A stretch of 64,000 nucleotides of DNA from Campylobacterales bacterium (GTDB lineage Bacteria > Campylobacterota > Campylobacteria > Campylobacterales > Sulfurimonadaceae): contig JAPLGP010000018.1 of NCBI GenBank assembly GCA_026390075.1, positions 62,001 to 126,000 on the forward strand. The letters run 5' to 3'. Position numbers and translations under genes: made by a program. A model generated the notes under the pieces. That model saw nothing but the letters and a program-made list of their open reading frames with translations. It was not told the DNA's origin and ran no database searches. Shown here piece after piece: positions 1 to 64,000 of the stretch; position 1 is the stretch's first letter, and each line of letters starts with the position of its first letter.

Positions 1-533
1 GTATGTTTTGTAAAATCAGCTGGAACACCTGGTGAGCTTGGATTTCCAAAAGTAGCAGCTCCACTTCCCGCTTGAACTAAAAGTGAATCGCTATGACCAT
101 GATAACAACCAGTAAATTTCACTATGTCATCACGATTTGTAAAACCCCTTGCAAGACGAATAGCACTCATTACAGCCTCAGTTCCACTACTTACAAATCT
201 CACTTTATCCATAGAATCAAAAAATGAAATAACAAGTTTGGCTAACTCTGTTTCTGCGAGTGTTGGCGCACCAAAGCTAAGACCATGTTTTACAGCTTCT
301 ATTACAGCCGCTTCTATCGTTTCATCTCTATGACCAAAAAGAAGTGGACCCCAACTTTGAACAAAGTCAACATACTCATTTCCATCCACATCACGCAAAT
401 AAGCACCCTCGCCTTCAGTGATAAAAAGAGGCGTTCCCCCAACACTTTTAAATGCTCTAACAGGAGAGTTTACTCCACCTGGGATTAAACTTTGTGCTTC
501 TTCAAATGCTTTTATTGATGCGTCTATACTCAT
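1..533 (-). CDS. hemL: Glutamate-1-semialdehyde 2,1-aminomutase, N-terminal part
   Basis: PLP enzyme that converts glutamate-1-semialdehyde to 5-aminolevulinate in the C5 heme/tetrapyrrole pathway. The gene runs off the left edge, so only about the first 177 residues are visible. It starts at the ATG complementary to 531-533 ([20 protein letters not shown]). Family hallmarks are the N-terminal [11 protein letters not shown] segment, the [16 protein letters not shown] stretch that binds cofactor phosphate, and the [10 protein letters not shown] and GNPSSPGVP motifs. The PLP lysine lies outside the window. The gene is divergent from the TonB-like gene at 629, with about 95 bp between them that must hold both promoters. 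Confidence 0.95.
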
Positions 534-628
534 TTTATGACCTTATGATTTTTGCGTTATTATAGCAAAGTTGCATTAATATTCATTTGCTATAATTCGA
601 GAAAAATTTTAGATAAAACGGAAAAACA

Positions 629-1489
629 GTGTACAGATCTTCTTTTGCTTTCTTTGTTGCATTTTTATTGCACTTTATATTATTTTTACTATTTTGGATT
701 ATTGTACATTTCTTACCAGATGTAAAAAAACCAAATGAACCAAAAGAAGAAAAAATTAAAATCTCCCTAAAAGAGATGCCTAAAAAAGAGAAGAAACCTG
801 AAGTACCCGTGGAACAACCAGCACCTGTCGCCCCATCCATCGCTCCACCGATGCCAAAAGGCTCTCAACTCAAAGAGATAGTAAAAGAAGAGCCTTTAAA
901 GTTTGAACCAAAACAACAACCAACGAAACCAAAATTAAATCCTGCGCCTGAGATTATTAAACCAGAGCCAAAACAACAACCAAAAATAGAACCACTTCCA
1001 GATAAAAAAATATATATTCCCTTCAAAGAAGAGAAAAAAGAACCAAAAGTAGAAGACCCTCTTGCTTGGATGAGCGAAGATAAATCTGCAGAAGAAGACA
1101 AAAAAGTGAAAGTAAAAACGGAAAATGGAAGTAGCATAAATCAAAATATTAAAGAACTCTACGGAGATGTATTTGGTAAACTCACTCCTGGACAACAAAA
1201 ATATATTTTAGATAATCAAGAAATTATGAGACGCATCACACAAGAGACGCTCACGCGTGTTGCAAGTGTCAATTTAAGAAGAGAAAATGTAAATACAAGT
1301 AATGTTATAGAGTTTTATCTTCATCCAAATGGAGATATGACAGACTTTAAATTTTTACAAAAAAGCGGTATTTATGTTATTGATGACACAACAAAAGAGA
1401 CTATTGAATACTCTTACAGCAAATATCCTCGACCTACTGAAAAAATATTAATTCGGTACAATGTTTTTTACAATTTAGCACATCGTTAA
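629..1489 (+). CDS. TonB-family energy-transducing protein
   Basis: 286 residues starting at GTG; the reading begins MYRSSFAFFVAFLLHF. One N-terminal membrane anchor (about 6-29) is followed by a long Pro/Lys/Glu-rich periplasmic spacer (about 33-150, with repeated KPEPKQQPK-like units). A globular C-terminal domain (about 195-286) has the TonB-like FYLHPNGDMTDFKFLQKSG strand and ends in YNVFYNLAHR. TonB proteins couple the ExbB/ExbD proton-driven motor to outer-membrane receptors. No exbB or exbD is adjacent, so the partner complex and receptor cannot be named. The C-terminal domain is divergent; a TolA-like role is the alternative. Confidence 0.75.
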   Translation: MYRSSFAFFVAFLLHFILFLLFWIIVHFLPDVKKPNEPKEEKIKISLKEMPKKEKKPEVPVEQPAPVAPSIAPPMPKGSQLKEIVKEEPLKFEPKQQPTKPKLNPAPEIIKPEPKQQPKIEPLPDKKIYIPFKEEKKEPKVEDPLAWMSEDKSAEEDKKVKVKTENGSSINQNIKELYGDVFGKLTPGQQKYILDNQEIMRRITQETLTRVASVNLRRENVNTSNVIEFYLHPNGDMTDFKFLQKSGIYVIDDTTKETIEYSYSKYPRPTEKILIRYNVFYNLAHR

Positions 1490-1490
1490 T

Positions 1491-1502
1491 TTCCACATGC
1501 CA
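1491..1502 (+). repeat. TTCCACATGCCA repeat, intergenic single copy
   Basis: Exact copy of the dispersed 12-base word, directly after the TonB-like stop codon and 38 bases before the paired copy at 1540-1563. Confidence 0.9.
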
Positions 1503-1539
1503 TAAGCAAAACAAGAAAACAGACTTATAGCTCTAACAA

Positions 1540-1563
1540 TTCCACATGCCATGGCATGTGGAA
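1540..1563. terminator. Perfect 24-bp palindrome made of two head-to-head TTCCACATGCCA words
   Basis: TTCCACATGCCA at 1540-1551 is followed immediately by its reverse complement at 1552-1563, giving a 12-bp perfect inverted repeat followed by ACTATTTTTATT. It lies between convergent genes (TonB-like ending 1489, HD-GYP regulator ending 1571), where a bidirectional terminator is expected. There is a T-rich tail only on the plus strand. Identical in sequence to the palindrome at 51198-51221. Confidence 0.7.
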
Positions 1564-1570
1564 ACTATTT

Positions 1571-3394
1571 TTATTCTTGTATTTTCGCTAAGATTGTATC
1601 AGCCTGAGTGTGAATGTCATCAATAAATTCTGTTTCTATACTACATTCGAGTATTGAATTTTTTATAAGTTGATTATTTTGGATATCTTCATTGATTGTA
1701 GATATACTATTTTCACTTAAAATCATAAAATCATCCCCTTCAACTCTAAAAACAATACAATCTTTATATAAAGTATTTATAAATTTTGAAAATTTTACCA
1801 AAAACTCATCCCCTTTCGCCCAAGAGAATTGTCTGTTGTACTCTGAAAAGTTGTGCAATTTTATCTTATAAATATATGCAGATTGAAAACTTACATGGTA
1901 TCTAAGTAAGAAAGATAAGTACTCTATTACAAATAAATTCGTAAGTCTATCTTTGTAAAAATAGGAAAATCTTTGCTCTTCTATAGATGTTTTTGGTAAT
2001 TGAGAGATATCCACATCTATATCAATTTTACTTAAGGCTATGAGTGCTGCATCCACTACTTCTGGATGAAAATGTTGCCTACTTAACGCTTGTATCTCTT
2101 GCAAAGCAGCAGATATTGATTTTTTTGTTTTATATATTCTATTCGTTGTCATTGCATCAAAAGCATCCGCAACAATCATAATTCTACTTAAGGGTTGTAT
2201 CTCATTCGCTCTTAATCCTCTTGGATAGCCACTTCCATCATATTTTTCATGATGTTCTCTCATAATATCTGCTATAACTCTGTACTGGTCTATTTTTGAG
2301 AGCATTTCATATCCTGAGCCAAGATGCTCTTGTATGAGTTGATATTCTATTTTATTGAGTGTAGTTGGTTTGAGCAGAACATTATCTGGTGTTGAAATTT
2401 TACCTATATCATGAAGCCAAGCTGCATTTTTTAAAACTTCTATATCTTTTTCATCATAGTTCATCTCTCGTGCAATTAAAACACAGTAGTTCGCTACACG
2501 CTTTGTATGACCTGCCGTGTAAGAGTCACGAGACTCTATCATATCAATCATAGAGTGAATGATTTGTTCTTGATTTTCTATCTTTTCATGTTCTAAGAAA
2601 TGGATTTTTTCTTCATGTGTTTTATCTCTAAACACAACAACAGTCCCAACAACAGTATCATTACTAAAAAGTGGAGTAGCAACTAAAGATACATGTAAAA
2701 AATCACCATCTTTTTTGACTAAATACTGGTCTTCATTTGCAAATCTATCACCACTTAAAATTGTTTTATGTACAGAACACTCTTTTGAGGGAATCGGCAT
2801 ATTATCAATAGTTTTATAGTGAATATAATCATGTATTACTTTATTGATTAACTCATCATAGTTAAAACCAAACATTTTCAGTGCTTCATTATTTATAAAT
2901 GTAGTTTTTTGATCATTACCCAGTGTATAAATTCCATCACCGATGCTTTGTGCTATATCATAAAATTTTTTTTCACTTTGAAGAAGTTTATTCTTTTCAT
3001 CAAAAACTTTAAGATAGAGTGTGATTTTATTGAGGAGTTGATTATCATCAATAGGCTTTGTTATGTAATCAATCGCACCTAGTTTAAAACCTTCTTTAAT
3101 AAACTCATCACTTCTAAAAACAGCAGTCACAAAAATAATCGGTATATCTTTTGTTCTTTTATTTGACTTTATCATTTTAGCTAACTCAAAACCATTTATA
3201 TCAGGCATTTGTATATCTAACAAAATCAAATCTATTTTTTTGGTTAAAAGTACATTTAAAGCATCTTTAGCATTTAAAACTTCGGTACTTATTATATTTT
3301 TATGTGTCTCTAGCAGAGCATTTAATGCAAAGAGATTATCCTTGTTATCATCCACACACAATATATTATAAATATGTTCTATTTGCTCTGGCAT
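1571..3394 (-). CDS. Response regulator with PAS, HD-GYP and degenerate GGDEF-like tail
   Basis: 607 residues. A receiver domain (about 8-125) has its phospho-acceptor Asp near residue 60 (LILLDIQMPDING). A PAS domain (about 145-265) follows. The HD-GYP domain (about 285-455) has WLHDIGK and HHEKYDGSGYP, the signature of c-di-GMP phosphodiesterases. The last ~135 residues resemble a GGDEF fold with eroded signatures (WAKGDEFL, RVEGDDFMIL) and are probably not catalytic. It is the last gene of the five-gene operon 10756 to 1571 and overlaps the cyclase gene upstream by 16 bases, so a cyclase and a phosphodiesterase are translationally coupled. Likely lowers c-di-GMP when phosphorylated; the activating kinase is inferred to be the product of 6324-9842. 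Confidence 0.9.
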   Translation of the reverse strand: MPEQIEHIYNILCVDDNKDNLFALNALLETHKNIISTEVLNAKDALNVLLTKKIDLILLDIQMPDINGFELAKMIKSNKRTKDIPIIFVTAVFRSDEFIKEGFKLGAIDYITKPIDDNQLLNKITLYLKVFDEKNKLLQSEKKFYDIAQSIGDGIYTLGNDQKTTFINNEALKMFGFNYDELINKVIHDYIHYKTIDNMPIPSKECSVHKTILSGDRFANEDQYLVKKDGDFLHVSLVATPLFSNDTVVGTVVVFRDKTHEEKIHFLEHEKIENQEQIIHSMIDMIESRDSYTAGHTKRVANYCVLIAREMNYDEKDIEVLKNAAWLHDIGKISTPDNVLLKPTTLNKIEYQLIQEHLGSGYEMLSKIDQYRVIADIMREHHEKYDGSGYPRGLRANEIQPLSRIMIVADAFDAMTTNRIYKTKKSISAALQEIQALSRQHFHPEVVDAALIALSKIDIDVDISQLPKTSIEEQRFSYFYKDRLTNLFVIEYLSFLLRYHVSFQSAYIYKIKLHNFSEYNRQFSWAKGDEFLVKFSKFINTLYKDCIVFRVEGDDFMILSENSISTINEDIQNNQLIKNSILECSIETEFIDDIHTQADTILAKIQE

Positions 3395-4659
3395 ACTTTA
3401 TTTCTTCCTGTTGCTTTAGCATCATAAAGAGCTTCATCCGCTCGTTTGATAATTGTATTTATTGTGTCTGTTGGAGTAAACTCTGTAATTCCAAAACTAC
3501 ATGTTATATGCTTCACTGTATCAAATTCTTTGGCTTCAATGTGTTTTCTTAAACTCTCCGCTATGACTAAACCTTTCTCCATACCTACATCAAAAGCTAA
3601 AACAAACTCTTCTCCACCCCATCTTGCAAAAATATCGTTCACTCGAATATGTTCCTTAGCAACTAAAGAGAGTTCTACGAGTACATTATCTCCAATAAGA
3701 TGTCCATAAGTATCATTCACATTTTTAAAAAAATCTATATCAAATATAATAAATACAAAAGAGCTTTTTTCTACTCTTGCATTTGAAATTTTTTGTTCTA
3801 TCAAACGATGAAACATATTTCTGCTATAAATTTGCGTGAGATTATCGTAGTTTGCTTCATGTTCGTATTCAAGTGAACGCATGGAAATAGCAGTGACATC
3901 CGTAAATATCAATACATAATATTCATGAAACGACGCAATTTTTAAAGTAAAAATATATTCTTTAGAATCATTGATAATTTTTACAAGAACCTCTTCTTTT
4001 GTGGCTTTGTTTGCTAACTCATCTATCCAAGTAAGACTATTTTCTGCTAAGTCTATGTGATAATAAGGCTCTTCTTTTACAAATAAATCTGCAATACAAC
4101 CTTTATTTTTTTGAAATTCATAGAGAGAATCTAAATGAAAAAAATTCAAAAGTGCTTTATTTGCATGTAAAATTTGATTTGCATCCGTTACCACAATGAT
4201 GTTATCTTGCAAATCCAATAAACTTTGAGCAAATTCTTTCTCTTTTTCTATCAATCTTGTTTTATCAGCAAGATTGAGGTGAAAAGAGACACGATTGAGC
4301 AGTTCTATGTTGTTATATGGCTTGCTTATGTAATCAGCACCGCCAACTTCATAACACTTTTCAATCGTTTTATCGTCTTTGTTTGCAGTTACAAAAATTA
4401 TAGGAATATCTTTTGTTTTTTTGTTAGATTTTATCATCTTAGCACAAAGAAATCCATCCACATCTGGCATCATAACATCAAGAAGAATTAAATCTATTTT
4501 TTGCTTGAGTAAAATATCTAAACCGGCATGTGCAGATTTAGCAGTAGCAACAGCATAGAGTGCTTCTTTTGTACCTTGAAGTACACTCTCAAGAACAAAA
4601 AGATTTGTTGCTAAGTCATCGATACACAAGATGTTTTTTATTCGTTTATTGATCATCAA
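3379..4659 (-). CDS. Response regulator diguanylate cyclase (REC-PAS-like-GGDEF)
   Basis: 426 residues. The receiver (about 5-125) has its acceptor Asp near 61 (LLDVMMPDVDG). A middle PAS-like segment (about 135-255) is followed by a GGDEF domain (about 265-425). The active-site loop reads ARWGGEEF, and five residues upstream is RVND, matching the RxxD inhibitory site, so product-inhibited synthesis of c-di-GMP is expected. Two tandem Met codons are possible starts at 4659 and 4656; the gene overlaps the stop of the CheB-CheR gene by 4 bases. With its neighbour at 1571 it forms an opposing cyclase/phosphodiesterase pair. Confidence 0.92.
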   Translation of the reverse strand: MMINKRIKNILCIDDLATNLFVLESVLQGTKEALYAVATAKSAHAGLDILLKQKIDLILLDVMMPDVDGFLCAKMIKSNKKTKDIPIIFVTANKDDKTIEKCYEVGGADYISKPYNNIELLNRVSFHLNLADKTRLIEKEKEFAQSLLDLQDNIIVVTDANQILHANKALLNFFHLDSLYEFQKNKGCIADLFVKEEPYYHIDLAENSLTWIDELANKATKEEVLVKIINDSKEYIFTLKIASFHEYYVLIFTDVTAISMRSLEYEHEANYDNLTQIYSRNMFHRLIEQKISNARVEKSSFVFIIFDIDFFKNVNDTYGHLIGDNVLVELSLVAKEHIRVNDIFARWGGEEFVLAFDVGMEKGLVIAESLRKHIEAKEFDTVKHITCSFGITEFTPTDTINTIIKRADEALYDAKATGRNKVCQSK

Positions 4660-6323
4660 TCTACTTTCTTAAATATTTTACAGTTGTATGCACATTGTTT
4701 AAAATTATTTATAAAATCAGCGTGAATCGTTTCGCTTTGACCTAAAATTAAATATCCGCCAAATTTTAACGAATCATAAAAAAGTTGAAACACTTTTTTT
4801 TGTAAATCGTTGTCAAAATATATAATAACATTCTTACAAATTATAATGTCGAATTCCTTAAAAGAGCTATCTGTCGCTAAATTATGCCCAAAGAAAAGTG
4901 TTTTCTCTCTAATTTCATCCTTAATAGTGACAAAATTATTATTTCTCAGAACATAATCATCAAATTTGCCAGACAATCCTATGTGCTTATAGTTATGAGA
5001 GCCTTGCTCGAACGACTCATTTGAATAGATTCCATTCTTAGCTTCTTCTAAAACGACACTATTGAAATCCGTTGCATATATCATACTTTTTTCAAGTAAC
5101 CCTAAGTTTTTAAGTATGATAGCCATAGAATAAACTTCTTCACCGCTACTACACCCTGCACTCCACACTTTTATGTTGTGTGCTTTTGTATATTTATGCT
5201 TTAAAAGTTCAATTGTTTTTACAAATGAAGTTGGTTTTCTGAAGAATTCTGTCACATTTATGGAAACATCTAAAAAAAATACATTAAATGCAGTTTTATT
5301 AAAAAGCACAAGTCCCATTGCATCTTTTATATTTTTTATCTCATGTTTAATCATAAAAAATTCAATACGCCTTTGAATCATATCTCTATGATAAAGCCTA
5401 AAGTCATAGCCATATCTATTTACAAGCATCTCTAAAAACTCTTCTATGTAAAACTCTTTTATGCTTTGTTGATTTAAAAAATTGATATAAGTTATGATAT
5501 CTTCTTGATGAAACACATAATCATGGACATTCAAAGCAAGAGCATTCATCACCATACTTTTTGCTTTACACTCATCTTTATCTTGCAGAATAACTGTTGA
5601 TTTGTTTTGTTTTAAAAATTCTAGTTTATCCACACCATCCGAAGCATTTCCACACTCTTGAACGACTACAAGAAACTCTTTATAGTAGAATGCAAACGAC
5701 TCATAACTCAGCGACACAGAGGGTTTAGCAAAGTTATACTTTTCTTCATCCGATAAAACAAAACAGCCATCGCTTACTTTGAGGTGTTTGTTATTTGGTG
5801 CTAGGTAAATAACGCCTTTTTCGATTTTTTCACCATCTTGTGCATAACAAACTTTCTGCGCAGTATATTTTTGCAATATTTCATCAAATTTTCCAATTCT
5901 CTCACTTTGCACATGCTGAACAATTACAATACTTAAATTTGAACTCTTGATTTTTGAAATTATATTTACTATCTTTGGTGATGAATCTGCACTTCCGCCT
6001 ATTAAAATCACTTTTATATCATGCGTATTTACCACTTTATCTTTTAAAAGAGAGATAAATTTTGTTTGAAACCCGAGTTTATTCAAATATCTATTTAACT
6101 TACTTTTATGTGTAATGATTGAAACTTTTTTATTTGCTTTAAATATTTCTTTGTAAAGTAAGTGCACCAAATTTTTATCTATGTTATAAATAGTACCAAA
6201 CTCTAAAACCCATTCCTTATACTCTTTATAAAACAAATCTCGCAATAAAAGGACATCGTCTGACATAAGAGGCGCATGAAGTATAATTTTGCATACTTTA
6301 GACTCCTCAAAAAATTGAAGCAT
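4656..6323 (-). CDS. CheB-CheR fusion: protein methylesterase plus methyltransferase
   Basis: 555 residues. The first ~100 residues are unassigned. A CheB methylesterase domain (about 100-280) has a serine-containing GGSADSS in place of the usual GASTGG, VIVQHV, and CGNASDGVD carrying the Asp of the triad. A CheR methyltransferase domain (about 295-555) has KVWSAGCSSGEEVYS (SAM binding) and CKNVIIYFD. There is no receiver domain, unlike chemotaxis CheB. It starts immediately after the hybrid-kinase stop codon, which suggests its methylation target may be a protein of this operon rather than an MCP; that is inference. CheB-CheR fusions are known in other phyla attached to PAS/kinase modules. 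Confidence 0.88.
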   Translation of the reverse strand: MLQFFEESKVCKIILHAPLMSDDVLLLRDLFYKEYKEWVLEFGTIYNIDKNLVHLLYKEIFKANKKVSIITHKSKLNRYLNKLGFQTKFISLLKDKVVNTHDIKVILIGGSADSSPKIVNIISKIKSSNLSIVIVQHVQSERIGKFDEILQKYTAQKVCYAQDGEKIEKGVIYLAPNNKHLKVSDGCFVLSDEEKYNFAKPSVSLSYESFAFYYKEFLVVVQECGNASDGVDKLEFLKQNKSTVILQDKDECKAKSMVMNALALNVHDYVFHQEDIITYINFLNQQSIKEFYIEEFLEMLVNRYGYDFRLYHRDMIQRRIEFFMIKHEIKNIKDAMGLVLFNKTAFNVFFLDVSINVTEFFRKPTSFVKTIELLKHKYTKAHNIKVWSAGCSSGEEVYSMAIILKNLGLLEKSMIYATDFNSVVLEEAKNGIYSNESFEQGSHNYKHIGLSGKFDDYVLRNNNFVTIKDEIREKTLFFGHNLATDSSFKEFDIIICKNVIIYFDNDLQKKVFQLFYDSLKFGGYLILGQSETIHADFINNFKQCAYNCKIFKKVD

Positions 6324-9300
6324 TTACTTCACCCAAGCCTTAATAAGAGAGATAAGAGCATTATGTTCCAAGGGCTTTGATAGATAGTCATTTGCACCAG
6401 CATCAAGACACTCTTGTTTATCCTGTGGCATACTCTTTGCAGTTATCGCAATAATAGGAATATTTTTAAATTTTTCATTTGATTTAATATTTTTTATAGC
6501 ACTTAACCCATCCATAACAGGCATCATGATATCCATTAAGATAATGTCAATCTTGCTTTCATTTTCAAGAACTTCAATAGCTTCTTTCCCATCAAAAGCA
6601 CTATATACCTCAGCTTTTAAATCTTCTAACACAGAGGTTAATGTAAATATATTTCTACTGTCATCATCAACGATTAAAATATTTTTATTTTGTAACTCAT
6701 TTCCACTAAAATGACTATCATCATCGGAGAGTATAGAAATCAACTCAAGAGGATTTGTTGTAACGCTTTTAATTTCGCTCTTTTGTACTAAAACCTCAAC
6801 TTTAGGAGAGCTATCTTCTCTGGATAATGGAAGTGTAAAAATAAACTCTGTTCCCTTACCCAGTTCACTTGCAACGCGGATATGACCACCCAAAAGTTCA
6901 ACTAAAGTTTTACTTATAGATAGACCGAGCCCTGTTCCGCCAAACTCTCTACTTATGGAACCATCTACTTGTTTAAAGGCATCAAAAATGGCATCTATCT
7001 TATCGTTTGCTATGCCTATGCCCGTATCTTTTACGCTCATAACAAGCACACTATTGGTTGCACTTATATTGACACTCACAGAACCTTGTTTCGTAAATTT
7101 AAAAGCGTTGGACAAAAAGTTTTTTAGTACTTGAGATAATTTCGTTTTATCTGTTATAAATGTGCTTTTAAAGTCATCATTTAAGATAAATGCAACTCCT
7201 TTTTCCTCTGACAAAGCACTAAAGAGTCCTTTCATTTCATTTAAAATATCTCCTGAATAGATTTCACTCACATCAAGCTCCATTTTTCCAGATTCTATTT
7301 TGGTTAAATCTAAAATATCATTGATGAGAAGCAATAAATCATTCCCCGCTCTGTTGATAACAGAAACTTTTTTTACACTCTCTTCATCGAGTTTGTTATT
7401 GGAGTTTACACTCAAAAGCTTAGAGAGAAGAATGATTGAATTGAGCGGAGTGCGAAGTTCATGTGACATATTTGCCAAAAATTCACTCTTGTATTTTGAA
7501 GCTATTTCTAAATCATGTGCTCTTTTATCTATCTCCTCTTTTGCCTCGGCTAAAATCTTATTTTTCTCTTGAAGTTCTTTTGATTGAACGCTTAGCTGTT
7601 GCTGTTGCTCGACCATTTGAACATTAGACTCTTCCAACTCTTCACTTTGTACTTGCAACTCTTCATACGCTTGTTGCGATTTTTCAAGCAAGATTTTAAT
7701 TTCTGCATTTTGTCCTGTAGTATTGAGTGCTGTTGCGAAGATACTTGCTGCTTTAGTCAAATACTCTTTTTCTATTGTTTGAAACGCATTCAAATGTATT
7801 AACTCAACAACACCTAAAAGATTTCCTTCAAATAGGAGTGGGAAAATATAAACTTCCTTTGCCTGTGTATATGTTGTAGCACTTTGTATTATAAACTCAC
7901 TCTCTTTTACATTTTGAAGCAACATCGGGATTTTTTCTAAGGCTACTTGCCCGATTACTCCCTCTCCTAGCGCAATAGTATTGGCTAACTTCTCAACTGC
8001 ACTAAACGCAAAAGTTGCCATAAGTTTTAACTGCGATTTATTTTTATCAAAAGTATAAACAACACCACTACTCGCACCAGCATAACGACTCATAGCTGTA
8101 ATAGCCTCAGTTGATAATTCAGGTATGCTAACAAAACCTGTAAGTTTGTCGTTAAACTCTGCAATCCCTTCGTTAAAGTAAGTATCTTCTTTTGTTTTTA
8201 TACTATTTACTTTTAAAATGTCAGTCATTGTGACAATAGCCAATCCCAATTCATCTTTATTAGATTTGACTTCTATGGCATGTGTAAAATCTTCTTTGCT
8301 TATTGCTTTTGCTTGTTCTAAAATACTTTTTAGGTACTGTATCATTTCTAAAATAGCGATACCAAGTCTATCTTCAGAGCCTTGTTTTTTATACAAGACA
8401 TCTAACTCGCCATGGGCTATTGATTCAGCTACCATAGTGATTTGTTTGAGGTATTGAATCATTTCAATAAGTGCTAAACCAAGTTCATCTTCACTCCCAT
8501 TTGCCAGAACCAAAACATTATAGTTTCCTTGAGAGAGCTTTGTAGCAAGAGACGAAATCTCTTTTAACCTTTTTGTCATTCCTCTCAGAGCAAGACCTAA
8601 TTTGTCATTTGCACCAAGAAGTTTTATATCTTTCGTAAAATCACCTTTTGCAACTGCATTGGCTTGATGAATTGTCGTCTCTATTGCCTCTATAAGTATG
8701 GTTGTAGAACTGACAATTTCACCAATTTCATCCTCTTCTTCGTAGTGAATATTCTCTTTTTGTATCTCTCCACGGGATAAAGCTTTGAGTTGCGTGGTAA
8801 TTCTAGTTAAAGGAGTCATAAGTTTTGAAATATAGCCATTTACAACTAACAAGCCGATAGCTAAAACACCTCCTAAAATGAGAAAAAAGATTAGAATAAA
8901 CTCATTAAGTGCTGAAAATGCTACATTTTCATCGACTTCACTCACAAGATACCAAAAAACATCTTTGTGTATTAATGGTTCTGGATAAATTCTTTGCATT
9001 GAAAATATTTTGCCGTTTTTTTTAAAAGAAACGGCATCTTTATCTTTAAATTGCTCTATTATATTTGGATAATCTTTTTTGAAATTAGTATCTGTCCCTA
9101 GTTCTTTACCCCATTTTTTAGTTTTATCTTCTGTATAAAGATACTCTCCTTCATGATCGATAAGATGAAATTTTTTAAATTCACTACCTATGATACTTAA
9201 AAATCGTTCAGCATTTAAGCTCACAACGAGGACTCCTTTTATTTGGGCATTTTCATCTACTATCGGTGTGGAATATCGTAAAACAGGGATGTTTGGTTGC

Positions 9301-9842
9301 GTTATTTTTCCATATTCAGTATTCAAATCTAGAGCAGATATATAAAATTGGTCTTCTTTTAATTTCATAGCTTCTTTAAAATACTCTTTATCAGATTGAT
9401 TTTGGAGCTCTTCATCATTCACTTGAACAACAGTACCTGTTGTTTTATTATAAGAAAGTGCTATTTTTTCTATGCCATTTGTGTCGAGCAACCTGATTTT
9501 ATAGTAAAGTTTTTTATGTGACAAATAATCTTTTAAGGCTGAAACATATATTTTTTTCCAATAGGCAACCTTTGTACTTTCTCCTAATTCTTGCCAAATA
9601 ATAAGTTGACCCAAAGAAGAGAGACCAGCATTATAAAAAACATCATCTGGAACAGTTTCTAGTAAACCCTCTATTTGCGTGGATAAAGCTTTTGTTTGGC
9701 TGTTGTTTAACAATAATGCAGAGTTTATATAAGAATCTTTTGCGCTCTTAAAACCATACCATCCAACGATGCTAAGTGAAATAACAATAACAGCAACAAA
9801 TAATATAAAAACTTTGTTCTTCACTGAAAATTTAAAATTCAT
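6324..9842 (-). CDS. Poly-HAMP hybrid histidine kinase (Cache-HAMPx5-GAF-HisKA-HATPase-REC)
   Basis: 1172 residues. A membrane segment (about 10-32), a large periplasmic Cache-type sensor (about 35-315) and a second membrane segment (about 317-340) come first. A HAMP and a tandem array of four more HAMP-like units (to about 560) follow; each repeats a D-x-LG-x-A...M...L pattern (NDKLGLALRGM, EDELGLALIEM, EDRLGIAILEM, KDELGLAIVTM). Then come a GAF domain (about 590-730), a Gln/Glu-rich coiled coil (about 735-800), HisKA with FLANMSHELRTPL, HATPase (DTGIGI, GGTGLGLSIS) and a C-terminal receiver (ILMDIMMP). It lies 2 bases after the periplasmic repeat-protein gene, which may be its ligand partner. 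It probably feeds phosphate to the two c-di-GMP response regulators downstream. Confidence 0.93.
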   Translation of the reverse strand: MNFKFSVKNKVFILFVAVIVISLSIVGWYGFKSAKDSYINSALLLNNSQTKALSTQIEGLLETVPDDVFYNAGLSSLGQLIIWQELGESTKVAYWKKIYVSALKDYLSHKKLYYKIRLLDTNGIEKIALSYNKTTGTVVQVNDEELQNQSDKEYFKEAMKLKEDQFYISALDLNTEYGKITQPNIPVLRYSTPIVDENAQIKGVLVVSLNAERFLSIIGSEFKKFHLIDHEGEYLYTEDKTKKWGKELGTDTNFKKDYPNIIEQFKDKDAVSFKKNGKIFSMQRIYPEPLIHKDVFWYLVSEVDENVAFSALNEFILIFFLILGGVLAIGLLVVNGYISKLMTPLTRITTQLKALSRGEIQKENIHYEEEDEIGEIVSSTTILIEAIETTIHQANAVAKGDFTKDIKLLGANDKLGLALRGMTKRLKEISSLATKLSQGNYNVLVLANGSEDELGLALIEMIQYLKQITMVAESIAHGELDVLYKKQGSEDRLGIAILEMIQYLKSILEQAKAISKEDFTHAIEVKSNKDELGLAIVTMTDILKVNSIKTKEDTYFNEGIAEFNDKLTGFVSIPELSTEAITAMSRYAGASSGVVYTFDKNKSQLKLMATFAFSAVEKLANTIALGEGVIGQVALEKIPMLLQNVKESEFIIQSATTYTQAKEVYIFPLLFEGNLLGVVELIHLNAFQTIEKEYLTKAASIFATALNTTGQNAEIKILLEKSQQAYEELQVQSEELEESNVQMVEQQQQLSVQSKELQEKNKILAEAKEEIDKRAHDLEIASKYKSEFLANMSHELRTPLNSIILLSKLLSVNSNNKLDEESVKKVSVINRAGNDLLLLINDILDLTKIESGKMELDVSEIYSGDILNEMKGLFSALSEEKGVAFILNDDFKSTFITDKTKLSQVLKNFLSNAFKFTKQGSVSVNISATNSVLVMSVKDTGIGIANDKIDAIFDAFKQVDGSISREFGGTGLGLSISKTLVELLGGHIRVASELGKGTEFIFTLPLSREDSSPKVEVLVQKSEIKSVTTNPLELISILSDDDSHFSGNELQNKNILIVDDDSRNIFTLTSVLEDLKAEVYSAFDGKEAIEVLENESKIDIILMDIMMPVMDGLSAIKNIKSNEKFKNIPIIAITAKSMPQDKQECLDAGANDYLSKPLEHNALISLIKAWVK

Positions 9843-9844
9843 TC

Positions 9845-10756
9845 CTATTTCCCTTTACTTAATGATTGGATGAGGTTTATTTTTCTTAAATTCCAACTCA
9901 TAAGCTGATTGGTCTCTGCGGGCGTTTTATCCTTGTAATGAAGTGCCGCTGGAGTAACCGCATTTATACCAAGTCTCGCTTTTATACCTTGAAGTTCAGC
10001 CAAAATCATCTGCGTAACTTCAAACACATCACTAGGAGAAGCTTCATTTTTTTTAAATTCACTAAAATCTACAGAATTCATTCCAGAGAGTATTTTAAGT
10101 TGCTGTATCTTTTCAAGTATTTTTAAGCCACTACTCAGTGACTCGAGTGGAGTATCATTTTCATTCTTTTTTTGAGGAATTGTTTTATCTTCTATGCCTA
10201 AATTATTTAATATAAGTGTTATATCATCATATATTCTCATCGTTTCACCAAAACTAAAGGATGGCATGGTTTTACTTTGCGTTACTTGGTCTAACATGAA
10301 AGATATTTTACAAAGTCTATTAAAAACATCTAAAGGTACTTTATCTTTAAACACTTGCTTTTTTAACACTGGCTGTTTTATGGCATTTTGAACCATAAAA
10401 ATATCAAGTTCTGTTAAAATTCTTTGTGTCTGTTCATAAACTAAATTTGGATTTACATTTTCAACTGGCGTCATTCCAATTGGTTCTATTATTGGGAAAC
10501 CAAACTTTTCTCTCAACACATTTATTTTGACTAAAATTTCATAAGTCTTTTGCCAAACATTTCTAGGCTTAAGCTGTGTTGTTTTGTATGTTACTTTTTC
10601 ATCTTCACTTTTATTTTGATGTTCAATTTTGTAATAATCTAGTAAAAACTCTACTTTATTTTCTACGAGCATAACCTCAGAAAAAACATCACTCGACGAG
10701 ATTTCATTTGCATAAAGAGTGAAACTCACTAAGAGAATTGAGAAAAATATTTTCAT
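9845..10756 (-). CDS. Periplasmic protein with about seven short helical repeats, function unknown
   Basis: 303 residues with a signal peptide (MKIFFSILLVSFTLYA, cleavage likely after residue 16). After that I see about seven copies of a ~22-residue unit of the form P/S-x-DVF-x(6)-I-L-x(2)-L-x(2)-I, at roughly 22-43, 64-86, 103-125, 141-160, 203-222, 241-263 and 279-298 (SSDVFSEVMLVENKVEFLL, PSDVFEVTQMILAELQGIK). I do not recognise the family. As first gene of the operon, 2 bases ahead of a Cache-domain kinase, it could be a periplasmic accessory or ligand-binding partner of that kinase; this is inference from position only. Confidence 0.8.
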   Translation of the reverse strand: MKIFFSILLVSFTLYANEISSSDVFSEVMLVENKVEFLLDYYKIEHQNKSEDEKVTYKTTQLKPRNVWQKTYEILVKINVLREKFGFPIIEPIGMTPVENVNPNLVYEQTQRILTELDIFMVQNAIKQPVLKKQVFKDKVPLDVFNRLCKISFMLDQVTQSKTMPSFSFGETMRIYDDITLILNNLGIEDKTIPQKKNENDTPLESLSSGLKILEKIQQLKILSGMNSVDFSEFKKNEASPSDVFEVTQMILAELQGIKARLGINAVTPAALHYKDKTPAETNQLMSWNLRKINLIQSLSKGK

Positions 10757-10781
10757 TTATGTCCTTTGAATGGTACTTACT

Positions 10782-10815
10782 TAATAGTACTGCTTTGTTG
10801 ATTAATGTACTATTA
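10782..10815. promoter_or_regulatory. 9-bp perfect inverted repeat in the signalling-operon promoter region
   Basis: TAATAGTAC at 10782-10790 and GTACTATTA at 10807-10815, separated by 16 bases, lie 26 bases upstream of the start codon of the first gene of the minus-strand operon. A related half-site GGTACTTA is at 10772. The arrangement suits a dimeric regulator at the operon promoter. No regulator is identified. Confidence 0.45.
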
Positions 10816-10855
10816 ATGATAGATTTTTTGTATATTTGACTGAAATAGATACAAC

Positions 10856-10890
10856 TTCCACATGCCAACAAAGAAGCTTGGCATGTGGAA
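10856..10890 (-). terminator. Hairpin from inverted TTCCACATGCCA pair
   Basis: TTCCACATGCCA at 10856-10867 and its complement at 10879-10890 flank an 11-base loop. The hairpin begins 2 bases past the stop codon of the CitE-like gene (ends at 10892 on the minus strand), the position of an intrinsic terminator, though no strong U-run follows on the minus strand. Confidence 0.6.
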
Positions 10891-10891
10891 A

Positions 10892-11830
10892 TTATTTTAA
10901 AAGCAAAATCAAAGCACCTTTGTAAATCGGCTCGTCAATAAAACCATACTCTGTATCCACAAAACCACTCACCCCATTTTCTTTATTCATTTCAAAAAGT
11001 TCTACGATTTTTTTTGCTCTTTGTATCTCTTCTTTTGAATGCGAGAACATTGCATTGACTAACGCTACTTGTTTTGGAGATATGCACCCTTTCGCATCGT
11101 AACCCATCTGCTTTTCCAAAGATATCCACATGCCAAACGCATCAAGATTTTGAAACTCCTGATAGACAAAAGAGACAGGTTTAATGCCCATAGATTTGCA
11201 AGTTACTAAAAAGTGAGAAAGTATGTAAAGCATGGTAGGATTATCTCTTTTTATAAGACTTTGAGGAAGTTTCATATCCGCAAATAAGTCTAAAATACCA
11301 AGATAAAAAGTGGTCACTCTTTTGTTTAAAGCCAAGGAGTTTAAATTATTCCACGCTTGAGCTGTTTCTATGGAAAGATGGAGCTCTATTTCGCTACTTA
11401 AATGTTCTAAAACATTTTGAACTTCTGCTTTATTTTGAATCTTTGGAACTCGAATGGCATCAGGCATAAACTGGTTTAAGTACGCAATTTCTGCATATCC
11501 ACCCTCATCAAGCGCATTTACACGAACGACAAGTTTTTTTTCACTTACAGCATTTTGTGACAAAAACAGAGCACAAAGAACAAGGGCAAAAGGCTTATCC
11601 TCTTGACTCACTCCATCTTCTAAATTTAAAATAATACACTCAGCTTCGAGTGTTGCAATCTTAGATAAATGCTTAATATTGTTACAAGAGAGCATTAAAA
11701 CAGAAGAAAAATGGGTACTTTGATTTCTTACTCTTTTTACTGGAATGGCAAGTTTTTTGAGTGCTTCTAAATCTCTATTTTTAAAAGCTGATTCAATACT
11801 ACTTAAATTATCTATCTGGATAGTCTTCAT
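10892..11830 (-). CDS. HpcH/HpaI aldolase / citrate lyase beta-subunit (CitE-like) family protein
   Basis: 312 residues. CitE-like landmarks are in order: ILNLEDGVSQEDK (usual DLEDGV), VVRVNALDEGG, PDAIRVPKI, LHLSIETAQAW and the C-terminal CISPKQVALVNAMFS. The family cleaves or forms acyl-CoA C-C bonds (citryl-, malyl-, methylmalyl-CoA); the substrate here cannot be told. No citD or citF neighbour is present, so this is not an ordinary citrate lyase operon. The start overlaps the end of the cytochrome gene by 23 bases. One TTCCACATGCC-type word lies inside it (11125-11135, read as GMW). Confidence 0.75.
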   Translation of the reverse strand: MKTIQIDNLSSIESAFKNRDLEALKKLAIPVKRVRNQSTHFSSVLMLSCNNIKHLSKIATLEAECIILNLEDGVSQEDKPFALVLCALFLSQNAVSEKKLVVRVNALDEGGYAEIAYLNQFMPDAIRVPKIQNKAEVQNVLEHLSSEIELHLSIETAQAWNNLNSLALNKRVTTFYLGILDLFADMKLPQSLIKRDNPTMLYILSHFLVTCKSMGIKPVSFVYQEFQNLDAFGMWISLEKQMGYDAKGCISPKQVALVNAMFSHSKEEIQRAKKIVELFEMNKENGVSGFVDTEYGFIDEPIYKGALILLLK

Positions 11831-12344
11831 ATCGCATCGCCTTTGGTTTTTCGTATATTGGTTCAGCTTTGTAAACTTTCGGTTCTTCTTTTTTTACCTG
11901 AGGTTTTTCTTTTTTTTGCTCTACTTTTTGGACACTATGTTCTTCTCTTTTCACTATTTGCTCTTCTTTTTTCGCTTTCGTTTCTTTTCTTTTTGGTTCT
12001 TCTTTTTCAGATTTTAGTTTCTCTTCTTGAGCAAGATAGAGATAAAGTGCTTGAATCTCTTTTTCTGTTAAAAAATAGCGAGGCATACCTTTGTTTGAAC
12101 GAACAAGTGCATAATAGAACACACTCCATTCAAGTTTATTTATAGGACCTCCACCAAAAGTTTTTTTCTCTTGTTTATGGACATATTTAGCAACTACTTT
12201 ACCTTCACCTTTTTCACCATGACAGTATTGACAACCAATGCCGCGAGGATTTTTATACAGCTGTGCTGCATACTCACTAGGAGTTATAAAAGTAGTTTCA
12301 GCGACAAGCAGAGATGGTAAAATTAAGTATATGAGATATTTCAT
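11808..12344 (-). CDS. Secreted monoheme c-type cytochrome with a charged C-terminal tail
   Basis: The best start is the ATG complementary to 12342-12344, giving MKYLIYLILPSLLVAE, a signal peptide; an upstream in-frame start would add 13 residues lacking signal character. There is one heme attachment site, GCQYCHGEKGEG (CxxCH), and a distal Met candidate in GMPRYFLTEKE, typical of small class I cytochrome c. From about residue 97 the protein becomes a ~80-residue Lys/Glu-rich low-complexity tail (KRKETKAKKEEQ, KKEKPQVKKEEP). The electron-transfer partner is unknown. Co-transcribed with the CitE-like gene (23-base overlap). Confidence 0.85.
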   Translation of the reverse strand: MKYLIYLILPSLLVAETTFITPSEYAAQLYKNPRGIGCQYCHGEKGEGKVVAKYVHKQEKKTFGGGPINKLEWSVFYYALVRSNKGMPRYFLTEKEIQALYLYLAQEEKLKSEKEEPKRKETKAKKEEQIVKREEHSVQKVEQKKEKPQVKKEEPKVYKAEPIYEKPKAMRYEDYPDR

Positions 12345-12405
12345 TGTAAAGCGACCCTTTATTATTAAGTGATATAATAACAAAAAAATTATTTATGGGG
12401 TATAA

Positions 12406-13263
12406 ATGCAACTTCTTGATGGTAAAAAACTTTCAGAAAAAATACAAGAAAGAGTATCAGTTCAAACCAAAGAATTTAAAAGCAAAACGGGCTCAGTTCC
12501 AGGTTTAGCGGTCATACTCGTAGGACATGACCCAGCAAGTGCAGCGTATGTAAATATGAAAAAAAAAGCATGTGATAAAGTTGGTTTTTACTCAGTTACA
12601 CACGAAATGCCCGAAGATATTTCTCAAGATGCAATAGAAAACACAATCAAAATGATGAATACAAATCCAAATATAGACGGTATTTTGATTCAACTCCCTC
12701 TTCCCGCGCAAATAGACACAACAAAAATCCTCGAACTCGTTGATCCAAGCAAAGATGTAGATGGTTTTCATCCCTTTAATGTTGGGCGACTCACAACTGG
12801 TCTTGATGGTTTTGTTCCATGTACACCCCTTGGTGTTATGGAGCTTTTAAATGAATACAACATTGATGTAAAAGGCAAAAATTGTGTTGTTGTAGGTGCT
12901 TCAAATATCGTTGGAAAACCAATGGCTGCCCTACTTTTAAACGCAAATGCAACCGTTGAAATTTGTCATATTTTTACAGATGATTTAAAAAAACATACTC
13001 TCAATGCTGATATTCTTTTAGTTGGCGTAGGTGTTATCAATCTTATCAAAGAAGATATGGTAAAAGATGGCGTCATTATCATCGATATCGGAATAAATCG
13101 TGCAGAAGATGGAAATCTCGTTGGCGATGTTGATTTTGCCAATGTAAGCCAGAAATGTTCTTACATCACGCCAGTCCCAGGTGGAGTTGGACCTATGACA
13201 ATCGCTATGCTCCTCAGTAACACGCTCAAAGCAGCGCAAATAAATGCACAAAAAAGAGTATAA
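12406..13263 (+). CDS. folD: Methylenetetrahydrofolate dehydrogenase / cyclohydrolase
   Basis: 285 residues, full length for FolD. It interconverts 5,10-methylene-, methenyl- and 10-formyl-THF using NADP. Visible family motifs are the catalytic Tyr/Lys segment (AAYVNMKKKACDKVG), the IQLPLP loop, DVDGFHPFN, the Rossmann VVGASNIVGKPMA and the C-terminal TPVPGGVGPMTIAML. First gene of a tight plus-strand operon reaching trpB; lepB follows with no spacing. Confidence 0.97.
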   Translation: MQLLDGKKLSEKIQERVSVQTKEFKSKTGSVPGLAVILVGHDPASAAYVNMKKKACDKVGFYSVTHEMPEDISQDAIENTIKMMNTNPNIDGILIQLPLPAQIDTTKILELVDPSKDVDGFHPFNVGRLTTGLDGFVPCTPLGVMELLNEYNIDVKGKNCVVVGASNIVGKPMAALLLNANATVEICHIFTDDLKKHTLNADILLVGVGVINLIKEDMVKDGVIIIDIGINRAEDGNLVGDVDFANVSQKCSYITPVPGGVGPMTIAMLLSNTLKAAQINAQKRV

Positions 13264-14073
13264 ATGAAAGAATTTTTACACAAAACATACAAGTTTTCTA
13301 ACTCATGGACGGGAACAATCATCATCGTTTTGTTTGTTATATTTTTTATAGCACAAGCTTTTAGAATTCCCTCAGGCTCAATGAAAGACTCACTTCTTAT
13401 CGGTGACCACCTTTTTGCTAAAAAGTTTGCGTATGGCATTGCCATGCCACATATTCCTTTCTTAGAGATGTCAATCATGCCTTGGAGTGATAAACTTCGC
13501 CTTATGGATGGTGCTACGCCTTCTCGTGGAGATATTGTCATTTTTAGATATCCAAACAATCCCAAACAGCACTTTGTTAAAAGATGTATCGGACTTCCTG
13601 ATGATGAACTTTTTCTCTTAGAAAAAGATTTATATTTGCATTACAGAGAAGGTGATGCGTGGATAAAAGAGAATTTTAAAGAGTCTCAAATCGTTGTCTT
13701 TGATTCAAAACTTTGGGTTAAAAATCCATATGAAAAAGAGCATCCAGGAATTCATCATGATGATAAAATCATAAATGATGGGCGTTACCCGCAACAACTT
13801 TTCAATTTTGCTCCGACAAAAGTTGCAAAAAATAGCTATTTTATGATGGGCGATAACCGTGATCACTCAAATGATAGCCGTTTTTGGGGAAGTGTTCCTT
13901 ATGATAATATAGAAGGAACTCCTTGGTTTGTCTATTTTTCTATTGATGAAAATTGGGAAATTAGATGGGACAGAGTTGGTAAAACTCCAACAGACTTAGA
14001 AACTCCAGCTATCTTAGAAAAAGCACAAAAACAGAGAATAAAAGAAGACGAAGCTGACCATGGAATTTCTTGA
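13264..14073 (+). CDS. lepB: Signal peptidase I
   Basis: 269 residues. A membrane segment (about 15-35) is followed by the catalytic Ser motif PSGSMKDSLLIGD and the catalytic Lys in FVKRCIGLPDDE; the C-terminal GDNRDHSNDSRFWG box is present. It cleaves signal peptides from exported proteins on the periplasmic face of the inner membrane. It begins directly after folD and overlaps the M50 protease gene by 14 bases, so the two proteases are translationally coupled. Confidence 0.96.
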   Translation: MKEFLHKTYKFSNSWTGTIIIVLFVIFFIAQAFRIPSGSMKDSLLIGDHLFAKKFAYGIAMPHIPFLEMSIMPWSDKLRLMDGATPSRGDIVIFRYPNNPKQHFVKRCIGLPDDELFLLEKDLYLHYREGDAWIKENFKESQIVVFDSKLWVKNPYEKEHPGIHHDDKIINDGRYPQQLFNFAPTKVAKNSYFMMGDNRDHSNDSRFWGSVPYDNIEGTPWFVYFSIDENWEIRWDRVGKTPTDLETPAILEKAQKQRIKEDEADHGIS

Positions 14074-14737
14074 TTTACTAAAAATCTTCGCCGCAGTTCT
14101 CGCTCTTGCAACGGCTATCATAGGTCATGAAATCATGCACGGATGGGTAGCTTATATGTATGGAGATACAACTGCCAAAAATGCTGGACGATTATCAATC
14201 AATCCTCTTTTGCATGTGGATTTAGTTGGTACTATCATTGTTCCCGCAACTATGTACTTTTTGCCTATGTTACTTGGAAGTGAAAGTGGATTTTTATTTG
14301 GCTGGGCAAAACCTGTACCTATAAATATGAGTGAAGTGATAAAAAAAGGCGGCTACAACGCTGCTATGCAAGTTGATTTGGCAGGGATAGTCTATAATTT
14401 TACTTTAGCAGTTTTTGCTTCTATCGCTGTAGTTGCGATGACTAAACCAACAGGTGCTGATAGTTTATTCTATATATTTACCTATATTTTTGTACTTAAA
14501 CTCCTCGTAATCAATGTAGTTTTAGGTGTCTTTAACCTCCTTCCAATTCCACAATTTGATGGAGCACACTTTGTAATGCACTTAGCACTCAAGCACAAAA
14601 TAAATTCTGTTGCAGAGTTTTTTTACAAAAATGAGAGATATGGAATTGTTATAGTTTTAATTGTATTGATGACTCCACTAAAAGAGTATATACTTGTTTT
14701 ACCCGTACAAACCATTTTAAATTTACTGTTATCATAA
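14060..14737 (+). CDS. Site-2-protease-type M50 membrane metalloprotease
   Basis: 225 residues, mostly hydrophobic with about five membrane segments. The zinc motif HEIMH (HExxH) lies in the first membrane segment (AIIGHEIMHGW). The third ligand region NLLPIPQFDGAHF (usual NPxPxLDG form) is in a late segment. No PDZ domain, so this is the compact rhomboid-like-size S2P subfamily common next to lepB/folD in Campylobacterota. Substrates are unknown; it would cut membrane proteins within the bilayer. Confidence 0.88.
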   Translation: MEFLDLLKIFAAVLALATAIIGHEIMHGWVAYMYGDTTAKNAGRLSINPLLHVDLVGTIIVPATMYFLPMLLGSESGFLFGWAKPVPINMSEVIKKGGYNAAMQVDLAGIVYNFTLAVFASIAVVAMTKPTGADSLFYIFTYIFVLKLLVINVVLGVFNLLPIPQFDGAHFVMHLALKHKINSVAEFFYKNERYGIVIVLIVLMTPLKEYILVLPVQTILNLLLS

Positions 14738-14746
14738 AGGAAAAAA

Positions 14747-15184
14747 ATGAAATTTTATATAGCGACAGATCATGCTGGAATTGATTTAAAAGATTTTACA
14801 GTTGCACTATTAAAAGAAAAAGGGCATGAAGTTATAGACCTTGGACCATTTAACAAAGAGAGAGTGGATTATCCAGATTATGCGCTAAAAGTTTCACAAA
14901 GTGTTTTAGGTGATGCAACATCACAAGGAATACTTATCTGTGGTTCAGGAATCGGCATGAGCATGGCAGCAAATCGGCATGTGGGAATTCGTGCAGCACT
15001 CTGTCACGATGCCTACACAGCGACAGTTGCTCGTGCGCATAATGATGCAAATATTTTATGTTTTGGTGAAAGAATTATCGGACAAGGTGTTTGTGAATCT
15101 ATCCTTGATGCTTGGATTGCTGGCAGTTTTGATGGTGGCAGACATACAGATCGCGTTGCAAAAATAGAAGCTATAAAATCTTAG
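14747..15184 (+). CDS. rpiB: Ribose 5-phosphate isomerase B
   Basis: 145 residues. It interconverts ribose 5-phosphate and ribulose 5-phosphate in the pentose phosphate pathway. Family features: ATDHAGIDLK at the N-terminus, catalytic Cys in LICGSGIGMSMAANR, and the HDAYTATVARAHNDANIL segment. SD AAGGA lies 5-6 bases before the ATG. The word GGCATGTGG (14976-14984) lies in it, read as RHV. Confidence 0.95.
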   Translation: MKFYIATDHAGIDLKDFTVALLKEKGHEVIDLGPFNKERVDYPDYALKVSQSVLGDATSQGILICGSGIGMSMAANRHVGIRAALCHDAYTATVARAHNDANILCFGERIIGQGVCESILDAWIAGSFDGGRHTDRVAKIEAIKS

Positions 15185-15202
15185 AACTTTAAAGGAAAAC
15201 GC

Positions 15203-15463
15203 ATGTTTTGGGAATGGTCATTATTAACAATTTTGTCAATACTATCTATCTTTTTATTTGTAAAAATGTACTATTTTAAAAGTATTACCAAGATTCAACT
15301 TCAAAGAGCTTTAGGAAATGTGGATATTTTAAGTGAAGAGTTAACAAAACTGCGAAATGAGTTAAAAGTTTTAAAACAAAGAAATTCTAAACATAGACAA
15401 GAAACAGACCGCCTCAACGGTAAAATCAAAGCACTAGAGAGTCGTATAGACGCTCTACTATAA
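15203..15463 (+). CDS. Small membrane-anchored coiled-coil protein, unknown function
   Basis: 86 residues. One N-terminal membrane segment (about 5-22) is followed by a heptad-rich helix (about 30-86, with LSEELTKLRNELKVLKQR and IKALESRIDALL), so a membrane-tethered coiled coil with a cytoplasmic tail is likely. No recognisable family. It sits between rpiB and apt with good SD sequences on both sides and is part of the folD-trpB operon. Confidence 0.75.
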   Translation: MFWEWSLLTILSILSIFLFVKMYYFKSITKIQLQRALGNVDILSEELTKLRNELKVLKQRNSKHRQETDRLNGKIKALESRIDALL

Positions 15464-15475
15464 AAAGAGGATAAC

Positions 15476-16024
15476 ATGAAACTTAGCTCCACTGAAAGAA
15501 AAATTATAGAGAGTTCAATTAGAGATGTAAAAGATTTTCCAAAACCTGGGATTATTTTTAAAGATATCACAACTCTTCTCAATGATAGAGAAGCATATAG
15601 TGTTTTGATGAATCACCTTTATCAAAAATATAAAGAGTATAAGTTAGATTATATAGCTGGAATTGATGCGAGAGGTTTTATTTTTGGTGCAGCGTTGGCT
15701 CAAATGCTGGATATAGGATTTGTGCCACTACGAAAAAAAGGGAAACTTCCCTACACAACTATCAGTGAAAAATACTCCCTCGAATATGGTGTGGATGAGA
15801 TAGAAGTTCACATCGATGCTTTTAGTAAAATTCCACATGCCAGAGTTCTTCTCATAGATGATCTCATTGCAACAGGTGGAACTGCAAACGCAGCAGCAAA
15901 ACTTATCAAACAAGCTGGCGCGGAGTGTGTTGAGGCATGTTTTGTTCTAGGACTTACTTTTTTAGGTGGCATTGAAAATTTAAAAAATCAAACTGAAGTT
16001 TATTCTATTATTGAGGTTAATTAA
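15476..16024 (+). CDS. apt: Adenine phosphoribosyltransferase
   Basis: 182 residues. It salvages adenine to AMP with PRPP. The type I PRTase PRPP loop is [29 protein letters not shown] at the N-terminus and the [10 protein letters not shown] flexible loop are typical of Apt. The stop codon overlaps the trpB ATG by one base. A TTCCACATGCCA word at 15831-15842 encodes IPHA just before the PRPP loop. Confidence 0.96.
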
Positions 16025-17226
16025 TGTATATTCCATCGGCTTCTCAATTTGATCCAGATGAAAATGGACATTTCGGCATTTTTGGCGGTAGATATGTTCC
16101 TGAAACATTGATGCCAGCACTCCTAAGACTCAGCGATGAGTATAAAAAAATTCGTTTTGATAAAGAGTTTTGGAGTGAAGTTCACTACTACTTAACAGAT
16201 TATGTAGGTCGCCCTTCCCCGCTCTATTTCGCAAAAAATATCTCGGATGAAATTGGTGCGAAAGTTTACTTAAAACGCGAAGATTTAAACCACACAGGTG
16301 CGCATAAAGTAAACAATGTTATCGCTCAAGGCATCATGGCAAAAAGATTAGGCTATAAAAAAATAATCGCCGAAACAGGAGCTGGACAACATGGCGTTGC
16401 AACAGCAACCGTCTGTGCTCTTTTAGGTTTAGAGTGTGAAATTTTTATGGGTGCAAAAGATGTTGAGCGACAAGAATTAAATGTTTTTCGTATGAAACTC
16501 CTTGGTGCAAAAGTAAATGCAGTTGAGAGCGGTTCAAAAACACTCAAAGATGCGATGAATGATGCAATTCGTCATTGGGTAACAAATGCAAGAGATACTT
16601 TTTATATCATAGGAACAGTTGCAGGACCGCATCCTTATCCAATGATGGTGCGAGATTTTCAAGCTATCATCGGTTATGAAGCAAGAGCACAGATTTTGGA
16701 AAAAGAGAACCGTTTGCCTGATTATGTACTCGCTTGTATTGGTGGTGGAAGTAACGCTATCGGAATGTTCCAACACTTTTTAGAAGATAAAGAAGTTCGA
16801 TGTATCGGTATTGAGGCAGGTGGACTTGGTGTTGAAACAGATAAACACGGTTGTTCGCTAGAAAAAGGTCGTCCAGGGGTTTTACATGGTCAAATGACTT
16901 ACTTGCTTCAAGACGCGGATGGTCAAATTCAAGAAGCTCACTCCATCAGTGCAGGACTTGACTACCCAGGAATTGGACCAGAACACGCTTTTCATAAAGA
17001 TAATAATTCTGTTTCATATGACAACATTACAGACCAAGAGGCGCTTGATGCTTTTGTTTGGTTATCACGAAAAGAAGGAATTATTCCAGCATTTGAAAGT
17101 GCACATGCCGTGGCATACCTCAAAAAAATGCCAAATATCAAAGATAAACTCATTATTGTAAACCTATCGGGTCGCGGTGATAAAGACATGATACAAGCGA
17201 AAAATATACTAGATTTTAACAACTAA
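16024..17226 (+). CDS. trpB: Tryptophan synthase beta chain
   Basis: 400 residues. It joins indole and serine to form tryptophan. The PLP lysine lies in [10 protein letters not shown], the phosphate-binding loop is [10 protein letters not shown], and the N-terminal [17 protein letters not shown] is standard TrpB1. No trpA is adjacent, so the alpha subunit must be encoded elsewhere. Last gene of the folD operon. Confidence 0.96.
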
Positions 17227-17236
17227 TATTAATTTT

Positions 17237-17258
17237 AAGTATATTGTGAGATATACTT
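17237..17258. terminator. 8-bp perfect hairpin after trpB
   Basis: AAGTATAT (17237-17244) and ATATACTT (17251-17258) around TGTGAG. The hairpin is AT-only and no T-run follows directly, so it is a weak terminator or an operator for the next gene. Confidence 0.35.
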
Positions 17259-17287
17259 AGCTCAAATATATATTTTAGGACATAATT

Positions 17288-19837
17288 TTGCCAAAAACAT
17301 TAAAGAATTTTATATTTTCTATAAATATTATACTTCTCTCATCTCTGTTTGTATTAATATTTATCTTCACAACGTATCTGCATACAGCCTTGGCACAAAA
17401 AGATGCAATCAACCATGCCAATGCAGTCTCTAATCAAGTTTTTTCCTCTATGTATCAAGTCATGAAAAGAGGTTGGAGTAAAGAAGAAATAAATGATTTT
17501 ATGCATTCACTCAAAGATAATTTCAAAGAGAGTAACTACACTATAAATATTTATCGTGGGAGAGTTGTAAAAGAACTTTTTGGAGAAGTGAGCGAAAAAA
17601 CTAAAGATAAAGCAGTTGAAAATGTTTTTAAAAGTGGTCAAAAGACAACATTAAGTGAAACTCAAATTATTAGAAATCTTTTACCACTCAATGCAAAAGA
17701 AGAGTGTCTAAGTTGCCATACAAACGCTAAGATTGGGGATACTCTTGGTGTCATAGATGTTGAGCAAAATTTAATAAATATCATCCAAGAGACATTTTTA
17801 GAGTACATATATTTCTTCATGATAGTACTTCCTTTTTTTGGTCTTATAGCTTTTATCGCTTCAAGATATACAACGGCAAAAATCACAGGAGCATTAAAAC
17901 TATTTAATCAAAAAGTTCAAAATATTAATTCTGTAAAAGACTTTAAGGAGTTTGATGCAACAGAGATAGATTTAAAATTTGATGAACTCAATGAAATTAT
18001 TATAAATGTAAATGAATTAGCAAAAAAACTTAAAACGATTGCTGTTGATAAAGACCTTTTAGAATTTGAAGTACAGCTTTTAGATAAGTTTATCATTACC
18101 TCTGAGATTGTAAAAGACTGGCGTGATTACATTGGTGAACTTTTGGTTGATATTAACAAAGTTATGCCTACATATACACTTATGACTATATTTAGAGTTG
18201 GTGATGACCAGTTTGAAGTGGATATTTTTTGGTATGGTATTCCTGAAAAAGATGTGAAGATTAATTTTGAAGTTTATGTAAGAGAGTCTGTAGAAAAAAG
18301 TGACCACTTTTTAGGCTATACAGATTATACAATTCGCCACAATACATCTGACTATAATGAATGTATAAATATAAATGACTATGAAAACTTTGCACACAGA
18401 ACAAAATCACTCTTTTTAGATACTCCAAAAATTGGTGGTATCGTAGGACTGAGTGTGCAGTCCGATATAGTAACAGACCCAATTAAACATATAGTAATTG
18501 ATAGCATTTTAACAACTATGGCAAATCTTGTAGGTTCCGTTAAAGCTATAAATAAATATACAAACGACCTTGAATATTATGCAGCACATGACCCATTAAC
18601 AGGACTATTTAACCAACGAGTGTTTAATGACTTTCTAGGTTATGAGATAAAACGAGCATCCGTTCATAGTTACGAATTTGCTTTAATGGTTATAGATTGT
18701 GATAATTTTAAACCTATAAATGACAAATATGGTCACGCTTTTGGAGACCTTTACTTACAAGAATTTGCAAGACTTCTTGGTGAAACAAAAAGAGATGAAG
18801 ATATATTATCTCGTTATGGCGGGGATGAGTTTACTATTATTTTACCTGAATGTAATTTAGCGGGCGCTCTTGCGGTTTCCAATAAAATTATAAAAGCTGT
18901 TGAGGATTTTAGATTGCTCACAACGGATGGTAATTATGTTGGGGTTACTGTTTCTATCGGTATATCTGTCTATCCAGAGCATGGACAAACTGAAAAAGAC
19001 CTCTTTTTAATAGCGGATGGAATGATGTACAAGGTTAAAGAAGAGGGAAAAAATGGCGTTCGAGTTCCTTCAGGGGATGACATTTTATCTGTTATAAAAG
19101 AGCAAAAAGCAAAATCTTCACTACTTGTTGATGCCGTTGCAAATAACCGTATAGTTCCCTATTTTCAGCCTATTCAAACTACAAAAACTGGTAAAAACGA
19201 GATACATGAACTTCTCATGCGAATAGAGATAAATGGAAAAGTTATACCTGCTTATGAGTTTATCGAAGTTGCTGAGAGTATGAGTATGATAAATCGTATG
19301 GATTTGATTAATATAGAAAATGCCTTTATAAAAATTAAGGAAGAAGATTATCAAGGTATTTTATTTATTAACTTATCTCCAAAATCCTTAATCGTAGGGA
19401 ATTATGCAGACTCAATCACAAATCTCTTAAAGCAGTATGATATCTCAAGAGACAATATAGTATTTGAGATAACAGAGCGTGAAACAGTGAAAAACTTTTC
19501 TATTTTAGAAAAATTTGTAATGAACTTAAAAATGGCAGGATATAAATTTGCTATTGATGATTTTGGTTCTGGTTTTTCATCTTTTCATTACATCAAAAAA
19601 TTTCCTATTGACTACTTAAAAATTGATGGAGAATTTATTATCAACATCAATAAAGATGCAAAAGACCGTGCTTTTGTTTATAGTATTTTAACTCTAGCAA
19701 AAGAGTTAAATGTGAAAACAGTTGCCGAGTATGTAGAAGATGAAGAGATAGTAAAAACCCTTAAAGAGATGGGTGTGGATTATCTTCAAGGCTTTCACAT
19801 AGGAAGACCTCAAAATACTTTTACAATCAAGAACTAA
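17288..19837 (+). CDS. Heme-binding sensor GGDEF-EAL protein
   Basis: 849 residues, TTG start preceded by TTAGGA. Membrane segments are at about 9-30 and 170-195. The periplasmic sensor between them contains one c-type heme motif, ECLSCHTNAK, in a fold like the DUF3365/Tll0287 heme sensors, suggesting redox or gas sensing. A HAMP-like linker and an unassigned cytoplasmic domain (about 260-430) follow. The GGDEF domain (about 435-595) has SRYGGDEF and an RxxD inhibitory site (RDED). The EAL domain (about 610-849) shows ELLMR in place of EALLR but keeps NLSP, EITERE, IDDFGSGFSS and the QGFHIGRP end. Both activities look possible; the net direction cannot be told. Confidence 0.9.
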   Translation: MPKTLKNFIFSINIILLSSLFVLIFIFTTYLHTALAQKDAINHANAVSNQVFSSMYQVMKRGWSKEEINDFMHSLKDNFKESNYTINIYRGRVVKELFGEVSEKTKDKAVENVFKSGQKTTLSETQIIRNLLPLNAKEECLSCHTNAKIGDTLGVIDVEQNLINIIQETFLEYIYFFMIVLPFFGLIAFIASRYTTAKITGALKLFNQKVQNINSVKDFKEFDATEIDLKFDELNEIIINVNELAKKLKTIAVDKDLLEFEVQLLDKFIITSEIVKDWRDYIGELLVDINKVMPTYTLMTIFRVGDDQFEVDIFWYGIPEKDVKINFEVYVRESVEKSDHFLGYTDYTIRHNTSDYNECININDYENFAHRTKSLFLDTPKIGGIVGLSVQSDIVTDPIKHIVIDSILTTMANLVGSVKAINKYTNDLEYYAAHDPLTGLFNQRVFNDFLGYEIKRASVHSYEFALMVIDCDNFKPINDKYGHAFGDLYLQEFARLLGETKRDEDILSRYGGDEFTIILPECNLAGALAVSNKIIKAVEDFRLLTTDGNYVGVTVSIGISVYPEHGQTEKDLFLIADGMMYKVKEEGKNGVRVPSGDDILSVIKEQKAKSSLLVDAVANNRIVPYFQPIQTTKTGKNEIHELLMRIEINGKVIPAYEFIEVAESMSMINRMDLINIENAFIKIKEEDYQGILFINLSPKSLIVGNYADSITNLLKQYDISRDNIVFEITERETVKNFSILEKFVMNLKMAGYKFAIDDFGSGFSSFHYIKKFPIDYLKIDGEFIININKDAKDRAFVYSILTLAKELNVKTVAEYVEDEEIVKTLKEMGVDYLQGFHIGRPQNTFTIKN

Positions 19838-19851
19838 ACACATCGCCCAAG

Positions 19852-19863
19852 TTCCACATGCCA
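19852..19863 (+). repeat. TTCCACATGCCA repeat, intergenic single copy
   Basis: Exact copy between the GGDEF-EAL gene and pepA, 14 bases after the former's stop codon. Confidence 0.9.
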
Positions 19864-19941
19864 AGTATATTTTAGAGTTAACTCTCTTTTATATACTTTT
19901 TGCTATCATCCCAACTACAAAATTTAAAAAAATGGAACCCC

Positions 19942-21357
19942 ATGAACATCAAATTATCAAATAAAAATATCACAGACACAAAAGCAGATATATTAGTAGA
20001 ATTTGTAACACCAGATGAATTATCACAGCATGTGGAAGTTGCAATTTTAAACAAAGCTGGATTTAAAGCTGAACAAGATTCCACATGCTTCTTGCATGAA
20101 AAAGGACTCCTTGTTTGTGGAATTGATAGCAAAAAAAGTGATGATATACGAAGTGCTATGGCATGTGCAATTAAGTTACTTAAAACATCGAACTACGAAA
20201 GTGCAAAACTAAGCGTACTCTCTAAAAGAACTCTAAGTGCTTTAGTGGATGGTATCGTTCTTGGTGGATATGAGTACAATGTTTACAAATCCAAGCCAAA
20301 AAAGTCAGCACTCAAAAAGATTTCATTAACTGCTGATTCTCTGGACTTTGAAAAGCTAGAAAAAGTGTTCAACGAAGCGATGATAATAGCAAAAGCTACA
20401 AATTTTACTCGTGATATCGTAAATACTATTCCTCAAGATTTACATCCACAAACACTTGTAGCTCTTGCGCAAAAATTAGCAGAAGATAATAAACTTGGAT
20501 GTAAAATTCTTCAAGAAGAGGATTTAAAAAAAGAGAATATGCACGCTATGTTAGCCGTTGGACGCGCTTCTGTTCATGGAAGTGCACTCATTCATCTGAG
20601 CTATAAACCAAAAAATCCTAAACAAATTATCTCTCTTGTTGGAAAAGGTCTCACTTACGATAGTGGCGGACTAAGCCTCAAACCCGCAACTTCGATGGTA
20701 ACTATGAAAATGGATAAAGCTGGGGCATGTGGAGTTTTAGGAATCATCAAAGCTGCAAGTGAATTAAAACTTGATGTTGAAATTCATGCGTTTATCGGTG
20801 CAGTTGAAAATATGATTGGCGGAGATGCTTATAAGCCTGATGATGTTTTAGTCGCAAGAAGCGGTACGACTATTGAGGTGAGAAATACAGATGCAGAGGG
20901 TCGTTTAGTTTTAGCAGATGTTTTAGACTACGCACAAGACAAAGTAAAAGCGGATGGCATATTTGATTTTGCAACACTCACAGGAGCATGTGTTGTTGCT
21001 CTTGGACCTTTTACAACTGGCATCATGGGACACTCGCATAAACTTAAACATGAGTTTTCAAAAGCAGGAAGTAATTCTGGAGAACTTACAGGCTCACTTC
21101 CATTTAACAAACATCTTAAAAAATTTCTCAAAAGTGAAATAGCGGACATTTCAAATACTTCATCTAAACCCTACGGCGGAGCGATTACCGCTGGAATATT
21201 TTTGGATAAATTTATAAAAGATGAAAACAAAGAGAAATGGATGCACTTTGATATTGCAGGTTCAGCCTACACAGAAACCCCATGGGACTGCAATGTTTAC
21301 GGTGCAACTGGTGCGGGTGTTCGTATGATGTGTGAGTATTTGAAAAATATAGAGTAA
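19942..21357 (+). CDS. pepA: Leucyl aminopeptidase (M17)
   Basis: About 471 residues from the ATG at 19942 (MNIKLSNKNITDTKAD); a TTG 42 bases upstream is in frame but gives a poorer N-terminus. Zinc-dependent cytosolic aminopeptidase. The M17 metal-site motifs are clear: GKGLTYDSGGLSLKP, KMDKAGACG and the signature NTDAEGRLVLADVL. One exact core word (20724-20732, read as ACG) and several one-mismatch versions (20025, 20081, 20159) lie inside this gene. Confidence 0.95.
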   Translation: MNIKLSNKNITDTKADILVEFVTPDELSQHVEVAILNKAGFKAEQDSTCFLHEKGLLVCGIDSKKSDDIRSAMACAIKLLKTSNYESAKLSVLSKRTLSALVDGIVLGGYEYNVYKSKPKKSALKKISLTADSLDFEKLEKVFNEAMIIAKATNFTRDIVNTIPQDLHPQTLVALAQKLAEDNKLGCKILQEEDLKKENMHAMLAVGRASVHGSALIHLSYKPKNPKQIISLVGKGLTYDSGGLSLKPATSMVTMKMDKAGACGVLGIIKAASELKLDVEIHAFIGAVENMIGGDAYKPDDVLVARSGTTIEVRNTDAEGRLVLADVLDYAQDKVKADGIFDFATLTGACVVALGPFTTGIMGHSHKLKHEFSKAGSNSGELTGSLPFNKHLKKFLKSEIADISNTSSKPYGGAITAGIFLDKFIKDENKEKWMHFDIAGSAYTETPWDCNVYGATGAGVRMMCEYLKNIE

Positions 21358-21373
21358 ATTTAAAATTTTTTGT

Positions 21374-21402
21374 TTGACATAGTTACTCTTTTGTTGTAAA
21401 AT
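21374..21402 (+). promoter_or_regulatory. Strong sigma-70-type promoter
   Basis: TTGACA at 21374-21379, 17-base spacer, TAAAAT at 21397-21402. This is a near-consensus housekeeping promoter, unusual in a genome whose -35 boxes are mostly weak. Transcription should start near 21409 and drive the short RNA below. Confidence 0.75.
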
Positions 21403-21408
21403 TTTGTT

Positions 21409-21493
21409 TGCGGTTAGTATGTTGATTCGTTTTATGGAGCGGTAAAAAGCTTTTGAAGGTTAGGAGATTAATTACCTCCTAACCTTTTTTTTT
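21409..21493 (+). ncRNA. Candidate ~85-nt small RNA, possible antitoxin or attenuated leader
   Basis: A consensus promoter lies upstream and a strong intrinsic terminator ends it at about 21493, with no convincing ORF except an 8-codon one at 21419-21445 lacking a clear SD. Bases 21422-21434 (TTGATTCGTTTTA) plus GGAG at 21436-21439 are complementary to 21497-21513, the leader of the 19-residue peptide gene just upstream of its SD. Either the RNA is a separate antisense-type regulator of that mRNA, or read-through produces one folded leader. The exact mechanism is inference. Confidence 0.6.
21456..21493 (+). terminator. Intrinsic terminator of the small RNA
   Basis: Perfect 11-bp stem: AAGGTTAGGAG (21456-21466) with CTCCTAACCTT (21476-21486), 9-base loop, followed by a run of nine T (21485-21493). 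The strongest terminator in the window. Confidence 0.9.
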
Positions 21494-21523
21494 GCCCTCC
21501 TAAAACGAATCAAGGGAGATTTT

Positions 21524-21583
21524 ATGAATAAGCTACTAATCGCAATAGTTCTTATGTGCATTTTTGCACCTATGCTACATTAG
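21524..21583 (+). CDS. 19-residue hydrophobic peptide, candidate type I toxin
   Basis: ATG at 21524 preceded by the SD AAGGGAGA (21512-21519). The peptide is MNKLLIAIVLMCIFAPMLH: two polar residues, then a single hydrophobic helix, the architecture of small membrane toxins (Fst/Ldr/TisB/AapA-like in size, no sequence match claimed). The SD is perfectly complementary to TCTCCCTT at 21609-21616 downstream of the stop, so the mRNA could fold to hide its start, as known for type I toxin messages. Not tested; a chance ORF is possible. Confidence 0.5.
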   Translation: MNKLLIAIVLMCIFAPMLH

Positions 21584-21589
21584 CATGGT

Positions 21590-21616
21590 CAAGGGATTTT
21601 TTCCCTTGTCTCCCTT
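21590..21616 (+). promoter_or_regulatory. 3' hairpin and anti-SD segment of the peptide mRNA
   Basis: CAAGGGA (21590-21596) pairs with TCCCTTG (21602-21608) in a 7-bp hairpin. TCTCCCTT (21609-21616) is the exact complement of the peptide SD region AAGGGAGA (21512-21519). TCAAGGGA occurs twice (21510-21517 and 21589-21596), so alternative pairings are possible. Confidence 0.5.
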
Positions 21617-21644
21617 AAAACCGCTTTAAAAATTAGTATAATTT

Positions 21645-23999
21645 TTATGTCACATTAGTTTCTAAAACTTCATCTTCCATTTTTTTTAAAACTAAACGAA
21701 AGATAGTACCATCCCCCTCAACGGAAGTAAATGAAATAGCAACATTCATATCATCACACATTTTTTTTGCTAGTCCTAACCCAAGTCCTGTGCCATTGTC
21801 TGTAGTATTAACTTGCATAAATGGTTCAAATATAATTTTATGTTTTTCTATTGGAATCCCTTTTCCAGTATCTTCTATTTCTACGATTACAGAATCTTCT
21901 TCTACAAAACTTCGGAGCTCTATAAAACCTTTGTCTGTGAATTTCATTGCGTTTGAGAGTAAATTTAGAAGTACTTGTAAAAATCTTCTTGAGTCAACCA
22001 ATCCCATAAGTGGTTTTTGGTAGAGTGTTAGATTGAACTTTATATTTGTACCATTGAGCAGAGAATGTGTATTATTGTGTGCTACTTTTAGAATAGAGTT
22101 TAAATCATATTTTTCTATTTTATAATCCATCTTTCCTGCTTCTGCTTTTGTAAATTCTAGTAAGTCGTTTATCAGTTGCAAAAGATGTCTTGAATTTACG
22201 ATTACCCTTTGTAAGAAACCTTTTGTGTCAGTTTACAACTCTTTATCAACTAAAATCTCATCAAAATCTTCTATGATTTGGTCTGTAAAATTTATGATTG
22301 CATTAAGTGGAGTGCGAAGTTCATGCGAAATTCCACTGATAAAATTTGACTTTGCTTGTCCCGCTTGAAGTGCTTCTTCTTTTGCTTTTATTAATTTTGA
22401 ATTGAGGACTTCTAAACCTTTTATATACTCTTCGAGTGCCTCGTTTGATTTTTGCAACTCTTGTGTCTTTTGCTCTACTCTGCTTTGGAGTGTGTCATTG
22501 AGTATTCGTAATTCACTCTCCATATTTTTAATCATTGTAATATCTCTTCCAATTACAACAACACCTAATATATTTCCCTCTTTATCATAAAATGGACTTT
22601 TTTTAATTTGAAGTGTTGTAAAACTGCCATCATCATTTTTAGCTTTTACTTCAACAACAACAGTTTTATTTTCTGCGATTACCTGTTTATCCATTTGAAT
22701 ATAATAATTTGCAAGCTCAATAGGATGCAGTTCGCTATCTGTCTTACCAATAATTTGATCCATACTCTTTGAAATCCACTTTGCATATACACCGTTACAC
22801 TCTATATATTTTCCTGTAATATCTTTAAAAAATATAAGGTCATCCGCAGAATATATAATACTTCTAAGTAACTCTTCACTGTTTTTATATTGGTCTATAG
22901 TTGTTCGTAATATTTTTGAGTTTTCATTGAATGCATTACATATCATATCCACTTCATAACCCATATTTTTGCACCCTTTTGGCTTAAAATCAGATTTATA
23001 ATCAAATTCACGCACGGCTAATGATATGTTTTTAAGAGGCTTTGAAATCAAATATGTAAATGTCCAACCACCTACCAATAATAATAAGAGTAGTAAAATA
23101 ACCCCTCCTGCAATAATTCTGTCATAAATACCATAGAAAGCATATAAAAACTTTTCTTTTGAAAAATCTATAATAATTGTCAAATCTAATTCATGCATCG
23201 GGATGAGTAGTAAATATCTATATTCATGATTCACATTGTATTTAATTAAATTAGCATGATTTTTTTTTGCTTCTTCTATGGCTGTTATTTTTTCTTTTTT
23301 CAATGTGGAATCAAGCAAAGATTTATTTAACAACATTGTATTGCTTGATGAACCTTGAATAATATTTGAACTATCTACAATAATTATATCTGCGTTATCT
23401 TTTTTGAAATCTTCTAGTGCTAACTTATAAATACTGCTAATATCCATTCCGCAACCAACTAAACCAACGGAATTGTTTACATCTCCAACAACTACATCCG
23501 ACCAAATATGCAGAGTTCCCGTTATGTCACTATCAGCATTAATAATAAATTTATTTTTACTATCTAGTGTCTTTAAAAACCACTCACTCTCTTTATCTGC
23601 TGTATCAATAACTTTCACAAGACCATTTTCATCAAAATAATTTTTACTACTTACTTCAGCTACATATATATGCTCTAATTTATAAAGTTGTTTTAAATCG
23701 GAAAGCTTTTTTTTCATCTCATTTGAGATTTTGCCCTCTTTCGCATCACGACTTACAATAAATTTTTGCACATCCTTAGAATCAGCGATTACAAGTCCAT
23801 TATTTTTAATATTGGAGAGAATATTTTCCATTTTTAAATTGTATATTGTTTCAAGATGATGCACTTTTAGCTCAATAAAAATATCTTCAACAACTTTCTT
23901 TAGATAAGTTTGTGTTACAAATAAAGTGATACTAACGACTAATATTGTGATAGCAATCAAGGGTATCATCATTTTAAATATTATAGAATTCATTTTCAT
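21645..23999 (-). pseudogene. Membrane sensor histidine kinase interrupted by one in-frame TAA
   Basis: Two open stretches, 23999-22233 (588 residues) and 22232-21645, lie in the same frame and are separated only by the TAA at 22235-22233. The first part has a membrane segment (about 8-30), a Cache-like periplasmic sensor, a second membrane segment (about 295-320), HAMP, PAS (about 380-500), a coiled coil and the H-box ISHELRTPLNAI. The second continues directly through the rest of the dimerisation helix (GFLQRVIVNSRHLLQLINDLLEF) and the HATPase domain (DTGKGIP, GTGLGLGLAKK). A single CAA-to-TAA change (KEL-stop-TDT) explains it. As read, the first product lacks the ATP-binding domain. A TTG at 22181 could start the second part separately. 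Probably a recent nonsense mutation or a base-call error. Confidence 0.88.
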
Positions 24000-24025
24000 C
24001 TTTTATTCCTTATACTTTTTATAAC

Positions 24026-24400
24026 CTATGATAGATGAATACTTTGTTGTAACATTTCAAGAAGCTCTTTTCTTGAAAATGGTTTTTCTAAAATATAATC
24101 AAAACCTTTTTCTAAGTACATTTTTTTCATCTCTGCAAAAACGGAAGCAGTTACGGCAACAATAGGTACATTGACAAATCTTTCTTGATTGTTAATCCAA
24201 GAAGCCAATTCCACACCACCCATATTTGGCATCTCAATATCTACTAAAAAAATATCTATATTCTCTTCATGACTCAGCATCTCTATGCCAATTTTACCAT
24301 CTTGCGCCCATAACAATTCCACTGGTGTTTTGAGTTTTCTTAAGTTTGATTTTACTACTAAATAGTTATCTTCATTATCTTCTGCTAAAAATATTCTCAT
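24026..24400 (-). CDS. Single-domain response regulator
   Basis: 124 residues, only a receiver domain: acidic pair AEDNEDN at the start, acceptor Asp in IFLVDIEMPNMGG, conserved Thr/Lys region AVTAS...EKPFSRKE. It is transcribed just ahead of the broken sensor kinase (26-base gap) and is its likely cognate partner or phosphate sink. Confidence 0.9.
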   Translation of the reverse strand: MRIFLAEDNEDNYLVVKSNLRKLKTPVELLWAQDGKIGIEMLSHEENIDIFLVDIEMPNMGGVELASWINNQERFVNVPIVAVTASVFAEMKKMYLEKGFDYILEKPFSRKELLEMLQQSIHLS

Positions 24401-24426
24401 GTATTATTCCTTGTACTTTTATGTAA

Positions 24427-24553
24427 TAGACTTCTTGCAAAACTCAGATTGCTTCGTCGTTCCTCCTCGCAATGACGGTAATTCTTCCTTGGTACATAAC
24501 CGTCATTGCGAACGAAGTGAAGCAATCTAAAAGCGGGTTATGCAAAAAGTCTA
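24427..24553. repeat. Nested palindromic intergenic element, TTGCTTCGTCGTT type
   Basis: Outer inverted ends TAGACTTCTTGCA (24427-24439) and TGCAAAAAGTCTA (24541-24553) enclose a long imperfect inverted repeat: AGATTGCTTCGTCGTTC...TCGCAATGACGGT pairs with ACCGTCATTGCGA...GAAGCAATCT. It shares the inner word with 44334-44437 and the outer end with 34032-34144. Similar sequences are, from memory, dispersed in many unrelated bacteria. It has no ORF; MITE-like or REP-like. Confidence 0.8.
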
Positions 24554-24564
24554 ATGTTTATAAA

Positions 24565-24607
24565 TTCCACATGCCATCTCATAGAGATGAAAGTATGGCA
24601 TGTGCAA
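24565..24607 (-). terminator. Hairpin from inverted TTCCACATGCCA pair at the end of cheB
   Basis: TTCCACATGCCA at 24565-24576 and TGGCATGTGCAA at 24596-24607 (one mismatch to the word). The right arm encodes cheB codons VAHAI and the stop codon lies in the loop, so the repeat has been built into the gene's final codons. Confidence 0.6.
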
Positions 24608-25595
24608 CTTTACTTAATGGCACTTGTCTCTCAACCGCACCTATGTCATAAGCGATTTTAGGCATACCGTAAACTACACAGCTTGCTTCATCTTGTCCGA
24701 TTGTTCTCGCTCCTGCATTTTTCATAGCCAAAAGCCCTTTTGCCCCATCGCCACCCATTCCTGTAAGTATGACACCAATTGCATTTGCACCAGCAATTTT
24801 TGCAACGGAATGAAACAAAACATCTACTGAGGGACGATGACCTGAAACTTTTTCACCACTTCCTATTTCAACATAATATCTAGCACCAGAACGCCGCACA
24901 ACCATGTGATAATCCCCTGGAGCAACTAAAACTACCCCAGGAGTAATACTATCGCCATTTTTTGCTTCTCTTACTTCCATAGCACAAAGTGAATTTAATC
25001 TTTGCGCAAATGGTTCTGTAAAATTTGCTGGCATGTGTTGCACAACAACTGTTCCAGGTCCATTTCTAGGTAATCCTATCAGTACATCTTTAAGGGCTTC
25101 TGTACCACCTGTTGAAGCACCAATCGCTAAAATTTTATTGGTAGTTTCTGCCAATGAAGTTGTATTGGCTTGACTTTTTAACTCTTTTTTAAAAACTTTT
25201 GCTTTTGAGGCTGCTTTTATTTTAGAAATAAGTTCCTCTTTCATTTCATCTTTTGAATCATAAATATGAGAGTGTAACTTAGGAACAAAATCAACAGCTC
25301 CAGCTTCAAGTGCTTCGAGTGTTGTTTTCGCTCCACTTTGTGTTAATGAAGAAACCATAACAACGGGCAATGGCATATAGTGCATAATCTTTTTTAAAAA
25401 AGTAATCCCGTCCATTCGAGGCATTTCAACATCCAAACAAACCACATCAGGCTTAAGTTCAACGATTTTATCCCGTGCTACGAACGCATCCGATGCAGTC
25501 GCTACAACTTCAATAGCTGGGTCTGATTCTAAAATTTCTCGCAACACTGCACGCGCTGTCGCACTATCATCTACAATCAATACTCTTATAGCCAT
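24579..25595 (-). CDS. cheB: Chemotaxis response regulator protein-glutamate methylesterase
   Basis: 338 residues. Receiver (about 3-120; acceptor Asp in VVCLDVEMPRMDG) plus methylesterase domain (about 150-338) with catalytic Ser in AIGASTGGTEAL, His in VVVQHMPANF and Asp in LTGMGGDGAKGL. It removes methyl groups from chemoreceptor glutamates. Distal gene of the chemotaxis operon, 16 bases after cheD. Confidence 0.96.
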   Translation of the reverse strand: MAIRVLIVDDSATARAVLREILESDPAIEVVATASDAFVARDKIVELKPDVVCLDVEMPRMDGITFLKKIMHYMPLPVVMVSSLTQSGAKTTLEALEAGAVDFVPKLHSHIYDSKDEMKEELISKIKAASKAKVFKKELKSQANTTSLAETTNKILAIGASTGGTEALKDVLIGLPRNGPGTVVVQHMPANFTEPFAQRLNSLCAMEVREAKNGDSITPGVVLVAPGDYHMVVRRSGARYYVEIGSGEKVSGHRPSVDVLFHSVAKIAGANAIGVILTGMGGDGAKGLLAMKNAGARTIGQDEASCVVYGMPKIAYDIGAVERQVPLSKVAHAILSSL

Positions 25596-25611
25596 GAATT
25601 ACCTCCGAACA

Positions 25612-26082
25612 TTATGTGTTACTCTTAGCAATATACTTTAACAATACTTTTCCATATTCTAAATTAAATTGAATTTTTCTGCCATTTTGTTTGCCAACAT
25701 CTTCGGCAACTATAGCTATTTTATACTCTTTTAAAATCTCTTTTGCAACCAATATATTTTTTTGCCCAATCATCATATTATCTAATACCGACGCGTTCAT
25801 GGATGCACCACCAAAAATTTTTGCTTCCATATTTTTAAGATTAGAACCCTTGTCTAACATGGTTTCTATCAGTTTTGGAATGGCTATATTTCCAAATTTT
25901 GGAGATTGCAAACCATTCCCATTCCAAAAAGGGAGTAAATAGTGATTCATCCCTCCTATTCCCTGTATTTTATCGTACAAACAAACAGACACACAAGAAC
26001 CTAAAACTGTTGAAATTGCAGTAGGTGCAACATCAACATGGATTTGACCCACATGTATGAAAGTTGAACTACCGTAAATCAT
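25612..26082 (-). CDS. cheD: Chemoreceptor glutamine deamidase
   Basis: 156 residues. CheD signature: catalytic Cys in TVLGSCVSVCLYD and His in GGMNHYLLP, with Thr in the FGGASM / QNGRKI region. It deamidates receptor glutamines and in other species interacts with CheC/CheY. The ATG overlaps the stop of the preceding gene by one base (TAATG). Confidence 0.95.
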   Translation of the reverse strand: MIYGSSTFIHVGQIHVDVAPTAISTVLGSCVSVCLYDKIQGIGGMNHYLLPFWNGNGLQSPKFGNIAIPKLIETMLDKGSNLKNMEAKIFGGASMNASVLDNMMIGQKNILVAKEILKEYKIAIVAEDVGKQNGRKIQFNLEYGKVLLKYIAKSNT

Positions 26083-26906
26083 TATAATTCCATCACATTA
26101 TCAAAGGACTCAAATAAAAATTCATTTGAACCATAGGCTTGAGAATCTATCATGCTCTCATCAAAAAGCAGTGTAACGACAAAAGTGACAAACCCATCTT
26201 CTACCACATAATCCACACCGCCGCCCAATCTTTCACATAATTCACGAACAATACTAAGCCCGATGCCTAGTCCATGTTCTCCCTTCATATCTTTTGCAAA
26301 ACGCGTAAATACTTCTGGCTTATAATCGACCTTTGGTCCTTGCCCTTGATTTTTTACTGCTATACGCAACACTGAGTTATTCGTATCTAAAGTTATATCT
26401 ATCACACCATTTTCAATGCCGTATTGGCATCCATTAGCGATAAGATTTTTAACTATCATATAAATCTTTTTTGGATCAGATACAACTTTTTGTTTTATTG
26501 TACTTGTTACATTTATTTGAATATTTTTTTCTTTAATCACATACTTTAAACTCTCACACACTTCATCAATAATCTCTTTAGGCTGAAATAAAGCGTAAGT
26601 TATATCAACCGTTCCACTCTCTATTTCAGCAGCCATAACTAAGTTTTGAATTCTAAAATCAAGATTGAGAGCTTCATAATGAACTAAATCAAAAATTTTC
26701 TTATTTTGCTCACCCTCCTCAATTTTCAGATGTGGAATCATGCCTAAAAGAACAGTCATAGGATTATTTAATTCATTTGCAACAAGGGATAAAAATCTTG
26801 ATTTTGCTTTTTCACTTTCAATGAGTTTCTTATTTAGCTCTAAAATCTTTTTACTTAAAAAAGCTAACTCGTCTTGAACGCTCTCTTTATTTGATATATC
26901 TTTCAA
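26082..26906 (-). CDS. Degenerate histidine-kinase-like protein lacking the phospho-acceptor His
   Basis: 274 residues, soluble. A coiled coil (about 8-40) leads into a HisKA-like helix pair, but where the H-box should read SHELRTP it reads ANELNNP, so the acceptor His is Asn. In the HATPase domain the N-box (NLIANGCQYG) and G2 box (GLGIGLSIV) are intact, but the adenine-contacting Asp of DxGxG is Asn (KNQGQGP). Autophosphorylation looks impossible; a scaffold, allosteric or nucleotide-sensing role in the chemotaxis operon is inferred. It lies between the PAS/MCP-like gene (3-base gap) and cheD. Confidence 0.85.
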   Translation of the reverse strand: MKDISNKESVQDELAFLSKKILELNKKLIESEKAKSRFLSLVANELNNPMTVLLGMIPHLKIEEGEQNKKIFDLVHYEALNLDFRIQNLVMAAEIESGTVDITYALFQPKEIIDEVCESLKYVIKEKNIQINVTSTIKQKVVSDPKKIYMIVKNLIANGCQYGIENGVIDITLDTNNSVLRIAVKNQGQGPKVDYKPEVFTRFAKDMKGEHGLGIGLSIVRELCERLGGGVDYVVEDGFVTFVVTLLFDESMIDSQAYGSNEFLFESFDNVMEL

Positions 26907-26909
26907 AAT

Positions 26910-28274
26910 TCAACCTTCAATATTTTTCATATTTGACATATCATCTTCTAACTTATTTAACATTCTATCCATCTCTTTTGATTCATTTATCAACATATTA
27001 TTTTCTCTAAAAAAACTTTCACCCATTTTTTTCATGACTGAAATTTCTTCTGTCGTATTGGCAATTAAAGATTTTAATTGTGAAAATATTTCACCAAATC
27101 CTGATGAAGCATCATTACTTCTAGCAGATTCAATAACTCCATACACCTGAATATAGCCTAAATACATAATTTGTTGTTCCAACTCTTCAAGATGAATAAG
27201 ACTTTTTTGAATGGATGTATCCATGCTCAAAGTTAACTCAGTTAATTTTTTATTGTATAAATGGACAAGTTCAAAGAGAACATAAACACTATTATTTAAC
27301 GCACCATTCGTATCTTCAAACAACTCTTTTACAAAATAAGTTACCATCTCCATTTGTAAACTTATGGATGAAACCAAAAATATACTCTCATTTAAGGAAT
27401 ACGATAAAGATTCAGAGAGTGCATGAATTTGCCCAATAAGAATATCATTCTCTTTTGCATTTGTTCTAATATCACTCGCCAATACACCAAATGTTTCTCC
27501 ATTTGTATCAATCTTATACGATGCAACGGAAGCATTCAGCGATAAAAATACAATACTTCTCGCAAGAGAACTTAAAACAGAAGCTTTCTCTTCAAACAAT
27601 GATTTAACCCTGTAAAACAAATCAATTTTTTCAAACCATTTATCGTATCGTTCCAATAATATTTTACTAGAACAATACAGTGATGTAATTTTTAGTTCAT
27701 GTTTTGGTGCCAAACAAATAGAATCAACATCTGAATTATTTTCCAAAAGTAGTTTTTTTCGCTCTAATAACTCAGCTAATAAAACTTCATTCATAAAATG
27801 ATCATAATCACGATAACCAAAACTACTTAAAGCTTCCAAAAGTAATTTCTCACTCGCATCCATGTCTGTATTTACTTCAGCCATCAATAATTTAGAATAG
27901 AGTTCTTTAACTAAAGAAAAAACTTCTGTACTAGGCTTTATTCGTATAGAGATATATTGCTCTTTTAAAGGAAATACTACAGCAAAAACCCAATAGTATT
28001 CACCTTGTTTTGTCCTATTTTTCACATAAGCAGCAACTGGCTTATTTGCTTTTAAATGATCCCATAATATTTTAAAAACAACTTTTGGCATATCTGGATG
28101 ACGAATAATATTGTGAGGTTGCAAAAGAATCTCATCTCTTGAATAGCCACTTATGCGTACAAATGTATCATTTCCTGAAACGATTGTACTGTCCTTCTTG
28201 GTAATTGAAAAGAATAATTCGTGCAAATCAAAATTTGCCTCTTTTGATGCAATAAAATGTTCGCTATTTTTCAC
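26910..28274 (-). CDS. Soluble Aer-like PAS protein with divergent MCP-type hairpin segments
   Basis: 454 residues, no membrane segment. The N-terminal PAS (about 18-125) is of the Aer type (IIRHPDMPKVVF, AAYVKNRTKQGEYYWVFA). The rest is helical. Two stretches look like worn copies of the receptor signalling tip: FLSLNASVASYK...FGVLASDIRTNAKEN (about 270-305) and YGVIESARSNDASSGFGEIFSQLKSL (about 385-412), compare [31 protein letters not shown] in the true MCP nearby. It may join the receptor/CheA array or act as a redox-sensing adaptor; function is unknown. Confidence 0.75.
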   Translation of the reverse strand: MKNSEHFIASKEANFDLHELFFSITKKDSTIVSGNDTFVRISGYSRDEILLQPHNIIRHPDMPKVVFKILWDHLKANKPVAAYVKNRTKQGEYYWVFAVVFPLKEQYISIRIKPSTEVFSLVKELYSKLLMAEVNTDMDASEKLLLEALSSFGYRDYDHFMNEVLLAELLERKKLLLENNSDVDSICLAPKHELKITSLYCSSKILLERYDKWFEKIDLFYRVKSLFEEKASVLSSLARSIVFLSLNASVASYKIDTNGETFGVLASDIRTNAKENDILIGQIHALSESLSYSLNESIFLVSSISLQMEMVTYFVKELFEDTNGALNNSVYVLFELVHLYNKKLTELTLSMDTSIQKSLIHLEELEQQIMYLGYIQVYGVIESARSNDASSGFGEIFSQLKSLIANTTEEISVMKKMGESFFRENNMLINESKEMDRMLNKLEDDMSNMKNIEG

Positions 28275-28283
28275 TTATTTCCC

Positions 28284-29108
28284 TTATATTTTTTGATAAA
28301 TTGAAGAACCTAAAAGTTTAAGGGTCTCTTTATGCGTTGTTAAAGATTCTGAACTTCCTAAAAATAGGGGAGCACCTTTTGGCAATACTCTTGTATATTT
28401 TTCTATGAGTTCATGTCTATTGACATCATCAAAATAAATCATAACATTCCGGCAAAAAATCATATCAAACTTATTTTTGAAAAAAAATGGGTCTGTAATG
28501 AGATTATACAAACGAAATACGACTTTTTGTTTGAGAAATGGTCGTATTTGGTATCGCAAAACACTATCTACTTGTACTTTATCAAAAGATTTCATAACCA
28601 TTTCTTTTGGCAATAGTTCTACTTGTTTAGACTCATAATGTCCTGCAATTGCTTTTGAGAGAACTTTAGATGAAATATCTGTTGCCAAAATTTTTATATC
28701 CCAACTCTGAAAATCAGGTAAATGATGCTGTAAAAACATCAAAATAGTATAGGGTTCTTCACCACTTGAACACCCTGCTGACCAAATTCTAATTTTTTTA
28801 TCTTTTTTAGATGCAATGAGCGCTGGTAAATATCCCTCTAACCATATCCACTGAGCTGATTCACGAAAAAATGATGTAACATTGGTCGATATTGCGCTTA
28901 CAAAAAATGTAAGTTCTTCACCGCTTATATCACTAATTAAATAATCATAGTAATCTCTAAATGAGTTCAAACTGAGTTGATTCAATCGTTTATTGAGACG
29001 ACCCTTGACTAAAGTACTTTTTTGCTCAGAGAGAGAAATACCGACTTTTTTATAAATATAATTACGAAAAAGTGTAAACTCTTCTGGTTTAAGTTCAATC
29101 TCAAACAT
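28284..29108 (-). CDS. cheR: Chemotaxis protein-glutamate O-methyltransferase
   Basis: About 274 residues from the ATG at 29108 (MFEIELKPEEFTLFRNY), which overlaps the cheA stop by 8 bases; an ATG at 29138 would add 10 residues. SAM-binding IRIWSAGCSSGEEPYT and the CRNVMIYFD motif are intact. It methylates receptor glutamates with SAM, opposing CheB. Confidence 0.95.
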   Translation of the reverse strand: MFEIELKPEEFTLFRNYIYKKVGISLSEQKSTLVKGRLNKRLNQLSLNSFRDYYDYLISDISGEELTFFVSAISTNVTSFFRESAQWIWLEGYLPALIASKKDKKIRIWSAGCSSGEEPYTILMFLQHHLPDFQSWDIKILATDISSKVLSKAIAGHYESKQVELLPKEMVMKSFDKVQVDSVLRYQIRPFLKQKVVFRLYNLITDPFFFKNKFDMIFCRNVMIYFDDVNRHELIEKYTRVLPKGAPLFLGSSESLTTHKETLKLLGSSIYQKI

Positions 29109-31221
29109 GAGTAACTTCAGTGATAGGTCGCAACTCATCTACATTTAAAATAAGTGCAATATCGCCATTGCCAAGTATCGCTCCACCCGATATCTCTTTG
29201 AGTTTCACGAGTGCTTTTCCTAATGTTTTTATAACAACTTGCTGACGACCCACAAGCTCATCTACCATAATTGCTATGCGCCCTGCTCCTGTTTCTACGC
29301 ATACTAAAATGCCTTCCCAAGGTTCAATGCGTTTTGCATTCAAGTTAAATACATCACTTAATCTCACAACAGGAATATATTGTCCTCTGAGGCTTACAAA
29401 TTCACCTTTTTCTTTGAGAACATGTACTATCTCTTGTTGGGGACGAAACGATTCAACAACACTCAGAGTAGGAATAATATAAATTTCATCACCACAGCGC
29501 ACTAACATACCATCAATAATAGCGAGTGTCAAAGGAAGAATGATAGAAAATGTAGTTCCCTTACCCTCTGTTGAATCAATCTCTATTTTTCCACGAAGTT
29601 TTTCTATGGATGTTTTTACAACATCTAAACCAACTCCACGCCCTGAAAGGTCACTAATTGTATCTGCTGTTGAAAATCCAGGTTGCATAAGAAGAGCAAA
29701 TATTTGAGAATCACTAAGATTTTCATCTCCAGTAATCACACCTTTTTCAATCGCTTTTCTTAACACTTTCTCTTTGTTAATTCCTCTGCCATCATCACTC
29801 GCACTGATCACAATACTTCCGCTTTTATGAAAAGCTTTGAGTGTCACTGTTCCAGCTACATTTTTACCAGCTTGGAGTCGTTCATCTGCATCTGCTTCTA
29901 ACCCATGGTCTATGGCATTACGCATGATATGTATAAGCGGGTCTGAGAGACTGTCAATCATAGTTTTATCTATTTCTGTATCTTCACCTTGTAAAATAAG
30001 ATGTACTTCTTTTCCTGTTTTTTTAGAAGTATCTCGCACAACTCTTTGCATTTTTTCAAATGTATCTTTAATCGCAACCATTCGCAAACTCATAACACGG
30101 TCTTGAATTTTTTTTGTAATTTTTGAAAGCGTCTCTATTGTACGAGAAATAGACTCATCTTCAATCAAATTAATTTTTTCATTCTGTGCAATAAAATTTT
30201 GTGCAATAACCAACTCTCCAATAGAATCAAACAACTCATCAAGTTTAAATGTATCAATACGAATCGTTGATTTTTGGCTCACAACACTTGCCACTGCTTT
30301 ATTTGTTACTATATTTGGAATGTTAGAAAGTATAGGAGTTGCCGCAGATGCCACATGCCCCAAAGAAGCTACTGGAAGTACAGAAACTACATTTTTTTCA
30401 CTCTCTTTTGGTTTGATTAAAGTGATTTTATACTCATTATCAAATAAAAATTGAAAAAACTCTTCTACTTCATCATAAGAGAGCGGTGTCAATATCACTA
30501 TAGAAACCTGACTTATCCCACTTTCATCACTCTTAAATTTATCAATAGTATCAATACTTTGCATATTGAAAAAGCTCTCTATTGATTTTGCCATTTCACC
30601 CAAATTTTTTAAAAACAGAAGATGATCAAATCCGCGTTTATAGCAATCCACATCAAGCATCAAATCAATTTTATATAAATTGAATCCCTCTGTTTGTACA
30701 GCCTGATACTCTTGGATACTTTTTTCTACTCCATTTTCAACTTGCTCATCACAACTAAAACCAAACTCAGATGCTAAATCATTCAATGGACTTACATTTT
30801 TTAACTCTTCTACAAAAGGTATATTTTTATTTTTTTTGATTGCAAGTAAAATTTTTATTTTTTCCAAACAATCAAGATAACTCTCAGGTAATGTGTCAAT
30901 AGCGTCTAACTCACATGTCATAATTTCTTTAATAACATCCACACTCGCAACAAAAAGCTCTAAATTATGCTCTTCGATACTCTCTTTAGTACTTCTATAA
31001 TAGTCCAATACATCTTCAAAATGGTGAACAAACTCGCCTAAACGAGTAAACCCAAAGGCATTCGCATTTCCTTTTAAAGTATGAACTCCACGAAAAATTT
31101 CATTTAAGAGATTAAAATCACAAGAATTTTCTTCAAAGTGAATAATATCTATATCTAATTTTTCAATTATCTCTCCAGCTTCTTCTATGAAAATAGCTTT
31201 TACTTGCTCTTGCTTAGTCAT
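29101..31221 (-). CDS. cheA: Chemotaxis histidine kinase
   Basis: About 706 residues from the ATG at 31221 (MTKQEQVKAIFIEEAGEI), overlapping the STAS gene by 8 bases. Hpt/P1 domain with the phospho-acceptor His in GVHTLKGNANAFG (about residue 48); a linker region with a possible P2-like domain; dimerisation P3 (about 320-390); HATPase P4 with NAIDHGLE, DDGRGI and GRGVGLDVVK; CheW-like P5 at the C-terminus. It controls the motor through CheY in response to receptor arrays. Confidence 0.95.
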   Translation of the reverse strand: MTKQEQVKAIFIEEAGEIIEKLDIDIIHFEENSCDFNLLNEIFRGVHTLKGNANAFGFTRLGEFVHHFEDVLDYYRSTKESIEEHNLELFVASVDVIKEIMTCELDAIDTLPESYLDCLEKIKILLAIKKNKNIPFVEELKNVSPLNDLASEFGFSCDEQVENGVEKSIQEYQAVQTEGFNLYKIDLMLDVDCYKRGFDHLLFLKNLGEMAKSIESFFNMQSIDTIDKFKSDESGISQVSIVILTPLSYDEVEEFFQFLFDNEYKITLIKPKESEKNVVSVLPVASLGHVASAATPILSNIPNIVTNKAVASVVSQKSTIRIDTFKLDELFDSIGELVIAQNFIAQNEKINLIEDESISRTIETLSKITKKIQDRVMSLRMVAIKDTFEKMQRVVRDTSKKTGKEVHLILQGEDTEIDKTMIDSLSDPLIHIMRNAIDHGLEADADERLQAGKNVAGTVTLKAFHKSGSIVISASDDGRGINKEKVLRKAIEKGVITGDENLSDSQIFALLMQPGFSTADTISDLSGRGVGLDVVKTSIEKLRGKIEIDSTEGKGTTFSIILPLTLAIIDGMLVRCGDEIYIIPTLSVVESFRPQQEIVHVLKEKGEFVSLRGQYIPVVRLSDVFNLNAKRIEPWEGILVCVETGAGRIAIMVDELVGRQQVVIKTLGKALVKLKEISGGAILGNGDIALILNVDELRPITEVTHV

Positions 31222-31477
31222 GACATATCCAATGAATTTTTCCATATACTGGTGAGATGGTCATCCCTTTTTCTAAAAAATGAATTTGCAACTCAGGTTT
31301 AGTTCTCTTCAAACTTGCTAGTATAGAAATAAAAGCACTGCATTTGAGTGAGCTTGTCTCTTCTACTTCAATTACCTCAATATAATCCATTCTAGGACGA
31401 ATAAACTCTTCAAACTCTCTAATCTCGTCCATAGACATATCTGTATCTAGGGTAAGAACATCGCCATTAAATTCCAT
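31214..31477 (-). CDS. Small STAS-domain-like protein
   Basis: 87 residues. The pattern beta-strand (VLTLDTDMS), EVEETSSLKCSAFISILASL (the usual STAS DSSGL loop reads ETSSLK) and a C-terminal strand-helix suggest a STAS domain like those encoded beside cheA in environmental chemotaxis operons. It starts one base before the MCP gene ends and overlaps cheA by 8 bases. It may bind a phosphorylated partner or nucleotide; unproven. Confidence 0.65.
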   Translation of the reverse strand: MEFNGDVLTLDTDMSMDEIREFEEFIRPRMDYIEVIEVEETSSLKCSAFISILASLKRTKPELQIHFLEKGMTISPVYGKIHWICHD

Positions 31478-33121
31478 CTAAAATTCTTTTAAATCGTCTT
31501 CATGCAAAGGAAAAATTTCTTCTGCCTTGTTGGTTGAAGAGCTACTTTTAGAGATTTGAACTTTTCTTTGTGGCATGTGGGATGTTTTCATTTCCACATG
31601 CTGAGGAGATTTCTTTTTTTGTACAGATACAGAAGCATCTGACTCCATACCAACCATTTTTGCTAGTATTTGTACAGTTTCCATCATCGATGTTGCTTGT
31701 GCATTTAGCTCTTCTGCAGCGGCAGCTGCTTCTTCTGAATTTGCAGCAACTTGTTGTGTCACTTGATCCACTTGTCCCATGGCTTGGTTGATTTGAGACA
31801 TACCTTCGCTTTGTTCTTTTCCTGCGATAGAAATTTCTCCTATCAAGTCAGATACTTTTTTAGATTGCTCTACTATCTCTTGAAAAGATGTATGTGTGGC
31901 ATGTGCAATTTCATTTCCTTGTTTAATTTGCCCTACAACTTCTTCGATAATAACAGAAGTCTCTTTTGCTGCTGAAGCTGCTCTTTGTGCAAGATTACGA
32001 ACTTCATCTGCGACAACGGCAAAGCCTAGTCCATGTTCACCAGCCCGTGCAGCTTCTACTGCTGCATTGAGTGCAAGAAGATTTGTTTGAAATGCAATTT
32101 GGTCTATTGTTTTAATAATTCCAGAGATTTTTGCAGCGGATTCAGTAATAGCGTGCATAGAGTGGGAGAGTTGTTCCCCTTTTTGATACCCTGCTTTTGC
32201 AGAATCATTTGCATTTTTTGCCAAAATATCCGCTTGTCTTGCGTTATCTGTGTTTTGCGTATTGATAGCTGTACTCTCTTCTAAGGTTGCACTTACTTCT
32301 TCAACGCTTGCAGCTTGTTCACTCGCACCCTGAGCCAAAGAGGAAGATGAAGAAGCTACTTGATCACTCGCCGATGTAATTTGCATCGCACCATCACGGA
32401 TAGATGTTACACTTTGTTTGATTGAACGCGTAATTGAGCGGATTATCAATATGGACAACAAAATTGAGAGAGCAAATGCAATCGATACAACCATAATAGT
32501 CAATTGAACAGCACTTTTTGAATCTTCTTGTGCTGTTTTGACCGTTACATTTGCAGCAGCAACATTAATATCAGAAATTTTAATTATCCCATTCAGTGCA
32601 GCAGTACGAAGATCACGACTCGCTTCAGTAAATGTCTTCATCTGTGTGAAATAACCATTTATTTTTTCTGGATCCGTATTGTATGAAAGTGGTTCAAGCG
32701 TATTGGCTTGAAATTTCAGACTTAAATCTTTCCATTTGCCAAATATTTCTTCATACTTCTTCCATTCCATTGCCTCTTCAGGAGTTTGTGGAAGTGAAGC
32801 ATAAATTTTAAGCCCTTTTTCATAACGCTCAAATCCTTTTGCAATTTTATCAATAGCATCTTGTATTTTACTACTAAGTCCTTCATCCCCTTGAAGACCA
32901 CGAACACGGTTTTGTTGAATTGCTACGAGATTAATTCCCACGCGCATCTCCATGATACCAACAATGGATGGAAGTTTAACCATACCAACATCCGCAATAC
33001 TACGCTCCCATTTTTGCGTTGTGTTAAATCCCATATATCCTAAGATAGCCAGAGAAAACATCATAACCCCAGTTAATAAAATCAACTTACTTTGTAAAAC
33101 CATATTTTCTAACCAATTCAT
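31478..33121 (-). CDS. Methyl-accepting chemotaxis protein with four-helix-bundle sensor
   Basis: 547 residues. Membrane segment (about 10-30), periplasmic 4HB-type sensor (about 35-190), second membrane segment (about 195-220), a short HAMP-like link and a signalling domain whose tip is [26 protein letters not shown]...[14 protein letters not shown]. Ala/Glu-rich methylation helices flank it. A variable ~50-residue linker follows the helical bundle and contains an inverted pair of the CCACATGC word (31571-31602). The extreme end [10 protein letters not shown] could be a CheR/CheB tether, though it lacks the usual Trp. Confidence 0.94.
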
Positions 33122-33123
33122 TT

Positions 33124-33621
33124 TTATAATCCTTCTGTTATTTGTTTTTGTTGTATCTGTTCGATACTCAGTAACTCATCCGCTTCAAAAAGCTTCAGAA
33201 CATCTAAAATCATAACGACTTGATTTTCAATTTGAGCGACACAGCTGATAAAATCTGTATCTATGTTATTTCCAAATTTTGGTGGTTCACTCAAATTTGA
33301 TGAATCAATGGAAGAAACCTCTTCTACTCTATCAACAATAGATCCGATACTGACCTTTTCCACCTCAACAATAATGATGGTCGTGTTCATATCTGCTTCT
33401 CTATGTTCCATGTTAAAACGCAGTCTCGTATCCACAACAGGTATGATAGAACCTCGTAAGTTGATTACCCCTCGCATGTAAGAAGGAATTTTTGGAACAT
33501 TTGTTATTTTCATCATGGCAATAATCTCTTTGATTTTATCAATTGCTATGCCATATTGTTCATTCCCTAAATAAAAAGTAAGATATCGCTCTCTTTTTGT
33601 CTGAAGTGTGTTTTGATTCAT
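33124..33621 (-). CDS. cheW: Chemotaxis coupling protein
   Basis: 165 residues with the CheW fold: [46 protein letters not shown] and a long C-terminal [12 protein letters not shown] segment. It links the receptor tip to the CheA P5 domain. It is separated from the MCP gene by 2 bases and from cheY by 2 bases. Confidence 0.95.
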
Positions 33622-33623
33622 TC

Positions 33624-34010
33624 TTAAACCCCCAATATCATTTTAAGTGATTTCACAAGTTTGTCGTCACTAAATGGTTTTACCATCCACCCTGTAACTC
33701 CAATCTCTTTACCAAGCATCTTCAAATCGTTAGAACTCTCCGTTGTTAAAATAATAAGCGGCTTATTTTTGTACCTATCATCCGCTTTAATTGCACGAGC
33801 TAAATCTAAACCATTTAACTGTGGCATATTTACATCGCTTATCAACAAATCATAATTTTCACTTCCACTTTGCAAGGCACCTAATAAATCCATTGGATTG
33901 AGATACGATTTAAACTCAATAGTTCCTGAGTTAATCATCTCTTCCAAAGCCAACTCTGCTGTTGCGATTACTGCTCTTGAATCATCTACTATAATTACTC
34001 TTTTTGCCAT
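33624..34010 (-). CDS. cheY: CheY-like response regulator
   Basis: 128 residues, receiver only. Acidic pair VDDSRAV, acceptor Asp in DLLISDVNMPQLNG, Thr in ILTTESS, Lys in WMVKPFS. Likely the diffusible output of the CheA at 29101. A palindromic element (34032-34144) lies directly upstream. Confidence 0.92.
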   Translation of the reverse strand: MAKRVIIVDDSRAVIATAELALEEMINSGTIEFKSYLNPMDLLGALQSGSENYDLLISDVNMPQLNGLDLARAIKADDRYKNKPLIILTTESSNDLKMLGKEIGVTGWMVKPFSDDKLVKSLKMILGV

Positions 34011-34031
34011 TTTGTTTTTCCTTTGTTTTAT

Positions 34032-34144
34032 TAGATTTCTTGCATAACCAAAGATCCTGAATCAAGTTCAGGATGACGAAAGTTTATATGTTCCGTTTTC
34101 CAAACTTCATATACTCCGTCATTCCGAACTTGATTCGGAATCTA
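34032..34144. repeat. Nested palindromic intergenic element, CCTGAATCAAGTTCAGGATGA type
   Basis: Starts with TAGATTTCTTGCATAA, the same end as the elements at 24427 and 44334. Its core differs: AGATCCTGAATCAAGTTCAG...GATGACG pairs with CGTCATTCCGAACTTG...GAATCTA. It fills the 136-base gap between cheY and the upstream response-regulator gene and would form a long hairpin in the operon mRNA. A common dispersed repeat type, as far as I recall. Confidence 0.8.
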
Positions 34145-34146
34145 TT

Positions 34147-35577
34147 TTAAAAAAATTCCATATCATTTTCATCATCAGCATCTACATGCTTATCATCAAT
34201 AATCGCCTCTATTTGCATACACGAACTAAAAAATGAACTATCTACATAATGAATATCCGCCGTATCTTGTAAAATAAATATATGCTCTCTCCACGATGTA
34301 AGGTCTTTGCCTAAATGTTCGAGTAACATAATGAGCATTTTTATTTTCTCACTATCCTCACTTACAACCTTTGCACTCTCTTTCATAAAAACACTCAAAG
34401 AAGTGAGTGCATACGCAAGGGCTGTAAATTCAAAAAGATTGTTAATCGCTCGTACATAAACATTTAACACAGAATCTGCAAAATAGACAAAATTCTCTTC
34501 TGTGGGATTTTTCTCAATTGCACCGAGTGTTCCCTCCCACTCTTCATCTATACTCGTTAAATCAAGAATTTCTTCAAGAACATCTCCACCGAGTTCACTT
34601 ACATAGTCTGCTGCACTTGTTTTATTTACAAAGCTTTGATGTAAAAGTTCTCTCTCATTTGACTGAATGACTCTTATCTCTTTAACCTCTTTCACACTCT
34701 CTTGTATTTCTTCTTGAATACTTTGGCATGTGGATTCAACTTTTGTAGTTGTGAGAAGAATTTTTTCAATGTACTTTGGTATTTCTTTTGCAATAACTTT
34801 TATCTCTTGAGGTTTACTCAACCTCACACAAACTATATTTTCTTGAAGAATAAATTCAGTTCCAAACTCTTTAAGCATCTCTGATACTTTTTGCTCTAAA
34901 GTAATCACTCTATCAAATTTCATTGTTATGTAAAACTCTTCATAGCTCTCTTCTATGATAATGCTCATAGTTTCACCATTTTTATTTCCTTGGCTCATAA
35001 GCATATAAAAAACTTCAACAGCTCTATCAAATTTATTGGATGCTACGATTGATTTACCATTGTATTGGTCAAAAAGCCACATGCCGAAGTCCATCATAGA
35101 TTCTGCGTTGAGAATATCAAAGATAGTTTTGAAAGAGCGAATATCAGAATTAAAAGGATTAAGTGCTATTTTTGTTGAGAGGATATTTTTTTTACCCAAG
35201 GTTACACGAAGTGATGCAGCAATGCTTTGAAGTTTATAACGAATCAACTCTCTGTCAACTGGTTTGTGAATATAAATATCCACTCCTATTAAACTCATAT
35301 TATCTTCTACTCGAGAGTCAATTACCGCTGTTACCGCAATAATAACAACATCTGGATACTGCTCTTTTATAATTTTCGATGCCTCAAAACCATCCATTTT
35401 TGGCATCATTATGTCCATTAAAATAATATGTGGCTGCCAAGTTTGAGTGATTTCAATCGCTTCAAGTCCATCCACCGCATCTCTTATTTCAAAACCTTCT
35501 AATTTTCTGCATATAGCTCGTAAAACTAAACGATTGTCCTCTGAATCATCAGCGATAAGAAGTTTTAATTTATCCAT
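34147..35577 (-). CDS. Response regulator with an uncharacterised ~350-residue output region
   Basis: 476 residues. Receiver (about 4-120; acidic IADDSEDN, acceptor Asp in IILMDIMMPKMDG, IHKP near the end). The rest has no recognised enzymatic or DNA-binding motif; it is mixed alpha/beta, then an acidic helical region (about 280-476), ending DADDENDMEFF. It heads the chemotaxis operon and is therefore a candidate phosphorylation target of CheA. It holds two copies of the core word (35077-35085 read as GMW, 34725-34733 read as STCQ). Confidence 0.8.
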   Translation of the reverse strand: MDKLKLLIADDSEDNRLVLRAICRKLEGFEIRDAVDGLEAIEITQTWQPHIILMDIMMPKMDGFEASKIIKEQYPDVVIIAVTAVIDSRVEDNMSLIGVDIYIHKPVDRELIRYKLQSIAASLRVTLGKKNILSTKIALNPFNSDIRSFKTIFDILNAESMMDFGMWLFDQYNGKSIVASNKFDRAVEVFYMLMSQGNKNGETMSIIIEESYEEFYITMKFDRVITLEQKVSEMLKEFGTEFILQENIVCVRLSKPQEIKVIAKEIPKYIEKILLTTTKVESTCQSIQEEIQESVKEVKEIRVIQSNERELLHQSFVNKTSAADYVSELGGDVLEEILDLTSIDEEWEGTLGAIEKNPTEENFVYFADSVLNVYVRAINNLFEFTALAYALTSLSVFMKESAKVVSEDSEKIKMLIMLLEHLGKDLTSWREHIFILQDTADIHYVDSSFFSSCMQIEAIIDDKHVDADDENDMEFF

Positions 35578-35693
35578 TTGTTACTCTTTTATAAAATTGA
35601 TTTACGACATTAAATCAAACAAGAATGCAAAAAGAATGCAGATTTTACTAATTTTGGTAAAATGAGTGTAAGAGTTTTTCTAAGAGGATATTT

Positions 35694-36989
35694 ATGAATA
35701 ATAGTATTAAAGAAGTAGATTCGATTTTGTTAACATCAGATATACTTCACACTCTTCGTAATAGCTTAAATGCTATTTTAGGGTATTCACAAATACTTCA
35801 AGATGATGACTCCGACGCTGATGAACAAAGAAGAATGCAAATATCGATTGAAAATGCAGCTTTAAATATTAAATCACTCGTTTCTATTAAAAAAGAAGCT
35901 CTAAAAAATGATGCAACTATCACTCTAAAAAATCAAAAAACGAATAAAGAGAGTTGTAGCGTAAAAAACTCATTTATGAATCAAAAAGTGCTTATCGTAG
36001 ATGATAAACCTGAAAACCTCTCTTTGTTTAGCGATATTCTTCGTCCCTTTCATTATGATTTAAGTCTTGCAACGAGTGGTGTTATGGCGTTAGAATCACT
36101 CAAAACTTTTCATCCTGATTTAATTTTACTCGATGTTGTCATGCCACAAATGAATGGGTATGAAGTGCTTCAAGAGATAAAAAAAGATAAAAGAACTTGT
36201 GATATTCCTGTTATCTTTTTAACAGCTAAAGATACAACGGAAGATATTGTAAAAGGACTTGAAGCGGGTGCAGTTGATTATATTGCAAAGCCATTTCATC
36301 CAAAAGAGTTAATCGCCAGAGTCAGTACGCATTTGGAAAAAGCGAGAGTATTTGCAAATCTCAAAAGATTAATGGAACACTCCTTTCATGAACTTTACAC
36401 ACCGCTGAGTGTAATAAGTTCTGCGATGCAAATTCAAGAGTTAGAGCATGAAAAAACAGACTACACACAGATGACTTTAGCCGCATGTAAAACATTGCAA
36501 AATATTTATGATGACCTTTATTATTCTATTCAATATAAGAATAGAGTCAGACCTAAAATTGTGTTTGATTTTGCAACACTTTTACTTCAAAGAATTCATT
36601 ATTTTAGTCTCGTAGCACAGAGTCGCTCTTTAAAATTTAAAACAAATTTACCAAATCAAATGTTACTTCAACTTAATCAAGAAGATATGGAAAGAGTTGT
36701 GGATAATCTCCTCTCAAATGCACTGAAATATACACAAGAGTGCGGTGAAATAACTATTTCATTAGTGCAAAATCATGGCATGTGGATATTCTCAATTTGT
36801 AATCCAATTGCCAAAGAGATAGATGCCCAAAAAATATTTATGAAATATTATCGTCAAGAAGAGGAAGTATTTGGACTTGGGCTGGGACTTGAACTTGTAC
36901 AAACTATTTGTAAAGAGAACTCTATCAAAATAAATGCCTCTACTGAGGATGAATTATTTTGTATTCAAATGGAGTTGGAAATAAAATGA
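35694..36989 (+). CDS. Hybrid histidine kinase with central receiver and two H-box-like helices
   Basis: 431 residues, soluble. Order: a HisKA-like helix (ILHTLRNSLNAILGYSQIL, about 18-36), a receiver (about 95-215; acidic VDDKPEN, Asp in LILLDVVMPQMNG, Lys in IAKPF), a second H-box (HSFHELYTPLSVISS, about 230) and a HATPase domain (NLLSNALKYT, GLGLGLELVQ; the G1 box is eroded to ICNPIA). A direct repeat AAGAATGCA lies in its leader. It overlaps the OmpR-type regulator by 4 bases (ATGA). The adjacent convergent MacAB-TolC operon is a candidate target. Confidence 0.85.
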   Translation: MNNSIKEVDSILLTSDILHTLRNSLNAILGYSQILQDDDSDADEQRRMQISIENAALNIKSLVSIKKEALKNDATITLKNQKTNKESCSVKNSFMNQKVLIVDDKPENLSLFSDILRPFHYDLSLATSGVMALESLKTFHPDLILLDVVMPQMNGYEVLQEIKKDKRTCDIPVIFLTAKDTTEDIVKGLEAGAVDYIAKPFHPKELIARVSTHLEKARVFANLKRLMEHSFHELYTPLSVISSAMQIQELEHEKTDYTQMTLAACKTLQNIYDDLYYSIQYKNRVRPKIVFDFATLLLQRIHYFSLVAQSRSLKFKTNLPNQMLLQLNQEDMERVVDNLLSNALKYTQECGEITISLVQNHGMWIFSICNPIAKEIDAQKIFMKYYRQEEEVFGLGLGLELVQTICKENSIKINASTEDELFCIQMELEIK

Positions 36990-37636
36990 AAATATTATTG
37001 ATGGAAGATGAACTGCATTTAAGACAAAATATCAAAAAGTTTTTAAATATTAAAGGGCATGAGGTCGATGACTTTGAAAATGGCGAACAACTCCTTTTAA
37101 AGGCAAATCCAAATGATTATGATTGTATGATACTAGATGTCAATACACCAGAAATCGGTGGATTTGAAGTACTTGAATATATACGCAGTAACGACATTGC
37201 TACTCCAGCACTTTTTATTAGTGCCTTAACAGATGTGAAAAAAGTTTTGAAAGCTTTTGAGCTTGGAGCTGAAGATTATCTAAAAAAACCTTTTGATTTA
37301 GCCGAGTTAGAAGTAAGAATACTCAAAATTCATCCAAACAAATCCATAAATAATCTCATAAAAATAAATGAAACCTTCACCTATGACTTACAAAATCGCA
37401 TAGTATTAAAAAATGACATACCATACAAACTAAGTGCAACACAAAAAAAGTTTCTCTATCTTCTTATAAAAAATCAGAATAAATTGGTTACATTTTCTAT
37501 GCTCATAGACTATGTTTGGGATGAAAAAGAGATTTCACATGGCACAATTTTATCAACAATGAGAGACCTAAAAAAAGTTTTATCCCCTTGCATCATTAAA
37601 AATGTTAAAGGAGAAGGGTATATGTTTGAAGCTTGA
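36986..37636 (+). CDS. OmpR-family response regulator
   Basis: About 216 residues from the ATG at 36986 (MKILLMEDELHLRQN), which overlaps the kinase stop by 4 bases. Receiver with Asp in CMILDVNTPEIGG and Lys in YLKKPFDL; winged-helix DNA-binding domain at the C-terminus (LSATQKKFLYLLIKNQNKLV, VWDEKEISHGTILSTMRDLKK, IKNVKGEGYMFE). Transcription regulator paired with the kinase at 35694. Confidence 0.92.
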   Translation: MKILLMEDELHLRQNIKKFLNIKGHEVDDFENGEQLLLKANPNDYDCMILDVNTPEIGGFEVLEYIRSNDIATPALFISALTDVKKVLKAFELGAEDYLKKPFDLAELEVRILKIHPNKSINNLIKINETFTYDLQNRIVLKNDIPYKLSATQKKFLYLLIKNQNKLVTFSMLIDYVWDEKEISHGTILSTMRDLKKVLSPCIIKNVKGEGYMFEA

Positions 37637-37646
37637 AATCGTCTAT

Positions 37647-37658
37647 TTCCACATGCCA
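37647..37658 (+). repeat. TTCCACATGCCA repeat, intergenic single copy
   Basis: Exact copy between the convergent OmpR-type regulator (ends 37636) and the MacB-type permease (ends 37672). Not paired, so it is not a hairpin terminator by itself. Confidence 0.9.
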
Positions 37659-37671
37659 AGGTAGTATTTTC

Positions 37672-38883
37672 TCACTCATACCTCAGTGCATCAATCGGAT
37701 TCATGTTCGATGCTTTTCTCGCTGGAAGAAGTCCAAAAAATATACCGATTAACATCGCAAAAACTAAGGCAATTACTGATATTGTCGGGTCGATGATGAT
37801 GGCTATGTCCATTGCAACGGCAACGGCAATAGTAATGCCAATGCCTATAATAAGCCCTATAATCCCACCAAGTGCCGACAAAACAGTCGCTTCGATAAGA
37901 AACTGAATCAGAATATCTTTTGCCATCGCTCCAACTGCCATGCGGATGCCTATCTCTCTGGTTCGCTCAGTCACGGAGACAAGCATAATATTCATAATCC
38001 CGATGCCACCAACAATGAGCGAAATGGCAGCTACTGCGGACAACATAACCGTGAGCATAGAAGTTACATTGGAAATCGTATCAAGAAGTGCTGTCATGCT
38101 TCGCACAGAAAAGTTACTCTCTTCATGCTCTTTAAGATGTCTTCTTTCTCTGAGGACTTGCTCAATTTGGATTTTTGCCTCTTCAAGGGGAATATTTTCC
38201 TTCACCGATGCCATCACGAGAGGAACATCTTCTTTTCCGCTGATGCGTCGTTGAAACATTTTGATTGGCACAACAACCAAATCATCTTGATCCGTACCAA
38301 AAGTATTTGCCCCTTTTGTTTGAAGCATTCCAACAACTTCACAAGAGAAATTTTGAAGTCTAATTTTCGCACCGATAGGCGATTCGCCAAGAGGAAAAAT
38401 TTTGTTTACTACTGTTTGCCCAACTATGCAGACATTTTGTCCTGTTCTAAGTTCACTTATCTCAAAAAACCTCCCCTCTTTTAACGCCCAGTTTTGAACG
38501 CTAAAGTAATCATTACTCACGCCACGAACACTCGTTTGGTAATTTTGGTCTTTGTAGAGTGCTGTTATGGAAGCAGATGCCACAGGTGAAATTGCTTGAA
38601 GTGCTACAATAGATGATTTTAAAATCTCTACATCTTTCATGGTAAAGGGTTTTGAAAAAGCGGTATTTCCCCCTGGACCATGCTCTTGACTTGGCATAAT
38701 ATAAAGCGTATTGCTCCCGAGATTACTCACACTTTTTGTAATCGACTCACTTGCACCTTTGCCGATGTTTACCATCGCAATAACCGAAGCTATCCCGATA
38801 ACAATACCCATAGCGGTGAGCATAGAACGCATAAGGTTGCGTCTGATTTCTCTTATGGCTTGTAAAAATGCACTAAAGAGCAT
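37672..38883 (-). CDS. MacB/LolC-type ABC transporter permease
   Basis: About 404 residues from the ATG at 38883 (MLFSAFLQAIREIRRNLMRS); a longer frame to 38958 overlaps the ATPase gene too far. N-terminal membrane segment, large periplasmic domain (about 50-270), then three C-terminal membrane segments with VSVTERTREIGIRMAVGA and LPARKASNMNPIDALRYE, the FtsX/MacB signature. It corresponds to the membrane half of MacB, encoded apart from its ATPase. Likely substrates: drugs, peptides or siderophores, not determinable. Confidence 0.9.
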   Translation of the reverse strand: MLFSAFLQAIREIRRNLMRSMLTAMGIVIGIASVIAMVNIGKGASESITKSVSNLGSNTLYIMPSQEHGPGGNTAFSKPFTMKDVEILKSSIVALQAISPVASASITALYKDQNYQTSVRGVSNDYFSVQNWALKEGRFFEISELRTGQNVCIVGQTVVNKIFPLGESPIGAKIRLQNFSCEVVGMLQTKGANTFGTDQDDLVVVPIKMFQRRISGKEDVPLVMASVKENIPLEEAKIQIEQVLRERRHLKEHEESNFSVRSMTALLDTISNVTSMLTVMLSAVAAISLIVGGIGIMNIMLVSVTERTREIGIRMAVGAMAKDILIQFLIEATVLSALGGIIGLIIGIGITIAVAVAMDIAIIIDPTISVIALVFAMLIGIFFGLLPARKASNMNPIDALRYE

Positions 38884-39553
38884 GTGTTCTTTCCCTCTCA
38901 ATAACCCCATCACGAAGATAGATTGTGCGTGTTGCAAACGAGGCAATATCTTCTTCATGTGTTACCATAATCACTGTAATCCCGTTTTGATTAAAAGAGC
39001 GGATAAGTTCCATAATCTCATGACTTCTTTGCGTGTCAAGGTTTCCTGTTGGCTCATCAGCTATCAAAACTTGCGGATTTGTCACAATCGCTCGTGCAAT
39101 TGCAACTCTCTGTTGCTGACCACCTGAGAGTTCATTTGAGTTATAATAAACATGTGACTCAAGCCCTACACTTTTTAGTGCTTTATATGCCATCTCTTTT
39201 CTCGACTTAGCATCTATCCCTTGATAAACAAGAGGCATCATTACATTTTCAAGTGCGGATGTTTTTTTTAAAAGATTAAAGCCTTGAAAAATAAATCCCA
39301 AAATATAGCGTCTAAAAAGTGCGAGTTGCTCTTTTGAAAAGCTATTAATGCTACTATCAAAAAAAGTGTATGTTCCACTGCTAGGCTCATCTAAAGCACC
39401 TAAAATATTTAAAAGTGTTGATTTTCCACTTCCACTAGGTCCCATAATAGCGACAAATTCTCCTTGTTTAATCTCTAAATCAATATTTTTCAACACATGT
39501 GTAGCGACTTCACCACTTCCATATATTTTAGAGATTTGTTGAAGTTTTATCAT
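38873..39553 (-). CDS. MacB/LolD-type ABC transporter ATP-binding protein
   Basis: 226 residues. Walker A GPSGSGKST, signature LSGGQQQRVAIARAI, Walker B VLIADEPTGNLD, H-loop VTHEED. It overlaps the adaptor gene by 4 bases and the permease by 11 bases, so all are translationally coupled. Confidence 0.95.
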   Translation of the reverse strand: MIKLQQISKIYGSGEVATHVLKNIDLEIKQGEFVAIMGPSGSGKSTLLNILGALDEPSSGTYTFFDSSINSFSKEQLALFRRYILGFIFQGFNLLKKTSALENVMMPLVYQGIDAKSRKEMAYKALKSVGLESHVYYNSNELSGGQQQRVAIARAIVTNPQVLIADEPTGNLDTQRSHEIMELIRSFNQNGITVIMVTHEEDIASFATRTIYLRDGVIERERTHAL

Positions 39554-40755
39554 TGCGCTTTTTCCTGTGAAATCATTACTGCATCTTTTTCTTTAAGCTC
39601 ATTCGAGCTAATAGCACTGAGTAAACCACTGTTTCCAAGAATTTTAACATACACTTTTTTTGGCTTATTATTTTCTAAAATCCACAAATGAGGTTTAGAA
39701 TCGATGAGTGTTTTACTTTTTTCACCAAATCCAAAGAGTTTATTTTCTACAGGTTCTACTGGATTAAAAAGAAGTGCAGTTCTAGGGATTATAAAGGTAT
39801 TTTTAAGTGTTTCTACCGTGATGTCAGCATCAGCACTCATCCCTGGTTTGAGTAGCATTTCATGGTTATCTACATCTAAAACTGCTATGTAAGTAACGAC
39901 TCCATTGAGTATTTCAGAATTAACACGAACCAATCTAATATTTCCTTCAAACACTTTCTCAGGATAGGCATCCACACTAAATGTTGCATTTTGGAGTGCC
40001 TTTACCTTTGATATATCTGCTTCATCGACGCTCACTTGAAGTTCCATTTTGGTTAAATCTTTAGCAATTTTAAAAAAAACCGGTGTTTGAAATGAAGCAG
40101 CCACACTCTGCCCTGGGTTGATATTTCGCACTAAAACTATGCCATCAATCGGCGAATAAATCATAGTTTTTTCAAGATCATAATTTCCAGAAACAAGAGC
40201 CTGTTTGGCTTGTTCTATTTGTGCATTTGCATTGGCAACCTGTGCTTTTGCACTCATGTAGTTTGCCCAGTCACTCTCCCAATCTCTCTGCGATGGTAAT
40301 GCTCCAGCGGTTGATTCTCTAAGCGTTTTATCTCGCTCAATCGTCGCTTTTGCTTGAGTAAATGTGGCATGTGCATTTTGCAAAGTTGCTTCTGTAATGG
40401 CTAAAGATGCAAGAGATTTATCGACTCCACTTTTGTATTTTGTTTTGTTGAACTGTGCTAAAAGCTGTCCTTTTTTTACTAAATCATTATAATCAACATA
40501 TACATTTTCAACAGTACCAGACACCTCCGAACCCACATCCACACTATCGAGGGGTTGAAGATAACCAGTTGCAGAAACACTCAGTTTTAAATCCCCATAT
40601 TTGAGAGGTTCACTTACAAAATTGTACGCATTTTTTTGCTCTTTTGGTATCAGCATGTAAAGTGCCACACCCAAAAGAACAACACCCAACACTACTGAGA
40701 ATTTCAACTTCCATCCACTACTTTTGTACTCGGTAATTTTTTGTAAATTTTGCAT
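39550..40755 (-). CDS. MacA-type periplasmic adaptor (membrane fusion protein)
   Basis: 401 residues. Single N-terminal membrane anchor (about 17-36), lipoyl halves (VDVGSEVSGTVENVYVDYND and YSPIDGIVLVRNINPGQSV), a helical hairpin between them (about 105-200) and beta-barrel domains. It connects the inner-membrane MacB-like complex to the TolC-like channel encoded upstream (1-base overlap). Confidence 0.92.
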   Translation of the reverse strand: MQNLQKITEYKSSGWKLKFSVVLGVVLLGVALYMLIPKEQKNAYNFVSEPLKYGDLKLSVSATGYLQPLDSVDVGSEVSGTVENVYVDYNDLVKKGQLLAQFNKTKYKSGVDKSLASLAITEATLQNAHATFTQAKATIERDKTLRESTAGALPSQRDWESDWANYMSAKAQVANANAQIEQAKQALVSGNYDLEKTMIYSPIDGIVLVRNINPGQSVAASFQTPVFFKIAKDLTKMELQVSVDEADISKVKALQNATFSVDAYPEKVFEGNIRLVRVNSEILNGVVTYIAVLDVDNHEMLLKPGMSADADITVETLKNTFIIPRTALLFNPVEPVENKLFGFGEKSKTLIDSKPHLWILENNKPKKVYVKILGNSGLLSAISSNELKEKDAVMISQEKAQ

Positions 40756-41936
40756 TATTTTCCTTCGTGTTGTGTGTCAAAATAGAGTGAAATTTTTTCT
40801 ATTAAAATATTTTTGTTATGAATTTCTTGTTCATATTTTTGAATTTCTACTGAGTTTTTCAGAGATTCTAAATCATAAGTAGATTTATAACCTGCCTTTA
40901 CTTGGGCATTTGTAGAGTTGTAAAGCTCTTCGTACATCTCGACCATCTCTTTTGCAACAGCGATTTTTTCTTCGTAATCGGCTATCGTTGCAATACGCAT
41001 CGCATACTCTTTTTCAAGCTCCATTTTACGGTCTAACTCTGCTGTTTGCGTTTGCAAATGTTGCAATCTTGAAGATTCTATAACAGGATTCATGTTTACA
41101 TCTAAAGGCATACTAACAACTGCACCGTACGAGTAATCATTCCCCTGATAATTATTCAATTGACTACTAAATTTAGTATATCCCAGCGAACTCACAAATG
41201 TTAATTTTGGTAAATATGCAGAGCGAGTCACTCCTGAGATAGCCTCATCTCGCTTGTTTTTTTGGCTATATTGTAAAAGTTCAAGATGAGATTTTATGTA
41301 ATCGTTTTGAGAAAGTAGAGGAATATTTGGCAGTTGCAATGTGTCACTGTTTACATCACCAGTGAGTTTTTTGAGTTCATACTCTTCATTTTTAAGCGTA
41401 TTTTTGAGAGTTATAAGGTTTGTGCGAACGGTGTCTTTATCGATTGTTATGCGATTGAGTTCGCTAATATCTGCACTTCCAACTTTATATTTCGCTTTGA
41501 TGATAAACAAATCAATATCACGATTTTTAAGTGAGAGTTCATTTTGTTTGTAAACTAATCTATCACGAGATATTTGTGTGTAAAGTTTATAAATTTGTTT
41601 CAAATAAGTTGCTTCTTCGATGGAGATACCAAGTAAATTTGCATCTTTTGAATACTCCGCTTTAGCGATACTCTGCGAGATTCCACCACTCCTAAAGAGG
41701 TCTTGACTCCAATCCAAACCTGCACTATTCGTTTGACTCTCTAAGTTTTGGTTTTTGTTTTTATTTACCGTGGTTGAGAGTATCACAGGCGATATCCAGC
41801 TATTTTTAGCACTCTCGCCATCTTGGATTATTTTTTCTCTTTTGAGTTTTAACAGTTCTGTTTTTTGCTCACTCAGTGGCAAATCATCACCAAAAATAGC
41901 TCCGCAAAAGAGTATAAATAGAAATAATTTATTCAT
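40755..41936 (-). CDS. TolC-family outer-membrane channel protein
   Basis: 393 residues with a signal peptide (MNKLFLFILFCGAIFG). Two long helical repeats of OEP type (KAEYSKDANLLGISIEEATYLKQIYKLYTQI and ARVEMYEELYNSTNAQVKAGYKSTYDL-like region), short for TolC but sufficient for the barrel/tunnel. First gene of the tolC-macA-ATPase-permease operon. Confidence 0.88.
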   Translation of the reverse strand: MNKLFLFILFCGAIFGDDLPLSEQKTELLKLKREKIIQDGESAKNSWISPVILSTTVNKNKNQNLESQTNSAGLDWSQDLFRSGGISQSIAKAEYSKDANLLGISIEEATYLKQIYKLYTQISRDRLVYKQNELSLKNRDIDLFIIKAKYKVGSADISELNRITIDKDTVRTNLITLKNTLKNEEYELKKLTGDVNSDTLQLPNIPLLSQNDYIKSHLELLQYSQKNKRDEAISGVTRSAYLPKLTFVSSLGYTKFSSQLNNYQGNDYSYGAVVSMPLDVNMNPVIESSRLQHLQTQTAELDRKMELEKEYAMRIATIADYEEKIAVAKEMVEMYEELYNSTNAQVKAGYKSTYDLESLKNSVEIQKYEQEIHNKNILIEKISLYFDTQHEGK

Positions 41937-42031
41937 TGTAATTTCTCATAATAGTTTAAAATCCATCGGTTATTGTAGCTAAAATCCTATTTCTCTGTTA
42001 AAATGGCAAAAATCTTAGTAAGTGATTTCAA

Positions 42032-42688
42032 TTGTTTATAAAAATTCTCCTCTTTTTTCTTATATCATTGAACCTCTATGCGGGTGAAATAGAGACTTCT
42101 AAAATAGAAATGGCAGTAAAAGCTTTATATGAAAAATCGTATAATGGGATTAAAATAAACAGAATTTCCATTTATGCACGAGGCTCTATAAAACCGATTA
42201 ATAGTAACTTTGTAGTCAATATAGATAATGAAAAATGCTTAGTAAAAAAGGGAATTGTTTACATCAAAACGGAAGATAAAAAGAAAATATTTTTTGACTA
42301 TGAAATAGACGCAGAAGTAACATTCTATGTAACGAATGAAGTAATAAACAAAGGGGTTGTTCTATCGACTTTAAACACACAAAAAAAGAGTATGAAACTT
42401 GATAAATTTAGAGCTATGCCACTTCAAACGGAAGATTTAAGTGAGTATCAGAGTAAAATTCCATTAAAGGAAAATGAAATGATTACTTTAAAAAATATTG
42501 AGAGTGTCATTTTAGTCCATAAGGATTCAGCTGTAAATGTGAGAATCAATGACCAAGAAATAGCGATTTCCTTCACAGCTGAGGCACAAAAAGATGGAAA
42601 ACTCGGCGATACTATTATGGTAAAAAAAAATGATGGGAAAAAGCTTAAAGCGAGAGTTGTAGGCAAAAATAGGCTGGAGGTTCAATGA
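42032..42688 (+). CDS. flgA: Flagellar basal-body P-ring formation chaperone
   Basis: 218 residues with a signal peptide (about 1-17, IKILLFFLISLNLYA); TTG start, no strong SD, so the start is a little uncertain. The C-terminal SAF domain (about 95-218: VINKGVVLSTLNTQ, IPLKENEMITLKNIE, GDTIMVKKNDGKKLKARVVG) is the FlgA hallmark. It assists FlgI assembly in the periplasm and implies a flagellum, consistent with the chemotaxis operon. It overlaps ubiX by 4 bases. Confidence 0.88.
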   Translation: MFIKILLFFLISLNLYAGEIETSKIEMAVKALYEKSYNGIKINRISIYARGSIKPINSNFVVNIDNEKCLVKKGIVYIKTEDKKKIFFDYEIDAEVTFYVTNEVINKGVVLSTLNTQKKSMKLDKFRAMPLQTEDLSEYQSKIPLKENEMITLKNIESVILVHKDSAVNVRINDQEIAISFTAEAQKDGKLGDTIMVKKNDGKKLKARVVGKNRLEVQ

Positions 42689-43215
42689 AAATAGTTATAG
42701 CAACAAGCGGAGCGAGTGGAGTAAACTTAGGGTTAAAAACTCTTGAGTTACTTCCTGCATCTATACAGAAACACTTTATAATGTCTAAAAATTCTCAAAC
42801 TGTTTTGAACAAAGAGATGAAAAATATCGCAAATCTCACGACGCATGATAATGAAGATATTTCAGCAAGCATCGCCTCAGGTTCTTTTGGAGTAGATGCC
42901 ATGATTATCGCTCCTTGCAGTATGAACACTCTAGCAAAGATAGCATGTGGAATCTCTGACAATCTCGTCACACGATGTGCGGCTGTGATGATAAAAGAGC
43001 ATAAAAAACTTATTTTAGCTCCAAGAGAGATGCCTTTTTCTGCAATAGCTCTTGAAAATATGCACAAATTAGCCTCACTTGGAATCATCATCGCTCCTCC
43101 CGTTATGGCGTATTACTCAGAACAACAAACACTTGATGAGATGGAAAACTTTATTATCGGCAAGTGGTTTGATTTGCTCGACATAGAACATAATCTTTAT
43201 AAAAGATGGAACTAA
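42685..43215 (+). CDS. ubiX: Flavin prenyltransferase
   Basis: 176 residues. It makes prenylated FMN, the cofactor of UbiD-type decarboxylases. Motifs: ATSGASGVNLGLK, SGSFGVDAMIIAPCSMNTLAKIACG split over the phosphate site, LAPREMPFSAIALENM and ILAPPVMAYYSEQQTLDE-like end. Coupled to flgA (4-base overlap). Confidence 0.92.
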   Translation: MKIVIATSGASGVNLGLKTLELLPASIQKHFIMSKNSQTVLNKEMKNIANLTTHDNEDISASIASGSFGVDAMIIAPCSMNTLAKIACGISDNLVTRCAAVMIKEHKKLILAPREMPFSAIALENMHKLASLGIIIAPPVMAYYSEQQTLDEMENFIIGKWFDLLDIEHNLYKRWN

Positions 43216-43216
43216 A

Positions 43217-43708
43217 ATGAAAAAGATTGCACTTTACCCTGGTACTTTTGACCCTATTACCAATGGGCATTTTGACATTATCGAGAGAGCTTTAGGGCTT
43301 TTTGATGAAGTAATTGTAGCCGTTGCCCTCTCTCTGGACAAAAAAACAATGTTTACTCTTGATGAGCGGATTTTAATGACAAAAGAGGCTGTTAAAAATC
43401 TAAAAAATGTCAAAGTGCTTGGTTTTGACAACCTTACAGTTGAGTTAGCGCACACACATAATGCAAGTATTATCATTCGAGGTCTTCGTGCTGTGAGCGA
43501 CTTTGAGTATGAACTGCAACTTGGCTACTTAAATAATTCCCTTGATGACACGATAGAAACAGTCTATTTTATGCCAAAATTGCAACATGCCTTTATAAGT
43601 TCTTCAATTGTTCGAAATCTCCTGAAATTTAATGGAAAAACAGAACATCTTGTTCCAAATGAAGTACAGAAAATAATTGAAAAGGCGAACACATGTATAT
43701 TGCAATAG
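43217..43708 (+). CDS. coaD: Phosphopantetheine adenylyltransferase
   Basis: 163 residues, usual length. It converts 4'-phosphopantetheine to dephospho-CoA. Nucleotidyltransferase motif YPGTFDPITNGHFDII (T/HxGH), RGLRAVSDFEYELQ and ISSSIVRNL are intact. Overlaps tmk by 16 bases. Confidence 0.97.
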   Translation: MKKIALYPGTFDPITNGHFDIIERALGLFDEVIVAVALSLDKKTMFTLDERILMTKEAVKNLKNVKVLGFDNLTVELAHTHNASIIIRGLRAVSDFEYELQLGYLNNSLDDTIETVYFMPKLQHAFISSSIVRNLLKFNGKTEHLVPNEVQKIIEKANTCILQ

Positions 43709-44265
43709 AGGGAATTGATACCGCTGGAAAAAGCACACAAATAGCAAATCTTCAAAAACAATTTCCACATGCCATCATTACCAAAGAACCAGGGGCTACG
43801 GCTATCGGTAAAGAGATACGAGAGATGGTTCTCGGTGCAAAAGCACAGAGTAAAAAAGCGGAATTTTTACTTTTTTTAGCAGACCGTGCAGAACACATAA
43901 AAGAGGTTATCGAGCCAAATTTGGACAAAATGATTATCTCCGACAGAAGTGTTGTAAGTGGCGTTGCGTATGCTTTGATTCAAGGGGAAATAGGTCAAAC
44001 AGCTATACTTCATCTAAATAGATTCGCAACAAATGGCATCTATCCAGAGAAAGTTTTTTTGCTTCATCTGAGTAAAGAAGAGCTAGAGTTCAGGCTCTCA
44101 CAAAAAGAGTTAGATGGTATTGAGCTAAGAGGTTCAGAGTACCTTTTAAAAATTCAAGATGCTCTCATAGAAGCTACAAAACTCTTAAATTTGGAACTTG
44201 TAATCATTGATGCGGCGAGAGAAATAGATGAGATAACCAAAGAGATAGTAATCAATATGAAATAA
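43693..44265 (+). CDS. tmk: Thymidylate kinase
   Basis: 190 residues. It phosphorylates dTMP to dTDP. P-loop EGIDTAGKSTQ, the DR(S) motif IISDRSVVSGVAYA and a short LID region. A TTCCACATGCCA word at 43763-43774 encodes FPHA near the N-terminus. Last gene of flgA-ubiX-coaD-tmk. Confidence 0.96.
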   Translation: MYIAIEGIDTAGKSTQIANLQKQFPHAIITKEPGATAIGKEIREMVLGAKAQSKKAEFLLFLADRAEHIKEVIEPNLDKMIISDRSVVSGVAYALIQGEIGQTAILHLNRFATNGIYPEKVFLLHLSKEELEFRLSQKELDGIELRGSEYLLKIQDALIEATKLLNLELVIIDAAREIDEITKEIVINMK

Positions 44266-44270
44266 ATCTT

Positions 44271-44280
44271 TGGCATGTGG
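44271..44280 (-). repeat. Dispersed word, intergenic single copy, minus orientation
   Basis: TGGCATGTGG (complement of CCACATGCCA) 5 bases after the tmk stop codon; the next bases are AT rather than AA, so 10 of the 12 bases of the full word match. Confidence 0.85.
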
Positions 44281-44333
44281 ATGTTTTTATAAAAGATAAA
44301 AAATGGTATCCTTTCAACCTAAATTTAAACCAA

Positions 44334-44437
44334 TAGATTTCTTGCCAAAATCAGATTGCTTCGTCGTTCCTCCTCGCAATGACAGTCATTGCGAGCAAAG
44401 CGAAGCAATCTTATGAGAGAGTTTTACAATAAATCTA
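44334..44437. repeat. Nested palindromic intergenic element, TTGCTTCGTCGTT type
   Basis: Outer ends TAGATTTCTTG (44334-44344) and CAATAAATCTA (44427-44437). The core AGATTGCTTCGTCGTTC...TCGCAATGAC pairs with GTCATTGCGA...GAAGCAATCT. Shares 30+ bases with the core of 24427-24553. It fills the tmk-hisS gap (44266-44464). Confidence 0.8.
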
Positions 44438-44464
44438 AAAAAAACCAAACCATTAAGGATAAAA

Positions 44465-45676
44465 ATGATTAGCTCACTACGAGGGATGAACGATATTTTA
44501 GAAGAGAATTATGAGAGGTTTACGCACTTTATAAACACTGCTACAAACATTGCTCAAAAATATGGTTTTCACTTTATAGAAACTCCTCTTTTAGAAGAAA
44601 CGGCTCTTTTTAAACGCTCCGTTGGTGAGTCTAGCGATATTGTCGGCAAAGAGATGTATCAGTTTATCGACAAGGGTGAAAATGATGTTTGCCTTCGTCC
44701 TGAGGGAACTGCTGGAGTTGTTCGTGCTTTTATTCAGAAGAAACTCGATAAAGCGGGTGGAACGCACAGATATTTTTATCATGGTTCTATGTTTCGCTAT
44801 GAGCGTCCGCAAAAAGGTCGTCTAAGACAGTTTCACCAGTTTGGTGTTGAGAGTTTTGGTGTTGAGAGTGTGTATGAAGATGCGGCGATGATTATGATGG
44901 CTGCGGATATACTCTTGGCATGTGGAATCGGTTATAGACTTCAGCTCAACTCTTTAGGTGACTCCAACTGTATGCCTCCTTACAAAGAAAATTTAGTTAA
45001 TTTTGTGACAAAACTAGAAGATAAAATCTGTGAAGATTGTGTGCGAAGGGTTGCAACAAACCCTATTCGTGTGCTTGATTGTAAAAATTCCACATGCCAA
45101 GATTTGTATGCAACTGCTCCAAAACTTATTAACAATTTATGTTCCACATGCCAAGATGATTTTGACAAACTCAAAAAAATTCTTGATGCAAACTCAATAG
45201 CCTATGAAATAAACACAAACCTCGTTCGTGGACTTGACTACTACTCAAAAACCGCTTTTGAATTTGTCAGCGATGACATTGGAAGCCAGAGTGCTATCGC
45301 TGGTGGCGGTCGTTATGACAGACTTGTAGAGTTTTTGGATGGTCGCCCTACTCCTGCGGTTGGTTTTGCGATGGGGATTGAGCGACTTATGGAACTTATC
45401 CAAATGCCAGAGGTTAAAAGAGAGGGGTATTATATCGGTGCGATGGATGATGAGGCAGTTGATTTAGTTATGAATCTTGCACACAAAAAAAGACAAACAG
45501 ATAAAACTACCATAGATTACAAAGCTAAAAATTTGAAAAATCACCTCAAAGGTGCAGATAAAGCAAATGCTAGATTTTGCTGTGTTATAGGCACAGATGA
45601 GCTAGAAAATGGAACGATTTGGATCAAAGATTTAGAAGAAAAAATAGAAAATAAAATACCTATCATGGAGTTTTAA
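44465..45676 (+). CDS. hisS: Histidyl-tRNA synthetase
   Basis: 403 residues, class II. Motif 2 FRYERPQKGRLRQFHQFG, histidine-specific LVRGLDYYSKTAFE and motif 3 AVGFAMGIERL. The insertion domain is Cys-rich (ICEDCVRR, LDCKNSTCQ, LCSTCQDD), perhaps a metal site. Three exact words lie in this one gene: 44915-44927 (LACG) and 45088-45100 and 45142-45154 (both read as STCQ, 54 bases apart). Confidence 0.97.
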   Translation: MISSLRGMNDILEENYERFTHFINTATNIAQKYGFHFIETPLLEETALFKRSVGESSDIVGKEMYQFIDKGENDVCLRPEGTAGVVRAFIQKKLDKAGGTHRYFYHGSMFRYERPQKGRLRQFHQFGVESFGVESVYEDAAMIMMAADILLACGIGYRLQLNSLGDSNCMPPYKENLVNFVTKLEDKICEDCVRRVATNPIRVLDCKNSTCQDLYATAPKLINNLCSTCQDDFDKLKKILDANSIAYEINTNLVRGLDYYSKTAFEFVSDDIGSQSAIAGGGRYDRLVEFLDGRPTPAVGFAMGIERLMELIQMPEVKREGYYIGAMDDEAVDLVMNLAHKKRQTDKTTIDYKAKNLKNHLKGADKANARFCCVIGTDELENGTIWIKDLEEKIENKIPIMEF

Positions 45677-47404
45677 TTGGACTTTATACACACTTTATGG
45701 AGTCTATTTTTAGATTTTTTTCAATTTTTTGTCGTTCTTGCAACTCTTTGGATTATTGCTCTTTTTGTTTACGACAAATATATTCAAAGACAACATGCTC
45801 TACTCATAAACTATCCCGTTATAGGTCGCTTTAGATATTTTTTTGAAGCACTCAGGGAACCTTTGCGTCAATACTTTGCTGAAGAGGTTTTTTATGATTC
45901 CAAAGATAAAGTGGATTGGGTCTATAAAGCTGCCAAAAATGTACCCAACTATATGTCTTTTTCTACGACACAGCCCTATTCTGGTTCAAGATTTATCATC
46001 AAAAATGCTACAACCGTGCTCAATGAAAATGAAGTAGATGAAGATACCAGTGTAGTTTTTGGTGCAAAGAGAGAGTTTCCTTTTATTTCTCACACTCCTA
46101 TTATCCGTTCTGCTATGAGTGATGGTTCTCTCAGCCCTGAAGCTATCCGTGCTTTTGCAATTGCAGGAGCAAGAACAGATTTAACGATAAATACAGGAGA
46201 AGGTTCACTTACTTCGAACCATCTTTTTACGCTGAAACCAGATTTGCAAAATGCTGATTTTCTTGAAATAGTTCAGAGTACGCCTTTTGCAGAGTTGGTT
46301 TTTAAGATAGGCGATACACTTTTTAACCGTGCTGTAGCACTTAAGTGGTACAGAACCATTTTACTCAACAAAAAAACGCAAAATACTTACATATATGACA
46401 CTGCTTCTCATGTTTTGTTTCGTGTCAATTGGAATGCTCCGCTTGACTCCTTCCCCAAAGAAGTCCCAAGCAGTGTAGGAAATATAATCTTTCAAATGAG
46501 TTCTGGATTGTATGGAGTTCGTGATGAAAATGGAAAATTTGACGAGGTAAAATACCAAAAAGTAATGAAATTTTGTCGTATGACAGAGATAAAAATTGCT
46601 CAAGGTGCAAAACAAACGGGCGGAAAACTCGGAGCATCCAAAGTAACTGCGGATGTTGCCTACTACAGAGGAGTTCCTGAGGGACAAAATATATTTTCAC
46701 CTAATCGTTTTCCTTATGCTGACTCCCTTTTTGACCTTTTAGATTTTGTAGAAAAGTTACAAAAATTATCTTCCAAACCTGTTGGTATGAAGATAGTTAT
46801 CTCAGATGCACATGCCGTAGAAGAGATGGCGCAGGAGATAGCGAAGCGAAAAGCGCAGGGAAGAAACATACCAGATTTTATCACCATAGATAGTGGCGAG
46901 GGCGGAAGTGCTACTGCACCGCTTGAACTGATGGAGTCTGTTGGACTTACGACAAATAACGCTTTATATCTTATGGATACAATCCTCAAAAAACATGGTG
47001 TTCGCCAAGATATAAAACTCATAGCAAGTGGAAAAATACTCACTTCAGACGATGCAATCATAACGATGTGTATGGGTGCGGATGCTGTTGGAATCGCAAG
47101 AGGTTTTATGATGAGTGGCGGTTGTATTCGGGCAAGAATGTGTTCAGGTTTTGGCTCACATGTCTGCCCTGTTGGCATGGCTACGCAAGATGAAAAAAAA
47201 CGAGCTTCGTATTTGGTTGTCAAAAAGGGAGAAGAGATAGGAAACTATCACAAAAATCTTGTTAAAAACATGAAAGTTGTTTTGTGTGTTATGGGTGTTA
47301 AAAGTCTCAAAGATTTAAACAAATCATTCTTGACTTTCAAAAATAGAAATGGTGAAATATATTTTAATGTAGATACATATTTTCACAACAAACTTCACAT
47401 ATAG
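45677..47404 (+). CDS. Membrane-anchored FMN-binding glutamate-synthase-like protein
   Basis: 575 residues, TTG start immediately after hisS. N-terminal membrane segment (about 12-30), then a GltB-type FMN barrel: TTQPYSGSRF, FPFISHTPIIRSAMSDGSLS, GAKQTGGKLGASKVT, ITIDSGEGGSATAPLELMESVG, the three-Cys Fe-S loop GCIRARMCSGFGSHVCPVGMATQ. It lacks the glutaminase domain, so it is the 'glutamate synthase domain' family rather than GltB; the natural reaction is not established. Confidence 0.88.
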   Translation: MDFIHTLWSLFLDFFQFFVVLATLWIIALFVYDKYIQRQHALLINYPVIGRFRYFFEALREPLRQYFAEEVFYDSKDKVDWVYKAAKNVPNYMSFSTTQPYSGSRFIIKNATTVLNENEVDEDTSVVFGAKREFPFISHTPIIRSAMSDGSLSPEAIRAFAIAGARTDLTINTGEGSLTSNHLFTLKPDLQNADFLEIVQSTPFAELVFKIGDTLFNRAVALKWYRTILLNKKTQNTYIYDTASHVLFRVNWNAPLDSFPKEVPSSVGNIIFQMSSGLYGVRDENGKFDEVKYQKVMKFCRMTEIKIAQGAKQTGGKLGASKVTADVAYYRGVPEGQNIFSPNRFPYADSLFDLLDFVEKLQKLSSKPVGMKIVISDAHAVEEMAQEIAKRKAQGRNIPDFITIDSGEGGSATAPLELMESVGLTTNNALYLMDTILKKHGVRQDIKLIASGKILTSDDAIITMCMGADAVGIARGFMMSGGCIRARMCSGFGSHVCPVGMATQDEKKRASYLVVKKGEEIGNYHKNLVKNMKVVLCVMGVKSLKDLNKSFLTFKNRNGEIYFNVDTYFHNKLHI

Positions 47405-47415
47405 GAAAAATATAA

Positions 47416-49245
47416 ATGAATAATTACGGTCTCGATATTTGGTCAAATAACAATTTTATAGTAGAAGATGGGCAGTTAAAACTAAACTATAAAAGTATGC
47501 CTTCTCTTTTACAAATCATAGAAGAGATTCGCTCAAACGATGTAAGAGGTCCTATTTTACTAAGGTTTCCACATCTTATAAAAAGACAGATAAAAAGCTT
47601 GTACTCCTATTTTGACAAAGCAATGAATGAAAACTCTTACAAAGGCAAGTTTAACGCTGTTTTTCCTCTTAAAGTAAATCAGTTTCCACATGCCGTAGAA
47701 GCCATAACATCTCAAGGCGCACAGTTTAATTACGGGCTTGAAGCGGGTTCAAAAGCAGAACTTATTTTAGCGATGAGCAAAACGCCGATTGGTGCGAACA
47801 TTACCGTCAATGGTTTTAAAGATAAAGAGATGATTACGCTTGGATTTATCGCGGCACAAAGTGGTCATAACATCACCATTACTATCGAAGGTCTCGGTGA
47901 ACTTGAAACAATTATAGAAGTTGCAAAAGAGTGTAACCTCAAAGTTCCTCATATAGGAATCAGAGTAAGACTTCATAGTGCTGGAAGCGGTATTTGGGCA
48001 AAAAGTGGAGGAATGGATGCAAAGTTTGGTCTGACTTCTACAGAAATCATCGAGGCTATAAAACTTCTTAGAGAAGACAACTTACTCCAACATTTAAGCA
48101 TGATTCACTTTCACATCGGCTCTCAAATGTCAGATATTGCTCCACTCAAACGCGCTTTGCGTGAAGCTGGAAATATTTATGCAGAACTTAAAAAAATGGG
48201 TGCTGAAGCCCTTGATAGCATCAATATCGGTGGTGGTTTAGCGGTCGAGTATAACCAACATACGCACTCAAAATCTCGTAACTACTCGGTTGAAGAGTTT
48301 TCAAGCAGTGTTGTTTTCTTGCTTAAAGAAATTATGGATGCAAAAAAAGTACAGCATCCAAATATTTTTACAGAATCAGGAAGATTTATCGTAGCTTCCC
48401 ATGCAGTTTTAATTACACCTGTTTTAGAGTTGTTTACGCAGGATTATCAAGAGAAGCTAATTAACTTTAAAGAGGTAAATCCACCTCTCATCAATGAACT
48501 CATCGACCTTAACAAGCTACTCAATAACAAAAATTGTATAGAATACCTGCATGATGCACTTGACCACATGGAATCCATTTTAACTCTTTTTGATTTGGGT
48601 TATATCGACCTACAAGACCGCTCAAACGCTGAAATTTTAGTTCATAACATTATCAAAAAAGCGTTGTATTTGACATCTTCAAATCCAACAAATGAGCTTG
48701 AAGAACTACAAGTGAGACTTCAAGAAAGATATTTGATAAACGCTTCTATATTTCAAAGTTTGCCAGATTATTGGGGTTTAAATCAGCATTTTCCTATTAT
48801 GCCACTTCATAATCTAAACTCCGTTCCTCTACGAGCTGCTTCACTTTGGGATATCACATGTGACAGCGATGGGGAGATAGGTTTTAACCCTGAAAAACCG
48901 CTTTATTTGCATGATGTAAACTTAGATGAAGAAGAGTACTATTTAGGCTTCTTTAATGTTGGAGCGTATCAAGAAACACTAGGTATGAATCACAATCTTT
49001 TTACACATCCTAGTGAATACACTATTCATGTAAATGACAGTGGCTATGAAATTACAAACGAAGTAGAATCAAAAAATATTTTAGATATTTTAGAGTCTAT
49101 TGGATACGAAAAAAATGAAATTTTAAATAAACTTAAAACAGATTTGAGCAGTAGCGAATTTATTACAGAAAAAGAAAAAGATGATACACTTGCAAAACTT
49201 CAGATATTCCTCAAACAAAATGGATATCTAAGAACTACATATTAG
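47416..49245 (+). CDS. speA: Biosynthetic arginine decarboxylase
   Basis: 609 residues, alanine-racemase-fold PLP enzyme making agmatine for polyamine synthesis. PLP lysine in FPLKVNQFPHAV, HFHIGSQMSD, NIGGGLAVEY, ESGRFIVASHAV; C-terminal CDSDGEIGF (active-site Cys region) and FNVGAYQETLG. The TTCCACATGCC word at 47684-47694 encodes the FPHA right beside the PLP lysine motif. Confidence 0.96.
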   Translation: MNNYGLDIWSNNNFIVEDGQLKLNYKSMPSLLQIIEEIRSNDVRGPILLRFPHLIKRQIKSLYSYFDKAMNENSYKGKFNAVFPLKVNQFPHAVEAITSQGAQFNYGLEAGSKAELILAMSKTPIGANITVNGFKDKEMITLGFIAAQSGHNITITIEGLGELETIIEVAKECNLKVPHIGIRVRLHSAGSGIWAKSGGMDAKFGLTSTEIIEAIKLLREDNLLQHLSMIHFHIGSQMSDIAPLKRALREAGNIYAELKKMGAEALDSINIGGGLAVEYNQHTHSKSRNYSVEEFSSSVVFLLKEIMDAKKVQHPNIFTESGRFIVASHAVLITPVLELFTQDYQEKLINFKEVNPPLINELIDLNKLLNNKNCIEYLHDALDHMESILTLFDLGYIDLQDRSNAEILVHNIIKKALYLTSSNPTNELEELQVRLQERYLINASIFQSLPDYWGLNQHFPIMPLHNLNSVPLRAASLWDITCDSDGEIGFNPEKPLYLHDVNLDEEEYYLGFFNVGAYQETLGMNHNLFTHPSEYTIHVNDSGYEITNEVESKNILDILESIGYEKNEILNKLKTDLSSSEFITEKEKDDTLAKLQIFLKQNGYLRTTY

Positions 49246-49254
49246 AGGTGTATT

Positions 49255-49956
49255 TTGGGACTTTTTAGAGATATAAGAGAAGATTTTTCTAATGCTTACG
49301 AAAATGACCCTGCTCTAAACTCATGGGTTGATTTTATTTTTAATTATCCAGGAGTTTGGGCTGTTGCATGGTATAGAATTGCTCATAGATTTCATAATGC
49401 TCACTTTAAAAGATTAGCAAGAATGATTATGGGGTTCAACCAAATTATAACAAATATCGATATTCACCCCGCAGCCATTATAGGAAGACGCGTTTTCATA
49501 GACCATGGAACAGGTGTAGTCATCGGCGAAACAACAATCATAGAAGAAGATGTTTTGATATACCAAGGCGTAACTCTTGGTGGAGTTTCTCTCAAACAAG
49601 GTAAACGACACCCTACCATCAAAAGAGGTGCTGTTATCGGTGCTGGTGCGAAAGTCCTTGGTAATATCATTGTAGGCGAGTATGCAAAAATAGGTGCAAA
49701 TTCTGTTGTGGTAAAGGAAGTGCCAGACTGTTCAACTGCCATAGGAATTCCTGCACATGTAATTGAAAAAGGAAGATGTAAAGACCCATTTATGCACAAT
49801 ATGCTTCCTGATATCAACAAAGAAATGTTTGAATATTTACTCAAAAGAGTTGCTGTTTTAGAGCATATTTTAGTAGAAGATAATAAAAACTTATTAGAAC
49901 AAGATTTACAACTAGAAAACATCTACGAATCATTTATTAAAGCTATGAAAAACTGA
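49255..49956 (+). CDS. cysE: Serine O-acetyltransferase
   Basis: 233 residues, TTG start with SD TAGAGGTG. Left-handed beta-helix hexapeptide repeats, FIDHGTGVVIGETTII with the catalytic His/Asp, HPTIKRGAVIGAGAKVLG. It makes O-acetylserine for cysteine synthesis. Follows speA by 9 bases. Confidence 0.96.
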   Translation: MGLFRDIREDFSNAYENDPALNSWVDFIFNYPGVWAVAWYRIAHRFHNAHFKRLARMIMGFNQIITNIDIHPAAIIGRRVFIDHGTGVVIGETTIIEEDVLIYQGVTLGGVSLKQGKRHPTIKRGAVIGAGAKVLGNIIVGEYAKIGANSVVVKEVPDCSTAIGIPAHVIEKGRCKDPFMHNMLPDINKEMFEYLLKRVAVLEHILVEDNKNLLEQDLQLENIYESFIKAMKN

Positions 49957-50022
49957 TAATTTAGGCTTATATATAATATTATTTCAGTACAATGCCGAAA
50001 AATTTTCACCTAAAGGGTTAAC

Positions 50023-51192
50023 ATGCTAACAGACCGCATTAACACACTATCTGAATCAATAACAATCGCGATTAGTACGCTCGCTCAAGAGCTAAAAGCA
50101 CAGGGAAAAGATATACTTAGCTTTTCTGCTGGTGAACCAGACTTTGATACACCACAAGTTATCAAAAATGCGGCAATCGCTGCAATCAATGAAGGTTTTA
50201 CAAAATACACTGCCGTGGATGGAATTCCTACTCTTAAAGCTGCAATAGCAAACAAGCTCAAAAGAGACAACGGTTTAACTTACGCTCCAAATCAAATCAT
50301 CACAAACAACGGTGCAAAACATTCACTTTTTAACCTTTTTGCAGCAATAATCCAAAAAGGGGATGAAGTTATTATCCCTGCACCTTACTGGGTTACTTAT
50401 CCTGAGCTTGTTTTATACTACGGGGGAACTGTTGTAGAGATACAAACAAATGATGACACAGCATTTAAAATCACACCTGAGCAACTTAAAAATGCTCTTA
50501 CACCTAAAACTAAAATGTTAGTATTAACTTCTCCATCCAATCCAACTGGTTCTGTTTATTCAAAAGAGGAACTCACAGCACTTGGAAAAGTTCTCGAAGG
50601 GACGGATGTCATCGTTGCAAGTGATGAGATGTATGAAAAACTCATCTATGATGGCGAGTTTACTTCAAGTGCAGCTGTAAGCGAAGACATGTACAAAAGA
50701 ACTGTGACTATCAACGGACTCAGTAAATCAGTTGCTATGACTGGATGGAGATTTGGTTACATGGCAGCGCATAACACAGAACTTATCCAAGCGACTAAAA
50801 AACTACAATCTCAAAGCACTTCAAATATCAACTCTATCACGCAAAAAGCGGCGATTGTAGGGCTTAATGGCGATGCAGATGCAGATATCGAGATGATGAG
50901 AAAAGCGTTTAAAGAGCGTCGTGATGAAGCGGTAAAACTTTTTAATGCAGTCGAGGGTTTAAGCGTTGTAAAACCTGATGGTGCATTTTATCTGTTTGTA
51001 AACATTAAAGAAGTAAGCAACGATTCTATGGAATTTTGTAAAAATTTACTTGAAAAAACTGGTGTAGCGGTCATTCCAGGTGTTGGTTTTGGAAGCGAAG
51101 GGTATTTTAGATTTAGTTTTGCAACTGACATTGAAAGTATTCGCGCAGGTATAAAAAGAATAGAGAGTTTTGTAAAAGAGTTAAAAGCATAA
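50023..51192 (+). CDS. aspC: Aspartate aminotransferase, class I
   Basis: 389 residues. PLP lysine in NGLSKSVAMTGWRFGY, SFSAGEPDFDTP, NNGAKHSLFNLF, LTSPSNPTGSVYS. It transfers amino groups between aspartate and 2-oxoglutarate; the type I-gamma (AspB-like) subfamily is the closest. Ends 5 bases before a repeat-type terminator. Confidence 0.94.
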   Translation: MLTDRINTLSESITIAISTLAQELKAQGKDILSFSAGEPDFDTPQVIKNAAIAAINEGFTKYTAVDGIPTLKAAIANKLKRDNGLTYAPNQIITNNGAKHSLFNLFAAIIQKGDEVIIPAPYWVTYPELVLYYGGTVVEIQTNDDTAFKITPEQLKNALTPKTKMLVLTSPSNPTGSVYSKEELTALGKVLEGTDVIVASDEMYEKLIYDGEFTSSAAVSEDMYKRTVTINGLSKSVAMTGWRFGYMAAHNTELIQATKKLQSQSTSNINSITQKAAIVGLNGDADADIEMMRKAFKERRDEAVKLFNAVEGLSVVKPDGAFYLFVNIKEVSNDSMEFCKNLLEKTGVAVIPGVGFGSEGYFRFSFATDIESIRAGIKRIESFVKELKA

Positions 51193-51197
51193 AACAT

Positions 51198-51221
51198 TTC
51201 CACATGCCATGGCATGTGGAA
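51198..51221. terminator. Perfect 24-bp palindrome of two TTCCACATGCCA words
   Basis: The word at 51198-51209 and its complement at 51210-51221, identical to 1540-1563. It lies between convergent aspC (ends 51192) and the small unknown gene (ends 51229), 5-7 bases from each stop codon. A bidirectional terminator is the simplest reading. Confidence 0.7.
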
Positions 51222-51228
51222 ATCAAAA

Positions 51229-51432
51229 CTATTGAAGCGCTTTCAAAGCTTCAATAACTTCCTCTAAATTACCCATCGGAATATGTACTTTCCACTCAGG
51301 CTCATCCGCATTTCCAGCCAAAGATATACCAATACTAGCCACAGTACCACTTTTTTCACCATAAGGCTTTTCGATTTTCATTATAGAAATAACACCCTTT
51401 TTTGTTCCACTGAGTTCAATTGTTTTTGACAT
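51229..51432 (-). CDS. Conserved-looking small protein, unknown function
   Basis: 67 residues with no signal peptide or membrane segment. The sequence looks like a compact beta-rich domain (GTKKGVISIMKIEKPYG, VASIGISLAG, PEWKVHIP) followed by a helix (LEEVIEALKAL). A good SD (AAGGAAT) precedes the ATG. It may share a transcript with lpxD just upstream (21-base gap). I do not recognise it. Confidence 0.7.
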   Translation of the reverse strand: MSKTIELSGTKKGVISIMKIEKPYGEKSGTVASIGISLAGNADEPEWKVHIPMGNLEEVIEALKALQ

Positions 51433-51453
51433 TTTCTATTCCTTAATTTTATT

Positions 51454-52404
51454 TTACTGCATGAGTTTAGCTATTTTCGCCTGAAGTTTGAGCCATATTT
51501 TATGTTCCATCAAAGGAAAACCAGAAAATGTTAAGCCACTTTCTTTGATGCTTTTTGTCACACCGCTTCTCGCTGCCATGGTTGTAAATGGTGCGATTGA
51601 GAGATGTCCTGCTGTAGCACTCTGCCCTCCCATGACAACATTTCTACCCATAGTTGTTGAGCCTGATATCCCCGCTTGAGCGACTATTACACTGTATTCG
51701 CCTATTATAGAGTTATGTCCAATCTGAACTAAATTGTCTATGTGAACACCTTTTTTTATCAGTGTAGTTGCAAGAGCAGCTCTGTCTATTGTTGTTGAAC
51801 TTCCTATCTCGACATCATCTTCTATAACCACATTTCCATTTTGATAAATTTTTCTATGTTCACCCATTTTATTGGTAGCAAATCCAAAACCATCACTTCC
51901 TATGCTTGTGTTTGAATGGATAATACAATTATTCCCGATTTTACAATCTCTATAAACTGTTACACTCGGATAAATGATAGTGTTATCTCCGATGACGCAA
52001 TTTGTACCGATATAAACATGCGCCATAATTGTGCAGTTTTTACCGATAATCGCACCATTTGCCAATTCTGCTTTGGATGAAATTTTACTCCCCTCGCCTA
52101 TCTCGGCATGTGGAAGTGACTCATCTTCGATACTTGGTGCGAAAAATTTTGAGAGTGTTGCCATTTGCCAGTAAACTGCATCCACAACCAAAGCTGAACA
52201 TCCGTGAGGAACAAACTCTTTTGTTGCTTTATCAACTATAATCGCACCAGCATTTGTGTCTTGTATCTCTTTAATATATTTAGAGTTTGAAACAAAAGAT
52301 ATTTCAGATTTTGAAGCATCTTTAAGCGTATTCATTCTGCTTACTTCAAAATTTTCACCAATTAACTCCGCATCTATAATTTTTGCTATCTCTTTTAAAT
52401 CCAT
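51454..52404 (-). CDS. lpxD: UDP-3-O-acylglucosamine N-acyltransferase
   Basis: 316 residues. N-terminal uridine-binding domain (about 1-95), then left-handed beta-helix hexapeptides with the catalytic His in VQIGHNSIIGEY and the conserved SNTSIGSDGFGFA and GGQSATAGHL. It adds the second acyl chain in lipid A synthesis. The word at 52104-52115 encodes LPHAE. Confidence 0.95.
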   Translation of the reverse strand: MDLKEIAKIIDAELIGENFEVSRMNTLKDASKSEISFVSNSKYIKEIQDTNAGAIIVDKATKEFVPHGCSALVVDAVYWQMATLSKFFAPSIEDESLPHAEIGEGSKISSKAELANGAIIGKNCTIMAHVYIGTNCVIGDNTIIYPSVTVYRDCKIGNNCIIHSNTSIGSDGFGFATNKMGEHRKIYQNGNVVIEDDVEIGSSTTIDRAALATTLIKKGVHIDNLVQIGHNSIIGEYSVIVAQAGISGSTTMGRNVVMGGQSATAGHLSIAPFTTMAARSGVTKSIKESGLTFSGFPLMEHKIWLKLQAKIAKLMQ

Positions 52405-52424
52405 AATAAAACCTCTTATAATGC

Positions 52425-52502
52425 TTTGAAGTAAACAAGAGTGTTACACCTTGTTAAATATTTTTCATTATTTTACACTTTTTCCCTTTCATTTACTTCA
52501 AA
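52425..52502. promoter_or_regulatory. Widely spaced 11-bp inverted repeat in the lpxD/riboswitch intergenic region
   Basis: TTTGAAGTAAA (52425-52435) and TTTACTTCAAA (52492-52502) are perfect complements 56 bases apart, between divergent lpxD and the riboswitch transcript. Inside them AACAAG/CTTGTT also pair. Possible paired operator sites; otherwise the 52405-52590 stretch is AT-rich with no ORF. Confidence 0.35.
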
Positions 52503-52590
52503 TATTCTTATGCATAAATAACCCTTATTGTATATTGAAATGACTCAAAAAACCAAACGATTTAAATTTTATATTCTATTTAAACATCTT

Positions 52591-52681
52591 ATTGTACAAT
52601 TCACGGACATAAAGCCAAACTTATCGTGAGGTAAGGACGGAAAGTCACGAATCTTTTTGATAAAGATTGTCGGACTGCAAT
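52591..52681 (+). promoter_or_regulatory. Cyclic-di-GMP-I (GEMM) riboswitch aptamer
   Basis: The conserved core is readable: TCACGGACATAAAGCCAAAC, then stem CTTATC/GGTAAG capped by a GTGA tetraloop (52620-52635), then GGACGGAAAGTCACG, a second stem AATCTTT/AAAGATT (52650-52668) and GTCGGACTGC. The closing helix ATTGTA (52591-52596) pairs with TGCAAT (52676-52681). Aligned from memory to the Vibrio Vc2 aptamer, the ligand-contacting G20 and A47 are kept, and the G21-C46 pair is swapped to C-G, a compensatory change. A -10-like TATATT is at 52570-52575. It precedes the ATG at 52761 by 79 bases. CTGCAA (52675-52680) can also pair with TTGCAG (52701-52706), a possible expression-platform switch. 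Confidence 0.85.
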
Positions 52682-52760
52682 AAAGTTTCATACTCTTAGT
52701 TTGCAGCATTCAATACAATCTTCTTCTCAAAAAGTACATATAATATTGTTAAGGAAGGGT

Positions 52761-54269
52761 ATGTTAGATTCAGAATTAAAATTTTATTTAAAAACACACT
52801 TGCAAAAGCCAACAATTGACTTTAAGTGGAGTGATGAAGATAATGCTAACTTATTTGCTTACTTCAATAAAACCTGTGCAAAAGAGTGTCTCCTTGATGC
52901 ACAAAATCAACTAAGAATCAAACAAGCTTTTAAAGAATATTTTGAATCTATTGGCTATATACTTTTTAAAATGAATGAAAATCAAATACGCTTTAAGGTT
53001 TTTGCATATAAAGTAGAACCTAAAGATAGTATAAATTTATCTTCTGTTATTGAAATAATAGAATCAAACAAACAACTCATAGAATATAACTATAAAGAAA
53101 AAGAGAATCAGATATCGATACCTGCATCGTTAAAAGCACTTATTTACCACTTTATCAACAATATCAACAATGAAGAAATTAATAAAAAAGAGTTGACTAG
53201 GTTTGCAGTGGCTGAATTTTTTAAACTGAGACAACAAGATATTGTTCTAGTAAGAGATGAACAAATATTTATAAAAATATTGGATGACAATTACAAAAAT
53301 AGCGTTTCTGAAAATGAAAAAGATACGATAGCAAACCGATACAATGGGGTAAACGAAGAAGATCTGAAATCCCTTTATGATGATTTCTTTGCAAAACAAG
53401 AAAATAAAAACTTTTTTTATTATGTTGCAAAACTAGTTGTTCAAATATATTTACTTGATGAAAAGATTGATAATATTGTATATGAGAAAAATATATTTTC
53501 TTACATTCAATCTATAATATCTGAACAAATAAAAAACTTTAACAATCAAAATGATGATTTTTGTACAGGGTTTTCTGGTTATATTTTTAGAATACACTTT
53601 AAAGAGGTATTTGTACATATAGCAAATTTTATTTTAATAGAAATAGCAGCGTCAAATGAAGATATGATACAATTTTTAAGATACTACTCTTTAGGAATTG
53701 TTGTACAAGATGGAAAAAAATATAAAGTTCCAGAAATTGAATCAGAAAATGGTTTAAGATGGAATGTTGTGTCCATGCTCTCGATAGTGAAAGTATATAT
53801 AAAAACAAAAACTTCTATAGATAAAGCAAGAGAAAATATAGACGAAATCAATAAAAACAGTCAATCCTTGTGCATCAACGACCTTCCACCTTTAGACTAT
53901 CAAAGCAGTATCATGAAAGAGCAAGAAGAACTTGAAGAGCAATTGTTTAAAGACCAAAAAAGAATAGAAAGAGTTGCAGATTTGTTAGACATCACAAAAG
54001 AAGAAGAGAAAAAAAGTGAACTCCGAGCAGAGATACAGGAGAGAAAAGAGCAATTACAAATTACAAGAGATGAAAAAACCAAACTAAAAGATAAGACAGT
54101 TGAGAAAAGTACTATTGTGAAATATAGTAATCTAAGAATAGAACACGACACGATACTGAGACAACTTCATAGAGAAGAGAAAATTTTAGCCCAAAACGAG
54201 AAGGCATATTTATCCATCAAACACGCTTTAGCTAAAGCACTTACATCAAAAAAAGTGTTTGTAAACTAA
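52761..54269 (+). CDS. Riboswitch-controlled protein of unknown function with C-terminal coiled coil
   Basis: About 502 residues from the ATG at 52761 (MLDSELKFYLKTHLQKPTID), chosen because AAGGA lies 5 bases upstream; a TTG at 52701 is in frame but falls inside the riboswitch 3' region. No signal peptide or membrane segment. The first ~370 residues are alpha/beta without a motif I recognise; from about 400 to 485 there is a long charged coiled coil (EEQLFKDQKRIERVADLL, LRAEIQERKEQLQITRDEKTKLKDK). It is followed by a two-component pair on the same transcript. The riboswitch implies c-di-GMP-dependent expression; the function could be surface attachment or motility related, but only by association. 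Confidence 0.8.
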   Translation: MLDSELKFYLKTHLQKPTIDFKWSDEDNANLFAYFNKTCAKECLLDAQNQLRIKQAFKEYFESIGYILFKMNENQIRFKVFAYKVEPKDSINLSSVIEIIESNKQLIEYNYKEKENQISIPASLKALIYHFINNINNEEINKKELTRFAVAEFFKLRQQDIVLVRDEQIFIKILDDNYKNSVSENEKDTIANRYNGVNEEDLKSLYDDFFAKQENKNFFYYVAKLVVQIYLLDEKIDNIVYEKNIFSYIQSIISEQIKNFNNQNDDFCTGFSGYIFRIHFKEVFVHIANFILIEIAASNEDMIQFLRYYSLGIVVQDGKKYKVPEIESENGLRWNVVSMLSIVKVYIKTKTSIDKARENIDEINKNSQSLCINDLPPLDYQSSIMKEQEELEEQLFKDQKRIERVADLLDITKEEEKKSELRAEIQERKEQLQITRDEKTKLKDKTVEKSTIVKYSNLRIEHDTILRQLHREEKILAQNEKAYLSIKHALAKALTSKKVFVN

Positions 54270-54292
54270 GCTCATATGGGAATTAGGTATCT

Positions 54293-54979
54293 ATGTTAGA
54301 AAAAAATATAAAACTAAAAATTCTTTTACTAGAAGACGACCCTCTCATTTGCGATATTTTATCAGAATTTCTTGAAGAAAATGGGTATGAAGTAGTATCT
54401 GTTTATGATGGAAATGAAGCAATTGATAAAGCCTATGAACAACACTTTGATGCCTTTATCTTTGATGTTAAAGTGCCTTCAAAAAATGGATTTGATGTAT
54501 TAAAAACACTTAGAGAATCAAAACAAGAAGTACCAGCAATTTTTATCACATCCTTGGCTAGTATCGATGACCTCTCAAAAGGTTATGATGCTGGATGTGA
54601 TGACTATATTAAAAAACCTTTTGAGCTAAAAGAGCTTCAATTGCGTCTTCAAAAATTAATCCGAAAATCTTTTTCACTCAATAGTAACGACAAAATAACT
54701 CTTAATAAGTTATGGTCTTTTGAACCAAAAAGTGGAAAACTCTATGGTGAAAATGGTGAAAAATTTTTAACAAAAAAAGAGACAAAAATAGTTAATATAC
54801 TCATATCTAATAAAAATCACATGGTATCTAATGAGCAAATTATTAATGATGCGTGGGAATTTAATGAAGAAGCGACAGAAGAAAATCTTCGTACACATAT
54901 AAAAAAATTACGCAAAATCTTGGGTAAAGATACAATTCAAAATATACGCAAACAAGGATATTTAATTGCTATTAGCTGA
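54293..54979 (+). CDS. OmpR-family response regulator
   Basis: 228 residues. Receiver with acidic LEDDPLI, Asp in AFIFDVKVPSKNG and Lys in YIKKPFEL; winged-helix output domain (FLTKKETKIVNILISN, WEFNEEATEENLRTHIKKLRK, IRKQGYLI). It overlaps the sensor kinase gene by 14 bases and lies 23 bases after the riboswitch-controlled gene, so likely also under c-di-GMP control. Confidence 0.92.
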   Translation: MLEKNIKLKILLLEDDPLICDILSEFLEENGYEVVSVYDGNEAIDKAYEQHFDAFIFDVKVPSKNGFDVLKTLRESKQEVPAIFITSLASIDDLSKGYDAGCDDYIKKPFELKELQLRLQKLIRKSFSLNSNDKITLNKLWSFEPKSGKLYGENGEKFLTKKETKIVNILISNKNHMVSNEQIINDAWEFNEEATEENLRTHIKKLRKILGKDTIQNIRKQGYLIAIS

Positions 54980-56147
54980 AAAAAAAGCTCTTATAAAATT
55001 TGTATCTGTTTTTGTTGGATTAAATACTCTCTTTTTAATCACACTCTCGGTACTTTATTATTATTATCAAAAAAATATTTATATAGATATACTTCAAAAT
55101 GAAATGGTCAATTACGCTGAAACAGCCTATGAGTCGATATATGAAGCTGAAGATAGTAACAAACTAGATGAATATTTACTCCATGATACAAGATTTGATA
55201 TTGCTATAACAGATAAGCAATTCAATATTATTTATTCTAAAACAAATGATTTTAAAATAAAACATAAACAAGGTTTTTTTACACAAGGAAACTACTATTT
55301 TTTTGTAAAAACAATTGAAATTGATAGCATAAAAAATATTCACTATCTTATACTCAGAACGAGCACCATAGACGAACAATTAAATCAAACAAAAAGTACG
55401 ATAACTATTGTTTTGTCTTTTTCGATTCTTTTTTTTGCAGTTGTAACTTTTATTTTATCAAGACTTTTTTTACAACCCTTGCGCCAATATATTGAACTTT
55501 TAAACAAATTTATAACAGATGCAACACATGAGCTCAATACTCCAATTGCAATTTTATCTATGAGTCTTGAAGTGATAGATACAAAGGAATTTACTCCTAA
55601 AAATCTAAAAGCAATAGAACGCATACTCATCGCCGTTAGAACACTCTCTCATCTTTATAATGACCTAACATTTATCATGTTCCCTATCCATTCTGAGTCA
55701 GAACAAAAAGTAAAATTAGATGAACTCATTTTACAACGCATAGCTTATTTTATGCCTCTCGCATCTACGAAAAATATTAGTTTTATACAAGAGTTGAAAC
55801 CTTGTGAGATTACTGTAAATGAGCGTTTTATGGATAGGATTATCGATAATTTATTTTCCAATGCTATTAAATACAATAAAAGAGATGGAACGATTAAAGT
55901 TGAGTTAGATACATATTGGCTTAAAATTTCAGATACAGGAATAGGATTTGAGCAACTAGAATCTAAAGAAATTTTTCAACGCTACACAAGACTTGATAAC
56001 TCGAGTGGTGGATTTGGAATCGGGCTGAGTATCGTAAAATCGCTATGTGAACTCTATGAAATTACTATTGATGTTCACTCAGAAAAAGAACTCGGAACAA
56101 CATTTACTTTATCATGGAAAAATTCACGAATAATTCACACTTCATAG
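54966..56147 (+). CDS. Membrane sensor histidine kinase
   Basis: 393 residues, TTG start inside the regulator's end. Membrane segments at about 10-32 and 145-168 with a ~110-residue periplasmic sensor, no HAMP seen. H-box ITDATHELNTPIAIL, N-box NLFSNAIKYN, G1 DTGIGF, G2 GFGIGLSIVKS. Cognate of the OmpR-type regulator upstream. Confidence 0.92.
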   Translation: MLLAEKKALIKFVSVFVGLNTLFLITLSVLYYYYQKNIYIDILQNEMVNYAETAYESIYEAEDSNKLDEYLLHDTRFDIAITDKQFNIIYSKTNDFKIKHKQGFFTQGNYYFFVKTIEIDSIKNIHYLILRTSTIDEQLNQTKSTITIVLSFSILFFAVVTFILSRLFLQPLRQYIELLNKFITDATHELNTPIAILSMSLEVIDTKEFTPKNLKAIERILIAVRTLSHLYNDLTFIMFPIHSESEQKVKLDELILQRIAYFMPLASTKNISFIQELKPCEITVNERFMDRIIDNLFSNAIKYNKRDGTIKVELDTYWLKISDTGIGFEQLESKEIFQRYTRLDNSSGGFGIGLSIVKSLCELYEITIDVHSEKELGTTFTLSWKNSRIIHTS

Positions 56148-56197
56148 TATAAAATACTACCAACACAAAATGTGTAAACACCCAAAAGGAATATCTT

Positions 56198-56362
56198 ATG
56201 AAGAAAATCATCGCACTCGTTCTTGTACTTGGAGTAACATCATTATTTGCAGCAGACGCTAGTATGTCTCATGGAAGTAAATCAGTAAAATCTGAGAAAA
56301 AAGTTCACGCTAAAAAAGCTAAAAAAGCTAAGAAAACTAGAAGCGCTGCAGCAGCACAATAA
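56198..56362 (+). CDS. Small secreted lysine-rich protein
   Basis: 54 residues: MKKIIALVLVLGVTSLFAA is a clear signal peptide (cleavage near residue 18-19). The mature part is short, basic and low-complexity (HAKKAKKAKKTRSAAAAQ). SD AAAAGGA lies 9 bases before the ATG. It sits 50 bases after the sensor kinase and just before a hairpin. Small periplasmic basic proteins of this kind are seen in Campylobacterota; function unknown. Confidence 0.75.
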   Translation: MKKIIALVLVLGVTSLFAADASMSHGSKSVKSEKKVHAKKAKKAKKTRSAAAAQ

Positions 56363-56368
56363 TTTTCA

Positions 56369-56389
56369 TGAGAGAGTTACCCTCTCTCA
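56369..56389. terminator. Hairpin between convergent genes
   Basis: TGAGAGAG (56369-56376) pairs with CTCTCTCA (56382-56389), 5-base loop, between the small secreted protein (ends 56362) and the FAD oxidoreductase (ends 56399). T-run weak on both sides. Confidence 0.55.
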
Positions 56390-56398
56390 CCACTCCCT

Positions 56399-57517
56399 TT
56401 AAAGTTTCTTCGCCCACCTTGCAAAAAATCTTGCAGGAGTTAATCTCTCACTTATTTTTTTACCACTTAGTACATGTTTACTCAATAGGTTTGCCAAATA
56501 TGGAGCTAAAACAAAACCATACCCACCGTTTCCATTTATCATGTAAAGATTTGGATAAGTCATATATTCATCATGATTTGGTTTTTTTGTTTTAAAACTC
56601 AAAGTTCCACATGCCAAGGTTTCTTTTGATATCACTAAACTTCCAATAAGCGGCATATAATCAAACGAGCCAGACCTGAGACCTGTATAATCTCGAATGA
56701 TTTCTATATTTTCAAGATTGAGTGTTCGTGAAGCTTTTTCTAACAACTCAGCCCTGCCCTCATTTATGTCATAAGGTTCTATAGTGGTTTGTGGATGATA
56801 GTGAACATTGTGCGTCGCTCCAATAGCTAAAACACCATCTTTGCTAGGAGAAATAGAAACAAACTGATGGATAGAATAAGGGTTTTGCGTTGTTGTTTTT
56901 ATATCTATGCGATGTCCCCAAATACCACGAAGCTGAATATATGGCTCTTTGATAAGTGTCTCATAAGCCCCCGTTGCCAGAACAACAACTTTTGCACTGT
57001 AAGTTTCGTTGATAATCCACATGCCATCATCATACACTAAACTCTCAACTTTTTCTTTGACAAGCTTGGCATTTTTACTCATTGCTTCACAAACCGCTTT
57101 TGCATTTACAACACCACCATTCAGGCAGATGTTTTCCTGACTCTTGGCATGTGGAACTAAGAGTTCTAAAACTTTTTTTGACGGAATTTTTAACTTTAGC
57201 GTACTGTTTTCTTTATAAGATTTTAATATCTCAGAATCATTTTCATCTTGAGCAATATGCAGAAGTGGAGCTTTTGTGAGATGTGAGGAGAAGTTTTTTT
57301 CATAAAAATCCATGCTATATACAAAAGCATCATGAATTAACTCTTTTAGCTCTCCACTCTTTGAAAACTTCGGTGCAATAAACGCACCAGCAGCACCACT
57401 TCCGCCACTAGCAATACCATCCATATCAAAGAGAATGACACTTTTTTTTTCTTCACCAAATGCGTGAGCAACATTGCAACCATTCACTCCAGCACCGATT
57501 ATGGCTACATCATACAT
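56399..57517 (-). CDS. DAO-family FAD-dependent oxidoreductase
   Basis: 372 residues. N-terminal dinucleotide fold VAIIGAGVNGCNVAHAF, second glycine-rich segment SGGSGAAGAFIAPKF, internal VVLATGAYE and C-terminal MINGNGGYGFVLAPYLA. Related to glycine oxidase (ThiO) and the MnmC C-terminal domain; the GSGAAGA segment and small size leave both open. No thi or mnm neighbour settles it. It contains three copies of the dispersed word (56605, 57016, 57145). Confidence 0.85.
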   Translation of the reverse strand: MYDVAIIGAGVNGCNVAHAFGEEKKSVILFDMDGIASGGSGAAGAFIAPKFSKSGELKELIHDAFVYSMDFYEKNFSSHLTKAPLLHIAQDENDSEILKSYKENSTLKLKIPSKKVLELLVPHAKSQENICLNGGVVNAKAVCEAMSKNAKLVKEKVESLVYDDGMWIINETYSAKVVVLATGAYETLIKEPYIQLRGIWGHRIDIKTTTQNPYSIHQFVSISPSKDGVLAIGATHNVHYHPQTTIEPYDINEGRAELLEKASRTLNLENIEIIRDYTGLRSGSFDYMPLIGSLVISKETLACGTLSFKTKKPNHDEYMTYPNLYMINGNGGYGFVLAPYLANLLSKHVLSGKKISERLTPARFFARWAKKL

Positions 57518-57526
57518 TTAAACTTC

Positions 57527-58993
57527 TTATAAATAGGATTTTTGTATTTTTTTCAATGAATGAAAAAATTCCATCTCATGTTGTCTTAAAATCCGAATCA
57601 TATTCGTAGAACCTTCCACACCAACTGGGTCTCCCGCTGTTAAGATATAACTCTTATCAAGATGGAGTACTTTTCTATCAAATCCTTGCGTCATCACTTC
57701 GCCCATAGTTTGTCCAAGAGAACTTTTTTCAACTAAAAATGCAGGAACTACACCCCAACACATAGTTAAAGACCTAGAAACTTTTATATCATGTGTCACA
57801 GCATAAATATCTCGACGAGGACGATAACGAGCGATTTTTCTTACCGACGCACCCGAAGAAGTTAAGCCTATAAATCCCCACGCATCGACATCTTCACATA
57901 ACCGAACCGCCGCTTGGTTGATACTATCTGTTGCATCTTTTACATGAAAACATGAAAATTTATTAAATGGATAAATTTTTTCAGCACCTTGAATGGTTTC
58001 AAGCATAGTCTTCACCGCTAAAATAGGATTATGCCCTACTGCACTCTCTTCTGAGAGCATCACTGCATCTGTTCCATCTAAAACGGCATTTGCAATATCG
58101 CTTATTTCAGCACGCGTTGCTCTATCTTTTTGAGTCATGGAAAGTAACATCTGCGTTGCAGTAATAACAGGTTTTGAAGCTTCATTTGCTTTTGCTATAA
58201 GCATTTTTTGTAGAGCTGGAACTTCATAAAATGGAACTTCTATCCCCAAATCACCACGAGCAACCATGATGCCATCACTTGCTTCAAGTATTTCATCAAT
58301 ATTTTCAACAGCATCAAATTTTTCAATCTTTGCAAAAAGCTGAACTCGACCGTTATTGTTTGTAATAATTTCTCTTGCTTGAATCATATCCGCTGCATTT
58401 TGAACAAAAGAGATAGCCATAAAATCAACATCATTTTTAATACCCCAAAGCATATCTTCTTTATCTTTTTTGGTTATTACATCTATACCTAAATGCGTAT
58501 TTGGAAAGTTTACACCTTTTTTTGAAGACAAAGTTCCACTATTTTCCACGATTACTTTTACACTTTGATCTGATATTTCAATAACTTTTGTGCGAATCAT
58601 GCCATCATAAAGATAAACAAAATCATCAACGACTAACTGTTTTAAAATCGATGGCTGATTGATACAAGTTCGATAACTATTTTCACTCACTTTTACGCCC
58701 TCAATCTCCTGCGAAACAAATTCAATCGTATCTTTTTCTTCTAGTTTAAACGGTTCACTCAAGATACCCACACGAATTTTTGGACCACTAATATCTTGAA
58801 GAACTCCAGTAAGCAATCCTGTATTTTTTTCAGCTTGGCGAATTTTTTGTAAAACATCATAATGGTATTCATGTGTACCATGAGAAAAATTCAAACGAAA
58901 AACATTCACACCCGCTAAAATAAGCGATTCAATGACTTCAAGTGAATCCGATGCTGGTCCAATAGTAGCTACAATCTTAGTTCTTTTTTTCAT
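57527..58993 (-). CDS. pyk: Pyruvate kinase
   Basis: 488 residues. It converts PEP and ADP to pyruvate and ATP. TKIVATIGPAS, FRLNFSHG, the K+/Mg2+ region FAKIEKFDAVENIDEI, MVARGDLGIEVPF and TATQMLLSM are all present, and the C-terminal allosteric domain is complete. It lies 9 bases ahead of the FAD oxidoreductase on the same strand. Confidence 0.97.
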   Translation of the reverse strand: MKKRTKIVATIGPASDSLEVIESLILAGVNVFRLNFSHGTHEYHYDVLQKIRQAEKNTGLLTGVLQDISGPKIRVGILSEPFKLEEKDTIEFVSQEIEGVKVSENSYRTCINQPSILKQLVVDDFVYLYDGMIRTKVIEISDQSVKVIVENSGTLSSKKGVNFPNTHLGIDVITKKDKEDMLWGIKNDVDFMAISFVQNAADMIQAREIITNNNGRVQLFAKIEKFDAVENIDEILEASDGIMVARGDLGIEVPFYEVPALQKMLIAKANEASKPVITATQMLLSMTQKDRATRAEISDIANAVLDGTDAVMLSEESAVGHNPILAVKTMLETIQGAEKIYPFNKFSCFHVKDATDSINQAAVRLCEDVDAWGFIGLTSSGASVRKIARYRPRRDIYAVTHDIKVSRSLTMCWGVVPAFLVEKSSLGQTMGEVMTQGFDRKVLHLDKSYILTAGDPVGVEGSTNMIRILRQHEMEFFHSLKKIQKSYL

Positions 58994-59148
58994 TTGTCTC
59001 TTCTCCGATTGAAATATGAAATTATAGTATCATAAAATTATTGTAAATGAGTTACAAATATAAAATACAACTTGGCATGTTTTATAAACTCAAAGTAAAA
59101 TTTAGTTAGAATGATGCAATTATTTTATAAACAACAAAAAGGGTAAAA

Positions 59149-60249
59149 ATGGGATTAAGTATCGGTTTAGTAGGACTTCCAAATGTAGGTAAATCTACAA
59201 CATTCAACGCACTCACAAAAGCACAAAATGCAGAAGCTGCAAACTACCCTTTTTGTACAATCGAGCCAAATAAAGCAGTTGTTCCAGTTCCAGATAAAAG
59301 ACTTGCAGAACTTGCAAAAATCGTTCATCCTGAGCGAATTCAGTACTCTGTTGTTGATTTCGTTGACATTGCAGGTTTAGTGAGAGGTGCTTCTAAAGGT
59401 GAAGGTTTAGGAAATAAATTCCTTTCAACCATCCGTGAAACGGAAGTAATCCTCCAAATAGTTCGTTGTTTTGATGATGAAAATATTATTCATAATGAAG
59501 GAAATATCGACCCTTTGCGCGATGTGGATATTATCGAAGGTGAGTTAATTTTAGCAGATATCGAAGTTTTACAAAACAGAATTGAGCGACTCAAAAAACA
59601 GGCAAAATTTGACAAAAATGCTGCTGCAGTTTTAGCTATTGCCGAAGAACTCCTAGAGTTTTTAGCAGATGGAAACCTAGCTCGTAACTTTCCACATGCC
59701 GACACGGAAGAATACACACAACTCAATAATGAAGTAAGACTTTTAACCAACAAAGAAATTATGTATGGTGCAAATGTCGATGAAGATGGGCTTTTAGAAG
59801 ATAATGACTATGTTGTGAGACTCCGCGCGCATGCAAAAAAGAGTAATTGTGAAATCATCAAACTCTGTGCAAAAATCGAAGAAGAACTGATAGGTCTTGA
59901 AGAAGAGGAAGCACAAGAGTTTTTAACTGACCTTGGAGTTACTGAATCTGGATTGGAGCAAATTATCCATAAAGGCTTTGATAAATTAGGTCTTATGAGC
60001 TACTTTACAGCTGGGGTAAAAGAAGTTCGTGCTTGGACAATTAAGAAAAATACAACTGCACCAAAAGCTGCTGCTGTTATCCATAACGATTTTGAAAAAG
60101 GTTTTATCCGTGCAGAAGTTATCGCCTACAACGATTTTGTTACGCTTGGTGGTGAAGCAAAGGCAAAAGAAGCAGGTAAAATGAGACTAGAGGGCAAAGA
60201 GTACATCGTAAATGATGGCGATATTATGCACTTTAGATTTAATCTTTAA
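59149..60249 (+). CDS. ychF: Redox/translation-associated ATPase of the Obg family
   Basis: 366 residues. P-loop [15 protein letters not shown]3 [19 protein letters not shown], and the C-terminal TGS domain ([19 protein letters not shown]...[10 protein letters not shown]). YchF/OLA1 hydrolyses ATP and interacts with the ribosome. The TTCCACATGCC word at 59690-59700 encodes FPHAD. Divergent from pyk; the 58994-59148 gap holds both promoters. Confidence 0.97.
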
Positions 60250-60270
60250 AATTTAAAAAAGGAGTTTATA

Positions 60271-60876
60271 ATGGAATTAAAATATGTTGGTCCAAAGCCA
60301 ATTATTTCACACACTGGTATCGAGTTTGACAATAACAAAGAGGATAAATATCTTTACTTAAATATCGTCGTTCAATTATTAAAAGCACTTGACCATGATT
60401 ATTTTGATGATAAAACTTATGTTTATGGTGCGGATACTAGAAGATTATCTCCTAGTGAACTTTTCTCAGAGTTAAAAAAATATTGTCCAAATATAAACTC
60501 TTTAATGGAAAAAGAAAACCATAGCGTTGAAGATGAAATTGAACATCAGATACAAAGAGCACATGAAAATTCTGTTTTAAAAGATGCAGATAAACAAACG
60601 CTGGAAAATAACATCAAAATTATGCATGATTATTTAGTTCAGCGTTCTATAAATAAAACTGTTTATTACTGTGCTGTTCATGCTTTGGCTGAGTTATTAA
60701 AAAAAGGTCATATAGACCACATTATAGTGCCTATGTATCAGAATTTTTTTCATGTACTTCATTCAGTTCAAGGAGCTTTAAAAACACAAAAGTTTCCTGT
60801 AGAAACAAATATTGACATCTATAAAGAAAATTCTCAACTGCTAGTGAGATTTCAAGTTATCAATACTCATAAATAA
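60271..60876 (+). CDS. Conserved-looking protein of unknown function
   Basis: 201 residues, acidic, soluble, SD AAGGAG 8 bases before the ATG. Begins MELKYVGPKPIISHTGIEFD, a pattern reminding of small regulatory proteins in Campylobacterota, then mainly helical (DEIEHQIQRAHENSVLKDAD) with a C-terminal strand-rich segment. It follows ychF by 21 bases. It overlaps the tail of the convergent gene by 10 bases. Confidence 0.75.
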   Translation: MELKYVGPKPIISHTGIEFDNNKEDKYLYLNIVVQLLKALDHDYFDDKTYVYGADTRRLSPSELFSELKKYCPNINSLMEKENHSVEDEIEHQIQRAHENSVLKDADKQTLENNIKIMHDYLVQRSINKTVYYCAVHALAELLKKGHIDHIIVPMYQNFFHVLHSVQGALKTQKFPVETNIDIYKENSQLLVRFQVINTHK

Positions 60877-61643
60877 TTAGAATTTACCATGGAATACACC
60901 ATGGTATCTTTTATTCTTTTGAGTGTTGCATCAAATTTTTCAAGTGTTTCATGATTGATTTTATCAAGTTTTAATTGATACTGCTCAAGTGTTTTTAAAA
61001 GAGAAGTTTTTAACTTTATTTCTAAATTTTTTCCAGCAAGTGCTTCATTTATTTCATTCATTTTTATATGAATTTTATTTATATCCATATTTTTTGAGTT
61101 AATCGCAGCTTTTACTCTTGTGTGCAGTTGTTCAAAATTATGTACAGGAAGAAGCTTTGTATTTATCAAATGACTTTGAAAAACCTCTTCAACAAGTGGT
61201 TTAGCATTCTTGGCATGTGGAAACGCAACAACTAATTCTAAAAATGTATCAATTATCTCTTCAAAAATAAAATGTTGATATTTTTCCAAATATTGATGCA
61301 CAATAGATAAAATAAATTGCACCCTTTTTTTATCTTGTAACTCGTGAAGTGCCTCATCTCTGCTATAGTGAAGTATCTCTAAGGCAAAAACCAACCACTC
61401 ATTTGCTATTTCTTTAAACAAAATATTTTTTATCGGCACAAGCGTAAAATCAGATAAATTTTTTATATACAAAAAGTTAAGCTCTTCTTTTAAAGCGTCT
61501 CGCACCAAATGTACAGCCAAAATTTTCATAATCTCAGCCCTATGGGCATCTGATTTAGCTCTTAATATCTCTTCTTCAAAAAGTGATTTACTACTAAAAA
61601 GTCTTACTGTAAATTCTTCTTTTTCGAGTGTTGTTTTATTCAT
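60867..61643 (-). CDS. All-helical protein of unknown function
   Basis: 258 residues, no signal peptide or membrane segment, predicted almost entirely helical with a coiled-coil-like C-terminal third (IKMNEINEALAGKNLEIKLKT, LEQYQLKLDKINHETLEKF). I do not recognise the family. It is 10 bases downstream of psd on the same strand. One exact word (61210-61222) encodes FPHAK. Confidence 0.75.
   Translation of the reverse strand: MNKTTLEKEEFTVRLFSSKSLFEEEILRAKSDAHRAEIMKILAVHLVRDALKEELNFLYIKNLSDFTLVPIKNILFKEIANEWLVFALEILHYSRDEALHELQDKKRVQFILSIVHQYLEKYQHFIFEEIIDTFLELVVAFPHAKNAKPLVEEVFQSHLINTKLLPVHNFEQLHTRVKAAINSKNMDINKIHIKMNEINEALAGKNLEIKLKTSLLKTLEQYQLKLDKINHETLEKFDATLKRIKDTMVYSMVNSNYL
60885..60906 (+). 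terminator. Hairpin at the convergent gene junction
   Basis: TACCATGG (60885-60892) and CCATGGTA (60899-60906) with a 6-base loop, followed by TCTTTTATTCTTTT on the plus strand. It lies 9 bases after the stop of the 60271 gene and inside the last codons of the opposite gene, so the terminator is coding on the minus strand. Confidence 0.65.
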
Positions 61644-61653
61644 TGAATGAAAG

Positions 61654-62472
61654 TTATCTTATTTTTGCTATGGTTTGAGCATATTTAACATTATCACCTG
61701 CTTTTATACTCAACTCTAACATATCTTTTTCTGCCAAAATAACAATGGTCGAACCCATTTCAAAACATCCAAAATCATCACCTTTATTCATATATAAATT
61801 TTCATAAGAATAAACACTAGAGACCTTCGCATCCGCATTTGTTTTGATTTTTGGCTCAAAAGAGACTTGCATTACACCAACATTTAACGCACTCACAAGC
61901 ACCATAAAAAATCTTTTTTTATTTTGCGTTTCGCACATCAAAACAACTCTTTCGTTTTCTATAAAGAGATTTATTTTATTTTTAAGCGATGGAACATTTA
62001 CAGGAAAAAATTTACCTGGAATATGTACAACTCTCAAAACTTTAAGATTTGTTGGCATGTGGAATCTATGATAATCTTTTGGAGAGAGATAAAAGTTTAT
62101 GAATTTTCCATCATGGACAGCACTTTTTTCCTCTTGCGTAAAGTGTTCACCCAAGAAATCATCGCATTTATATTGCATCCCTTTTATTTGCAGAGCATAC
62201 TCTTGGCTCAAATCTCCACATTCCGATATCCACGAATCACAAGGCGATATAAAGTCATCTGCATCAAGTGAATATTTTCTATCTTCTCGTAATTTTCTCG
62301 TAAAAAGTGCATTTAAACTATTATAAGTGCTTGGTGCATGGAACTCTCGCATATCTAAGCCCATTAAACCTACATACGAACTATTAACTCTATTTTGAAA
62401 CCATTTTGGAAACTCTTTTGAAGCAAATTTTCCAAAACCTTGTGAAATTGCTGATGTTATATGTCTGCTCAT
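61654..62472 (-). CDS. psd: Phosphatidylserine decarboxylase proenzyme
   Basis: 272 residues. It makes phosphatidylethanolamine; self-cleavage at the Ser of the C-terminal GST motif (FEMGSTIVILAE) yields the pyruvoyl group. SPCDSWISECG, FLSPKDYHRFHMP and the Gly-Lys-Phe-Phe-Pro-Val-Asn loop are typical. The word at 62052-62064 encodes FHMPT inside the conserved YHRFHMP motif. Confidence 0.95.
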   Translation of the reverse strand: MSRHITSAISQGFGKFASKEFPKWFQNRVNSSYVGLMGLDMREFHAPSTYNSLNALFTRKLREDRKYSLDADDFISPCDSWISECGDLSQEYALQIKGMQYKCDDFLGEHFTQEEKSAVHDGKFINFYLSPKDYHRFHMPTNLKVLRVVHIPGKFFPVNVPSLKNKINLFIENERVVLMCETQNKKRFFMVLVSALNVGVMQVSFEPKIKTNADAKVSSVYSYENLYMNKGDDFGCFEMGSTIVILAEKDMLELSIKAGDNVKYAQTIAKIR

Positions 62473-62489
62473 TTTTACCCTTTCTCTTT

Positions 62490-63563
62490 TTAAATAAGCT
62501 TACGCTTTGCAATTTCCTCAACCAAAACAGTTGCATATGAACCTTTTGGAAGTGAGAAATTCATCTCATACTGTGCTTCCTCCGAGAGATATCGCCCTTC
62601 AACTTCTGTTGGATAGACCCATGCATAGCGTCTTGCTCCATCTTCATTTATGGTGTCATTAAACTCTTTTTCTATCACTCCAGCGGCTTGTGAAGACACT
62701 CTGACTTTTTTGCCACATAAAAGCCCCGTGACACTTATGTCTCTGTTCATAAATCTCTCAAGGTCTTCTTGGCTTCCATCAAAATCAAAAAGTCTGCCAT
62801 GTGGATAATGTTCCATAATATCGCCAAGCATCACTTTAAATGGATGTTTTTGGACTTTAAGCTGTTCTACTTCATCTATTGGCATGTTTAAAAGTGATTC
62901 CAATTCGTGAGCACTAAAGTTTTTAATCAAAGTGTTAATTTCCAATCTTCTACTCAGCCATAAGTTAAAAAGATGACTTTGATATGCACTGATAAGAAGT
63001 TTTTTAATCTTAGGATTTCGCTCTTTTTTGATACCTTTAGCAACTTTTTCGCCCTCAATATGGTTGTCGCCATCATTCCCAAATCGTTGGTATCCAAAAT
63101 AGTTAGGCATACCAAAATCAGAGATATTTTTGATAGCTTCATCCATCTTTTTGGCTGAAGTTGGATTTACTTTTTTCACTTTAATATAAAATCGATTCCC
63201 TTTTAAATGTCCGATTTTTATCTTATTGTTATGGTAATTTTTAGAGAGAATTTTTATACTTTCATGCTCAAAATTTTTCATTGCTTCTTCATGTTTTTTG
63301 TGAAGCGAAATATACTGCTTCGTCATGGCATGTTTATCTTTGAGTCCAGCATAACCAATCTCTTTGTTTTGAATACCAAGATGCTTTGCGATAATGCTTA
63401 CAAGTTCTAAAGTTGAGAGACTTTTCTTTCTTACAAATAAAACAAGATGTTCTCCTTCGCCTGAAAACTCATAAAGAGGTATCTCCTCAACTACGAAATC
63501 TCGTGGTGACTGCTTAAAATGAAACTCTATGCTAGAGTGTCCAAGTGAATAAAATCTATCCAT
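62490..63563 (-). CDS. truD: tRNA pseudouridine(13) synthase
   Basis: 357 residues. Catalytic Asp/Lys motif GYAGLKDKHAMTKQ, ILSKNYHNNKIKIGHLKGNRF and PNYFGYQRFGNDGDNH; TRUD insertion domain follows. It isomerises U13 in tRNA-Glu. It lies 17 bases upstream of psd and 18 bases after thiL on the same strand. Confidence 0.96.
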   Translation of the reverse strand: MDRFYSLGHSSIEFHFKQSPRDFVVEEIPLYEFSGEGEHLVLFVRKKSLSTLELVSIIAKHLGIQNKEIGYAGLKDKHAMTKQYISLHKKHEEAMKNFEHESIKILSKNYHNNKIKIGHLKGNRFYIKVKKVNPTSAKKMDEAIKNISDFGMPNYFGYQRFGNDGDNHIEGEKVAKGIKKERNPKIKKLLISAYQSHLFNLWLSRRLEINTLIKNFSAHELESLLNMPIDEVEQLKVQKHPFKVMLGDIMEHYPHGRLFDFDGSQEDLERFMNRDISVTGLLCGKKVRVSSQAAGVIEKEFNDTINEDGARRYAWVYPTEVEGRYLSEEAQYEMNFSLPKGSYATVLVEEIAKRKLI

Positions 63564-63581
63564 GTTCTATAATCCTCTCTC

Positions 63582-64000
63582 TTAAAAATGATGCGATTTG
63601 CATCTATTTGTGTATTTAACTCTCGCACTTGTGGCAAAAATATTCAGTGGTGTTCTACTTTGAGCAGCTCTTCTTATAACACTTTTTTTGTGTCTCTTGT
63701 CAAAAGCTACCAACATTTCATACTCTTCTCCACTACATCCTCTATTTTTAGCTATTTTTTTATGAAACTTTATACCTGTTTTATTTACTTTGCAAAGTTT
63801 ATCCAAATCACTAAAAAGACCATCGGAAATATCCATCCCAGAACTTAAAAACCTTGATGCTCGCGCTATAAAATTATCTCTAAGTGCAATATTTACAAAC
63901 TTAGATTTTCTATGAATTTTTCCAAGATTAAACAGTTTTTTCAAATCTTTAGCGGCGTTACCAATCGTGCCAGTATAAGCCAATAAATATCCATTTTTTA
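63582..64000 (-). CDS. thiL: Thiamine-monophosphate kinase, C-terminal part
   Basis: The frame is open from the stop at 63582 to the right edge, so the N-terminus lies outside. Visible: LAYTGTIGNAAKDLKKLF, the conserved SSGMDISDGLFSDLDKLC and GEEYEMLVAF, standard for ThiL (AIR-synthase-like fold). It phosphorylates thiamine monophosphate to the diphosphate. Confidence 0.9.
   Translation of the reverse strand, partial: KNGYLLAYTGTIGNAAKDLKKLFNLGKIHRKSKFVNIALRDNFIARASRFLSSGMDISDGLFSDLDKLCKVNKTGIKFHKKIAKNRGCSGEEYEMLVAFDKRHKKSVIRRAAQSRTPLNIFATSARVKYTNRCKSHHF

Follow-up and report, generated by a model that had tools for sequence, protein, structure and literature searches.

A c-di-GMP-I riboswitch aptamer, apparently without helix P1, in the leader of an uncharacterised protein gene of Sulfurimonas

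The closest described systems to the element considered here are two c-di-GMP-I (GEMM-I) riboswitches, Vc2 of Vibrio cholerae and Cd1 of Clostridioides difficile. Vc2 is a translational OFF switch, and loss of its helix P1 abolishes binding (PMC9262584). In this aptamer A47 stacks between the guanines of the ligand (PMC3764141, PMC9049102), C92 pairs with the ligand, and the P3 pairs C59-G79 and U60-A78 constitute the tetraloop receptor; highly conserved positions include G20, C22, G45, A47 and C92, and do not include 21 and 46 (PMC3764141). The Cd1 aptamer, which has been described without P1, binds c-di-GMP with an affinity of 0.25–1.9 µM that varies with transcript length (PMC9262584). The cGAMP riboswitches of the GEMM-Ib (pilM) type, found in Geobacter and relatives, share the overall fold and carry A20 (PMC6274999); G20 has been described as contributing to selectivity without acting as a hard filter (PMC9262584). 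In the titles and abstracts of the relevant papers in the open-access library searched, c-di-GMP riboswitches were not linked to Sulfurimonas, Campylobacterota or Epsilonproteobacteria.

The DNA analysed, referred to below as the window, is a stretch of 64,000 nucleotides from a Campylobacterales genome of the family Sulfurimonadaceae. It contains an element that resembles Vc2 in P2, P3, the GNRA tetraloop, the receptor pairs, G20, A47 and C92. It differs from Vc2 in its target gene, in having C21-G46 where Vc2 has G21-C46, and in that P1 appears to be missing, a property in which it is like Cd1.

Identity and ligand class of the aptamer

The features of the aptamer, numbered as in Vc2, are as follows.

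52604–52682, + strand: c-di-GMP-I (GEMM-I, RF01051) riboswitch aptamer (cmscan; covariation over 47 relatives)
52614, + strand: G20, the ligand-selectivity base (RF01051 alignment)
52615–52640, + strand: helix P2, with C21-G46, C22-G45 and the stem 52620–52625/52630–52635, GUGA-capped
52641, + strand: A47 (RF01051 alignment)
52643–52676, + strand: helix P3, with the tetraloop-receptor pairs C59-G79 and U60-A78
52678, + strand: C92, the ligand-pairing base (RF01051 alignment)

An initial annotation had placed a GEMM-I riboswitch at 52591–52681 and proposed a covariance-model search as a check. When the whole 64-kb window was scanned with Rfam cmscan, the riboswitch was recovered as an RF01051 match at 52604–52682 (+) that spans all 87 model positions, with a score of 58.7 bits (the gathering score is 35 bits) and an E value of 6.3e-9. 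A scan of the entire genome gave no second match above threshold, the next best scoring 14.5 and 14.2 bits. The RF01051 alignment places C21-G46 at 52615/52640, C22-G45 at 52616/52639 and the GNRA tetraloop (GUGA) at 52626–52629, so that G20, A47, the GNRA loop and the C-G swap at 21-46 are all as originally described. The accompanying statement that all GEMM-I elements are present holds for P2, P3, the tetraloop, G20, A47 and C92, and does not appear to hold for helix P1, which is part of the GEMM-I consensus and is not modelled in RF01051.

The P2/P3 structure was evaluated in an alignment of 47 family sequences, one row of which (L033) came from an incorrect position and was retained in the count. 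It is apparent that the two helices are maintained: 96.1% of cells are paired, as against 84.7% in shuffles and at most 50.1% in slid controls, and both-sided changes occur in 13 of the 21 pairs. The covariation score is 0.485, compared with 0.262 for shuffles and no more than 0.146 for slid controls; none of 500 shuffles reached any of the five measures. The covariance score and the covariation together support the identification of the window element as a genuine c-di-GMP-class aptamer and place it securely within an established riboswitch class; it is expected from its sequence to bind c-di-GMP.

The C-G pair at 21-46 had been put forward as an argument for c-di-GMP over cGAMP. Among distinct Sulfurimonadaceae aptamers, however, it was found in 85 of 87, with G-C in the other two (71 were read by script, giving 70 C-G and one G-C, and 16 by eye, giving 15 and one). 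The exact C21-G46 pattern was also present in at least 116 stretches from Desulfobacterota, Gammaproteobacteria, Campylobacterota, Nitrospirae and others; a minority, Rhodococcus and Akkermansia among them, could have matched the pattern by chance. On these alignments C21-G46 is the usual state in Sulfurimonadaceae and represents covariation inside a known family; as a distinguishing feature of the window element it was rejected. The swap backs a folded helix and is uninformative on the ligand. It is G20 that favours c-di-GMP over cGAMP: base 52614 is G, and the A20 signature of GEMM-Ib is absent from the window element. Two RF01051 matches elsewhere in the same genus, L110 (G189:C263) and L112 (G179:C34), do have A20 instead of G20, the signature of cGAMP-type (GEMM-Ib) riboswitches.

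The target gene and its genomic context

Three genes follow the aptamer on the same strand, the second and third of which are possibly cotranscribed with the first.

52761–54269, + strand: P0001, a 502-aa uncharacterised protein, the target gene of the switch
54293–54979, + strand: OmpR-type response regulator (Pfam Response_reg and Trans_reg_C)
54966–56147, + strand: histidine kinase (Pfam HisKA and HATPase_c)

Sequence searches assigned P0001 to no Pfam or NCBIfam family and revealed no clear PDB relative; only weak matches, mostly of coiled-coil type, were obtained. In the AlphaFold model (mean pLDDT 88.1) the N-terminal part is mixed and the C-terminal half is long and helical; residues 90–350, modelled separately, gave a mean pLDDT of 79.0. 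Foldseek returned no match to these models at E < 0.001. With VIA-align 2 the coiled coil (approximately residues 325–501) reached Z scores of about 10–11, which are uninformative for long helices, and the N-terminal part at most Z 5.1, with an rmsd of 3.7 over 70 residues. Nothing in either fold search identified the protein.

Of 135 genomes of the genus, 59 encode P0001. In a sample of 249 genomes from the phylum it had matches in 12, all of them Sulfurimonadaceae, and plasmids yielded no match; by these searches the protein is restricted to Sulfurimonadaceae among the genomes sampled. Among the 22 best-scoring loci of the genus (L034–L055), 15 had an RF01051 element above threshold upstream of the P0001 ortholog, and these 15 include one gene with an in-frame stop codon (L036), one without the N-terminal segment (L055) and one that ends at a contig edge (L054). 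It was not found upstream of the other seven, one of which (L050) extends no more than about 80 nt upstream, nor at eight P0001 relatives without the first ~80 residues, nor at two orthologs in another genus (L248 and L249). The response regulator and histidine kinase at 54293–56147 are not conserved neighbours of P0001. For this reason the pair was rejected as the conserved target and P0001 is taken to be that target; judged from the genomes compared, the riboswitch and P0001 form a conserved unit in Sulfurimonas. This conserved position before orthologs, together with the E value and the covariation reported above, excludes for practical purposes a chance sequence resemblance in place of a riboswitch, a reading for which no supporting point was found.

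Across the family, RF01051 was above threshold in 62 of 200 sampled Sulfurimonadaceae genomes, and across the phylum in 10 of 150, family members included. Many of the other Sulfurimonadaceae c-di-GMP-I riboswitches, which have the C21-G46 form in common with the window element, differ from it in standing before genes for signal-peptide or lipoprotein-like proteins. In translations inspected by eye, signal-peptide, lipoprotein-like or adhesin-like proteins were seen downstream in L007, L020, L021, L023, L029, L032, L080, L082, L111 and others. Several of these proteins have CxSCHSS-type cysteine motifs recalling haem binding. In one genome (G025) a lipoprotein-like gene is preceded by two tandem c-di-GMP-I aptamers (L006 and L068) separated by about 150 nt.

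The window also encodes three proteins of c-di-GMP metabolism.

1574–3394, − strand: HD-GYP-type receiver protein
3382–4659, − strand: receiver-GGDEF protein
17288–19834, + strand: GGDEF-EAL protein

These three enzymes, named in the initial annotation, are real. The local signalling circuit that had been drawn from them was not upheld as a specific one, since c-di-GMP is diffusible, the enzymes lie more than 30 kb from the switch, and the 2.4-Mb, 61-contig genome contains 65 GGDEF matches (64 above cut-off) and 24 EAL matches. With such numbers, proximity is no evidence of a dedicated circuit. PilZ had no match above its cut-off in the same genome. With a single GEMM-I aptamer amid so many GGDEF matches, P0001 stands out as a candidate function under c-di-GMP control. 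Elsewhere in the window, genes for histidine kinases, response regulators and chemotaxis-type proteins (CheA, CheB, CheR, CheW and MCP-like, from open reading frame translations read by eye) are densely clustered at 21645–36989.

The 5′ end of the leader and helix P1

The interval originally assigned to the riboswitch begins at 52591, and its 13 extra 5′ bases contain a promoter-like element.

52595–52600, + strand: −10-like promoter box TACAAT (box in 15 of 15 orthologous leaders)

A TANAAT-type box ends 13–20 nt 5′ of G20 in all 15 leaders (13 nt in the window), and the bases that separate it from the aptamer vary among them. A retained box with a variable spacer is typical of a −10 element. 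Transcription therefore probably starts near 52606–52607, 6–7 nt past the box and about 8 nt 5′ of G20, a position that would leave room for little or no P1; the helix is thus apparently absent from the RNA. The only long helix available there pairs UUAUUGUA with UGCAAUAA (52589–52596 with 52676–52683). This candidate P1 was rejected because C92 itself would be engaged in it and covariation gives it no support, 60.8% of its cells being paired as against a shuffle mean of 62.6%. A looser search found plausible P1 helices in some other Sulfurimonadaceae c-di-GMP-I leaders, and nothing significant in 13 leaders of the P0001 type.

This last result, and the effect of P1 loss on Vc2 noted at the outset, would fit an aptamer that is intact in sequence and binds c-di-GMP too weakly to be of consequence, that is, a degenerate or low-sensitivity switch. 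Such an outcome is considered very unlikely, as Cd1 is functional without P1 (PMC9262584) and the binding bases kept in the 15 P0001 leaders, with the strong covariation in the family, point to selection on function. A natural aptamer without P1 would also be instructive about what determines affinity in its absence, and the apparent lack of this helix and the conserved tie to one uncharacterised protein are the features that could interest a specialist.

The putative expression platform

The segments of the leader that are relevant to gene control are listed below.

52663–52670, + strand: AAGAUUGU, P3 3′ strand, capturable by the tail (complementary to 52715–52722)
52689–52697, + strand: CAUACUCUU, candidate anti-SD/anti-start segment (9 contiguous pairs with 52755–52763, p 0.046)
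52715–52722, + strand: ACAAUCUU, candidate anti-aptamer segment (8 contiguous pairs with the P3 3′ strand)
52720–52727, + strand: CUUCUUCU, further anti-SD candidate (paired to the SD when the aptamer is constrained to form)
52750–52758, + strand: Shine-Dalgarno (SD) sequence UAAGGAAGG (−6.1 kcal/mol for the duplex with the 16S 3′ end, used as test sequence)

In the unconstrained fold the leader adopts a long hairpin, the tail segment ACAAUCUU being paired to AAGAUUGU of P3, and flanking pairs extend the duplex. The P3:tail complementarity gave p 0.15 for the window alone and p 0.0075 when the five closest leaders were combined, related leaders being counted as independent; the pairing occurs at a tail offset of 32–36 in four of five close orthologs. 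For the window, p was 0.003 in a looser duplex test that used plain shuffles. The partner of CAUACUCUU, 52755–52763, consists of the end of the SD sequence and the start codon. Opening of the ribosome-binding site (RBS) in the window was calculated to cost 5.0 kcal/mol in the unliganded leader versus 10.0 kcal/mol with the aptamer held formed. This difference of +5.0, compared with a shuffle mean of +0.7, corresponds to p 0.010; for the 15 orthologs combined, again with related leaders treated as independent, p was 0.026. The test of the free-minus-aptamer energy gap was negative (p 0.26 for the window, 0.52 for all orthologs), so that the four statistics computed do not all agree.

These calculations incline us, slightly, towards a translational OFF switch in the P0001 leader, the logic of Vc2. 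In the mechanism proposed, transcription would start just 5′ of the aptamer, leaving P1 very short or absent as in Cd1, and the P2/P3 scaffold would fold first, able to bind c-di-GMP. Without ligand, the leader would rearrange into the longer hairpin in which the tail at 52715–52722 captures the P3 3′ strand, and the RBS would be easier to open. Once c-di-GMP is bound, P3 would be locked and the tail freed, CAUACUCUU and/or CUUCUUCU could then pair with the SD/start region, and the masking of that region would reduce translation of P0001. Three points keep the proposal from being held more firmly: the leaders, being related, are not independent of one another, several statistics were tried, and the sign is reversed in three orthologs.

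In those three (L035, L038 and L040) the RBS is easier to open with the aptamer formed, as would be expected of an ON switch, in which the ligand frees the RBS or stabilises the mRNA and P0001 rises at high c-di-GMP. Structure-only folding is noisy for AU-rich leaders, and closely similar GEMM-I aptamers serve both ON and OFF switches (PMC9262584). Against this direction, formation of the aptamer makes the RBS in the window harder to open, to an extent beyond that of shuffles, and an ON switch is regarded as unlikely.

The OFF logic would be identical if the leader were controlled by Rho-dependent or other termination instead of translation; at about 150 nt it is long enough, and Rho sites escape the scans used. 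No intrinsic-terminator-like hairpin was found from aptamer to start codon, however, which removes an intrinsic terminator as the platform and sets the leader apart from Cd1, an OFF switch that works through transcription termination, and the candidate pairings in the window reach the SD sequence and the start codon. Action at the level of transcription is accordingly rated as decidedly unlikely.

To return to the translational OFF switch, the aptamer ensemble of the window was calculated to lie approximately 4.3 kcal/mol above the total ensemble. Given an affinity like that of the P1-less Cd1 aptamer, only high ligand would pay this cost at equilibrium, and co-transcriptional folding would therefore have to matter. 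The fuller proposal, namely a P1-less, promoter-proximal switch that acts by capture of the P3 3′ strand, is conserved in Sulfurimonas and provides dedicated translational control of the uncharacterised P0001-type family, is offered as a possibility and is on balance doubtful. If it is true, capture of P3 would represent a wiring of GEMM-I different from that of Vc2, where P1 drives switching.

In four of the P0001 loci (L038, L040, L041 and L045), the SD sequence that follows the riboswitch opens an upstream ORF of 15–16 aa, the stop codon of which ends 1 nt before the P0001 ATG. This arrangement suggests translational coupling of the upstream ORF with P0001 in these loci; the encoded peptide is alike in L038, L040 and L041.
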